This document shows positions 1 to 40,028 of a stretch of DNA of 40,028 bases, one piece after another. The notes under the pieces were generated by a model. That model ran no database searches. It was not told where the DNA came from and saw only the letters and a list, made by a program, of their open reading frames with translations. Position 1 is the first letter of the stretch. Each line of letters begins with the position of its first letter. This DNA comes from Bacillota bacterium (GTDB taxonomy: Bacteria; Bacillota; Clostridia; Oscillospirales; Oscillospiraceae). The stretch is taken from positions 1-40,028 of the forward strand of contig JAUNCL010000020.1 of assembly GCA_030535235.1 (NCBI GenBank), written 5' to 3'. A program made the position numbers and the translations under genes.

Positions 1-42
1 TCCTCGCTTCGTTTGTCCGCCGTCGTTCGCGACAGCTTGGTT

Positions 43-71
43 ATAATACCACCCCGCCCCCCATATGTCAA
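43..71 (-). promoter_or_regulatory. Consensus promoter firing leftward out of the window
   Basis: On the minus strand TTGACA (71-66) is followed after exactly 17 bases by TATTAT (48-43). This points to a strong sigma-A type promoter. Its transcript would start near position 36 and leave the window, so its gene is not visible. The remaining 35 bases downstream are GC-rich and contain no recognisable start codon with a ribosome binding site. Confidence 0.7.
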
Positions 72-202
72 CCCCTATTTTTCAATTTTTTGACTTTTTT
101 CCACATTTTCTTTTCGCAGGTGGAAATCCCTGCATGAAACCCCTCTTTTCGGGCAGGTTTTCCACATATTTCGCCCTTTTCTCTGGTAAAAGGATTCCAC
201 CA

Positions 203-237
203 TTGCGTTCTTCTCCACGATACGTTATAATATCGTG
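203..237 (+). promoter_or_regulatory. metA promoter with an inverted repeat over the -10 box
   Basis: TTGCGT (203-208), a 17-base spacer and TATAAT (226-231) form a good promoter 37 bases before the metA start. A 7-bp inverted repeat, CACGATA (216-222) and TATCGTG (231-237), straddles the -10 box, where a repressor could block RNA polymerase. The leader is only about 30 nt, too short for a SAM riboswitch or T-box. Confidence 0.65.
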
Positions 238-267
238 TATTCCCGACAAATCAAAGGAGGCTGTTCT

Positions 268-1197
268 ATGCCGATTAAGATACCCAACTCTCTTCCCGCC
301 CGGGAGATCCTGGAGGGAGAAAACATTTTCGTCATGACCGAGTACCGGGCCATGCACCAGGACATCCGTCCCCTGAAGATTCTGGTCCTGAACCTGATGC
401 CTACCAAGATCGTCACAGAGACCCAGCTGCTGCGGAAGTTCTCCAACACCCCCCTGCAGATCCAGGCAGAGCTGCTCCAGACCGTGAGCCACGAGGCCCA
501 GAACGTAGACCGCAGCCATCTGGAGTCCTTCTACACCACCTTTGACGAGATCAAGGACAAATACTACGACGGCATGGTAATTACCGGAGCCCCGGTGGAG
601 AACCTGGACTTTGAGAACGTGGACTACTGGGAGGAGCTGTGTCAGATCATGGACTGGTCCAAGACCCACGCCCACTCCACCCTTCATATCTGCTGGGGCG
701 CCCAGGCCGGCCTCTACTACCACTACGGTGTTCCCAAGTACTCCCTGCCCAAAAAGGTGTTCGGCGTCTTCGACCACCAGGTACTGAAACCTTCCTCTCC
801 CCTGTTCCGGGGCTTTGACGACCGGTTCTACGCGCCCCACTCCCGCCACACCGAGGTTCTGGAGGAGGACATCCGCAAGGTCCCTAACTTGGAGGTTCTG
901 GCGGTCTCCGAGGAGGTGGGCGTCTTCGCGGTGAAGACCGAGGATAGCCGACAGTTCTTCTTCCTGGGCCACCTGGAATACGACCGCAACACCCTGGCCC
1001 TGGAATACCAGCGGGATGTGGACCGGGGCCTGGACATCGACGTTCCCAAGCACTATTTCCCCAACGACGACCCCACCCAGACTCCCATCGTCCGGTGGCG
1101 CTCCGCCGGTCAGCTCATCTACACCAACTGGCTGAACTACTACGTCTACCAGACCACCCCCTATGATTTGAACACCTTAAACCAACCCAAGGAATAA
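268..1197 (+). CDS. metA: Homoserine O-acyltransferase (MetA; predicted acetyl-CoA user)
   Basis: This 309-residue protein is full length for the MetA family. It activates L-homoserine by O-acylation, the first committed step of methionine synthesis in the cytoplasm. The catalytic residues are in canonical places: Cys142 in CWGAQ, and His235 and Glu237 in GHLEY. Residue 111 is Glu (GAPVEN), where E. coli MetA has Gly; in this family Glu111 goes with acetyl-CoA rather than succinyl-CoA use, so homoserine O-acetyltransferase activity is predicted despite the usual name. The ATG at 268 is chosen because AAAGGAGG (253-260) sits at ideal distance; an in-frame upstream start at 235 lacks such a site. 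The gene stands alone, with its own promoter and terminator. Confidence 0.95.
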
Positions 1198-1207
1198 GTT
1201 GAACCCG

Positions 1208-1259
1208 GGACCGTGTCCCCCCTCTCTATAGGCGGCGTACACGGTCCTTTTCCGTTTTT
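1208..1259 (+). terminator. metA terminator
   Basis: A 9-bp stem, GGACCGTGT (1208-1216) with ACACGGTCC (1239-1247), is followed by a T-rich tract to 1259. It lies 10 bases after the metA stop. The loop is long (22 nt), so strength is uncertain. Confidence 0.7.
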
Positions 1260-1334
1260 CCCCGGCAAAAGTATCACAGCCGTAACAGAACGGTGAAACT
1301 TCCCGTAACCTCTCTTAAGTTTTTATTAAATCCC

Positions 1335-1363
1335 TTGACTTCGCGACCCTGTTTTACTATAGT
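1335..1363 (+). promoter_or_regulatory. Promoter of the transglutaminase-like/DUF4358 pair
   Basis: TTGACT (1335-1340) and TATAGT (1358-1363) are separated by 17 bases. They lie about 45 bases before the start at 1409, which also has a strong AAAGGGAGG ribosome binding site. Confidence 0.65.
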
Positions 1364-1408
1364 TTGCACAAACTCCATTGGTAAGGACTGCAAGAAAGGG
1401 AGGTTTTT

Positions 1409-2530
1409 ATGACAACCGAGAAGAAAAAGATCGCCGCCGTGGCTCTGGCCGTGGTTCTGCTGCTGGGTGTACTCCTCAGCGCCGCAGCCAGCCTCGTGAC
1501 CGTCCGGGCAGTGAATGAGCTGAAGACCGCCTCCGGCCTCGCCACCGCCGAGACCCAGGAGGACGACGTCCCCATCATGAACGGGGAGTTCTGGATCCGC
1601 TCCACCAAGCAGATCTCTGATGCCTACCACAGCGGCAGCGACGCCGGCCTCAGCGACAAGGACAAGGAGACCCTGAAAATGGCCACCGCCGTGCTGGAGG
1701 AGATCATCACCGAGGACATGACCCCCTACGAAAAGGAGAAAGCGGTCTACGACTGGATGACCAGCGAACTCACCTACGACACCGGCGTCCTCCAGGTGAT
1801 CCCCCAGACCAACGAAGACTGCGACAACCCCTACGGGGTACTGAAATACCACAACGCCGTCTGCGTGGGCTACGCCACCACCTTCCGTCTGTTCCTGCAG
1901 ATGCTGGACATGGAGTGCATGGTGGTCCACAACACGGAGCGCTACCACTCCTGGAACCTGGTGAAACTGGATGACGACTGGTATCATGTGGACATTTACT
2001 CCGACCAAGGCGCCGCCAGCTATGCCAACTTCAACATGAATGACGAGATGGCCGGACAGGGCCACCAATGGGACCGGGACTTCTTCCCCGCCGCCAACGG
2101 CCTGACCTACAACTACGCCATCCAGAACAAGGAAGAGATCGAGGATATCTACCAGATCCCCGCCCGTCTGCGGCAGGCGTTGGAGGAGCAGCAGGGGCTG
2201 GTGGCCCTGGGCTTTGCGGCCATTGACGAACCCCACGCCCAAATTGTGGAGGCCATGCTCTCCGGCATCCAGTCCTTTGTGGACTCCGGCGACTACGGTC
2301 CCCTTTGGATGGACTGGAACTGGCTCCATGTCACCGGCAGCGAGTATGTGCTGGCCGTCCACATCTACGGCTTTGAGCAGGAGGAACCCGCCCCGGAGAT
2401 TTCTGAAGAGGATCAGGAAAAGATCGCGGAGGCCATCGACAAGGCCTTCGGCGTGGACATGGACTGGTCCAGCATCGAGGACGCCATGGAGAACGACACC
2501 GATATGGCGGAAGCAGAGGCGGTGGGCTGA
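1409..2530 (+). CDS. Membrane-anchored transglutaminase-like domain protein
   Basis: A 373-residue protein with a lysine-rich N-terminus and one hydrophobic segment (about residues 8-30), read as a signal anchor or signal peptide, so the rest is probably outside the cell. Residues about 105-200 match a transglutaminase-like/cysteine protease fold, with the triad Cys152 (NAVCVGYA), His180 (RYHSWN) and Asp195 (YHVDIY) all present. Bacterial members of this fold usually act as proteases or amidases, or in cell-wall or protein cross-link chemistry; the substrate here is unknown. The acidic C-terminal part (about 230-373) is not recognised. It is followed after 3 bases by a DUF4358 lipoprotein gene, so the two are probably co-transcribed and act together at the cell surface. 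Confidence 0.8.
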   Translation: MTTEKKKIAAVALAVVLLLGVLLSAAASLVTVRAVNELKTASGLATAETQEDDVPIMNGEFWIRSTKQISDAYHSGSDAGLSDKDKETLKMATAVLEEIITEDMTPYEKEKAVYDWMTSELTYDTGVLQVIPQTNEDCDNPYGVLKYHNAVCVGYATTFRLFLQMLDMECMVVHNTERYHSWNLVKLDDDWYHVDIYSDQGAASYANFNMNDEMAGQGHQWDRDFFPAANGLTYNYAIQNKEEIEDIYQIPARLRQALEEQQGLVALGFAAIDEPHAQIVEAMLSGIQSFVDSGDYGPLWMDWNWLHVTGSEYVLAVHIYGFEQEEPAPEISEEDQEKIAEAIDKAFGVDMDWSSIEDAMENDTDMAEAEAVG

Positions 2531-2533
2531 GAC

Positions 2534-3034
2534 ATGAAACGACTGCTCCCTCTCCTTTTGGCCGGTCTGCTGATCCTGGCCCTGTGCGGCTGCGGCGGCG
2601 ACAAGCCCGCCGCTGTCCCCACCGCCGATATGGAAACCATGCAGACGGCCCTCCTGGCCGCTGACCCCACCCTGCCGGAGATGCGCTCCATCACCGGCGA
2701 GGTAGCGGACGCCAAGGACCTTTTCACCTATTTCTCCGACCTGCCCTACGAGAAGGTGGAGAACTTCCTCCTCTCCTACTCCGCCGAGGGCAAGGCAGAC
2801 GAGATCGCCGTCATCGCCGTGAAGGACCCGGCGGACGCGGAAGCCGCCGCCGACACCCTCCGGGCCCACCTGGACCAGCGGCTGACCCTCTTCCGGCAGT
2901 ACAGCCCCGACGAGGTCAGCCGGGCGGAAAAGGCCCTGGTCTTCACCCAGGATCAATACGCCGTCCTCCTCATCTGCGACGGCAATCAGGATGTGAAAAC
3001 CGCCTTTGAGGAATTTCTGACCGCAGCCCAATAA
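2534..3034 (+). CDS. DUF4358-type lipoprotein
   Basis: A 166-residue predicted lipoprotein. A hydrophobic signal (residues 4-17) ends in a lipobox-like Leu-Cys-Gly-Cys, with Cys20 the likely lipidated residue. The mature part resembles the DUF4358 family of Clostridia, whose function is unknown: a short alternating alpha/beta protein with a conserved region reading DEIAVIAVKD. It starts 3 bases after the transglutaminase-like gene and ends just before a strong terminator, so it is the second gene of a two-gene operon. Family assignment is from sequence resemblance only. Confidence 0.7.
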   Translation: MKRLLPLLLAGLLILALCGCGGDKPAAVPTADMETMQTALLAADPTLPEMRSITGEVADAKDLFTYFSDLPYEKVENFLLSYSAEGKADEIAVIAVKDPADAEAAADTLRAHLDQRLTLFRQYSPDEVSRAEKALVFTQDQYAVLLICDGNQDVKTAFEEFLTAAQ

Positions 3035-3048
3035 GCGCCATAAGCCAG

Positions 3049-3089
3049 AACATCCCCCGCTGCAAAGAAAGCAGCGGGGGATGTTTTTC
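3049..3089 (+). terminator. Strong rho-independent terminator
   Basis: Arms 3049-3063 and 3071-3085 pair over 15 bp around a 7-nt loop (AAAGAAA), followed by a T run. It ends the transglutaminase-like/DUF4358 operon. The stem is also usable on the minus strand, where the MBL-fold gene ends at 3107. Confidence 0.9.
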
Positions 3090-3106
3090 CTCTGTCAGAA
3101 GCGGGG

Positions 3107-3829
3107 TTACGGCTCCACCAAACCCCTGTCGATGAAAATCACCGACCGGCCGGCAGGGTCCTTGTGGATGCTCCGGCAGACCCGGGGGCCGTAGGGGCCG
3201 GGATGGGAGGGAGGCTCCGTCCGCAGGCAGTCCAGGTGGCGCAGGTGAGCCCCCACCATCCGCTTCGGCTGGGGGGTGGGGTAGTGGCTGGCCAGATACC
3301 GGTCAAAGGGCAGCTTTTCCACTTCCTGTAGGGTCTCCTTCAGCACCGCCACCGGGGCGGACTCCCGGCCCAGCATCAGCAGGGTGGGGTTCAGGGCGTC
3401 CCCTGCCAGCAGGAGACCCTCCTCCTCCAGCAGCAGACCCACAGACCCCCGGGTGTGGCCCGCCAGAGAGACCACCCGGCCGTGGAGCCCGCCCAGGTCG
3501 AAGATCGTCCCGGGGGCCAGGTCCTCCACCTCGTAGGCAGGGAGCTCCCCCGTGGTCATCCGGCTGTGGGCGGCCAGCAGAGGCCAGTCCGCCCGGTTGG
3601 CGTACACCCTGGGGAACCGGTGGTTGCCCCCGATGTGGTCTGCGTGGCCGTGGCTGTTGAGGACCAGGCAGTCGGTGGCCACGTGCTCCGCCAGGAAGGC
3701 CGGCAGGTCCCCCTTCCCCTGGCCAGTGTCCCAGAGGATGGCCAGCCTGTCCCCCCGGACCAGGGTGCAGTAGTCCCGGTAGTCCTCCTCGATATGCCAG
3801 ACCCGGGGGGTAATGGCCTGATAATTCAT
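3107..3829 (-). CDS. MBL-fold metallo-hydrolase
   Basis: A 240-residue metallo-beta-lactamase fold hydrolase, predicted cytosolic (no signal peptide). The metal-binding signature HGHADH (in NSHGHADHIGG) is intact, with the later GHTRGSVG histidine, the AGD aspartate and the SHYPTP histidine, so both metal sites look complete. Length and layout match the general glyoxalase-II-like group; the substrate cannot be told. The ATG at 3829 is preferred over an in-frame start at 3847 because GGAAAGGAGG (3845-3836) sits 6 bases before it. It lies after lpd on the same strand but past a hairpin (3853-3878), so it may be only weakly linked to the glycine cleavage operon. Confidence 0.85.
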   Translation of the reverse strand: MNYQAITPRVWHIEEDYRDYCTLVRGDRLAILWDTGQGKGDLPAFLAEHVATDCLVLNSHGHADHIGGNHRFPRVYANRADWPLLAAHSRMTTGELPAYEVEDLAPGTIFDLGGLHGRVVSLAGHTRGSVGLLLEEEGLLLAGDALNPTLLMLGRESAPVAVLKETLQEVEKLPFDRYLASHYPTPQPKRMVGAHLRHLDCLRTEPPSHPGPYGPRVCRSIHKDPAGRSVIFIDRGLVEP

Positions 3830-3852
3830 AGGCGGCCTCCTTTCCATAGAAA

Positions 3853-3878
3853 AGAGGGGCGCACGGACGCGCCCCTCT
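3853..3878 (-). terminator. Hairpin between lpd and the MBL-fold gene
   Basis: 10-bp arms, 3853-3862 and 3869-3878 (GC-rich), enclose a 6-nt loop. On the minus strand the stem is followed by TTT and a mixed sequence. It is probably a partial terminator for the lpd transcript. Confidence 0.55.
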
Positions 3879-3893
3879 GGATGGCAGATGGGA

Positions 3894-5258
3894 TTACTCC
3901 TCCAGCAGCGCAGCTGCGCCGGAGATCATCTCGGTAAAGGTGGGGTGGGGATGGATGACCGCGTGGAGGCCCTCAGCGGTGATACCCTTCTGGACTGCCA
4001 GAGCCAGCTCGCCGATCATGTCGGTGGCCCGGGGGCAGACCAGCTGAGCGCCCAGGATGCGGCCATTGGCGCTGTCGGTGACCAGCTTCACATAGCCACT
4101 GTCGGTATTCTCAATGAGGCACTTGCCGTTGGCACCGGTCAGGAATTTTACAGCCTTGGGGGTAAATCCGGCGGCCTTGGCCTGGTCCTCGGTCATGCCC
4201 ACGGCGGCGATCTCCGGGTTGGTGTAGACGCAGCTGGGAACGACGGACATGTCGATGGGGGGCTCCTTGCCGGCGATGACAGCCACGGCGTTGGCCCCCT
4301 GGGCCTCGGCCACGTGGGCCAGCTGGATGTTCTTTGCCTTGGCGTCGCCGATGACGTAGACGTTGGGGATGCTGGTGCGGCCCACTTCGTCGCCCACGAT
4401 GGCGTTTTTGAACATCTCGATCTCCACACCCTCGGCGAAGAGGCCGTCCACGTTGGCGCAGCGGCCGGCGGCAGCCAGAACGCCCTCGGCGGTGACCACG
4501 GTCTCCTTGCCCTTCTTGTCCAGGTAGGTGACGGTCATGCTGCCGGGGGTTCCCTCGATCTTCTGGACCATGGCCTTGGCCTCCACCTTGCAGCCCCGCT
4601 TCTTCAGCATCATGGTCAGACGCTGGGCGATCTCCTTGTCCATGACGGGCAGGATGTGGTCGGCGGCCTCCAGGACGGTGACCTCACAGCCCAGGGCACG
4701 GTAGATGGAGGCGCACTCCACGCCCACCACGCCGCCGCCGATGATGATGAGGGACCGGAACATCTTGCCCTCGCCCTCCAGAATGTCGCGGCTGTTGTAG
4801 ACGCCCTCCTCCCGGATGCCGGGGATGGGGGGATAGGCCACCTTGGAGCCGGTGGCGATGATGATGTCCTTGACCTCATAGGTCTCGCCGTCGCAGGTGA
4901 CCACGCCGGGGCCGGCGATCTGGGCCTGGCCATAGACCACCTGGATCTTGCCGGCCTTCATGAGCTTCTCCACGCCCTTGCGGAGCTCCTCCACCACCTG
5001 GGCCTTCCGGGCGTGCATGGCGGCAAAGTCATAGGCAACCTCGCCCACCTTGATACCCAGGCTCTCGGCGTGGAGCATACTCTCATAGGCCTCTGCGCTG
5101 TGGATCAGGGCCTTGGTGGGCATACAGCCCCGGTTCAGGCAGGTGCCGCCCAGGTCTTCCTTCTCGAACAGGACCACCTGCATCCCCAGCTTGGCGGCCT
5201 TTTCCGCTGCGTTGTAGCCGCCGGGGCCGCCGCCGATAATAGCAATATCAAAATTCAT
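3894..5258 (-). CDS. lpdA: Dihydrolipoyl dehydrogenase (glycine cleavage L protein)
   Basis: A 454-residue FAD-dependent disulfide oxidoreductase. It reoxidises dihydrolipoyl groups with NAD+, here most likely those of GcvH. The N-terminal FAD motif GGGPGG (residues 9-14), the redox disulfide Cys40/Cys45 (GGTCLNRGC), a central GGGVVGVE NAD-binding motif and the C-terminal HPHPTFTE active-site histidine (near 438) are present. There is no fused lipoyl domain. The ATG at 5258 is chosen because an AGAGGAAAG site precedes it and the family begins right at this methionine; an upstream extension to 5357 runs through palindromic repeats and is unlikely to be coding. It is the last enzyme gene of the gcv operon, supplying the L protein after T, H, P and the lipoate ligase. 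Confidence 0.93.
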   Translation of the reverse strand: MNFDIAIIGGGPGGYNAAEKAAKLGMQVVLFEKEDLGGTCLNRGCMPTKALIHSAEAYESMLHAESLGIKVGEVAYDFAAMHARKAQVVEELRKGVEKLMKAGKIQVVYGQAQIAGPGVVTCDGETYEVKDIIIATGSKVAYPPIPGIREEGVYNSRDILEGEGKMFRSLIIIGGGVVGVECASIYRALGCEVTVLEAADHILPVMDKEIAQRLTMMLKKRGCKVEAKAMVQKIEGTPGSMTVTYLDKKGKETVVTAEGVLAAAGRCANVDGLFAEGVEIEMFKNAIVGDEVGRTSIPNVYVIGDAKAKNIQLAHVAEAQGANAVAVIAGKEPPIDMSVVPSCVYTNPEIAAVGMTEDQAKAAGFTPKAVKFLTGANGKCLIENTDSGYVKLVTDSANGRILGAQLVCPRATDMIGELALAVQKGITAEGLHAVIHPHPTFTEMISGAAALLEE

Positions 5259-5280
5259 ACTTTCCTCTTTTCTTTTCAGC

Positions 5281-5440
5281 GTGTCAAAACCGGCGTTGCC
5301 TGGGTTTTGACACGAGGGCTTTTCAGGCCGCTGCGCGCAGGGGCGCAGCCCCCACACTGGCGGCCTGCGCGGTCTGTTTTCCGACGTACATGCCGCCGGA
5401 AAACAGAATCAAATCTTCTTCGCTGCCTGCGGGCAGCGAA
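5281..5440. repeat. Cluster of four palindromes between lplA and lpd
   Basis: Four inverted repeats lie back to back in a 219-bp gene-free gap. They are 5281-5291 with 5303-5313 (11 bp), 5324-5331 with 5360-5367 (8 bp, with an inner TGCGC/GCGCA stem), 5374-5383 with 5397-5406 (10 bp), and 5419-5427 with 5432-5440 (9 bp). None is followed by a clean T run in the operon direction. The layout suggests a dispersed multi-hairpin (REP/BIME- or MITE-like) repeat, but only one copy is in this window. Confidence 0.6.
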
Positions 5441-5477
5441 CTCTGTGAGACCTTTTTATCCGTCTCTATCTTCTTTG

Positions 5478-6458
5478 TCAGACTTCCAAAAGGGCCAGGA
5501 TGCTGTCCACCGCTTCCCCGGTGCTGTCCGGGTCGGCGGTGAGCTTGTCCCGCAGGGGGCCCGCCTCCAGAGGACAGCCCCGGAGCAGGCCGGGGACCCG
5601 GCTCAGGAAATCCGCCTCCAGTCCGTCGGACCAGAGGGCGGCCTCGGTGATGATCCCATCCGCCTGGGAGTAGTCCAGCCGCAGGATGCCCCAGTCGAAC
5701 CGGGCCTCCCGGCTCACTTCCAGAGGGCGGCTGTCGCCATAGATCCAGGCGGGGTCAGAGAACCGGGCCTGTCCCCGGGCAATGGCCTCCTGGTCCAGGT
5801 CCTCGTAGCGGAGCTCGGTAACGGGCAGTCCGTAGACCGACCCGAAGGCCTCCACCAGGGCCTGGTTCAGCTGGAGGATCGTCAGCTCGGGCAGGTAGTC
5901 CCGGAGGTTGGCCACCCGGGACCGCACCGACTTGACCCCCTTGGCCTGGAGTTTCAGGGGGGATACGTTCAGGTATTTTTCCAGGGGGGCCATATCCACG
6001 TCCACCATGATGGTGCCGTGGTGATAGCACTGCTCCCCCGTCCGGTAATAAGCATGCCCGGAGAATTTCTGTCCATCCACGGTCAGGTCGTTCCGGCCGT
6101 TTTTTTCTGCCCGGAGCCCCACCTTTTGGACAGCCCGAAGGATGACCTCGGTCTGTTTTGCCACATCATAGTCCTCCCGCGTCACCAAAAAGGTGAAGTT
6201 CAGGTTGCCCAGGTCGTGGTAGACCGCCCCGCCGCCGGACAGACGGCGGACCAGATGGCCGCCGTCCCCCTCCAGGGCCTGAATTCGGCACTCATTCTCT
6301 GCGTTCTGGTTCCGGCCGATGACCACCGTCCGCTGGTTCTGCCACAGGTACAGAATGCACTGACCGGGCTTTACGGTGTTCAGCAGGTACTCCTCCAGAG
6401 CCAGGTTGTGCCGGGGATCGTTTTCCCGGGAGTATATCACATATAAGGAACGAATCAC
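5478..6458 (-). CDS. lplA: Lipoate-protein ligase A
   Basis: A 326-residue lipoate-protein ligase. It activates lipoate with ATP and attaches it to lipoyl domains, here presumably Lys64 of the neighbouring GcvH. The family motifs RRLSGGGAVYHD (residues 71-82), the catalytic lysine Lys131 in GQKFSGHA, and the C-terminal accessory domain are present; length fits the two-domain LplA form. I choose a GTG start at 6458 because AGAAGAGG (6472-6465) lies 6 bases upstream and the family starts near IRSLYV; a TTG at 6482 has no ribosome binding site. Its place between gcvPB and lpd supports a role in salvaging lipoate for glycine cleavage. No lipoate synthase is seen in the window. Confidence 0.92.
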   Translation of the reverse strand: MIRSLYVIYSRENDPRHNLALEEYLLNTVKPGQCILYLWQNQRTVVIGRNQNAENECRIQALEGDGGHLVRRLSGGGAVYHDLGNLNFTFLVTREDYDVAKQTEVILRAVQKVGLRAEKNGRNDLTVDGQKFSGHAYYRTGEQCYHHGTIMVDVDMAPLEKYLNVSPLKLQAKGVKSVRSRVANLRDYLPELTILQLNQALVEAFGSVYGLPVTELRYEDLDQEAIARGQARFSDPAWIYGDSRPLEVSREARFDWGILRLDYSQADGIITEAALWSDGLEADFLSRVPGLLRGCPLEAGPLRDKLTADPDSTGEAVDSILALLEV

Positions 6459-6483
6459 GTAATACCTCTTCTGTTTATACAAG

Positions 6484-6513
6484 TACCCCGGCGGCGTACA
6501 CGCCGCCGGGGTA
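6484..6513 (-). terminator. Strong GC hairpin between gcvPB and lplA
   Basis: Perfect 13-bp arms (6484-6496 and 6501-6513) enclose a 4-nt loop. The following minus-strand sequence is only weakly T-rich and leads directly into the lplA ribosome binding site. It may attenuate transcription or protect the upstream mRNA rather than end it fully. Confidence 0.55.
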
Positions 6514-6542
6514 ACGGGTCAAAGCTTGGATTTTTTACGCAA

Positions 6543-7979
6543 TCAGGCGTCGAAGCTGTACCGCACGATGGGAGAACGGGCGGCAGTGACCTCGTCGGGA
6601 CGGCTGATGGCGCAGTCGTGGGGGGCGTTGTGCAGGCTCTCGGGATCGGCCTTGGCCTCCTCCATAATCTTGAGGAAGACTTCCGCTGCCTCGTCCAGGG
6701 TCTCGGGGCTCTCGGTCTCGGTGGGCTCCACCATGAGAGCTTCGTGGACGATGAGGGGGAAGTACATCGTGGGGGGATGCATACCGAAGTCCAGCAGGCG
6801 CTTGGCCACGTCCATGGCGGTGACGCCCAGGTCGTGAGCGGTGCGCTCCAGGGACATGACGAACTCGTGCATGCACAGGCCGTCGCAGGACATGTCATAG
6901 ACGCCTTCCAGCTTCTTCATCAGGTAGTTGGCGTTCAGGACCGCGCCGGCGGAGGCCTCGGGGATCCCCTCCTTACCCAGGGTCAGAACATAGGTCAGGG
7001 CGCGGATCACCACCAGGAAGTTGCCATAGAAGCTCCGAACCTGGCCCATGGAGGCCTCGGGGGCGCTGAAGGCATAGCCTGCGCCGGTCTTTGCCACCCG
7101 GGGGGTGGGCAGGAAGGCTTCCAGGAAGGACTTGCAGCCCACAGGGCCGCTGCCGGGACCACCGCCGCCATGGGGGGTGGAGAAGGTCTTATGCAGGTTG
7201 ATGTGGACGCAGTCGAAGCCCATGTCGCCGGGGCGGACATGACCCATGACGGCGTTCAGGTTGGCGCCGTCATAGTAGCACAGGCCGCCGGCATCGTGGA
7301 CGATCTTGGTGATCTCCAGGATGTTGGGGTCGAAGAGGCCCACGGTGTTGGGGTTGGTCAGCATCAGGCCGGCAGTGTCGGGGCCGACGGCTGCCCGCAG
7401 AGCGTCCAGATCCACGCCGCCCTCGGGGTTGGAGGGGATGGAGACCACCTTGAACCCAGCCATGGTGGCGGAAGCGGGGTTGGTGCCATGGGCGGAGTCG
7501 GGGACGATGATCTTGGTCCGGGCGGTGTCGCCGCGGGACAGATGATACTTGCGGATGAGCAGCAGGCCGGTGTACTCGCCGTGGGCGCCGGCTGCGGGCT
7601 GGAAGGTCATGCCGTCCATGCCGGTGATCTCGCACAGCAGCTTTTCGGCGGTGTAGATGGCCTCCAGGCAGCCCTGGACGGTCTCCACAGGCTGCAGGGG
7701 GTGGATTTGGGTAAAGCCGGGCAGAGCGGCCATCTCCTCGTTGACCCGGGGATTGTACTTCATGGTGCAGGAGCCCAGGGGGTAGAACCCGTCGTTCACG
7801 CCGTGGGTCTGCTTGGCCAGCTCGGTGTAGTGGCGGCCCAGGTCGATCTCGGAGATCTCGGGCAGGCGGGGGGCCGCGCCGCGCAGCAGGCTGGCGTCAA
7901 AGGATGCGGCAGGCACGTCGCAGGGGGGCAGCAGATCTGCGCCCCGGCCGGGGCAGCTCCGTTCAAACAGCAGTTTCAT
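6543..7979 (-). CDS. gcvPB: Glycine dehydrogenase (decarboxylating) subunit 2
   Basis: A 478-residue PLP enzyme subunit. With GcvPA it forms the P protein that decarboxylates glycine and passes aminomethyl to lipoyl-GcvH. The PLP lysine is Lys264 in HINLHKTFS, followed by the glycine-rich loop HGGGGPGSGP. Length fits the C-terminal-half subunit of the two-gene P protein found in Firmicutes. The ATG at 7979 overlaps the gcvPA stop (TAATG) and has GGGGAGG about 9 bases upstream; an in-frame GTG three codons earlier is less likely. The overlap indicates translational coupling, which suits a 1:1 complex. Confidence 0.96.
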   Translation of the reverse strand: MKLLFERSCPGRGADLLPPCDVPAASFDASLLRGAAPRLPEISEIDLGRHYTELAKQTHGVNDGFYPLGSCTMKYNPRVNEEMAALPGFTQIHPLQPVETVQGCLEAIYTAEKLLCEITGMDGMTFQPAAGAHGEYTGLLLIRKYHLSRGDTARTKIIVPDSAHGTNPASATMAGFKVVSIPSNPEGGVDLDALRAAVGPDTAGLMLTNPNTVGLFDPNILEITKIVHDAGGLCYYDGANLNAVMGHVRPGDMGFDCVHINLHKTFSTPHGGGGPGSGPVGCKSFLEAFLPTPRVAKTGAGYAFSAPEASMGQVRSFYGNFLVVIRALTYVLTLGKEGIPEASAGAVLNANYLMKKLEGVYDMSCDGLCMHEFVMSLERTAHDLGVTAMDVAKRLLDFGMHPPTMYFPLIVHEALMVEPTETESPETLDEAAEVFLKIMEEAKADPESLHNAPHDCAISRPDEVTAARSPIVRYSFDA

Positions 7980-9289
7980 TATGCGCACACCTCCCCAAGA
8001 ATAGCCACCAGGCTGTCAATGTCGCTGCGGCTGTTCAGCTCGGTGCAGCACCACAGGATGCCGCCGTCCACAGGCAGGCCGCCCAGGATGCCCCGCTCCT
8101 CCAGAGCGGCGCAGATCTTCTCGGGGGCCACGGGACAGTCGGTCAGGAATTCGTGGAAGAAAGGCTTGTCGGCCCGCAGCTTGAAGCCGATCTTCTCCAG
8201 CTCGGCGGCCAGATAGTGGGCGTGGGCGGCGGAGCTCTCCGCAGCCTGACGCAGGCCCTTGGGACCCACGGCGGCCAGATAGACCGAGGCGGTCATGGCG
8301 CACAGGGCCTCGTTGGAGCAGATGTTGGAAGAGGCCTTCTCCCGGCGGATGTGCTGCTCCCGGGCCTGGAGGGTCAGGACGAAGGCCCGGCGGCCGTCGT
8401 GATCGGTGGTCTGACCCACGATACGGCCGGGCAGCTTACGGATCATAGCCTGCTTGCAGGTCATGATGCCCAGGTAGGGGCCGCCGAAGCCCAGGGGCAT
8501 ACCCAGAGGCTGGCCTTCGGCCACGCAGATGTCTGCGCCGTACTCGCCGGGGGTCTTCAGCAGGCCCATGGCGATGGGGTTGGTGGACATGATGACCTTG
8601 GCGCCCACCTCATGGGTGGCGGCCACCACAGCGTCCATGTCCTCGATGACGCCATAGTAGTTGGGGCTCTGGACGAGAACGGCGGCGGTCTCCTTGGTCA
8701 GGGCGGCCTTCAGGGCCTCCAGATCGGTGGAGCAGTTGTCGGCGGGGATGACCACCACGGGCACATTGCGGCTCTCGCAGTAGGTCTTGATGACGGCGAT
8801 GATCTGGGGATCGACGGTGCCGGAGATCACGGCGGTGGCCCGCTTTCTCTCCTGGCACATGAAGACGGCCTCAGCGGCGGCGGTGGCCCCGTCATAGACG
8901 GAGGCGTTGGACACGTCCATGCCGGTCAGCTCGCACATCTGGGTCTGATACTCAAAGATGGACTGGAGCACGCCCTGGCTGATCTCAGCCTGATAGGGGG
9001 TGTAGGCAGTCAGAAACTCCTCCTTGGAGGTGACAGTCTTCACGATGGAGGGGATATAGTGGCGGTATGCGCCGGCGCCCCGGAAGATGCTGCGGAACTG
9101 GCGGTTGCTGTCAGCCATAGCGGAGACCTTCTGGGAAACCTCCAGCTCACTCATGCCCTCGGGCAGGTCCAGGTTCTTCACCCGGGCCTCCTCCGGCACG
9201 ATGTCATAGAGCTGGTCCATAGAGGTCAGACCGATGGTTTCCAGCATGCGCTGCCGCTCTTCCCGGGTGGCGGGAATGTAGCTGCCCAT
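7979..9289 (-). CDS. gcvPA: Glycine dehydrogenase (decarboxylating) subunit 1
   Basis: A 436-residue protein matching the N-terminal-half subunit of split glycine decarboxylase. It starts MGSYIPAT and carries the typical GAGAYRHYIP and YTPYQAEISQG segments near residues 75-105, both hallmarks of GcvPA. It has the PLP fold but not the cofactor lysine, which is in GcvPB. It starts 2 bases after the gcvH stop and overlaps gcvPB by one base, so gcvH, gcvPA and gcvPB are translationally linked. Confidence 0.96.
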   Translation of the reverse strand: MGSYIPATREERQRMLETIGLTSMDQLYDIVPEEARVKNLDLPEGMSELEVSQKVSAMADSNRQFRSIFRGAGAYRHYIPSIVKTVTSKEEFLTAYTPYQAEISQGVLQSIFEYQTQMCELTGMDVSNASVYDGATAAAEAVFMCQERKRATAVISGTVDPQIIAVIKTYCESRNVPVVVIPADNCSTDLEALKAALTKETAAVLVQSPNYYGVIEDMDAVVAATHEVGAKVIMSTNPIAMGLLKTPGEYGADICVAEGQPLGMPLGFGGPYLGIMTCKQAMIRKLPGRIVGQTTDHDGRRAFVLTLQAREQHIRREKASSNICSNEALCAMTASVYLAAVGPKGLRQAAESSAAHAHYLAAELEKIGFKLRADKPFFHEFLTDCPVAPEKICAALEERGILGGLPVDGGILWCCTELNSRSDIDSLVAILGEVCA

Positions 9290-9291
9290 AC

Positions 9292-9675
9292 TTATGCCTC
9301 CTCAGCTGCCACGACTGCCTCGTAGCCCTCTGCGTCCAGCAGCTCCTCGGTGTCGGTGACGTTCTCCACCTTGATCAGCCATGCCTCATAGGGGGCCTCG
9401 TTGACCTGAGCGGGATCGTCCAGCAGCTCCTCGTTGACGGCGCAGACAGTGCCGGTGACGGGGGAGAACACATCGGAGACAGCCTTGACGGACTCCACGT
9501 CGGAGAAGGACTCGCCGGCGGTGACCTCGTCGCCCTCCTCGGGCAGGTTGATGAACACGATGTCGCCCAGAGCGTTCTGTGCGTAGTCGGTCAGGCCGAT
9601 GGTGAAGACGCCGTCCTCTTCCTTCACCCACTCGTGGGACTTGGAATACTTCAGTTCAGCAGGAATGTTAGACAT
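9292..9675 (-). CDS. gcvH: Glycine cleavage system H protein
   Basis: A 127-residue lipoyl carrier that shuttles the aminomethyl group between the P, T and L proteins. The lipoylated residue is Lys64 ([10 protein letters not shown]), at the usual spot, and the family's SHEWV motif is near the N-terminus (13-17). The ATG at 9675 is used because TTTGGAGGA lies about 9 bases upstream; a start five codons earlier would put that site inside the gene. The 75-bp gap to gcvT holds an AT-rich stretch and a short GC hairpin near 9726-9742. Confidence 0.96.
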
Positions 9676-9750
9676 GATAGGTTCCTCCAAATATCATTAT
9701 TTTTTATTTAATACGAAGTTCAGTGGGGGCGAAGCCCGCCCCGGGGGAGA

Positions 9751-10842
9751 TCACTTGCCTCTGGTGTAGAAGGGCAGGGGGATGATCTCGCAGGCCACAC
9801 GGCGGCCGCGGACTTCCACTTCCACAGCAGTGCCCACCTCAGCGTGGCTGGCGTCCACCAGAGCCATGGCGATGGCCTTGCCCAGATAGGGGCAGTGGGT
9901 GCCGGAGGTGGAGACGCCGATCTTCTCGTCGCCGATATAGACGTCCTGGTGCTCACGGACGATGCCGCGGCCGGTAACGCCCAGGCCCACGCGGACCCGC
10001 TTGGGTGCGCCGGCAGCCACCAGAGCGTCCTTGCCGATGAACTCCTCCTTGCCCAGCTTCACGCCGAAGTCCAGACCAGCCTCCAGGGGGGTGATGGTCT
10101 CGTCCATCTCGTGGCCGTACAGGGGCATGGCGGCCTCCAGGCGGAGGGTGTCACGGGCGCCCAGGCCGCAGGGGATCAGGCCGAACTCCTCGCCGGCTTC
10201 CCGCAGGGTCTTCCACAGCTTCTCGGCGTCCTCCTTGGCGCAGTAGATCTCATAGCCCAGCTCGCCGGTGTAACCGGTGCGGGAGATCATGGTCTTCACG
10301 CCATTGATGACGATGTTGGGCAGAGCGGTGTAGTAACCCTTGGGGATCTGGTCCTCGGGCAGCAGCTTCTTCATGATGGCGGGAGCCTTGGGGCCCTGCA
10401 GAGCCACCTGGGCCACGGAGTCGGAGATGTCCTCGCACTTGGTGCCCTCCAGGACGTTCTTGGCCATGTGCTCATAGTCCTTGTGGCGGTTGGAGGCGTT
10501 GACCACGGCCAGGTAGGACTCCTCGCCGAACTTATAGACCACCAAGTCGTCGATGGTGCCGCCCTCAGCGGTGCACATAACGCCGTAGCGGACCTTGTTG
10601 ATGGGCATGTTGCTGTAGTCGTTGGTCAGCAGGTGGTTCAGGCTGGCCAGCGCAGTGGGGCCGGTGAACAGGATCTCACCCATGTGAGACACATCGAACA
10701 GGCCGCACTCCTGACGGACAGCCATGTGCTCCTTGATGACGCCGGAACCCTCATACTGGACGGGCAGCAGGTACCCGGCGAAGGGGACGATCTTGCCGCC
10801 CTCCTCCACATGGACGTCATAGAGAGGGGTTTTCAGTTCCAT
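9751..10842 (-). CDS. gcvT: Aminomethyltransferase (glycine cleavage T protein)
   Basis: A 363-residue tetrahydrofolate-dependent aminomethyltransferase. It releases ammonia from the H-protein-bound aminomethyl group and makes 5,10-methylene-THF. Recognisable features are the N-terminal LKTPLYDVH, FDVSHMGE, the SRTGYTGELGYEIYC segment near the middle, and the C-terminal beta-barrel with GTHCPYLGKAIAMALVD. ATG 10842 has an AAGGAG site about 9 bases upstream. It is the first gene of the operon, directly behind the tandem glycine riboswitch and its terminator, so glycine should turn on the whole gcv cluster. Confidence 0.96.
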   Translation of the reverse strand: MELKTPLYDVHVEEGGKIVPFAGYLLPVQYEGSGVIKEHMAVRQECGLFDVSHMGEILFTGPTALASLNHLLTNDYSNMPINKVRYGVMCTAEGGTIDDLVVYKFGEESYLAVVNASNRHKDYEHMAKNVLEGTKCEDISDSVAQVALQGPKAPAIMKKLLPEDQIPKGYYTALPNIVINGVKTMISRTGYTGELGYEIYCAKEDAEKLWKTLREAGEEFGLIPCGLGARDTLRLEAAMPLYGHEMDETITPLEAGLDFGVKLGKEEFIGKDALVAAGAPKRVRVGLGVTGRGIVREHQDVYIGDEKIGVSTSGTHCPYLGKAIAMALVDASHAEVGTAVEVEVRGRRVACEIIPLPFYTRGK

Positions 10843-10889
10843 AATACTCGCTCCTTTTTCGTGTCTGTCGCAATGACGCAATATCGGTT

Positions 10890-10924
10890 AAACAAAACAG
10901 AGACACAGCGCTTGCGTATGTGTC
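10890..10924 (-). terminator. Riboswitch-controlled terminator before gcvT
   Basis: On the minus strand GACACA (10924-10919) pairs with TGTGTC (10907-10902), with extra GC pairs inside, and is followed by a TCTGTTTTGTTT tract. It sits between the second glycine aptamer and the gcvT start. This is the expected expression platform: glycine binding should prevent termination. Confidence 0.75.
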
Positions 10925-11090
10925 AAGTTCTGTGCCTCCGTAACATAACCTGAAAGATTCTCCGCATGGGGATTGCCTCATCGGTGCGAATGCTCGCTCT
11001 CCGGAGTTTCGTCCAAAACCGGTCCTCTTTGCCTGAGAGTTTCCGCAGCCCCTTCGGCTCCGCTGAATGCGGTATCTCCCGGTTTTCTCA
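10925..11090 (-). ncRNA. Tandem glycine riboswitch
   Basis: The minus strand carries two consecutive glycine aptamers. Aptamer I (about 11090-11012) has its P1 stem from 11086-11079 with 11022-11015, a GCCGAAGGGGC core segment, and the typical ACTCTCAGGCAAAGAGGACC 3' part. Aptamer II (about 11010-10930) has CCGGAGAGCG, CACCGATGAGGCAA and ATCTTTCAGG. Glycine riboswitches upstream of gcv operons are known ON switches that couple glycine excess to its breakdown. Confidence 0.93.
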
Positions 11091-11154
11091 TCCGAACGAT
11101 ATTGATATTGTCTCTGTTCGTCGTCCATTCTATACAGGACGCCAATCCACTTTT

Positions 11155-11183
11155 ATTATAGTGAGGCATTCTCTCCCTGTCAA
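11155..11183 (-). promoter_or_regulatory. gcv operon promoter (perfect consensus)
   Basis: Minus strand: TTGACA (11183-11178), 17-base spacer, TATAAT (11160-11155). Transcription would start near 11148, about 60 bases before the first glycine aptamer. A perfect consensus suits a gene set whose control lies downstream, in the riboswitch. Confidence 0.85.
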
Positions 11184-11213
11184 CGTTATTTTTCCTGCAA
11201 TTTACAAGAAGAA

Positions 11214-11243
11214 GGCCCCGGAGCTGCAAATTGCTCCGGGGCC
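11214..11243 (-). terminator. Terminator after the TetR gene
   Basis: 11-bp GC-rich arms (11214-11224 and 11233-11243) with an 8-nt loop lie 17 bases after the TetR stop. The following minus-strand sequence (TTCTTCTTG) is moderately T-rich. It marks the end of the long fatty acid operon and insulates the gcv promoter. Confidence 0.75.
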
Positions 11244-11259
11244 GGGGTCTTGGTTTGGA

Positions 11260-11838
11260 TCAAGGCAGGTCGAACTCCCGGTCGATGTTGAACCGGAGGG
11301 CTGCCAGGGCCTTTTCATCGTAGGTCAGCTCGCCGTTGTCGAACATGATGACCGCCCCGTAGATGAAGGAGCGGACGGCGTAAATTTTTCGGAAGCGGAC
11401 CTCCTCGGGCATGTCCACACTGTCGCAGTAGTCCTTGACCAATCGCTGGGTCATGCTGCTCAGCTCCCCCCGCAGGCGGTGGTAGACGTTGTCGAAGTCG
11501 TTGTCCTTCAAGGTCAGGATGGAGCGGAAGTGGGGATGCTCCATGAGGAATTTGACGTACTCCACGCTGATCTCCACGATCTGCCGCCGGGGGTCCCCCT
11601 CGTACCGGGCCATGGTCTCCAGCTGCTGCTCCCGCCACTGGCCGTTGACATATTCGATCACGGCGGCAATGAACTCATTTCGGTTCTCAAAGTGCTTGTA
11701 GGGCGCGCCGCAGGAGACCCCGCAGGCGTCGGCTACCCGCCGCATGGAAAATCCGGCGATGCCGTTCTTGTTGATCTCCGCGATCCCCGCCTTGATAAGC
11801 TCCTCCCGCATCCCCCGCCGTCTGGTCTGCCCTGCCAT
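11260..11838 (-). CDS. TetR/AcrR family transcriptional regulator
   Basis: A 192-residue regulator with an N-terminal TetR helix-turn-helix (about residues 14-55, including GFSMRRVADACGVS and APYKHFENRNEF) and an all-helical C-terminal ligand-binding and dimer domain. ATG 11838 has a GAGGGGG site 8 or so bases upstream. It lies 38 bases after the acyl-CoA ligase gene on the same strand with no terminator between, so it is probably the last gene of the fatty acid operon. This raises the possibility that it senses acyl-CoA and represses the operon through the palindromes at 21488-21512 and 21675-21699. That link is inference from position only. Confidence 0.85.
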   Translation of the reverse strand: MAGQTRRRGMREELIKAGIAEINKNGIAGFSMRRVADACGVSCGAPYKHFENRNEFIAAVIEYVNGQWREQQLETMARYEGDPRRQIVEISVEYVKFLMEHPHFRSILTLKDNDFDNVYHRLRGELSSMTQRLVKDYCDSVDMPEEVRFRKIYAVRSFIYGAVIMFDNGELTYDEKALAALRFNIDREFDLP

Positions 11839-11876
11839 ATTCTTATCCCCCTCTTTTTCGTGAGGCGGCCTTCGGG

Positions 11877-13505
11877 TCATTTGCGCAGCTCCGTTTTCCG
11901 GATCTTCCCGCTGATGGTCTTGGGCATGGCCGGCACAAACTCGATCTTTCGGATCCACTTGTACTCCGCCATTCTGCCGTTGGCAAACTCCTTGATCTCC
12001 AACTCCAGGTCCCGGGAGGGCTCCCGGTCGGCCGTCGGGACGATGACCGCCTTGATGGCCTGACCCCGGAGGGGATCGGGAACCCCCACCACGCTGCACT
12101 CCAGCACGGCGGGGTGCTCCATGAGGACGTTTTCCACCTCAAAGGGTCCCACGCGAAAACCGCCTGTCTTGATTATATCATCAAATCGGCCGTGAAACCA
12201 GTAGTTTCCGTTTTCATCCTTCCAGGCGGCGTCGCCGGTGTGGTAGACCCCGTCCTTCCAGACATGGTCCTGGAGAGTCTGGTTCCCCAGATAGTAGGAG
12301 AAGAGGCCCACCTGCTTCCCGCTCTCCGGGGGCAGGATGACGATCTCCCCGATCTCCCCCACGGGGGCGGGGGTGCCGTCCTTCTGCCGTAGCTCTATGT
12401 TATATAAAGGTGAGGGGACGCCCATGGAGCCCTCCACGGGGGTGCAGCCCTTGAAGTTGGCCATGAGCAGGGTGGTCTCGGTCTGGCCGTAGCCCTCCGC
12501 CAGAGGCAGGCCGGTTTTTTCCGTGAACCGGCGGAACACCTCCGGGGCCAGCTGTTCCCCTGCGGTAGCGGCGTGGCGGAGGGAGGGCATGTCGGGGATG
12601 CCCTTTTTCACCAGATACCGGTACACCGTGGGGGGCGCACAGAAGGAGGTCACCCCGTAGCGGTTGATGACCGAGGTGAGCTTTTTCGGGTCGAAGTTGT
12701 CAAAGTCGAAGACCATCACCGCGCAGCCCACCAGCCACTGGCCATAGATCTTGCCCCAGGAGGCCTTGGCCCAGCCGGTCTCGGACACGGTGAAGTGGAG
12801 GCCGTCGGGCTCTGCCCGGTGCCAGTATTTGGCGGTGACGATATGGGCCAGAGGGTAGGTGAAGTCGTGGACCACCCCTTTGGGGTAGCCGGTGGTGCCG
12901 GAGGTGAAGTAGAGCACCATGGGGTCATGGGCCCGGGTGGGCTGACGGTCCAGGACCTCCGAGGCACCCTCCATGGCGGCGGTGAGGTTTGCAAAGCCCT
13001 CCGCCTCCTGCTGGACGGTCCACATCCTGCAGGACAGGCCGCATCGGTTGGCCGCTCCCCGAATCCGCTGGGGAACCTGGTCCTGGGTGGTGCAGACCAC
13101 CCCCTGGATGGAGGTGCAGCCCATCCGGTAGACGATGTCCTCCTCGGTGAGCATGTGGGTCATGGGAATGAGGATGGCCCCGATCTTGTGGAGGGCCACG
13201 GCGGTGAGCCAGTACTCATAGTGGCGCTTCAGGACCACCATGACCTTGTCCCCCCGGCGGATGCCAGCGGACAGGAAGACGTTGGCCACCCGGTTGCTCA
13301 GGAGACTGATGTCCCGGAAGGTGAAGATGCGCTCCTCCCCCTCCCCGTTGCACCAGACCATGGCCCGCTTGTCGGGCTCCTTCCGGGCGGTGGCGTCCAC
13401 CACGTCATAGCCAAAGTTGAAATCGTCGGGATAGTCCACCCGGAAGCCGGTGAGGCGGCCCTGGGGGTCCACCTCCTCCCGGCAGTATCTCTCATAAATC
13501 TGCAT
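11877..13505 (-). CDS. Acyl-CoA ligase (AMP-forming, acetyl-/medium-chain type)
   Basis: A 542-residue adenylate-forming ligase making acyl-AMP and then acyl-CoA. The ATP-binding signature FTSGTTGYPKG is near residue 197; the later motifs are YGQTETT, a GDAAWKDENG hinge region and the C-terminal SGKIRK lysine. It resembles the acetyl-/medium-chain acyl-CoA synthetase group; chain length cannot be read from the sequence. ATG 13505 lies inside the end of accA (14-bp overlap) with GAGGAAA upstream, so it is translationally coupled to the fatty acid genes. Plausible roles are activating salvaged short or medium fatty acids, or producing the ligand for the adjacent TetR regulator. Confidence 0.88.
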   Translation of the reverse strand: MQIYERYCREEVDPQGRLTGFRVDYPDDFNFGYDVVDATARKEPDKRAMVWCNGEGEERIFTFRDISLLSNRVANVFLSAGIRRGDKVMVVLKRHYEYWLTAVALHKIGAILIPMTHMLTEEDIVYRMGCTSIQGVVCTTQDQVPQRIRGAANRCGLSCRMWTVQQEAEGFANLTAAMEGASEVLDRQPTRAHDPMVLYFTSGTTGYPKGVVHDFTYPLAHIVTAKYWHRAEPDGLHFTVSETGWAKASWGKIYGQWLVGCAVMVFDFDNFDPKKLTSVINRYGVTSFCAPPTVYRYLVKKGIPDMPSLRHAATAGEQLAPEVFRRFTEKTGLPLAEGYGQTETTLLMANFKGCTPVEGSMGVPSPLYNIELRQKDGTPAPVGEIGEIVILPPESGKQVGLFSYYLGNQTLQDHVWKDGVYHTGDAAWKDENGNYWFHGRFDDIIKTGGFRVGPFEVENVLMEHPAVLECSVVGVPDPLRGQAIKAVIVPTADREPSRDLELEIKEFANGRMAEYKWIRKIEFVPAMPKTISGKIRKTELRK

Positions 13506-14310
13506 GATCGGTTTCCTCGTTCTTTGGGTCAATGGTTCCGCGGCCGAAGGCCCGGAACCGGGCGTAACGGGTTTCCAGGCGGTCCTCCTGGGTCAGCAGG
13601 GTCTTCAGCTCCTTCTCCAGCCCCTGGGCCAGACGGCCGTAGAAGCTGGGCTGCCCCAGATCCCGCTCGTGGAGGACCTTTTCAATGATCCCCAGCTCCA
13701 GGGCGTCCTGGGCGGTGAGCTTCAGCCGCTGGGCGGCCTCGTCAGCCTTAGAGGCGTCCTTCCAGAGAATGCTGGCGCAGCCCTCGGGGGAGATGACGGA
13801 ATATACGGAATTTTCCAGCATCCACACCCGGTCGGCCACCGACAGGGCCAAAGCTCCGCCGGAGCCCCCCTCCCCGATGAGGAGGGAGATCACGGGGACG
13901 TCCAGGGTCATCATCTCCATCAGGTTCTCCCCGATGGCCTGCCCCTGGCCCCGCTCCTCGGCATCCACGCCGCAAAAGGCCCCGGAGGTGTCCACAAAGC
14001 ACACCACCGGCCGGTGGAATTTCTCCGCCTGCTTCATGAGGCGCAGGGCCTTCCGGTATCCCTCGGGGTGGGGCGCGCCAAAGGACCGGGCCATGCGCTC
14101 CCTGGCGCTGTGGCCCTTCTCAATGGCGATCAGGGTGACGGGGATCCCCCGCAGGTGGCCCACGCCCCCCACGATGGCTCCGTCGTCCCCGAAGCGGCGG
14201 TCTCCATGGAGCTCCATGAAGTCGCCGCAGAGGTTTTCAATATAGTCCAGGCCGGTGGGCCGCCGGTTGGCCCGGGCCAGTTTGACCTTGTCATAGGCGG
14301 GGGTGCTCAT
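13492..14310 (-). CDS. accA: Acetyl-CoA carboxylase carboxyltransferase subunit alpha
   Basis: A 272-residue carboxyltransferase alpha subunit. With AccD it moves CO2 from biotinyl-AccB to acetyl-CoA to make malonyl-CoA. It has the crotonase-type fold with the RPTGLDYIENL and ELHGDRRFGDDGAIVGG segments near the N-terminus and the GEGGSGGALAL oxyanion-hole glycines (about residues 150-160). It is shorter than the E. coli protein (about 319) but similar to the short Firmicutes forms. The start overlaps the accD stop by 4 bases (ATGA), so alpha and beta are co-translated. Confidence 0.95.
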   Translation of the reverse strand: MSTPAYDKVKLARANRRPTGLDYIENLCGDFMELHGDRRFGDDGAIVGGVGHLRGIPVTLIAIEKGHSARERMARSFGAPHPEGYRKALRLMKQAEKFHRPVVCFVDTSGAFCGVDAEERGQGQAIGENLMEMMTLDVPVISLLIGEGGSGGALALSVADRVWMLENSVYSVISPEGCASILWKDASKADEAAQRLKLTAQDALELGIIEKVLHERDLGQPSFYGRLAQGLEKELKTLLTQEDRLETRYARFRAFGRGTIDPKNEETDHADL

Positions 14311-15170
14311 AGGCCGCCTCCTTCCCTGTGGATGTGGAGCAGGAAGGAGAGGGTCTCCTTCTGGTCCGCCCGGGGGACGATGGCGTCCACGAAGCCGCAG
14401 TCCAACAGGGACTCGGCCTTTTGGAAGCCCTTGGGCAGGGCCTTGCGGGTGGTCTGCTCCACCACCCGGGCCCCGGCAAAGCCCACGGTGGCCCCCGGCT
14501 CGGCCAGGATGATATCTCCCTCCATGGCAAAGCTGGCGGTGACCCCCCCGGTGGTGGGGTCAGTCAGCAAAACCAGGTAGAAGAGGCCCCCGTCGCTGTG
14601 GCGCTTCACCGCCCCGCTGGTCTTGGCCATCTGCATGAGGGACAGCAGGCCCTCCTGCATCCGGGCCCCGCCGGACACCGTGCAGCCCACCACCGGGAGG
14701 CGGTGCTCCAGGGCGTACTCAAAGAGGCAGGTGATCTTCTCCCCCACGGCGGTCCCCATGCTGCCCATCATGAAATAGGGGTTCATCACGAAGAGGGCGC
14801 AGGGCTCCCCGCCGATGGCGGCGGTGCCGCAGAGGACCCCCTCCTTCTCCCGGCTGGCGGTGCGGACGGTCTCCAGCTTTTCCTGATACCCGGGAAAGTC
14901 CAGGGGGTTGGCCGACTGGATGTCGGCAAACAGCTCCCGGAAGGAGCCCTTGTCGGTGAGAAAGTCGATCCTCTGCCGGGCGCTCATGCGAAAGTGATAG
15001 CCGCAGGGGCAGACGTTGTGGTTGGCCCACAGGCGGCTCAGAGGGACGGCCTTCCGGCAGTTGGGGCAGGTCTTTTCCGGCTCGCTGGCGTCGGCCTGGA
15101 GAAGGGCCGCCGTCCGCCCCCCCTTTTCCAGTTCGTTCTTGGGTTTGTAGCTGAATTTCAAAAAGGCCAT
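14307..15170 (-). CDS. accD: Acetyl-CoA carboxylase carboxyltransferase subunit beta
   Basis: A 287-residue beta subunit of the carboxyltransferase. The N-terminal zinc ribbon shows CPNC followed by CPC (NVCPCGYHF); the second pair is Cys-X-Cys rather than the usual Cys-X2-Cys, a one-residue deletion in the knuckle. The crotonase-like core follows, with SGGARMQEG and the glycine-rich GGVTASFAM. ATG 15170 is used with GGTGAGG upstream inside the accC end; an in-frame start at 15179 overlaps accC and has no better site. It is coupled to accA by a 4-base overlap. Confidence 0.95.
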   Translation of the reverse strand: MAFLKFSYKPKNELEKGGRTAALLQADASEPEKTCPNCRKAVPLSRLWANHNVCPCGYHFRMSARQRIDFLTDKGSFRELFADIQSANPLDFPGYQEKLETVRTASREKEGVLCGTAAIGGEPCALFVMNPYFMMGSMGTAVGEKITCLFEYALEHRLPVVGCTVSGGARMQEGLLSLMQMAKTSGAVKRHSDGGLFYLVLLTDPTTGGVTASFAMEGDIILAEPGATVGFAGARVVEQTTRKALPKGFQKAESLLDCGFVDAIVPRADQKETLSFLLHIHREGGGL

Positions 15171-15175
15171 CTGCC

Positions 15176-16483
15176 TCACCTGCCTTCCATCAGGGTCAAG
15201 TCATAGTCGCCGGACATGAAGGCCTCCCCGCCCACGATCTCCAGCTGTTCCGCGATGTTGGTGTCGATCCCCTCGATGACCAGCTCGCAGAGGGCGGCCT
15301 TCATCTTGCGCACCGCCTCCTCCCGGGTGCCGGCATAGACCACCAGCTTGCCCAGGAGGGAATCGTAATAGGGGGAGACCGTCACGCCGGTGACCAGATA
15401 GGTGTCGAACCGGACGAAGGGCCCCCCGGGGACATGGAGCATCTCCAGCCTTCCCGGGGACGTGGCATTGATGCGGCACTCCAGGGCGGCCCCTTTCAGG
15501 CCCACGTCCTCCTGGCCGAAGGTCAGACAGACCCCCGCCGCCGCCCGGATCTGCCACTTCACCAGGTCGATCTTGGTGAGCATCTCGGTGACCCCGTGCT
15601 CCACCTGGAGGCGGACGTTCATCTCCATGAACCAGAAGTTCCCCTCCCGGTCCAGGAGAAATTCCAGGGTCCCCGCCCCCACATAGCCCACCCCGGCCAC
15701 CGCCTGGGCGCACAGGGCCATGAGCTTCTCCCGCTGGGCGGAAGAGACCGCCGGGGAGGGGGATTCCTCGATGAGCTTCTGGTGCCGCCGCTGGATGGAG
15801 CAGTCCCGCTCCCCCAGACAGACCACCTTCCCGCTCTCGTCGGCCAGGATCTGAACCTCGATGTGGCGGGCCGGGTGGACGAATTTTTCTAAATAAACAG
15901 AGCCGTCCCCAAAGGCCGCTTCCCCCTCGGCCACCGCCAGAGGGAAGGCCGCGGACAGCTCTTCCGGGGTCTCCGCCAGACGGATGCCCCGTCCGCCGCC
16001 CCCGGCAGCGGCTTTGAGCATCACCGGGTAGCCGATGGCTTCGGCCGCGGACAGGGCCTCGGCCACGGTCTGTAAGATCCCCGTGCCGGGGATCACCGGC
16101 AGGCCCCCGGCGGCCATCTTCTCCTTGAGGGCGGCCTTGTCGCTGAGGGCCTCCATGCTCTCCGGGGAGGGGCCGATGAACACCAGCCCGTTCCGGCCGC
16201 AGAGGGCGGCAAATTGGGCGTTTTCCGACAGGAAGCCGTAGCCGGGGTGGATGGCCTGGGCGCCGGTGGCCAGGGCGGCTGAGACGATGCGCTCCTGGTT
16301 CAGATAGCTGTCCGCCGGGGCGGGACCGCCGATGCAGCAGCTCTCATCGGCCAGGGCCACGTGGAGGGCCTCGGCGTCGGCCTGGGAGTACACCGCCACC
16401 GTGGCGATGCCCATCTCCTTGCAGGCCCGGATGATGCGCACGGCGATCTCCCCTCGGTTGGCGATCAGGATCTTGGAAAACAT
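15176..16483 (-). CDS. accC: Biotin carboxylase
   Basis: A 435-residue ATP-grasp enzyme that carboxylates the biotin on AccB using ATP and bicarbonate. It begins MFSKILIANRGEIAVRI, as the family does, and shows HPGYGFLSEN, the glycine-rich loop AAAGGGGRGIRL in the ATP-grasp domain (about 160-172), the ERDCSIQRRHQKLIEE segment, and EMNVRLQVEHGVTEM with catalytic residues. It is slightly shorter than the usual 445-450 residues, with the difference at the C-terminus. It starts 3 bases after fabZ. Confidence 0.96.
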   Translation of the reverse strand: MFSKILIANRGEIAVRIIRACKEMGIATVAVYSQADAEALHVALADESCCIGGPAPADSYLNQERIVSAALATGAQAIHPGYGFLSENAQFAALCGRNGLVFIGPSPESMEALSDKAALKEKMAAGGLPVIPGTGILQTVAEALSAAEAIGYPVMLKAAAGGGGRGIRLAETPEELSAAFPLAVAEGEAAFGDGSVYLEKFVHPARHIEVQILADESGKVVCLGERDCSIQRRHQKLIEESPSPAVSSAQREKLMALCAQAVAGVGYVGAGTLEFLLDREGNFWFMEMNVRLQVEHGVTEMLTKIDLVKWQIRAAAGVCLTFGQEDVGLKGAALECRINATSPGRLEMLHVPGGPFVRFDTYLVTGVTVSPYYDSLLGKLVVYAGTREEAVRKMKAALCELVIEGIDTNIAEQLEIVGGEAFMSGDYDLTLMEGR

Positions 16484-16486
16484 GGC

Positions 16487-16903
16487 TCAGCCCTCCGTGA
16501 TGGCGAAGGAGAAGGTGCTCTTCACGCAGAGGGTCTCCCCCACGTATCCCTCTCCCTCGGCGAAGTAAAAGGGGTGCTTGGCCCGGGTAATGCGGCACTT
16601 GGTCTGAAAGAGGTCCCCGGGCTTCACCGGGGCCTTGAAGCGTACCTCCTTCATGCTGGTGTACATGGGGACCTGCCCCACTTCCAGCTTGTCCCGGAGC
16701 AGGATGCCCACGGTCTGGGCCAGGATCTCGCAGAGGATGACCCCGGGGACCACGGGGGCGCCGGGGAAATGCCCCTGGAGGAACCACTCGTCCCCCCTCA
16801 CCCGGTACTTGCCCAGGGCGAACTCCCCCTCCTGCTCCAGCTCCTCCACCAGGAGCATGGGCTCCCGGTGGGGCAGAATGGTTTTGATCTCGTCTTTTGT
16901 CAT
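16487..16903 (-). CDS. fabZ: 3-hydroxyacyl-ACP dehydratase
   Basis: A 138-residue hot-dog-fold dehydratase of the fatty acid elongation cycle. The catalytic pair is His45 (LQGHFPGAPVVPG) and Glu59 (CEILAQ), and the PHREPMLLVE start motif is present. ATG 16903 overlaps the accB stop (ATGA). It sits between accB and accC, an arrangement common in Firmicutes fab/acc clusters. No fabA, fabM or fabN-like isomerase is seen in the window, so how unsaturated chains are made, if at all, is not shown here. Confidence 0.96.
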   Translation of the reverse strand: MTKDEIKTILPHREPMLLVEELEQEGEFALGKYRVRGDEWFLQGHFPGAPVVPGVILCEILAQTVGILLRDKLEVGQVPMYTSMKEVRFKAPVKPGDLFQTKCRITRAKHPFYFAEGEGYVGETLCVKSTFSFAITEG

Positions 16904-17328
16904 GACTGCCTCTTCAGTCGGAAGAGCCGGCAGCCGTAGTCCACCACCTGGCCGTTTTCCGCGCAAATCTCCAAAATTTCGCCGTCCTCCTCGGCCATGA
17001 TCTCGTTCATGAGCTTCATGGCCTCCACGATGCAGAGGGTCTGGCCCTTTCTCACCCGGTCGCCCACCTTCACAAAGGGCTCGGCGTTCTCGGCGGGGGC
17101 GGTGTAGAAGACCCCCACCATGGGGGAGCACACCTCCACGCTGTCTTCCACCGGGGCGGCGGGCTGGGGGGCGAAGACCTGGACGGTCTCACTCCCACGG
17201 GCCGGGGCGGCGGGCGCCGCCGGGGTCCGCTCCAGGCGGACCACCCGGTCGTTCTCGGTGACCTCCAGGCCGGTGAGGCCCAGCTCTGCCATAAGGGCGG
17301 CGTACTTTCTGATATCCCCTTCGTTCAT
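16900..17328 (-). CDS. accB: Biotin carboxyl carrier protein
   Basis: A 142-residue carrier. The N-terminal helix (about 1-35) is followed by a Pro/Ala-rich linker (about 36-62) and a biotinyl domain (63-142). The biotinylated residue is Lys105 in VEAMKLMNEI, at the standard spacing from the C-terminus. ATG 17328 overlaps the fabF stop by 4 bases; an earlier in-frame start inside fabF is not supported. It carries carboxyl groups from AccC to AccAD. Confidence 0.95.
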   Translation of the reverse strand: MNEGDIRKYAALMAELGLTGLEVTENDRVVRLERTPAAPAAPARGSETVQVFAPQPAAPVEDSVEVCSPMVGVFYTAPAENAEPFVKVGDRVRKGQTLCIVEAMKLMNEIMAEEDGEILEICAENGQVVDYGCRLFRLKRQS

Positions 17329-18572
17329 AGGCGTACCTTTCGGAATGCCAGGCAGGCGTTGTGGCCGCCGAAGCCCAGGGAGTTGGACAGGCACAGGTCA
17401 ACCTCCGCCTTTACCGCCTGGTTGGGGACGTAGTTCAGGTCACATTCGGGGTCGGGCTCCTCCAGGTGGATGGTGGGGGGAATGACCCCCTCCTCCATGG
17501 CCTTCAGGCAGGCCACGGCCTCGATGGCCCCGGCAGCTCCCAGCATGTGGCCGGTCATGGACTTGGTGGAGCTGACATAGGCCTTTCTGGCCTCCTCCTC
17601 CCCCAGGGCCCGTTTGATGGCAAGGGTCTCCGCCACGTCGTTCAGGGGGGTGCCGGTGCCGTGGGCGTTCACGTAGACGGTCTCGCCCTTCTGATACCCG
17701 GCCTCGGCCAGGGCCTGTTCCATGGCCCGGGCGCCGCCATCGGCATCGGGCCGGGGGGCGGTGATGTGGTAGGCGTCGCAGGTGGAGCCGTAGCCGCAGA
17801 CCTCGCCGTAGATCTTGGCCCCCCGCTTCACAGCGTGCTCATACTCCTCCAGGACCAGAGCGGCGGCCCCTTCGCCGATGACGAAGCCGCCCCGGCGCTG
17901 GTCGAAGGGCAGGCAGGCGGCGTCGGGGTCCGGGGACACGGACAGGGCCTGCATGTTCACAAAGCCCGCCACGCCGCACTGGGAAATGGCGGCCTCCGCG
18001 CCGCCGGTGATGACCGCGTCGGCGTAGCCGTGGCGGATGGCCCGCAGGGCCTCGCCGATGGCGTTGGAGCCGGAGGCGCAGGCGGTAACTGCCGGCAGTG
18101 CGGCCCCCTGGCAGTTGAACCGGATGGCGATCTGCCCGGCGGCCATGTTGGCAATCATCATGGGGACGAAGTAGGGGGAGACCCGCCGGGGCCCCCGGTT
18201 CAGGAGCTTGGCGTGCTCCTCGCTAAAGGTGCGGATGCCGCCGATGCCGGAGCCGAAGTAGACGGCCACCCGGTCCGGGGGCAGGGTGCCGATGACCCCA
18301 CTCTCCTCCACCGCCTGGCAGGCGGCGGCCAGCCCGAACTGGGCGTAGCGGTCGCTGCGGAGGGTCTCGGTCTTATCCATATAGGCCCGGGGGTCGAAGT
18401 CCTTGACCTCGGCCGCCACCTTGGCCTTGTAATCGGTGGTGTCAAACAGGGTGATGGGGCCGATGCCGTGGACGCCGGCGATCATGTTCTTCCAGCACTC
18501 CTCCACGGTGTTGCCGATGGGGCTGATGACCCCCAACCCGGTCACCACCACTCTACGGTTGGTATTTTCCAT
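17325..18572 (-). CDS. fabF: 3-oxoacyl-ACP synthase II
   Basis: A 415-residue thiolase-fold condensing enzyme that elongates acyl-ACP with malonyl-ACP. Active-site residues are all visible: Cys165 (VTACASGSNAIG), then the histidines in NAHGTGTPLND and KSMTGHMLGAAGA. It begins RRVVVTGLGVISPIG as the family does. No FabH (initiating synthase) is in the operon, so chain initiation must come from elsewhere in the genome or from FabF itself. It overlaps accB by 4 bases and is separated from fabG by 93 bp with no clear signal. Confidence 0.96.
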   Translation of the reverse strand: MENTNRRVVVTGLGVISPIGNTVEECWKNMIAGVHGIGPITLFDTTDYKAKVAAEVKDFDPRAYMDKTETLRSDRYAQFGLAAACQAVEESGVIGTLPPDRVAVYFGSGIGGIRTFSEEHAKLLNRGPRRVSPYFVPMMIANMAAGQIAIRFNCQGAALPAVTACASGSNAIGEALRAIRHGYADAVITGGAEAAISQCGVAGFVNMQALSVSPDPDAACLPFDQRRGGFVIGEGAAALVLEEYEHAVKRGAKIYGEVCGYGSTCDAYHITAPRPDADGGARAMEQALAEAGYQKGETVYVNAHGTGTPLNDVAETLAIKRALGEEEARKAYVSSTKSMTGHMLGAAGAIEAVACLKAMEEGVIPPTIHLEEPDPECDLNYVPNQAVKAEVDLCLSNSLGFGGHNACLAFRKVRL

Positions 18573-18665
18573 AATTAAACTCTCCTAAACAAACGCAGTT
18601 CCCGTCACCGGGCGCAAAGCCCCCGGCATAAAACCACGTCCGAAGCGCAATTAAAGTTCTTTTTG

Positions 18666-19388
18666 TCACATGCCGCCGTCTACCGGCAGCACCTGTCCGG
18701 TGATATAGCTGGCCTGGGCCAGAAAGGCCACCGCCTCGGCCACTTCCTCGGCCTGCCCCACCCGGCCCATGGGAATGGACTTGACCAGGTCGGGGTTGTC
18801 AATGAGACCCCTGGTCATGTCGGTCTCGATGAAGCCGGGGGCCACGGCGTTGCAGGTGATCCCCTTGGGGGCCAGCTCCCGGGCCACCGACTTGGTGAGG
18901 CCCACCAGACCAGCCTTGGCGGCGGAATAGTTGGCCTGACCGGGGTTGCCCACCAGACCGGACACCGAGGTGATGTTCACGATGGCCCCCGCCTTCTTCC
19001 GGAGCATGATCCCGGCGCAGTGGCGGATCAGGTTGAAAGCCCCTTTCAGATTCACATCCAGAACCTCGTCAAAGGCCTCCTCCTTCATCATCAGGATCAG
19101 GCCGTCCCGGGTGATCCCGGCGTTGTTCACCAGGATGTCGATGGTGCCGAAATCGGCCTTGATTTGGGCCACGGTCTCCTTCACCTGGTCAAAGTCGGCT
19201 ACATTGCAGCGGTAGGCCCGGGCAGTGACGGCATGGTCCTGGCACCGGTCGCAGACCTGGTGGGCCAGCTCCTGGTTGCCCGCGTAGATGACGGCCACGT
19301 TGGCCCCCTGGCTGGCCAGCTTTTGGGCGATAGCCGCGCCGATGCCCCGGGAACCGCCGGTGACCACGGCAACCTTTCCGGTCAGCAT
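18666..19388 (-). CDS. fabG: 3-oxoacyl-ACP reductase
   Basis: A 240-residue short-chain dehydrogenase. The NADPH motif TGGSRGIG (residues 10-17), NNAG (88-91) and the catalytic Ser141, Tyr154 and Lys158 (NYSAAKAG) are intact. It reduces beta-ketoacyl-ACP in the elongation cycle. Its start lies within the end of fabD (7-base overlap), so both are translated together. Confidence 0.96.
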   Translation of the reverse strand: MLTGKVAVVTGGSRGIGAAIAQKLASQGANVAVIYAGNQELAHQVCDRCQDHAVTARAYRCNVADFDQVKETVAQIKADFGTIDILVNNAGITRDGLILMMKEEAFDEVLDVNLKGAFNLIRHCAGIMLRKKAGAIVNITSVSGLVGNPGQANYSAAKAGLVGLTKSVARELAPKGITCNAVAPGFIETDMTRGLIDNPDLVKSIPMGRVGQAEEVAEAVAFLAQASYITGQVLPVDGGM

Positions 19389-20299
19389 CCCGCCACCTCC
19401 TCCAGAATTTTGTCCAGGTCGGCCTGGGTCTCCATGGGGAAGGTCCGGACCGTCTTGTCGATCTTCTCAATGAGCCCGCAGAGGGTCCGCCCGGGGCCCA
19501 GCTCAACAAAGGTGTCCACCCCGGCGGTGATCATGTTCCGCACGATGGTCTCCCACCGGACGGGACTGCTGATCTGCCGGGCCAGCAGGGCTCTGGGGTC
19601 CCCGGCGTAGACTTCGCCGGTGCAGTTGGAATACAGGGGGATGACCGGGACCCGCAAATCGGTTTCAGCCAAAACCGCTGCAAAGTCCTCGGCGGCCTTT
19701 GCCATGAAGGGGGAGTGAAAGCCCCCCTGCACCTTCAAAGGCAAGGCCCGCCCTCCCGCCTCCTTCACAGCGGCGGAGAAGGGTTTTAAGCTCTCTTTCC
19801 GGAAGGCCACAGACACCTGGCCGGGGCAGTTGTAGTTCACGGGATAGACCTCTTCAAACTGCCCGCAGACTGCCTCCACCTGCTGGTTGGTGAGCTTCAG
19901 CACCGCCGCCATGGTGGAGGGATTGGACTCCGCCTCCCGGGCCATCAGCTCTCCCCGGCGGCAGACCAGACGGAAGCCGGTCTCCAGATCGGCGGCCCCG
20001 CTGTAGGTCAGCGCGGCCAGCTCTCCCAGGGAGAACCCAGCAGTCATGTCCGCCTTGACCCCTTTTTCCGCCAGGGCGGCGGCGGCGGCCAGCTCCACGG
20101 CGAACATACAGGGCTGGGTGTTGGCGGTGTTCTTCAACACCTCGTCAGAGCCGGAAAAGCACTGGTCCGAGGTGCCGGGCCGGAGGGCGTCCAGCCTGGC
20201 AAAGACTTCCCTGGCCCCCTGGGAGCACTGGGCCAGCTCCCGGCCCATGCCGGGGTACTGGGCTCCCTGGCCGGCGAAAACGAATGCTATCTTACCCAT
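19382..20299 (-). CDS. fabD: Malonyl-CoA:ACP transacylase
   Basis: A 305-residue acyltransferase that loads malonyl onto ACP. It starts MGKIAFVFAGQGAQYPGMG, has the nucleophile Ser90 in GFSLGE and the partner histidine in GGFHSPFM, and is of usual length. The ATG at 20299 lies inside the 3' end of fabK (13-base overlap); a much longer upstream extension in this frame only shadows fabK. Final residues overlap the fabG start. Confidence 0.95.
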   Translation of the reverse strand: MGKIAFVFAGQGAQYPGMGRELAQCSQGAREVFARLDALRPGTSDQCFSGSDEVLKNTANTQPCMFAVELAAAAALAEKGVKADMTAGFSLGELAALTYSGAADLETGFRLVCRRGELMAREAESNPSTMAAVLKLTNQQVEAVCGQFEEVYPVNYNCPGQVSVAFRKESLKPFSAAVKEAGGRALPLKVQGGFHSPFMAKAAEDFAAVLAETDLRVPVIPLYSNCTGEVYAGDPRALLARQISSPVRWETIVRNMITAGVDTFVELGPGRTLCGLIEKIDKTVRTFPMETQADLDKILEEVAGC

Positions 20300-21231
20300 T
20301 GTGTGGCTCCTTTCAGGATGGGCTCGGCCCCTTCCATCACGTCCCGGACGATCTCCGCGGCGGGCTGGACTTTTTTGACCATGGCCGCGATCTGGCCGGA
20401 GAGGAAGCAGCCCTTTTCCAGGTCGCCCTCCTCCACCGCCAGCCGGAGCCGGCCGGTAGCCATCTCGTCCAGGGTGGCCTCGTCCACGCCGCCGAACTCC
20501 GCCTTGGCGTATTCCCGGGGGAAGTTGGTCCGCAGGCTGCGGACGGGGTGGCCGGTCTTCTTGCCGGTGACCATGGTGCACAGGTCCGTGGCCTTCAGGA
20601 TGCGGTTTTTATACTCGGGGTGGATGCTGCACTCCTCGGCGCTGAGGAACCGGGTGCCCATCTGGACCCCGCAGGCCCCCAGCATGAAGGCCGCCGCCAC
20701 CCCCCGGCCGTCGGCAATGCCGCCGGCGGCGATGACGGGCAGGCTGGTCACGTCGCAGACCTGGGGAACCAGGACCATGGTGGTCAGCTCCCCCACGTGT
20801 CCGCCGCTCTCCCCCCCTTCGGCAATGAGGGCGGAGGCCCCCAGCCGGGTCATGAGCCTGGCCATGGCCACCGAGGCCACCACGGGGATGACCTTCACCC
20901 CGGCCTCTTTCCACAGGGCCATGTACTTGGATGGGTTTCCCGCGCCGGTGGTGACCACCGCCACCTTTTCTTCGGCCACCACCTGGGCCACCTCCTCCAC
21001 GAAGGGGCTCATGAGCATGATGTTCACGCCGAAGGGCTTTTCGGTGCGGGATTTGGCGATGTGGATCTGCTCCCGGACGTAGTCCCCGGGGGCGTTGCCC
21101 GCGGCGATGATGCCCAGGCCGCCCCCCTCGGAGACCGCCGCCGCCAGCTTGCCGTCGGCGATCCAGGCCATGCCCCCCTGGAATACGGGATACTCGATCC
21201 CCACCAGGTCACATAAGGGTGTGCGGATCAT
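20287..21231 (-). CDS. fabK: Enoyl-ACP reductase II (FabK)
   Basis: A 314-residue FMN-dependent enoyl-ACP reductase of the nitronate monooxygenase-like TIM-barrel family, the last step of each elongation cycle. Supporting segments are YPVFQGGMAWIADG at the N-terminus, AEGGESGGHVG (FMN phosphate and active-site loop), IAAGGIADGRG and LGACGVQMGTRFL. Placement directly after acpP and before fabD is the arrangement of streptococcal and clostridial fab operons. FabK enzymes are not sensitive to triclosan, unlike FabI (family knowledge). Start overlaps acpP by 4 bases. Confidence 0.94.
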   Translation of the reverse strand: MIRTPLCDLVGIEYPVFQGGMAWIADGKLAAAVSEGGGLGIIAAGNAPGDYVREQIHIAKSRTEKPFGVNIMLMSPFVEEVAQVVAEEKVAVVTTGAGNPSKYMALWKEAGVKVIPVVASVAMARLMTRLGASALIAEGGESGGHVGELTTMVLVPQVCDVTSLPVIAAGGIADGRGVAAAFMLGACGVQMGTRFLSAEECSIHPEYKNRILKATDLCTMVTGKKTGHPVRSLRTNFPREYAKAEFGGVDEATLDEMATGRLRLAVEEGDLEKGCFLSGQIAAMVKKVQPAAEIVRDVMEGAEPILKGATQWVR

Positions 21232-21449
21232 GCGCGCTTGCTCTCGATGAAAGCGACCAGGTCGCCCACGGTCTCTACCTTCTGGTCCAACTCGATCTCC
21301 ATGTCCAGCTTGTCCTCCAGGTTCATCAGCAGCTCCACGGTGTCCAGGGAATCGATGCCCAGATCCCGGAAGGTGCTCTCCATCTTGACCTCGGAAACGT
21401 CCTTTTCCACGCGCTCAGCGATCAGTTCTGCAATAGCTTCAAATACCAT
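21228..21449 (-). CDS. acpP: Acyl carrier protein
   Basis: A 73-residue acidic helical protein with the 4'-phosphopantetheine attachment Ser34 in GIDSLDTVEL. It carries growing acyl chains for all Fab enzymes in this operon. ATG 21449 has a strong AGGAGG about 8 bases upstream. It is the first gene of the operon and overlaps fabK by 4 bases, so high ACP synthesis could feed translation into fabK. Confidence 0.96.
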   Translation of the reverse strand: MVFEAIAELIAERVEKDVSEVKMESTFRDLGIDSLDTVELLMNLEDKLDMEIELDQKVETVGDLVAFIESKRA

Positions 21450-21487
21450 GATAATGACCTCCTATGTGATGTCGAATGATGTTCTTC

Positions 21488-21512
21488 CTTTGGTAATCGG
21501 TGATTACTTTTG
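21488..21512 (-). promoter_or_regulatory. Operator-like palindrome at the fatty acid operon start
   Basis: GTAATC (21493-21498), a 3-base centre, then GATTAC (21502-21507), with weaker outer symmetry to 21488 and 21512. It lies just downstream of the -10 box of the acpP promoter, across the expected start of transcription. It shares its core and 3-base spacing with the perfect palindrome at 21675-21699, so one regulator probably binds both. Confidence 0.65.
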
Positions 21513-21520
21513 TTGCACAA

Positions 21521-21549
21521 TATATACCCTATTCCCCCGGCCTTGTCAA
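21521..21549 (-). promoter_or_regulatory. Promoter of the acpP-fab-acc operon
   Basis: Minus strand TTGACA (21549-21544), 17-base spacer, TATATA (21526-21521). Transcription should start near 21514, giving a leader of about 65 nt before acpP. The palindrome at 21488-21512 lies immediately downstream, a usual repressor position. Confidence 0.8.
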
Positions 21550-21674
21550 TACGACCCAGGGAATTGTTCACGTTTTGTTCACAATTCATTCGCCCGAAGA
21601 AACCAGAAAAATATTTAGATTTTCCACTTTTTCCACCGATTTTTCCATCATTCCTCATGAAATCGTTTCATTTT

Positions 21675-21699
21675 ACAAAGTAATCATCGATTACTTTGT
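21675..21699. promoter_or_regulatory. Perfect 25-bp palindrome upstream of the fatty acid operon
   Basis: Arms ACAAAGTAATC (21675-21685) and GATTACTTTGT (21689-21699) are exact inverted copies around ATC. It lies about 125 bp upstream of the acpP promoter and 165 bp before the divergent vanZ-like gene. The core matches the site at 21488-21512. No gene overlaps it. The rest of the gap (21700-21863) is AT-rich with one weak hairpin (21725-21733 with 21752-21760) and no convincing forward promoter. Confidence 0.7.
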
Positions 21700-21863
21700 C
21701 TGCAACTTCTCCCACACAGCAGGCATTTCTTAATCTCTTTTAAAGACTTTTTTAAGAAATTCAAAAGGCTCTGTTCATCCTTTTTTATTTTTGTGTGCTA
21801 TCCTATTCCTGTTATTGATTGTCGAAGTTCTTCTCAAATCTCTCCAGAAAGAAGGAATTCTCC

Positions 21864-22439
21864 ATGAACCGCTTCCTCTCCATCGGCCTGGAGACCTTGC
21901 CAGCCGCCGTTCTCCTGCTCCTCCTTTTCCTGTTGCTGGGCAAACCGGTTTTCCACAGCGTCAGGCGGACCGGGTGGTACCTCCTTCTGGCCCTGTACCT
22001 GGCCGCCGCGTACCTGGCCGTGGGTCTGCCTACGGTGACCTACCTTCGGTTCGACCCCTCCGTCTCCCTGATCCCTTTGGCGGGCCTGGCTGCCGACGGA
22101 ACAAACGCCCTTCTGAACGTCCTCCTGTTTGTCCCTTTGGGCGCTTTTCTGCCCTTGCTGTGGGAAGGGTTCCGCTCCGTTCGGCGCACCGTCCTGTTTG
22201 GGTTCTCCCTCTCGCTGTTTATTGAGTTCCTTCAACTCTTCACCTTTCGCGCCACGGACGTTAACGACCTGCTCACCAACACCCTGGGAACCGCCTTGGG
22301 CTATTTTCTCGCCGCCTTCCTCTTGAAGCACGCCCCCGCCCGGTTTCCTGCCGACGGCAGAAGCCGGGATCTTCCTCTTATCCTCGTTGTCGTCTTTCTG
22401 GTTATGTTTTTTCTCACTCCCCTTCTGTCATTCTTGTGA
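21864..22439 (+). CDS. VanZ-like membrane protein
   Basis: A 191-residue integral membrane protein with about five hydrophobic segments (near residues 10-28, 36-56, 75-95, 108-128 and 165-188). The VanZ family pattern is present: NVLLFVPLGAFLPLLW in the middle, then IEFLQLFTFRATDVNDLLTNTLGTALGY. VanZ in Enterococcus gives low-level teicoplanin resistance, but most VanZ-like proteins are of unknown role at the membrane. ATG 21864 follows a GAAGGAA site; a longer frame starting at 21819 has none. It is transcribed divergently from the fatty acid operon and stands alone. Confidence 0.82.
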   Translation: MNRFLSIGLETLPAAVLLLLLFLLLGKPVFHSVRRTGWYLLLALYLAAAYLAVGLPTVTYLRFDPSVSLIPLAGLAADGTNALLNVLLFVPLGAFLPLLWEGFRSVRRTVLFGFSLSLFIEFLQLFTFRATDVNDLLTNTLGTALGYFLAAFLLKHAPARFPADGRSRDLPLILVVVFLVMFFLTPLLSFL

Positions 22440-22485
22440 GGTATCCTGTGATAGGACTCGCCACTGAAGCGGGAAAATAGGCGAA

Positions 22486-22525
22486 ACCCCCTCTGCACGA
22501 ACGTGCAGAGGGGGTCTTTGCGGTT
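22486..22525. terminator. Bidirectional terminator between vanZ-like and DHHW genes
   Basis: 13-bp arms, 22486-22498 and 22503-22515 (ACCCCCTCTGCAC and its complement), enclose a 4-nt loop. A T-rich tail follows on the plus strand. It lies between two convergent genes and can serve both. Confidence 0.85.
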
Positions 22526-22529
22526 CTTT

Positions 22530-23846
22530 TTACAGCCCGATGGCGGCATAGCGGGCCGCCGCCTTGGCGGAGGTGCTGTTGTAGGACTGCATCTCGAAGA
22601 TCACATCCTGCACATTGTACTCCTCCACCATCTGGGAGATGGTGTTGCTGGTGTAGCGGTAGTCCACCCAATAAACGTATTCATACTGGTCCACCAGCCA
22701 CGGGACAAAGGCGTTGCCATAGGAGTCCTTGACGACCATGACAGCGCTGCCGTCGGTGACGTTGGGGTTGTGGACCATGGAGAGAGGCCGGTCGCCGCCT
22801 ACGAACGCGCCATACAGTCCGCTGGCCGCCCAACCGGTCACATCGGTGATGATCGTCCAGTCGCGATACTGTCCATCCTGGCCGATATAGCCCATGTCGT
22901 TGGTCCCCAGGGGGGTGTAAGTCACCACGGTGTCCGGGTTCCCCGCCAGAGCGGGGGACTTGGTGTTGGCGTAATAGGTCCCCAGGAAGCCGGGGTACTC
23001 CACGGGGGTGTACTCCTTCAGATCCTTGGGGTAGATCCCCTTCTCCTTGCAGAAAACCTGATAGGCATAGTAGGCCCCCAGCTGGGTCCAGTGGTGATCG
23101 GTGCGGAAGTAGAGGTACTCGGCGTTGTGAATCCGCATGTTCTCCACCACGTTGACCTTGTGGATGCCCTCGTCCATCTGGTCGAAGAGATAGTTGATGG
23201 TCTCCCGCTCGTCGCTGCAGCCCATGTCGTCGATGACGCTCTTATCCAGCATGACGCTGGAGGACATGGGGGCCACCATGACATAGAGGTCGATCTCGTC
23301 CTTGTGGTCGGCGTAGATCTTGTTCATGGTGGCGGCCATGGTATCGGCGCCGCTCTGCACGAAGTAATACAGGCCATAGGCGCTGTTGTTGGTGATGTAG
23401 ATCCCCCCCTGCATCTCACCCAGTTCGGTGATGGTGCCGTCCTCCAGGGGTTCGGCGGGGGTGATGTCGATCTCCGGCTTGACCTTTTCTGCATCGGTGG
23501 GGATCTCATCGGCCACCTGGGCCGCACCCATGGTGACGATCTGGTCCCCCCGGAGTCCGTAGTGATTTTTGAGCCAGTCGCTGCCGGAGATCAGCCCCTC
23601 CCGCAGGGGGAAGGTGTCGGCGTACCAGGTGTCCACCTCCTTGAAGAAGCTGCCGTCCCAGAAGGAGGCCAGGGTGACGGCCGGGAAGGGGGTCAGGGTG
23701 CGCTTCTCCACCTCCGAGGTGTCCGGCCGGGCAAACCAGAGCAGGCCAATGAAGCCCATGACCACCAGCACCAGGCCAAAGGCCAGCACCTTAATGCCGC
23801 GGACCAGACCGTTGACCTTTTTCCGTTTGGATTTTAAAACAGGCAT
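22530..23846 (-). CDS. DHHW-family protein (AlgX/AlgJ-like partner of the acyltransferase)
   Basis: A 438-residue protein with a basic N-terminus, one transmembrane or signal segment (about residues 20-42) and an extracellular domain. The family signature Asp-His-His-Trp is at residues 250-253 (FRTDHHWTQLGA). DHHW proteins are SGNH-like and usually sit next to MBOAT acyltransferases, where the pair O-acetylates an exported polysaccharide, as AlgJ/AlgX with AlgI in alginate. Here it follows the MBOAT gene by 16 bases on the same strand, supporting that partnership. The modified polymer is unknown. Start 23846 has an AGGAGG site upstream. Confidence 0.85.
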   Translation of the reverse strand: MPVLKSKRKKVNGLVRGIKVLAFGLVLVVMGFIGLLWFARPDTSEVEKRTLTPFPAVTLASFWDGSFFKEVDTWYADTFPLREGLISGSDWLKNHYGLRGDQIVTMGAAQVADEIPTDAEKVKPEIDITPAEPLEDGTITELGEMQGGIYITNNSAYGLYYFVQSGADTMAATMNKIYADHKDEIDLYVMVAPMSSSVMLDKSVIDDMGCSDERETINYLFDQMDEGIHKVNVVENMRIHNAEYLYFRTDHHWTQLGAYYAYQVFCKEKGIYPKDLKEYTPVEYPGFLGTYYANTKSPALAGNPDTVVTYTPLGTNDMGYIGQDGQYRDWTIITDVTGWAASGLYGAFVGGDRPLSMVHNPNVTDGSAVMVVKDSYGNAFVPWLVDQYEYVYWVDYRYTSNTISQMVEEYNVQDVIFEMQSYNSTSAKAAARYAAIGL

Positions 23847-23862
23847 ACTGTGACCTCCTCTC

Positions 23863-25296
23863 TCAGAACTGGAAATACAGGAAGGGGTTGTAGCTGTCCC
23901 CGGCCAGAGCCATGGCCGAGAGGATCAGCAGGGCGGCCGGGTGGACGGCCTCCCACACTGCGTTGACCCAGAAGCAAACGGTGTTCCGGCGGGCCAGGTT
24001 GCCCAGGATGTTCCGGAGATACTTGCCCAGGGGGGTGGACGCGATGGAAGCGAAAATCAGGAAGAACAGGTTGTTCCGGAAGGTCAGGCTGACCTCCATC
24101 CCGGTCAGGCCGTTGCCATTGAAGCCGAACAGGCCCTTGATGGCTGCCCCCAGCATGGTGAGGTCGGTAAACTTGAAGATCATGGTACCGAACAAAACCA
24201 GCACCAGAACCCCCAGCCATTTCACCACCTCGGGCAGGCGGCTGAGGCGATCCCCCACCACAAAGCGGCCCAGGCCCAGCAGAAGGCCGTAGTACAGGCC
24301 CCACAGCACATAGTTCCAGCTGGCCCCGTGCCAGAGGCCGGTGAGGAACCAGACCACAAAGAGGTTCAGGATCTGCCGGGGAACCGTGCCGCGGTTGCCC
24401 CCCAGGGGGATGTACACATAGTCCCGGAAGAAGGAGCCCAGGGAGATGTGCCACCGCCGCCAGAACTCGCTGATGGACCGGGACACATAGGGGTAGTTGA
24501 AGTTCTCCTTATAGTGGAAGCCGCACATGAGGCCCATGCCGATGGCCATGTCCGAGTAGGCGGAAAAGTCCAGGTAGATTTGCAGAGCAAAGGCGAAGGC
24601 AGCCAGCAGGATCCCCAGGGCAGGGACGGCGGCCAACTCTTCCGCGCCCACATCGAAGAAGGTGTCCGCAATGGCGGCGCAGCCGTTGGCCAGGATGGCC
24701 TTCTTGGCCAGGCCCACGGTGAAGCGGCTGATGCCCCGGCTGATCTCAGCGGGGGTGGCCTTGCGGCGGAGGATATCCTGGTTGATATCCTGATACCGGA
24801 CGATGGGGCCGGCGATACACTGGTGAAACAGGCTGGCGTACAGGAGCAGGACCCAGTATTTCTTCTGGGCGGGGACCTCCCGCCGGTACACATCCACCAC
24901 ATAGGAGATGAGCTGGAAGGTGTAGAAGGAGATGCCGATGGGCAGCACGATGGTGGGGATCACCTCGGGCACGCCGAAAATAGCCTGGAAGTTGGACAGG
25001 AAGAAGCCCGTGTACTTAAAGAAGCCCAGAATCGCCAGACACAGGGCGATGGTGAGGACAAGGTACCGTTTTCGCAGTCCCTCCTCCGTGGCCCGCTGGA
25101 TGCCCAGAGCCCCTCGCCAGCAGATGAGGACCATGGCCAGCAGCAGGAACAGGTACCTGGGCCCGGACCAGCTGTAAAAGATCAGGGAGAAGACCAGCAT
25201 GGCGATATTCTTGGCCTTGGGGGTCTTCAAAACCAGTTGGGAAATCAGATTCGCTGTCAGGAAGCAGAACACAAACAGCATGCTCGCAAATACCAT
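23863..25296 (-). CDS. MBOAT-family O-acyltransferase (AlgI-like)
   Basis: A 477-residue polytopic membrane protein of the MBOAT family. It probably transfers acetyl groups from the cytoplasm to a cell-surface polysaccharide with the DHHW protein. Characteristic segments are FHQCIAGPIVRYQDI, SDMAIGMGLMCGFHYKENF, SEFWRRWHISLGSFFRDY, and GLWHGASWNYVLWG, whose catalytic histidine is about residue 323. ATG 25296 is preferred (GAGAGGTG upstream); a longer frame to 25332 reaches into the terminator hairpin. The similarity is to AlgI/DltB-type enzymes, and lack of dlt genes nearby argues for an AlgI-like role. Confidence 0.88.
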   Translation of the reverse strand: MVFASMLFVFCFLTANLISQLVLKTPKAKNIAMLVFSLIFYSWSGPRYLFLLLAMVLICWRGALGIQRATEEGLRKRYLVLTIALCLAILGFFKYTGFFLSNFQAIFGVPEVIPTIVLPIGISFYTFQLISYVVDVYRREVPAQKKYWVLLLYASLFHQCIAGPIVRYQDINQDILRRKATPAEISRGISRFTVGLAKKAILANGCAAIADTFFDVGAEELAAVPALGILLAAFAFALQIYLDFSAYSDMAIGMGLMCGFHYKENFNYPYVSRSISEFWRRWHISLGSFFRDYVYIPLGGNRGTVPRQILNLFVVWFLTGLWHGASWNYVLWGLYYGLLLGLGRFVVGDRLSRLPEVVKWLGVLVLVLFGTMIFKFTDLTMLGAAIKGLFGFNGNGLTGMEVSLTFRNNLFFLIFASIASTPLGKYLRNILGNLARRNTVCFWVNAVWEAVHPAALLILSAMALAGDSYNPFLYFQF

Positions 25297-25330
25297 CTCG
25301 ACACCTCTCATCGGGCACCCTTCACACAAC

Positions 25331-25357
25331 AAAAAATCCAGGCCCGTGAGCCTGGAT
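25331..25357 (-). terminator. Terminator upstream of the MBOAT gene
   Basis: Arms ATCCAGGC (25336-25343) and GCCTGGAT (25350-25357) with a 6-nt loop are followed on the minus strand by TTTTTT. It follows the MATE gene, but also lies downstream of a promoter-like sequence at 25399-25427, so it could act as an attenuator for the MBOAT/DHHW pair. Confidence 0.85.
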
Positions 25358-25398
25358 CGCCGCGTGGTCTTGTTCGCGCCCTTCTCTCTCGTACGCTT

Positions 25399-25427
25399 AT
25401 CTTACTCCCCTTTTCTTCACAATTCAA
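25399..25427 (-). promoter_or_regulatory. Candidate promoter for the MBOAT/DHHW pair
   Basis: Minus strand TTGAAT (25427-25422), 17-base spacer, TAAGAT (25404-25399). Its transcript would pass through the hairpin at 25331-25357 before reaching the MBOAT start at 25296. Confidence 0.45.
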
Positions 25428-25440
25428 CAAAATTCGACAT

Positions 25441-26802
25441 TTATTTTGACAAAAACCGAGGGCATCCTCGATCGCCCTTGGTTCTCCCTCTGAGAGAGCC
25501 AAGGGCGATCCCCACCATGTCGGCCAGAAACCAGCCGATGGGGATGGCCATCCAGATGCCTGTGACCCCCAGGGCGGGGAGGGCCGACAGAGCGTAGGCC
25601 AGGACCACCCGGGTCCCCAGGGAGCAAAAAGTGAGCACCAGGGAGACCGCCGGACGGTTCACCGCCCGGAAGTAGCCGTACAGCAGGAACAGGATGCCGA
25701 TGCCCAGGTAGAAGGCCCCCTCGATACGCAGGTAACCGGTCCCGATGGCGATGACCTGGGCAGCCTCCGCACCCACGAAGAAGGCCAGCAGTCCGGGGGC
25801 CGCCAGGCAGACCACCCCGCCGATGACCAGGCAGAAGGCCACCACCCACAGGGCCGCCGCCCGGGTCCCCGCCCGGATGCGGTCCTTTTTTCCGGCCCCG
25901 TAGTTCTGGGCCACAAAGGTGGCAAAGGCGTTGCCGAAGTCCTGGACGGGCATGTAGGCCAGGGTATCGATCTTCACCGCCACGGCGAAAGCCGCCATCA
26001 CCGCCGTGCCGAAGCTGTTGACCAACCCCTGGACCAGCAGGATGCCGAAATTCATCACCGACTGCTGGAGACTGGTGAAAAAGGACAGGCTGCACACGTT
26101 CCCCAGGGAGCGGCGGTCCCAGACCATGTCCTCCCGCTTCACCCGGAGCTGGGGGTACTTTCCCCAGGCCCAGGCCGCCAGCCCCAGGCCGGAAACATAC
26201 TGGGCGATCACCGTGGCCAGAGCCGCCCCCTTGACCCCCATGCCCAGGGGGACCACGAAGAGGAGGTCCAGCCCGATATTCAGGGTCACCGACACCCCCA
26301 GAAAGGCCAGGGGGGGCACGGAATCCCCCACCTCCCGCAGGAGGTTGGCAAAGAAGTTATAGAGAAAGGTGGCGGCGATGCCCCCAAAGATCCACAGCAG
26401 GTATTCCCGGGTCAGAGCCGCAATCTCCGCCGGGATGCGGAGGAGCCGGAGAAAGCCCTCCAGGCAGCCATAGGCCCCCAGGTTCAGGGCCAGGGTCAGC
26501 CCGCCGATGAGGAGGAAGGCCTGAAAGATCCCCTGGCGCAGCCGGGCCAGATCTCCCCGGCCGAACTGGATGGAGAAATAGGCCGAGCTGCCCATACACA
26601 GCCCCAGGAGGATGGAGGTCAGGAAGGTCAGCAGAGTGTAGGAGGACCCCACCGCCCCCAGGGCCCCTTCCCCCAGAAACCGGCCTACGATCCAGGTGTC
26701 GGTCAGGTTGTAGACCTGCTGGAGCAGGTTCCCGCAGATGAGGGGCAATGCAAAGAGCAGCATCCCCTTGGGGATGCTGCCCTGGGTCAGGTCCCTGGTC
26801 AC
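25441..26802 (-). CDS. MATE-family efflux transporter
   Basis: A 453-residue polytopic membrane protein with the two-half, 12-segment layout of the MATE (DinF/NorM-like) family. The N-terminus reads MTRDLTQGSIPKGMLLFALPLICGN-like, with QQVYNLTDTWIVGRFLGEGALGAVG in the first half and MPVQDFGNAFATFVAQNYGAGKKDR in the second, both strong MATE signatures. These transporters export cationic or other compounds using Na+ or H+ gradients. The start overlaps the upstream U32-like gene by 4 bases (ATGA), so the two are co-translated; substrate is unknown. Confidence 0.9.
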   Translation of the reverse strand: MTRDLTQGSIPKGMLLFALPLICGNLLQQVYNLTDTWIVGRFLGEGALGAVGSSYTLLTFLTSILLGLCMGSSAYFSIQFGRGDLARLRQGIFQAFLLIGGLTLALNLGAYGCLEGFLRLLRIPAEIAALTREYLLWIFGGIAATFLYNFFANLLREVGDSVPPLAFLGVSVTLNIGLDLLFVVPLGMGVKGAALATVIAQYVSGLGLAAWAWGKYPQLRVKREDMVWDRRSLGNVCSLSFFTSLQQSVMNFGILLVQGLVNSFGTAVMAAFAVAVKIDTLAYMPVQDFGNAFATFVAQNYGAGKKDRIRAGTRAAALWVVAFCLVIGGVVCLAAPGLLAFFVGAEAAQVIAIGTGYLRIEGAFYLGIGILFLLYGYFRAVNRPAVSLVLTFCSLGTRVVLAYALSALPALGVTGIWMAIPIGWFLADMVGIALGSLRGRTKGDRGCPRFLSK

Positions 26803-27770
26803 GATCTTCCCTTGCGCCGCTTGGCCTTTTCCCGCTCGTACTCCCGGATGGAGAAGCAGAAGGCGGGGTAGAAAGCCGGGAAGGCCACCTCATTTTCCAG
26901 GGTATAGCGGAGGAAATCGAAGAAGAACACATAGGGGATGTCCAGCCGGCCCTGGAGCTTGAACAGCCGGAAGCCCAGCCCGGCCAGCTCCGCCGCCTCC
27001 CCGGCGGTCATGGAGTTGTTGCGGCCCTTGGTGGTTTGCTGCTTGAAATCGGGGACAAAGGGGCAGCGGTCCAGGAAGCCGGTGAAGGAGCCGGAGCCGT
27101 CCAGAATGGCCGACTGGTCCTTGGTGTTGGCCAGAAAATGATCCTTCCGCTGGGGGCACTGGTAGACGCACCGTTCGTTGAGCATGATCTCGGCCCGCTC
27201 CTTGGGGAGCTTGCTTAACAGGTCCAGGTCGTAGTTGTCGTCGGGGTGGATCACATAGTGGCTGTAGCCCCGGGCCAGTTCCTCATAGTAGGCCGGGTCC
27301 CGGTTCTCCTGAAAAGCCGTCATAATCACTGAGGCGTGAAGCTCAATATTGGGATAGTTCTTCCGGATGTGGTCTCTCAGGAGGGGATGGGACACGATGA
27401 CCCCCGTCCCCAGCCTGTCCGCCATGGCCAGAAGCTCGTTGCCCCGGGGGTCCTCCAGGTCCTTCTCCTCCATGGCGGGGATAGAAAAGGTCAAGAGAGG
27501 GGTGATCCCCCGGTCCAGGGCCCCTTGCAGCTGGGCCTCCATGTCCGCCGGGGTGTAGCCGTGGTCCACCATCACCGGTCGGCCGCAGTTCCACCGGGCC
27601 TGAGGGGATCCGTAGATATATTTCACGGGAATTTCATAATCAAACTTGGCCTTCACCTGATCCAGGCACTGGTAGACCAGGTCGGCATAGAGAAACAGCC
27701 CCGGCACACTGTAGGACACGCCGGGCAGCAGGGCAGCGGCGTCTCCCTGGGGCAGGAGGGGTTGGTACAT
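26799..27770 (-). CDS. U32-peptidase-like TIM-barrel protein, function unknown
   Basis: A 323-residue soluble protein with no signal peptide. I recognise only distant features of the U32 peptidase/hydroxylase group: a central HASVIMTAF...HYVIHPDDN alternation, then ERCVYQCPQRKDHF (Cys201, Cys205), Cys236, and a late GFRLFKLQGR resembling the KIEGRM motif of U32 proteins. Such cysteines bind an iron-sulfur cluster in some relatives, so this could be a cluster-binding enzyme, but the assignment is weak. ATG 27770 fits the AGAAGGA site better than the ATG two codons upstream (27776). It is the first gene of an operon with a MATE exporter, behind a perfect promoter. Confidence 0.6.
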   Translation of the reverse strand: MYQPLLPQGDAAALLPGVSYSVPGLFLYADLVYQCLDQVKAKFDYEIPVKYIYGSPQARWNCGRPVMVDHGYTPADMEAQLQGALDRGITPLLTFSIPAMEEKDLEDPRGNELLAMADRLGTGVIVSHPLLRDHIRKNYPNIELHASVIMTAFQENRDPAYYEELARGYSHYVIHPDDNYDLDLLSKLPKERAEIMLNERCVYQCPQRKDHFLANTKDQSAILDGSGSFTGFLDRCPFVPDFKQQTTKGRNNSMTAGEAAELAGLGFRLFKLQGRLDIPYVFFFDFLRYTLENEVAFPAFYPAFCFSIREYEREKAKRRKGRS

Positions 27771-27811
27771 GGTCATTTCCTTCTTTCCATGGTTTTTCTT
27801 TATGATACGTT

Positions 27812-27840
27812 ATTATATATTCTCCGCCGGAGCCTGTCAA
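27812..27840 (-). promoter_or_regulatory. Promoter of the U32-like/MATE operon (perfect consensus)
   Basis: Minus strand TTGACA (27840-27835), 17-base spacer, TATAAT (27817-27812). It lies about 42 bases before the U32-like start. Confidence 0.85.
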
Positions 27841-27854
27841 CGATGGTGGAAAGC

Positions 27855-27887
27855 AAAGAAGGACACGACCGGGTCGTGTCCTTCTTT
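27855..27887 (-). terminator. Terminator of tRNA-Val
   Basis: Near-perfect 16-bp arms (27855-27870 and 27872-27887; the inner pairs open to form the loop) directly follow the tRNA. The stem is almost the same sequence as the hairpin at 38475-38512, which also follows a tRNA 3' end. Confidence 0.85.
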
Positions 27888-27888
27888 T

Positions 27889-27965
27889 TGGTGGACGATA
27901 CAGGACTTGAACCTGTGACCTCCCGCACGTCAAGCGGATGCTCATACCAGCTGAGCTAATCGTCC
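27889..27965 (-). tRNA. tRNA-Val (anticodon GAC)
   Basis: A complete 77-nt cloverleaf on the minus strand including an encoded CCA end. The 7-bp acceptor stem pairs GGACGAT with ATCGTCC; the D arm is GCTC...GAGC, the anticodon loop TTGACGT (GAC), and the T arm ACAGG-TTCAAGT-CCTGT. A promoter lies 34 bases upstream and a terminator directly downstream, so it is a single-tRNA unit. Confidence 0.95.
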
Positions 27966-27998
27966 GTGTTTGGTTGTCATCCCTTGCGGAACTTCTTG

Positions 27999-28027
27999 AT
28001 AATAGCACGGACGGGCCCATTTGTCAA
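27999..28027 (-). promoter_or_regulatory. tRNA-Val promoter
   Basis: Minus strand TTGACA (28027-28022), 17-base spacer, TATTAT (28004-27999), 34 bases before the tRNA 5' end. Confidence 0.8.
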
Positions 28028-28067
28028 CGGTAATTTTGCGGAACCTGAGAAAAATCTCCCTTGGCTC

Positions 28068-28095
28068 TTGACATTTCCTATCACTTGGGTATAGT
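28068..28095 (+). promoter_or_regulatory. Promoter of the B12-controlled cluster
   Basis: TTGACA (28068-28073), 16-base spacer, TATAGT (28090-28095). Transcription would start near 28102, giving a leader of about 440 nt that contains the cobalamin riboswitch and a terminator. Confidence 0.7.
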
Positions 28096-28181
28096 AATGA
28101 TAGGCGGCCCACTATATCCGCCCGACAACCCTATATTGCTCCGGCTTTTGTGGCAAATGCGCGACCCCGTCCAGACGGGTG

Positions 28182-28400
28182 GGACACGCATTCTTGTTCG
28201 CTGAACAAGGGAACCAGGTGAGAATCCTGGACACGGCGGAAGGGTTTTCCGCTGTGCTGTAAGCATGGAGCGCCGTCTTTTTCCGCGAAAGCGGGTCACT
28301 GGCAGCAGCTGGGAAGGCGAAGGCGGCGCGGTGAGGGGATCTCCTCGGGACATGTCAGTCAGAAGACCTACAAAAGGGCAGCCCCGTCTCCACAGGCGGG
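28182..28400 (+). ncRNA. Cobalamin (B12) riboswitch
   Basis: Conserved pieces appear in order: GGGAACCAGGTGAGAATCC (28208 on), GCTGTAAGC (about 28256), a CACTGG segment followed by CTGGGAAGGC (28298-28319), and the B12-box region AGTCAGAAGACCTA (28357-28370). A paired segment (CCCGTCTCCACAGGCGGG) follows. Outer limits are approximate. These RNAs bind adenosyl- or related cobalamins and usually switch off B12 uptake genes when B12 is plentiful. Here the switch controls the SLH/DUF4430/ECF genes downstream. Confidence 0.95.
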
Positions 28401-28430
28401 TGTTTGCCATACCTTATTTTTGTGAGAGAC

Positions 28431-28471
28431 AAAAGCGGATGCGATGCTGCATCTGCTTTTTTCGCTTTTTT
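28431..28471 (+). terminator. B12 riboswitch terminator
   Basis: Arms 28431-28442 (AAAAGCGGATGC) and 28449-28460 (GCATCTGCTTTT) are followed by TTCGCTTTTTT. It lies between the riboswitch and the first gene (start 28545), the expected position for transcriptional OFF control. Confidence 0.88.
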
Positions 28472-28544
28472 ATGAAAGCCGGCTTACCCTGTTCTCCGTC
28501 TTCGGGCGTTTTGGATAGAGAGAATTTAAGTAAGGAGGCTTTTT

Positions 28545-31500
28545 ATGAAAAAGAGAATTTTGTCTCTGGTCATGGCCCTGGTGCTGGCAGTGGGATTGCT
28601 GCCGGTGGGGGCGATGGCGGGGGATACTGTAACAGTCACTGTTACTATGGATACCCAAAGTGTGGCAGAAACTGTCACGAACTATGGTCTGACGGCGCTT
28701 CCCGCCTCAACTCAGGTCACTGTCCCAGCGGACAGTACCATTGCCGCCGTCATGACCCAGTGGGCACTGGATCAAAGTATAACGGTATCCGGCGCAGACG
28801 ACGGCTATATTACAGCAATCGGTGATTTTGGCGACTACGCCTCTAAACAGTTTGATGCCCTGTGCGCAAATGCCGGATTGAAATCAAAACCGATTGATTT
28901 CCAATATGCCGGATGGACGTATAGGTTGAACGGTCAGTACGGAAATGGAATCGCCATTGACAAGGTCAGTCAAGGAGATACGATCGCGTTCCGTTACGGA
29001 GTCTATATGACCAGCATGACCAGCGGTACCTGGGTACAGGTAGACCATGAATTCCTCGATGCCTATAACGCCGTGGAAACATTGATTGGCCAAGCAAACG
29101 CAGCAGATGAACAAAACTATACCGCAGAACAATGGGCAGCCCTTCGGGCAGCAAAGTCCTCTGCGGAAAATCTGAAAGCAGAGATTGACACGGAAGCCTC
29201 AGGCATGTGGTTTAACTATTTTGCTAATAAAACTACCACACTTTGGGGACCATATTCTCCCACAGACAATCTGCAAAAAGCACAGCAAGCGCTGGAAAAC
29301 GCCATAAACAAAATAGTCTCTCCCTCCAGCATTACGTTTGAGAAAAACAATATTACTTTGTCTCTTGGGAACACATATACCATCCAACCTACCGTCGATC
29401 CCGATGGAACATCTCAGGAGGTGACCTACGAAGCTTTCTTAGGTGATACCTGCTTTTCTGTTTCCGACACGGGTATTATTACTCCCACCAAGACGAGCTC
29501 TCTTTGTTGGATCAAGGTTACAAGCAAAATCGACTCCAACGTATTTGAATATTTTAAATTCAAAATTATTTCCAACGCTGAAATGGTAACAACGGCCAAG
29601 GATCAACTCACCTGGGATCTCATCAAGGGACTAAACACAAGTCCTTCCTCTGTGACCTCCCCCCTGTCGCTCCCCTCGCAGATCACCTTGACCGACAACC
29701 TCGGCACCGTCTCTATCGTCTGGTCTAGCAGCACCCCCAACGTAATCGCCAACGACGGCACGATCACCCGCCCGGCAGAGAGCACCCAAGTCACCCTTAC
29801 CGCCACCCTTACTGCCGGGACAGAGACCGATGCCATATCGATTCCTGTCACTGTGACACCTCCCAGCTCCGCCGACGCAGACGCTTCCAAGATAGCCGCC
29901 CTTATGGATGGCATTGCATCCGGCTACACAGATACCTATAATAACTCCAAAGTCATCATCGACATGGCAGCCTATGAAGACTTCAAGCCGACCACTACGC
30001 ACAAACTCTCGGCGGACGCAAAGCAGAAGTATGTCAACTTTGTGGCCTCCTCTGTCACCGACAGCAGTGCCGGCGACACCATCTTTGCGCTGTCCATGAT
30101 TAGCTTGCAGGGTCTGGGCTATGACCCACAGCAACTCTATCCCGTTAACAGCAACACAGCCCTCAATATCGTTACCAAGCTGAACGGCGCAACCCACTCT
30201 GAAAGCGCCTGGAACGCCCCCTATACCCTGGCGGCCTATAACCAGGGCAGCTATGATACGGATTCCTATGAACAGGCCCTGATCACCAAAATCCTGGCCA
30301 AGCAAAAAAGCAACGGCAGCTGGACAGAATGGGGCGACAGCATCCAAACCACCTCCAATATGATCGTGGGGTTGTCCTTCTACCGCGATCAGGAAACTGT
30401 GAAGGCTGCCATCAACAAGGCAGTGACCTATCTCTCCAACCAGCAGAAAGCCAACGGAACTTTTGACGCCTATGGATCCGGCCCGGACACTGACGCCTGC
30501 GCCAATGTTGTCATGGCCCTGGCCACCGTGGGAATCAACCCCGATACGGACCAACGCTTTATCAAAAACGGCAACAGCGCCCTGGATGGCCTTCTTCTCT
30601 TTGCTCTGGAAGATAACAGCGGTTTTGGCTACCAGGACAACATTACCCTGAATCCCTACGCAACAGAAGAGGGCTTCCGCGCCCTCATCGCCGCTGCCCA
30701 GGTGATGTCCACCGGTGAGCCCTACAACATCTACGATTTCAGCGCCAACCCCGTCACTCCCGCCCGGGAGACCAGCAACAGCTCTTCGGACAAGCCCACC
30801 ACGCCTCCCACAGCCCCCGACAACGACATCACCGTCACCGTGACCATCAAGGCGGACACCGGCTACTGGCTACGCTCCAAGTCGGTCACCGTCAGCGAGG
30901 GCTCCACGGTCTGCGACGCCTTCGTCACCGCCCTGGAGGGTACCGGAATCACCCAGGTGGGGGCGGAAACAGGCTATATCCGCTCCATCACCAAAAACGG
31001 CGTCACCCTGGCGGAGTTCACCCAGGGCCCCAACTCCGGCTGGCTCTATAAGGTCAACGGGGAACTGCCCACCGTGGGCGTGACCACCTGCACCTTAAAC
31101 GCCGGGGACTCCGTCGTCCTCTACTACACCGAGGACTGGACCAAAGACCCCAGCGCCGGGGGCAACAGCGGCACAGTCACCCCGGCTCCCTCTACCCCCG
31201 CCTCCTCCCTCACCCCGGAAGTCTCCGCCAACAGCAAGGGTGAGGCCACGGTCAAGGTGGACGCCAACGCCGTCGAGGACAGTCTGGCCCAGGCGGAGAA
31301 GGAGAACGCCTCCGCCCTGGTCATCGCCCCCAAGGTCACCGGCCAGGTCGACACCGTCACCACCCAGCTCCCCCTGTCGGCAGCGGAGACCATCTCCCAG
31401 GACAGCGATCTGGACCTGACCGTCCAGACCGAGGACGCCGCCGTCACCATCCCCAACGAGGCCCTGGGCTCCATCGTCACCCAGTCCTCCGGCAGCCAGA

Positions 31501-32375
31501 CCATCGAGATCGTGGTAAAGACCTGTGACCCGGATACTCTGAAGGATCAGGCGGCGGGGCTGGACCTGGAGAACGCCGCGGCGGTGGAAGTGACCGTTCT
31601 CTCCGGCGGCTCCCCCATCACCACCTTCGGGGGCCAGACCCTCGCCATCGACCTGCCCGTGGACAAAACCGTCTACACCGAGGGGACCCAGTACAAGGTC
31701 CTGGTCCTCAGCGCTGACGGAACGGTGGAAACCCTCACCGGCCAGTGCATCCGCGAACAGGGCCGCCTGGTGGTCCGGGTGTTCACCTCCCACCTGAGCA
31801 CCTTCCTGGTCACCACCCAAACCGTCCTCCCCTTCACCGACGTGGACGGCCACTGGGCCCTGGACGCCATCCGGTTCGTCTACGACCAGGGGCTGATGAC
31901 CGGCACCAAGGAGACCCTCTTCTCCCCCAACAGCCCCCTGAACCGGGCCATGCTGGCCACCATTCTCTACCGGATGGAGGGCTCCCCTGCCGTCACTGGC
32001 GAGAACCCCTACACCGATGTTGCCGCCGGGACCTGGTACACCGACGCGGTGCTCTGGGCCTCGGAGCAGGGCATCGTCAACGGCTACGGCAACGGCAAGT
32101 TTGGTCCCCTGAACAACATCACCCGGGAGCAGCTGGCGGCCATGCTCCTGCGGTATTCCGACTACAAAAAGTATAACACCGACACCCGGAACGACCTGGC
32201 TTCCTACGCCGATGCAGACGACATCAGCGCCTGGGCTCTGGAGGCCCTCCGGTGGGCCAACGCCCAGGGCCTGGTGACGGGCCGCACGGAAACCACCCTG
32301 GTCCCCCAGGGGGACACCACCCGGGCCGAAACGGCCACCATCCTCATGCGCTATCTGGACACCATCGCCGGATAA
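28545..32375 (+). CDS. SLH-anchored surface protein with transcobalamin-like domains (predicted B12 receptor)
   Basis: A 1276-residue exported protein. Domains in order: signal peptide (1-25); first DUF4430-like, transcobalamin C-terminal-type domain (about 26-168, with GWTYRLNGQYG and a QGDTIAFRYG end); helical stretch (170-258); two Ig-like domains (about 259-343 and 344-441, the second with VIANDGTITRP); an alpha/alpha-toroid of the prenyltransferase/terpene-cyclase type (about 442-740, with repeats QKSNGSW and QKANGTF); a Ser/Pro linker; second DUF4430 domain (about 760-865, SGWLYKVNGELP and AGDSVVLYYTEDW); a beta-rich region (about 880-1090); and three SLH repeats (about 1095-1276) for cell-wall attachment. 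Toroid plus DUF4430 is the layout of human intrinsic factor, and the gene is the first behind a B12 riboswitch, hence the predicted role in capturing cobalamin. Ligand binding is not proven. Strong AAGGAGG before the ATG. Confidence 0.85.
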   Translation: MKKRILSLVMALVLAVGLLPVGAMAGDTVTVTVTMDTQSVAETVTNYGLTALPASTQVTVPADSTIAAVMTQWALDQSITVSGADDGYITAIGDFGDYASKQFDALCANAGLKSKPIDFQYAGWTYRLNGQYGNGIAIDKVSQGDTIAFRYGVYMTSMTSGTWVQVDHEFLDAYNAVETLIGQANAADEQNYTAEQWAALRAAKSSAENLKAEIDTEASGMWFNYFANKTTTLWGPYSPTDNLQKAQQALENAINKIVSPSSITFEKNNITLSLGNTYTIQPTVDPDGTSQEVTYEAFLGDTCFSVSDTGIITPTKTSSLCWIKVTSKIDSNVFEYFKFKIISNAEMVTTAKDQLTWDLIKGLNTSPSSVTSPLSLPSQITLTDNLGTVSIVWSSSTPNVIANDGTITRPAESTQVTLTATLTAGTETDAISIPVTVTPPSSADADASKIAALMDGIASGYTDTYNNSKVIIDMAAYEDFKPTTTHKLSADAKQKYVNFVASSVTDSSAGDTIFALSMISLQGLGYDPQQLYPVNSNTALNIVTKLNGATHSESAWNAPYTLAAYNQGSYDTDSYEQALITKILAKQKSNGSWTEWGDSIQTTSNMIVGLSFYRDQETVKAAINKAVTYLSNQQKANGTFDAYGSGPDTDACANVVMALATVGINPDTDQRFIKNGNSALDGLLLFALEDNSGFGYQDNITLNPYATEEGFRALIAAAQVMSTGEPYNIYDFSANPVTPARETSNSSSDKPTTPPTAPDNDITVTVTIKADTGYWLRSKSVTVSEGSTVCDAFVTALEGTGITQVGAETGYIRSITKNGVTLAEFTQGPNSGWLYKVNGELPTVGVTTCTLNAGDSVVLYYTEDWTKDPSAGGNSGTVTPAPSTPASSLTPEVSANSKGEATVKVDANAVEDSLAQAEKENASALVIAPKVTGQVDTVTTQLPLSAAETISQDSDLDLTVQTEDAAVTIPNEALGSIVTQSSGSQTIEIVVKTCDPDTLKDQAAGLDLENAAAVEVTVLSGGSPITTFGGQTLAIDLPVDKTVYTEGTQYKVLVLSADGTVETLTGQCIREQGRLVVRVFTSHLSTFLVTTQTVLPFTDVDGHWALDAIRFVYDQGLMTGTKETLFSPNSPLNRAMLATILYRMEGSPAVTGENPYTDVAAGTWYTDAVLWASEQGIVNGYGNGKFGPLNNITREQLAAMLLRYSDYKKYNTDTRNDLASYADADDISAWALEALRWANAQGLVTGRTETTLVPQGDTTRAETATILMRYLDTIAG

Positions 32376-32453
32376 CCCTCTCTCCCCTGCGGCGGCTCCC
32401 CACCATTGCGTGGAGAGCCGCTGTCGGGCTATCTATGACCAGGAGGAATCCCT

Positions 32454-34067
32454 ATGACACATCGGAAACAACGGGCCCTGCCCCTGCTGCTGGCCCTGTG
32501 CCTGACCCTCAGCCTGACCGTCCAGGCCTCTGCCGCCAAGGCCGACGCTGCCCTCCCCGACACCGCCCGCACCGTCCTCACCACCGTCCAGTCCCCCCAG
32601 GTGGGGTCCATCGGCGGGGAGTGGGCCGTCCTGGGTCTGGCCCGCAGCGGCTATGCCGTCCCGGAGACTTGGTATCAGAGCTACTACGCCGCCGTGGAGG
32701 CCCATGTAAAAGCCTGCCGGGGCGTGCTCCATGAGAAGAAGTACACCGAGTACTCCCGCCTGATACTGGCGCTCTCCGCCATCGGCAAGGACCCCCGGAA
32801 CGTGGCAGGCTATGATCTGACCGCCCCTCTGGGCGATTTTGAAAAAACTGTCTGGCAGGGGGTCAACGGCCCCATCTGGGCCCTCATCGCCCTGGACTGC
32901 CGGAACTACCCCGTGCCGCAAACTCCCCAAGCCAAAACCCAGGCCACCCGGCAGATGTATGTAGACGAGATCCTCTCCCGCCAGCTGGACAACGGTGGGT
33001 GGAGCCTCTCCGGCTCCGCCGCCGACCCGGACCTCACCGCCATGGCCCTCCAGGCCCTGGCCCCCTATCGGACCCAGACCGCCGTGGCCCAGTCGGTGGA
33101 CCGGGGCCTGACCTGCCTGTCCGCCCTCCAGAACCGGGACGGCACCTTCTCCGCCCAAGGGGAGGCCAACGCCGAGAGCACCGCCCAGGTTATCGCCGCC
33201 CTGTGCGCCCTGGACCTCTCCCCGGAGGACCCCCGGTTCATAAAGAACGGCCACACCCTGCTGGACGGCCTGCTCACCTTCCGCCGGTCTGACGGGAGTT
33301 TCCTTCACACCGCCGGCGGGGGCGGCTCCAGCCAGATGGCCACCGAACAGGCCCTGCTGGCCCTGACCGCTCTTGATCGGACGGAGGCCGAGCAGAAGGG
33401 CCTCTATCAGATGACCGATGCCGCCGACCTCACCGGCGGCTCCTCCGCCCAGGGCCTGCCCGGCAAGCACGCCGACGTGACCCCCGTCCCGGTCACCACC
33501 CCCGGCAAGACCTTTTCAGACATCACCGGCCACCCCAACCAGACGGCCATCGGGGCTCTGGCCGCCCGGGGGATCATCAACGGCATGACAGAGACTACCT
33601 TCGCCCCCGACGACACCATGACCCGGGCCCAGTTCGCCGCCATCGTGGTCCGGGGCCTGGGCCTGCCCCAGAAGGCCGGCTCCGCCTTCTCCGACGTGAA
33701 GGCCGTGGACTGGTTCGCCCCCTACGTAGGGACCGCCTGCGCCTACGGCATCGTCAACGGCCGGTCCGCCGCCGTCTTCGACCCCAACGGTACCATCACC
33801 CGCCAGGAGGCCGCCGTGATGGTGGCCCGGGCCGCCAGGCTCTGCGGCCTGGAAACCGACCTGGACGACGACGCCGTCCGGGATATTCTGGCCCAGTTCA
33901 CCGACTACCCCACCGCCGCCGACTGGGCCAAGGAAGGCCTGGCCTTCTGCTACCGCCAGGGCATCCTGGAGGATAGCGCCCTGACCATCCGGCCCACGGC
34001 CCATATTCTCCGGTGCGAGATCGCCCAAATGCTGTACAACCTCCTTGGCAGCGCCCAACTTCTCTGA
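32454..34067 (+). CDS. SLH-anchored alpha/alpha-toroid protein (transcobalamin alpha-domain-like)
   Basis: A 537-residue exported protein: signal peptide (about 1-28, cleavage after ASA), an alpha/alpha-toroid (about 35-330) and three SLH repeats (about 354-537). The toroid shows prenyltransferase/squalene-cyclase-type repeats with QLDNGGW (near 177), QNRDGTF (near 226) and RRSDGSF (near 277), and an N-terminal GGEWAVLGLARSG motif. No DUF4430 domain is attached; that half is supplied by the next gene, 17 bases downstream. The pair could form a two-chain equivalent of intrinsic factor. AGGAGGA precedes the ATG. The 78-bp gap from the previous gene has a GC hairpin (about 32391-32423) without a T run, so transcription probably continues. 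Confidence 0.82.
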   Translation: MTHRKQRALPLLLALCLTLSLTVQASAAKADAALPDTARTVLTTVQSPQVGSIGGEWAVLGLARSGYAVPETWYQSYYAAVEAHVKACRGVLHEKKYTEYSRLILALSAIGKDPRNVAGYDLTAPLGDFEKTVWQGVNGPIWALIALDCRNYPVPQTPQAKTQATRQMYVDEILSRQLDNGGWSLSGSAADPDLTAMALQALAPYRTQTAVAQSVDRGLTCLSALQNRDGTFSAQGEANAESTAQVIAALCALDLSPEDPRFIKNGHTLLDGLLTFRRSDGSFLHTAGGGGSSQMATEQALLALTALDRTEAEQKGLYQMTDAADLTGGSSAQGLPGKHADVTPVPVTTPGKTFSDITGHPNQTAIGALAARGIINGMTETTFAPDDTMTRAQFAAIVVRGLGLPQKAGSAFSDVKAVDWFAPYVGTACAYGIVNGRSAAVFDPNGTITRQEAAVMVARAARLCGLETDLDDDAVRDILAQFTDYPTAADWAKEGLAFCYRQGILEDSALTIRPTAHILRCEIAQMLYNLLGSAQLL

Positions 34068-34084
34068 TAAGATAGGTGATAACC

Positions 34085-34954
34085 ATGAAGCGGAACCCAT
34101 TGAACTGGAAACACCTCCTGGCCGCCCTGGGGGTGGTTCTGGTGCTGGCCCTGGCCTTCTGGGCCGGCGGGGCCGCCCCCGGCACCGAGGGACTCCCCGA
34201 CCAGACCGCCAGCCTCCAGGCCGAATCCACGGCCCAGGAGCCCCCGGCAGAGGAACCCCGGGAAGCCCCGGAACCGGAACCGGAGGAGGAGCCCGACCCG
34301 GAAACCGGCCTGGAGAGCCGCCCCGGCGGAACCCAGGGCGGCATGACCGCCCAGGAGAAGGAGGAGGCCGCCAACCAGCTGGCCGGCGGGTCGTCCGCCC
34401 CGGACCAGAAGGGGGACGGGGCGTACTCCAGCCTGCAGGGCATGCCCATTGACCCGGCCACCGGCAAGGACCCCTACGGCACCCAGCCGGTCCCCGAGGG
34501 AAAGCCCGTGCCGGTGGAGCCCCAGGAGGCGGAGGTCACCGACCAGGCCCTCACCTGCACCCTCACCGTCCGGTGCGACAGCATCCTGGCCCACATGGAC
34601 TGGCTCGACCCGGAAAAGGCCGAGCTGGTCCCCGACGACGGGGTTCTCTTCCCCACCGCCACCGTCACCTTCTATGAGGGGGAGAGCGTCTTCCACGTCC
34701 TCCAGCGGGAGATGAAAAAGGCGGGGATCCACCTGGAATTCACCAACACCCCCGTCTACAACTCCGCCTACATCGAGGGCATCGGCAACCTCTACGAATA
34801 CGACTGCGGGGAGCTGTCCGGCTGGATGTACCAGGTCAACGGCTGGTTCCCCAACTACGGCTGCTCCCGGTATCCGCTCCAGGCGGGAGACGACATCCAG
34901 TGGGTCTACACCTGCGACCTGGGGCTGGACGTAGGCGGCCGGACCGCCGCCTGA
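34085..34954 (+). CDS. Membrane-tethered DUF4430 protein (transcobalamin beta-domain-like)
   Basis: A 289-residue protein with one transmembrane anchor (about residues 10-27), a long Pro/Glu-rich spacer (about 30-135) that could reach through the wall, and a C-terminal DUF4430 domain (about 155-280). The domain has SVFHVLQREMKKAG, GELSGWMYQVNGWFPNYG and QAGDDIQWVYTCDLG, the family's best conserved stretches. DUF4430 resembles the C-terminal beta domain of transcobalamin, which closes over bound B12. ATG 34085 is preferred over an in-frame GTG at 34076 because AGGTGA lies before it. It sits between the toroid gene and the ECF T gene, suggesting it hands ligand to the ECF importer. Confidence 0.82.
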   Translation: MKRNPLNWKHLLAALGVVLVLALAFWAGGAAPGTEGLPDQTASLQAESTAQEPPAEEPREAPEPEPEEEPDPETGLESRPGGTQGGMTAQEKEEAANQLAGGSSAPDQKGDGAYSSLQGMPIDPATGKDPYGTQPVPEGKPVPVEPQEAEVTDQALTCTLTVRCDSILAHMDWLDPEKAELVPDDGVLFPTATVTFYEGESVFHVLQREMKKAGIHLEFTNTPVYNSAYIEGIGNLYEYDCGELSGWMYQVNGWFPNYGCSRYPLQAGDDIQWVYTCDLGLDVGGRTAA

Positions 34955-34979
34955 TCCCACAGGAAAGGACGTGATCCCC

Positions 34980-35876
34980 ATGCCCCAGACCGATCTCTTT
35001 TCCCGGTGTCACCCGGGGGTGAACGCCCTCTACTTCGCCCTGGTGCTGGGCTTCACCATGTTCTTCACCCATCCGGTGAGTCTGGCCCTCTCCCTGGGCT
35101 CCGCCCTGGCCTACGGGGCGGTTCTCCGGGGAAAGCGGGGCCTTCTCCGCAACCTGGGGTATACCCTCCCCATCTTCCTGCTGGCGGCGGTGCTGAACCC
35201 CGCCTTCAACCACCAGGGGGCCACCATCTTGGCCTATCTGCCCTCGGGCAACCCCCTGACCCTGGAGAGCATCCTCTACGGCCTGGCCGCCGCCGGGATG
35301 CTGGCCGCCGTGCTGGTGTGGTTCTCCTGCTGCACCCAGGTGATGACGGCGGATAAATTCGTCTACCTCTTCGGCCGGGTCATCCCCGCCCTGAGCCTGA
35401 TCCTCAGCATGACCCTCCGGTTCATTCCCCGGTTCACCCGGCAGCTCCGGTCGGTGAGCCAGGCCCAGAGGTGCGTGGGCCGGGACGTGACCGACGGCTC
35501 CCCCATCCGGCGGCTGCGCCGGGGGATCACCGTGCTGTCCATCGTGGTCACCTGGAGCCTGGAGGACGCCATCCAGACGGCGGACTCCATGAAGGGCCGG
35601 GGCTACGGTCTGCCCGGCCGCACGGCCTTCTCCCTGTACCGTCTGGACGGCCGGGACAGGGGCCTGCTCCTCTGGCTGGCCTTCTGCGGCCTGTACGTGG
35701 CCTCCGGTTGGATCTCCGGGGGACTGGCCTGGCGGTACTATCCCACGGTCCAGGGCGTCCTCACCGGGGTCTTTCCCCTGAGCGTTCAGGCCGTCTACCT
35801 GGCCCTGTGCCTGACCCCGGTGATCCTCTGCGGAAAGGAGGCGCGGACGTGGAGACGTTTGCTGTCCAAGACCTGA
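34980..35876 (+). CDS. ECF transporter T component (EcfT-like)
   Basis: A 298-residue integral membrane protein with about six hydrophobic segments. It is the energy-coupling scaffold linking the S component to the ATPases. The coupling-helix motif common to T components is visible as DSMKGRGYGLPGRT (about residue 205), and an earlier GRVIPALSLILSMTLRFIPRF segment is typical of the family. ATG 34980 follows GGAAAGGA; an in-frame GTG at 34971 is too close to that site. Its 3' end overlaps the next gene by 28 bases, so the T and ATPase subunits are translated together. Because the S-like domain is fused to the ATPases, this T component is probably dedicated to one substrate. Confidence 0.88.
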   Translation: MPQTDLFSRCHPGVNALYFALVLGFTMFFTHPVSLALSLGSALAYGAVLRGKRGLLRNLGYTLPIFLLAAVLNPAFNHQGATILAYLPSGNPLTLESILYGLAAAGMLAAVLVWFSCCTQVMTADKFVYLFGRVIPALSLILSMTLRFIPRFTRQLRSVSQAQRCVGRDVTDGSPIRRLRRGITVLSIVVTWSLEDAIQTADSMKGRGYGLPGRTAFSLYRLDGRDRGLLLWLAFCGLYVASGWISGGLAWRYYPTVQGVLTGVFPLSVQAVYLALCLTPVILCGKEARTWRRLLSKT

Positions 35877-38467
35877 CCTTCGCCTATCCCGAATCCAACG
35901 CCAACGCCCTGGACGGGGTCACTCTGACCCTGGAGCCGGGGACCTTTTGCGTCCTCTGCGGCCCCTCTGGCTGCGGCAAGACCACCCTTCTCCGGCAATT
36001 AAAACCCGCCCTGGCCCCCCACGGGGTCCGGTCCGGGGCGATTCTGTTCCGCGGCCAGCCCCTGGAGGCTCTGGACCCCCGGACCCAGGCCGCCGCCATC
36101 GGCTTCGTCCAGCAGGACCCGGAGACCCAGATCGTCACCGACAAGGTCTGGCACGAGCTGGCCTTCGGCCTGGAGAGTCTGGGGGTGGACACCCCCGCCA
36201 TCCGCCGCCGGGTGGCGGAGATGGCCTCCTTCTTCGGCATTCAGACCTGGTTCCACCGGAACACCGCCGACCTGTCCGGGGGCCAGAAGCAGCTTCTGAA
36301 CCTGGCCGCCGTGATGGTCCTGGAGCCGGAGATCCTCATCCTGGACGAGCCCACCAGTCAGCTGGACCCCATCGCCGCCGGGGATTTCCTGGCGGTGCTG
36401 GGCAAGATCAACCGGGAGCTGGGGACCACCATCCTTCTGACCGAGCACCGGCTGGAGGAGGTTCTTCCCCTGGCGGACCGGGCGGTGGTGATGGACCGGG
36501 GGCGGGTTCTGTGCCAGGGCACCCCCAGTCAGGTGGGACAGGCCCTGCGGTCCCTGGACCACCCCATGTTCCGGGCCATGCCCACCCCCATGCGGGTGTG
36601 GGCGGCCACCGACAGCGACGCCCCCTGCCCGGTCACCGTCCGGGAGGGGCGGGACTGGCTGACCGCTTACGCCGCCCAGCATCCCCTGTCTCCCCTGCCG
36701 CCGGAGTCCCCCCGGGACGAGACCGCCCCGCCGGTGATCGCCGCCCACGAGGTCTGGTTCCGGTATGAAAAGCAGGCCCCCGACGTGGTCCGGGACCTGT
36801 CCCTGGAGGTAAAAAAGGGGGAGCTGCTGGCCCTGCTGGGGGGCAACGGCGCTGGCAAGACCACCACCCTCAAGCTCCTCTCCGGTCTGGAGACCCCCTA
36901 CCGGGGGGAGCTTCAGGTCACCGGAAAAACCGTCCTTCTCCCCCAGAATCCCCAGGCCCTCTTTGTGAAAAAGACCCTGCGGGAGGACCTGACGGAGCTG
37001 CTGCGGGAGCATCCCCTCTCCCCCGAGGAACAGGCGGCCCGGATGGCCCGGTCCGTCCGTCTCTGCCGGCTGGAGGGCCTGCTGGACCGGCACCCCTACG
37101 ACCTCTCCGGCGGTGAGCGGCAGCGGGCGGCCCTGGCCAAGGCCCTGATGCTGGATCCGGAGATCCTCCTGCTGGACGAGCCCACCAAGGGCCTGGACGC
37201 GGCGTTCAAGGAAGTCTTCGGGGCCATCCTCCAGGACCTGATCCGCCGGGGCGTCACCGTCCTCATAGTGAGCCACGACCTGGAATTCTGCGCCCGCCAC
37301 GCCCACCGGTGCGCCCTGTTTTTCGACGGGAGCGTGGTGGCCGACGGCTCTCCCCGGGCCTTTTTCTCCGGCAACCGGTTCTACACCACCGCCGCCAACC
37401 GGATGGCCCGTCCCCTGCTGCCCCAGGCGGTGACCCCCGAGGACCTGATGGCCGCCTGCGGCGGGCAGGCCCCCCCGGACCCCCTTCTCACCCGGGATGA
37501 CACCCCCCTTCCCCCCACGCCCTGCCAGGAGGAGGAAGTCCGGCAGCAGCTCCCCCGGTGGAGGAAAGCCCTGGCGTTCCTGGCCGGAGGCGCAGCCCTG
37601 CTCCTGTTTTTCGCCCTCACGGGGCTGGGGGACTTCTCCGCTGCGCCGTCGGTCCTCACCGGCAGCCGGAAGGTCCTGTACGGGGGCTTTCTCCTGACCC
37701 TCTTCCTCCTGGCCGGGGCGGTGGCCCAGCGGGAGCCGGGAACCCCGCCGCCTCCCCGGAAGAAAACCGCCCTGTCCCGGCGGTTTCTCCTGGCAGCGGT
37801 TCTCATTCTCCTGCTCATCCCCGTGACCCTCTTTGCCGGGGAGTTCCTCCTGGGGGGACGGAAATACTACTTCATCGCCCTGCTCATCCTGCTGGAGACC
37901 ATGCTCCCCTTCTTCCTGGTCTTTGAGGGGCGAAGGCCCCAGGCCCGGGAGCTGGTGCTGGTGGCCTCCCTCTGTGCCATCGGCGTGGCGGGCCGGGCGG
38001 TCTTCTTCATGCTGCCCAGCTTCAAGCCGGTGCTGGCCCTGACCATTATCGCCGGGGTGGCCCTGGGTGGCGAGACCGGGTTCCTGGTGGGGGCCATGAC
38101 CATGCTGGTCTCCAACATTCTCTTCTCCCAGGGGCCGTGGACCCCCTGGCAGATGTTCGCCGCCGGCATCATCGGCTTTCTGGCGGGCTTTCTCTACCGC
38201 CGGGGCCTCCTCCGCCGGAGCCGGACCGCCCTGTGCGTCTTCGGTGCCCTGGCAGCCATCCTGATTTACGGCGGCATCATGAACTCCGCCTCGGCCCTGA
38301 TGTGGGCCCACACCCTGGACTGGAAGATCCTGCTGGCCTACTGGGCCACCGGCTTCCCCATAGACTGCGTCCACGCCGCCGCCACCTGGCTCTTCCTCTG
38401 GTTCGCCGCCGAGCCTTTTCTGGAAAAGCTGGACCGGATCAAGGTGAAGTACGGACTCCTCGACTGA
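35849..38467 (+). CDS. ECF transporter fusion: two ATPase domains plus an S-component-like membrane domain
   Basis: An 872-residue single chain. ATPase 1 has Walker A GPSGCGKTT (about residue 37), LSGGQKQ (142) and Walker B ILILDEPTSQLD (161). ATPase 2 has Walker A GGNGAGKTT (331), LSGGERQ (419) and Walker B ILLLDEPTKGLD (438). After a linker come four hydrophobic segments (about 572-695) and an S-component-like domain (about 698-872) with AGVALGGETGFLVGAMTMLVSNILFSQGPWTPWQM. S components bind the vitamin in the membrane; given the B12 riboswitch this one is most likely a cobalamin S component (CbrT-like), by inference. Start is GTG 35849 with AAAGGAGG 7 bases upstream, inside the T gene. All ATPase motifs are intact. 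A-A-S fusion is unusual, as S components are normally separate proteins. Confidence 0.88.
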   Translation: METFAVQDLTFAYPESNANALDGVTLTLEPGTFCVLCGPSGCGKTTLLRQLKPALAPHGVRSGAILFRGQPLEALDPRTQAAAIGFVQQDPETQIVTDKVWHELAFGLESLGVDTPAIRRRVAEMASFFGIQTWFHRNTADLSGGQKQLLNLAAVMVLEPEILILDEPTSQLDPIAAGDFLAVLGKINRELGTTILLTEHRLEEVLPLADRAVVMDRGRVLCQGTPSQVGQALRSLDHPMFRAMPTPMRVWAATDSDAPCPVTVREGRDWLTAYAAQHPLSPLPPESPRDETAPPVIAAHEVWFRYEKQAPDVVRDLSLEVKKGELLALLGGNGAGKTTTLKLLSGLETPYRGELQVTGKTVLLPQNPQALFVKKTLREDLTELLREHPLSPEEQAARMARSVRLCRLEGLLDRHPYDLSGGERQRAALAKALMLDPEILLLDEPTKGLDAAFKEVFGAILQDLIRRGVTVLIVSHDLEFCARHAHRCALFFDGSVVADGSPRAFFSGNRFYTTAANRMARPLLPQAVTPEDLMAACGGQAPPDPLLTRDDTPLPPTPCQEEEVRQQLPRWRKALAFLAGGAALLLFFALTGLGDFSAAPSVLTGSRKVLYGGFLLTLFLLAGAVAQREPGTPPPPRKKTALSRRFLLAAVLILLLIPVTLFAGEFLLGGRKYYFIALLILLETMLPFFLVFEGRRPQARELVLVASLCAIGVAGRAVFFMLPSFKPVLALTIIAGVALGGETGFLVGAMTMLVSNILFSQGPWTPWQMFAAGIIGFLAGFLYRRGLLRRSRTALCVFGALAAILIYGGIMNSASALMWAHTLDWKILLAYWATGFPIDCVHAAATWLFLWFAAEPFLEKLDRIKVKYGLLD

Positions 38468-38474
38468 ATGAACC

Positions 38475-38512
38475 AAAAAGAAGGACACGACTTGCGTCAT
38501 GTCCTTCTTTTT
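38475..38512. terminator. Terminator of the B12 cluster, shared with a tRNA 3' end
   Basis: Arms 38475-38491 and 38496-38512 with a TTGC loop and flanking A and T runs. One position is a mismatch in plus-strand RNA but a G-U pair in minus-strand RNA, suggesting it evolved as a tRNA terminator on the minus strand. It now also ends the ECF operon. Confidence 0.85.
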
Positions 38513-38556
38513 GGTGGACCGAAAGGGATTCGAACCCTCGACCTCTCGGATGCGAA
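38512..38556 (-). pseudogene. 3' fragment of a tRNA (likely Ala-CGC), probable attachment site
   Basis: Minus strand: a CCA end (38514-38512), A73 (38515), the acceptor 3' strand TCGGTCC (38522-38516), a complete T arm GAGGG-TTCGAAT-CCCTT, a 5-nt variable loop, anticodon stem 3' strand CCGAG, and loop TTCGCAT (38556-38550). Beyond 38556 the expected 5' stem CTCGG and the rest of the tRNA are missing. The loop would give anticodon CGC, and U70 in the acceptor fits the G3-U70 pair of tRNA-Ala. Such 3' fragments are left where tyrosine integrases insert elements into tRNA genes. The flanking sequence forms an imperfect inverted repeat around the break (GGATGCG-AA-CGCATTC). Confidence 0.7.
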
Positions 38557-38699
38557 CGCATTCGGGAGCTTGATTTGTGGTGCTTTCCGGTCGTTTTCGG
38601 CAATTTCGTCTGGAAAGCAAATGGTCTTGTGTCCTCTTTGACCACATGTTCCCATGTGTCCCGGAAATGTCTGTGGTATATGTTGTGGTCATGGATATG

Positions 38700-38732
38700 A
38701 AACGCCTTATTGTAATTGACCAATGAGGCGTT
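38700..38732 (-). terminator. Hairpin after the Mn-catalase gene
   Basis: 12-bp arms with one wobble (38701-38712 and 38721-38732) and an 8-nt loop. On the minus strand the stem ends in GTTTCATAT. It lies 40 bases downstream of the Mn-catalase stop. Confidence 0.6.
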
Positions 38733-38771
38733 TCTGTGAGCAGGGCATCCGCGATACTGCACTGGGGGGCA

Positions 38772-39434
38772 TCATTTGAACTTGGGGGCGGATACTTCGT
38801 TTCCGGCAAAAGCGTTGGGGCCAGGCTTGGAAAGAGAAAAGTACATTTTGGCTGCTTTTGTCGTGCCGAAGTCCCGGTTGGAGCCGCTGTCCTGCACTTC
38901 GTTAAAAGCGTCCCGGAACATCTGATTATGAGCCTCCTCGCGGTTCAGAAGGAAGTCGATCGTCTCCCGCACCTTCTTGTCGTTGATCTGACGATACAGG
39001 TATTCGTACACGACCTTGGCCCGCTGTTCAGAAGCAATGTTGCTGAGCAGATCAGCGCATAGGTCGCCGGTCACCGTTACATAGTCACCGGTCCAGGAAT
39101 AACCGGAGGCATTGATAAGGCCCGGATTCAGACCCAGGATCACATGACTCTGGATCTCTCCGGCCTTGACCTGCTCCGCGTCCACATCGTGGCCGTTGAG
39201 CAGGTTGATGGTCTGGGCCACCATTTCCATGTGCCCCAGTTCTTCCGCCGCGATATCCAGAAACAGATCCTTGATTTTCTGGTCCTTGATGCGGAAGCTC
39301 TGGGACATATACTGCATGGCGGCTTTCAATTCGCCGTTGCCTCCGCCTAACTACTCCTGCAGCAGGGCTGCATATTGGGGATTTGGCCGTTCAACGGATA
39401 CCGGATGAAAGAGTTGCTTTTCGTGCTGAAACAT
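38772..39434 (-). pseudogene. Manganese catalase family gene with an in-frame TAG
   Basis: From ATG 39434 (behind AAAAGGAGCGG) the frame reads MFQHEKQLFHPVSVERPNP-, a typical Mn-catalase/CotJC-like start. It then meets TAG at 39353-39351 (codon 28) and continues in the same frame to 38772 (220 codons in all). Related proteins have Gln-Leu-Gly-Gly where this one has stop-Leu-Gly-Gly, so a CAG to TAG change is likely. Metal ligands after the stop are kept: the Glu in NGELKAA, EELGHMEM and NREEAHNQMF. Initiation inside, at TTG 39329 or ATG 39317, would lose the N-terminus and possibly the first ligand. The family breaks down hydrogen peroxide or forms spore coat. I treat it as a recent nonsense mutant; a sequencing error is possible. 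Confidence 0.75.
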
Positions 39435-39772
39435 GTTGACCGCTCCTTTTTTCGTGGTATCTATGTATTCTGCAGTATTCTTCTAAGAATATGCACAGAG
39501 CGGAGGGGAAATCTCGACGCCAGTGAAACGATGCCCGTCTGTCGTTGGTGCTGGGCACGGCAGTATGATATACCCGAGGTAACGCAGGACGTGCTACGCT
39601 ATAATCAAAGATTCGCGAAATTAGCGGGCCCGTTGCAGAATGAAAGTTCTGTAGCGGGCCCTCTTTTCATATCCAGCAGGTAAAATGTACATAAAGAGAA
39701 CCCGTTTCTGCGGATTTAAGGAATAGCAAAGCTAACCCCGTCCTCAAAAACCGGGTTTTTGTGGTGGTGCCG
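39435..39772. other. Gene-free AT-rich stretch with a palindrome and a terminator
   Basis: No convincing gene is seen in these 338 bases. A 7-2-7 inverted repeat, TATTCTT (39476-39482) and AAGAATA (39485-39491), lies about 40 bases upstream of the Mn-catalase start and may be an operator. A forward terminator is listed separately. A short AAAAACC/GGTTTTT palindrome is at 39746-39760. A 102-codon forward frame (39375-39683) ends inside the terminator stem and lacks a ribosome binding site, so I do not call it. Confidence 0.5.
39626..39667 (+). terminator. Forward rho-independent terminator with no obvious gene
   Basis: 15-bp arms with two wobble pairs, 39626-39640 and 39647-39661, and a TGAAAG loop are followed by TCTTTT. 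No gene upstream on the plus strand is recognised, so it may be the remnant of one lost on this side, or end a small RNA. Confidence 0.7.
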
Positions 39773-39943
39773 TCAAGAGTTGGACCTTATCGTCATAATC
39801 ATGCTGAGACGCTCCAGATCGCTGTCATCATACTGCCATGATCCCATGACCTTTTTGACTTCCTGACAGAGTCCCCAGCTCTCATATTCATCCAGAAGCC
39901 AAATTGGAATATTATACCCCTCGCTTGCTTCCTGCTTTGTCAT
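39773..39943 (-). pseudogene. Truncated MerR-type helix-turn-helix gene
   Basis: 56 codons from ATG 39943 (GGAAGGAAAA upstream). MTKQEASEGYNIPIWLLDEYESWGLCQEV, KKVMGSWQYDDSDLERLSMIMT resembles the DNA-binding start of a clostridial MerR-type regulator family (HTH in roughly residues 1-25, then the wing with WQYDDSDLERL). The frame then changes to an unrelated RSNS and stops, whereas relatives continue with a helical domain. The gene is therefore cut short at about 39785, perhaps by insertion or deletion. The family identification is from memory of the motif, not a search. Confidence 0.55.
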
Positions 39944-40028
39944 TTTTCCTTCCCCTTCGATCAACAAAAAATATACGCAAATTGCAATAACAAGTTGGAC
40001 ACCCCGTGGCAAAAAACCTTGGTCACGT

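Follow-up and report, generated by a model that had tools for sequence, protein, structure and literature searches.

A cobalamin riboswitch-led operon joining surface toroid and DUF4430 proteins to a CbrT-like ECF transporter: a probable corrinoid capture-and-import system of a monoderm bacterium

In 2007, Burroughs, Balaji, Iyer and Aravind predicted B12 scavenging for bacterial toroid/transcobalamin-like SLBB proteins encoded in CbiO/CbiQ operons (PMC1796856, in its available text). On the transport side, CbrT is a proven B12 importer subunit, for which the accessible part of the original report describes uptake of cobalamin and of cobinamide (PMC5997447). The operon described here brings elements of both kinds together behind a cobalamin riboswitch. 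It lies in a window of 40,028 nucleotides, the whole stretch of DNA that was analysed, from a Bacillota bacterium of the family Oscillospiraceae (contig JAUNCL010000020.1). From its sequence features, the operon is probably a capture-and-import system for corrinoids, the vitamin B12 family, in a B12-using monoderm bacterium.

The order of elements runs from a promoter-like site through the riboswitch and a terminator to five packed genes, which encode the surface proteins A, B and C, an ECF T component, and a fusion of two ATPases with an S component (Table 1). Gaps of 78, 8 and 16 bp separate A from B, B from C and C from T, respectively, and the genes for T and the fusion overlap by 28 bp, with start codons assigned mechanically. 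The RF00174 match scored 49.3 bits, where the gathering cut-off is 31.5, and covers model positions 45-169 of 189; no other site in the genome reached E 0.001, 150 of the 205 first-look candidates having been scored. The hairpin behind it is also present in the minimum-energy fold; the element combines a score above the gathering cut-off with a terminator as expression platform, as a cobalamin riboswitch would. The motif scan that located promoter and terminator returned 9 promoter-like sites versus 1.2 in shuffled sequences, and 14 terminator-like sites versus 8.7. The arrangement of riboswitch and terminator followed by five close or overlapping genes, which the original prediction had read from the DNA, is thus confirmed.

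Table 1. Features of the operon, with positions counted from the first nucleotide of the window.
Feature	Position	Strand	Basis
Promoter-like site, TTGACA-16-TATAGT	28068-28095	+	11/12 consensus positions (motif scan)
Cobalamin riboswitch aptamer, RF00174	28208-28369	+	Covariance-model match
Intrinsic terminator hairpin, 13 pairs, T-rich tail (expression platform)	28431-28460	+	Motif scan
Gene A, 1276 aa, SLH, two DUF4430 and toroid	28545-32375	+	Pfam and relative-derived profiles
A: first DUF4430, weak	28692-29021	+	22 bits, home-made profile; Pfam counts two stretches
A: atrophied bacterial Ig domain (aBig_2)	29592-29858	+	Pfam
A: alpha/alpha toroid	29883-30770	+	232 bits, home-made profile
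A: second DUF4430 (transcobalamin C-terminal-like), adjoining the toroid's end	30861-31154	+	Pfam, profiles
A: three SLH repeats (cell-wall anchor)	31818-32366	+	Pfam, profile
Gene B, 537 aa, toroid and SLH	32454-34067	+	Pfam, profiles
B: toroid	32556-33440	+	Home-made profiles
Gene C, 292 aa, membrane-anchored DUF4430 protein	34076-34954	+	Hydrophobic segment near N-terminus; Pfam
C: DUF4430	34640-34936	+	Pfam, 2e-16
ECF T component, CbiQ-like, 301 aa	34971-35876	+	Pfam CbiQ, 6.6e-7
ECF ATPase-ATPase-S fusion, 872 aa from GTG	35849-38467	+	ABC_tran twice and ECF S models
S domain: CbrT-like core	37934-38455	+	Match to 6fnp_A

By sequence, all parts of a CbrT-type transporter are present, namely a CbrT-homologous S component, a T component and two ECF ATPases. 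The S part, compared with the PDB as a single sequence, matched 6fnp_A at E 6.8e-12, the sole match up to E 10, and a profile of S sequences matched the same entry at E 4.8e-20, with the next match at 0.002. We take this entry, labelled 'Membrane protein' in the PDB table, to be CbrT, which is consistent with the paper on that protein. The original prediction had cited B12-importing ECF systems of the CbrT type, and the S component indeed turned out to be specifically CbrT-like. The CbiQ-like T component and the CbiO-like family names borne by the ATPases would also fit a Cbi/NikMNQO-type importer of cobalt or nickel, for which control by a B12 riboswitch would make sense given that B12 synthesis consumes cobalt. 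We regard this as highly improbable, since the S component is CbrT-like and CbiD, a single marker of synthesis, had no match in the genome (97.69% complete). A CbiM model was absent among the best 25 of 33 and the best 25 of 195 families for the fusion, and large toroid proteins would not evidently be needed for metal uptake. The same genome encodes a protein with a B12-binding domain, which we read as methionine synthase-like. Cargo other than cobalamin itself, whether a precursor or one specific cobamide (for example cobinamide or pseudocobalamin), would agree with the uptake of cobalamin and cobinamide alike that the available CbrT text describes (PMC5997447), and RF00174 is silent on which corrinoid is carried; yet the present evidence gives a precursor no edge over the vitamin, and we consider such a specialization unlikely.

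For the surface proteins, hydropathy alone gives A and B signal-like, hydrophobic N-termini. In Pfam, A matched SLH (8.9e-33), DUF4430 over two stretches (1e-17) and aBig_2, with a cyclase-type toroid below threshold, and B matched SLH (7.3e-29), with a prenyltransferase-type toroid below threshold. Both toroids, weak in Pfam, were clear with profiles derived from relatives. B also resembles the SCO2321 family, at a score far under the cut-off. The locus encodes a secreted toroid together with a transcobalamin-type beta-grasp domain, where secretion is judged by hydropathy alone and the beta-grasp type by a marginal match. That match came from a DUF4430 profile of 83 sequences, which found transcobalamin-2 as its best hit in the PDB (E 0.0098, marginal; the next, unrelated, at 0.1); a profile of 61 sequences again placed transcobalamin-2 first, at E 0.13. 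The former value lends weak support to our assumption, drawn partly from general knowledge, that Pfam DUF4430 is the beta-grasp domain of the 2007 study. The three toroid profiles retrieved cyclases, prenyltransferases and macroglobulins from the PDB and no toroid of transcobalamin or intrinsic factor, though a fold might still be shared; they placed the domain among the squalene cyclase/prenyltransferase toroids, and one of them lists transcobalamin-2 at E 0.95, over its DUF4430 part alone. Among the best 25 of 83 Pfam families for 40 members of the toroid alignment were DUF4430 and the cyclase/prenyltransferase toroid models, and an animal cobalamin-binding model was absent. The notion of intrinsic-factor-like proteins gains marginal support from DUF4430, whose closest match in the PDB is transcobalamin at E 0.0098, and none from the toroid, which was not linked by sequence to intrinsic factor.

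A search for the same gene order behind B12 riboswitches in other Clostridia had been suggested along with the original prediction, and the layout was found to recur in many Bacillota. RF00174 lies upstream on the same strand in 26 of the 53 S loci for which 9 kb or more of upstream sequence was available, versus 0.26 expected, and was not seen in the other 27, the search being one that loses weak matches. Where a genome has exactly one RF00174, it is located upstream of S in 17 of 25 such loci. At the level of whole genomes, unplaced relative to the loci, those of 45 loci from a set of 80 contain an RF00174 match in 39 of the 45 cases, over the cut-off in 33. Terminators behind the riboswitch are clear (at least 11 pairs) in two of five relatives (L162, and L152 from Lutispora thermophila), and none of at least 11 pairs was found in the other three (L033, L063, and L164 from Paenibacillus lupini). 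In two sets of S loci, a toroid and a DUF4430 gene both stand upstream of S in 35/54 and 38/51, a T component is present in 50/54 and 51/51, and neither a toroid nor DUF4430 adjoins S in 13/54 and 9/51.

DUF4430 was detected in 92 of 95 S-bearing genomes versus 70 of 150 without S and, among the controls, in Lactococcus lactis and Methanosarcina. Since it occurs in these 70 S-less genomes and in the controls, DUF4430 alone does not imply B12, and it was rejected as a marker on its own. The transporter might import B12 while the three surface proteins have a different ligand or task, such as adhesion, S-layer structure, a sugar or a peptide, and belong to the operon on grounds that have nothing to do with corrinoid capture; besides DUF4430 without S in 70 of 245 genomes, this would suit a toroid that resembles many non-B12 proteins, and adhesins often contain SLH and Ig-like domains. 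Even so, B12 riboswitches precede toroid and DUF4430 genes with no adjoining transporter. For DUF4430 away from S, in the riboswitch-scanned genomes, RF00174 lies less than 7 kb upstream in 15 of the 37 matches listed (14 of 28 genomes), versus 0.17 expected, and at each of the 10 such loci retrieved it stands ahead of toroid genes, DUF4430 genes or both. Toroid and DUF4430 genes also lie upstream of T in many lineages, and fusions (10 toroid-DUF4430 chains without SLH) follow the domain order described for transcobalamin; both points likewise argue against a task apart from corrinoids, which we judge to be rather unlikely. Three further chains contain two toroids. Some loci counted as apart from S (L181, L182) run up to the end of their contig and could be fragmented operons.

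The corrinoid reading, which we prefer, suggests how the parts might work. When B12 is scarce, the riboswitch would let transcription through the terminator. Held in the wall by its SLH repeats, A would act as a one-chain trap made of a toroid and a transcobalamin-like beta domain, and B, with its toroid, and C, with its membrane-tethered beta domain, may pair up into another clamp of this kind on the membrane side. The corrinoid would pass from A to B/C and on to the CbrT-like S domain, driven inwards by the fused ATPase pair together with the T component. The suggestion that B12 proteins displayed on the surface feed an ECF importer gains support as far as a B12-regulated surface-plus-ECF uptake system goes, with corrinoid binding putative. 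More tentatively, and in our view less probably than not, these steps may amount to a two-stage relay across the thick wall, in which the S-layer-anchored trap A loads the split clamp of B and C, docked on the ECF transporter, for delivery straight into the CbrT-like subunit. If true, such a relay would represent the design of intrinsic factor and transcobalamin alive in bacteria, and its binding might be strong enough to strip B12 from neighbours or host carriers.

The core idea has been known since 2007, and the gene evidence makes that prediction firmer and easier to test. No test of it was found in the literature covered, outside of which lay most subscription papers and bioRxiv preprints. 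In the available portions of the 2007 paper (PMC1796856), no riboswitch, S component or CbrT, SLH anchoring, split loci, or layout of A followed by B/C was found. A riboswitch-marked, widespread capture system provides named genes for testing, for example in Paenibacillus and Lutispora, and bears on the proposal, made in the same text, that animals acquired their B12 carriers from such bacteria (PMC1796856).

As far as that text goes, the systems described in 2007 link a secreted alpha/alpha toroid to a beta-grasp domain of the transcobalamin C-terminal type, frequently include another protein of this sort, and lie in operons with a CbiO-like ATPase and a CbiQ-like protein, a make-up that the present operon shares by sequence; their hosts usually lack key B12 synthesis enzymes, and here CbiD, a single marker, is without a match in the 97.69% complete genome (PMC1796856). 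ECF-CbrT of Lactobacillus delbrueckii (PMC5997447, PDB 6fnp) likewise consists of a CbrT-homologous S component and a module of two ATPases and T; in the accessible text, however, this module is common to other S components and comes without a named surface partner, whereas here the ATPases and S form one chain and surface genes lie alongside. CbrUVT, listed among the B12 transporters reconstructed from gut genomes, is an ECF set designated by separate letters (U, V and T), of which U and V presumably form a dedicated module; the available text names no surface protein (PMC6593275), whereas surface proteins are encoded beside the transporter here. The operon had also been likened to the BtuG/BtuB strategy of Bacteroides, in which, according to the accessible parts of the reports on BtuG/BtuB (PMC6143338) and BtuH (PMC8941943), a surface capture protein feeds a B12 transporter, as proposed here. 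This comparison holds as a functional analogy and not as one of structure, for BtuG is described there as a beta-propeller lipoprotein that acts together with a transporter of the outer membrane (PMC6143338), whereas none of the three surface proteins here matched a Pfam beta-propeller model at E 0.05. In intrinsic factor, transcobalamin and haptocorrin, a toroid is followed by a beta domain in one chain, as in A and in the toroid-DUF4430 fusions; yet these animal carriers use receptor endocytosis, whereas the bacterial proteins appear to be anchored to wall or membrane, with a route that would end in an ECF importer.

The window is the entire contig (40,028 bases, contig 35 of 51) from a genome of 2.25 Mb and 97.69% completeness, and, as the original prediction held, it places a cobalamin riboswitch (Rfam RF00174) and a terminator before five close or overlapping genes, with intergenic distances of 78, 8 and 16 bp followed by a 28-bp overlap. 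Switches that silence genes when B12 is plentiful usually have this design, with an aptamer and then a terminator preceding the first start codon. At E ≤0.001, no second RF00174 match turned up in the genome, where 150 of the 205 candidates were scored.

Positions of the operon elements and of other features in the window
Feature	Position	Strand	Remarks
Operon region	28068-38467	+	promoter-like site through fifth gene
Promoter-like site		+	first element of operon region 28068-38467
Cobalamin riboswitch, RF00174	28208-28369	+	49.3 bits, cut-off 31.5
Terminator	28431-28460	+	13 pairs; 3' of riboswitch, 5' of the five genes
Gene B	32454-34067		toroid matches NCBIfam 'SCO2321 family membrane protein', 47.8 bits, far under cut-off 300; hints at a Streptomyces relative
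N-terminal stretch of S part	37550-37930		~130 residues with extra hydrophobic segments ahead of CbrT-like core
Glycine cleavage T and P proteins	6546-10881	-	3' of tandem glycine riboswitch
Tandem glycine riboswitch	10936-11091	-	RF00504 twice
Fatty acid synthesis genes	11880-21231	-	acetyl-CoA carboxylase parts, AMP-binding enzyme, ketoacyl synthase, acyl transferase, nitronate monooxygenase-like protein

The final gene of the operon encodes two ECF ATPases fused to an S component, and the T component is CbiQ-like (Pfam). Compared with 177,635 distinct PDB sequences, the S part (305 residues) matched only 6fnp_A (E 6.8e-12) with the threshold set at E 10, and a profile of 31 relatives retrieved the same chain at 4.8e-20, with the runner-up at 0.002. 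The PDB table labels this chain just 'Membrane protein'; we take it to be CbrT, consistent with the CbrT paper. This supports the predicted ECF importer, with a CbrT-like S component. CbrT serves as the S component in an importer proven to take up cobalamin and cobinamide (PMC5997447), and reconstructions of gut genomes count CbrUVT among B12 transporters (PMC6593275). The stretch before the CbrT-like core is shorter in most of the stand-alone S proteins aligned, in an alignment whose rows were trimmed to the matching stretch.

Pfam, profiles and hydropathy likewise recovered the three expected surface proteins, with domain boundaries set by home-made profiles: A, with SLH repeats and a toroid between two DUF4430 domains, the first of them weak and the second directly 3' of the toroid; B, with a toroid and SLH; and C, a putatively membrane-tethered protein with a single DUF4430. 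By hydropathy, A and B have hydrophobic, signal-like N-termini and C starts with a strong hydrophobic segment. For the proposed likeness to intrinsic factor, the beta domain gave a marginal sequence match to transcobalamin and the toroid gave none to an animal B12 carrier. A profile of 83 DUF4430 domains ranked transcobalamin-2 first in the PDB at a marginal E of 0.0098, with unrelated chains at ~0.1 and three more transcobalamin sequences at 0.22, all transcobalamin matches aligning near the C-terminal ends of those proteins; a smaller 61-sequence profile also placed transcobalamin-2 first (E 0.13). This marginal match agrees with the published homology. Against the PDB, the toroid profiles retrieved squalene-hopene cyclases, prenyltransferases and macroglobulins but no toroid from an animal B12 carrier, so these searches gave no sequence link between the two groups of toroids.

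The gene set recurs widely. S domains (E ≤1e-8) occurred in 95 of 245 genomes of the order, a set that was sampled evenly from a bigger pool and that contains the window's own genome. Outside the window, 60 of the 98 S places listed, almost all of them the highest-ranking, were mapped with profiles from the window and its relatives, making 61 loci with the window itself; 54 with at least 7 kb upstream of S were counted and 7 dropped for length. Of these 54, 50 had T, 41 had DUF4430, 33 had the ATPase-ATPase-S fusion and 15 had SLH on a toroid or DUF4430 protein; a toroid occurred in 35, each of which also had DUF4430, and 13 had neither toroid nor DUF4430. A second set, the best 80 of at least 585 loci (51 long enough, 29 dropped), gave T in 51, DUF4430 in 42, toroid in 38, fusion in 45, SLH in 23 and neither surface domain in 9; its members include Lutispora thermophila, Fusibacter paucivorans, Paenibacillus silvestris, Paenibacillus lupini, Ruminococcus bromii, Blautia parvula and a Bacillus. 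The toroid-DUF4430 profile matched 68 of 398 genomes of the phylum at E ≤1e-20, some via one domain alone. Two loci are rearranged, with riboswitch and DUF4430 gene 3' of S (L064), or DUF4430 before and T and ATPases after S (L089). An S-type gene also turns up in bins assigned to a Nitrososphaerota archaeon (L151) and a Paludibacteraceae bacterium (L107), perhaps on misbinned Clostridia contigs or by transfer.

The riboswitch recurs with it in part of the loci. The RF00174 search covered the own genome and 65 others, of which 59 carry S and 6 do not; 53 of the 61 mapped loci, those with at least 9 kb upstream, were counted (8 dropped). A same-strand match lay within 16.5 kb upstream of S in 26 of the 53, one of them (L038) under the Rfam cut-off, versus 0.26 expected from per-genome density; the genomes are related, and it is this ratio, not a formal probability, that counts. 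The other 27 loci had no upstream RF00174 match, perhaps partly due to the stricter filters of that search. In genomes with exactly one RF00174, it sits upstream of S in 17 of 25 loci. Seven loci were scanned directly: RF00174 immediately precedes the surface genes in four (L152, L162, L164, L169), and, within the stretches scanned, was found only downstream of S in L171 and not at all in L104 and L154. Paired B12 riboswitches, ~1.5 kb apart or less, occur in L034, L035, L040, L047 and L169, and another pair just beyond L032 (G214 C20); they perhaps give a steeper response or serve two cobamides.

Surface genes also occur apart from the transporter. DUF4430 is carried by 92 of 95 genomes with S versus 70 of 150 without, and 82 of the 150 DUF4430 matches listed lie within 16.5 kb of a same-strand S match. 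Among those listed, 37 matches away from S fell in riboswitch-scanned genomes (n=28); in 15 of them (14 genomes), an RF00174 match stood upstream on the same strand at under 7 kb, versus 0.17 expected within 16.5 kb, and in 22 none did. In all ten such loci mapped, the riboswitch precedes toroid and/or DUF4430 genes, and in eight the sequence continues for more than 3 kb without more ECF genes; the remaining two, which may be broken operons, stop at a contig edge (L181, L182), L182 inside the T gene. In one of these eight, in genome G162 of the window's genus, an A-like toroid-DUF4430-SLH protein (1640-aa open frame) has its own riboswitch, and toroid, DUF4430, T, ATPases and S lie together on a different contig. 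In L174 (positions 7757-8260 of the locus; G000 contig 19), a 167-aa DUF4430 protein with a hydrophobic N-terminus is encoded near the contig end, after genes read as PlsX and RNase III; the RF00174 scan of this region gave no match.

Ten toroid-DUF4430 chains lack SLH (L046, L076, L078, L079, L080, L083, L086, L087, L132, L145), and in eight of them the linker contains two hydrophobic segments. Three chains carry a toroid pair, which looks like a merger of A with B (L116, L152, L164). In 93 of 96 C-type proteins, a hydrophobic 19-mer falls within open-frame residues 1-170. Because of these two kinds of fusion and the ATPase-ATPase-S fusion, the gene architecture suggests that A, B and C act together en route to S; the toroid of B would pair with the beta domain of C.

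The host, which its relatives place tentatively among oscillospiral clostridia, appears to use B12. For the B12-binding domain, its genome gave a single strong match (E 8.1e-27) and a second below cut-off; the former, read by eye, would be a methionine synthase (795 aa) beside a 309-aa MetF-like protein. A CbiD search of the 97.69% complete genome gave no match. Together these point to a probable B12 user that would not build the ring by the anaerobic route, CbiD being the one synthesis marker examined.

The proposed surface capture coupled to ECF import thus has good gene support; searches of an open-access library turned up no test of the surface proteins. Burroughs et al. (2007; PMC1796856), in the part available, describe bacterial secreted proteins with toroid and transcobalamin-type domains, whose operons also encode CbiO and CbiQ and whose hosts are usually without key B12 synthesis enzymes, and propose that they scavenge B12. 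Beyond that part of their paper, the present analysis adds the riboswitch, the CbrT identity, SLH anchoring, the split loci and the fusion pattern. The order of toroid and then DUF4430 in A equals the toroid-beta domain order that the same part gives for transcobalamin.
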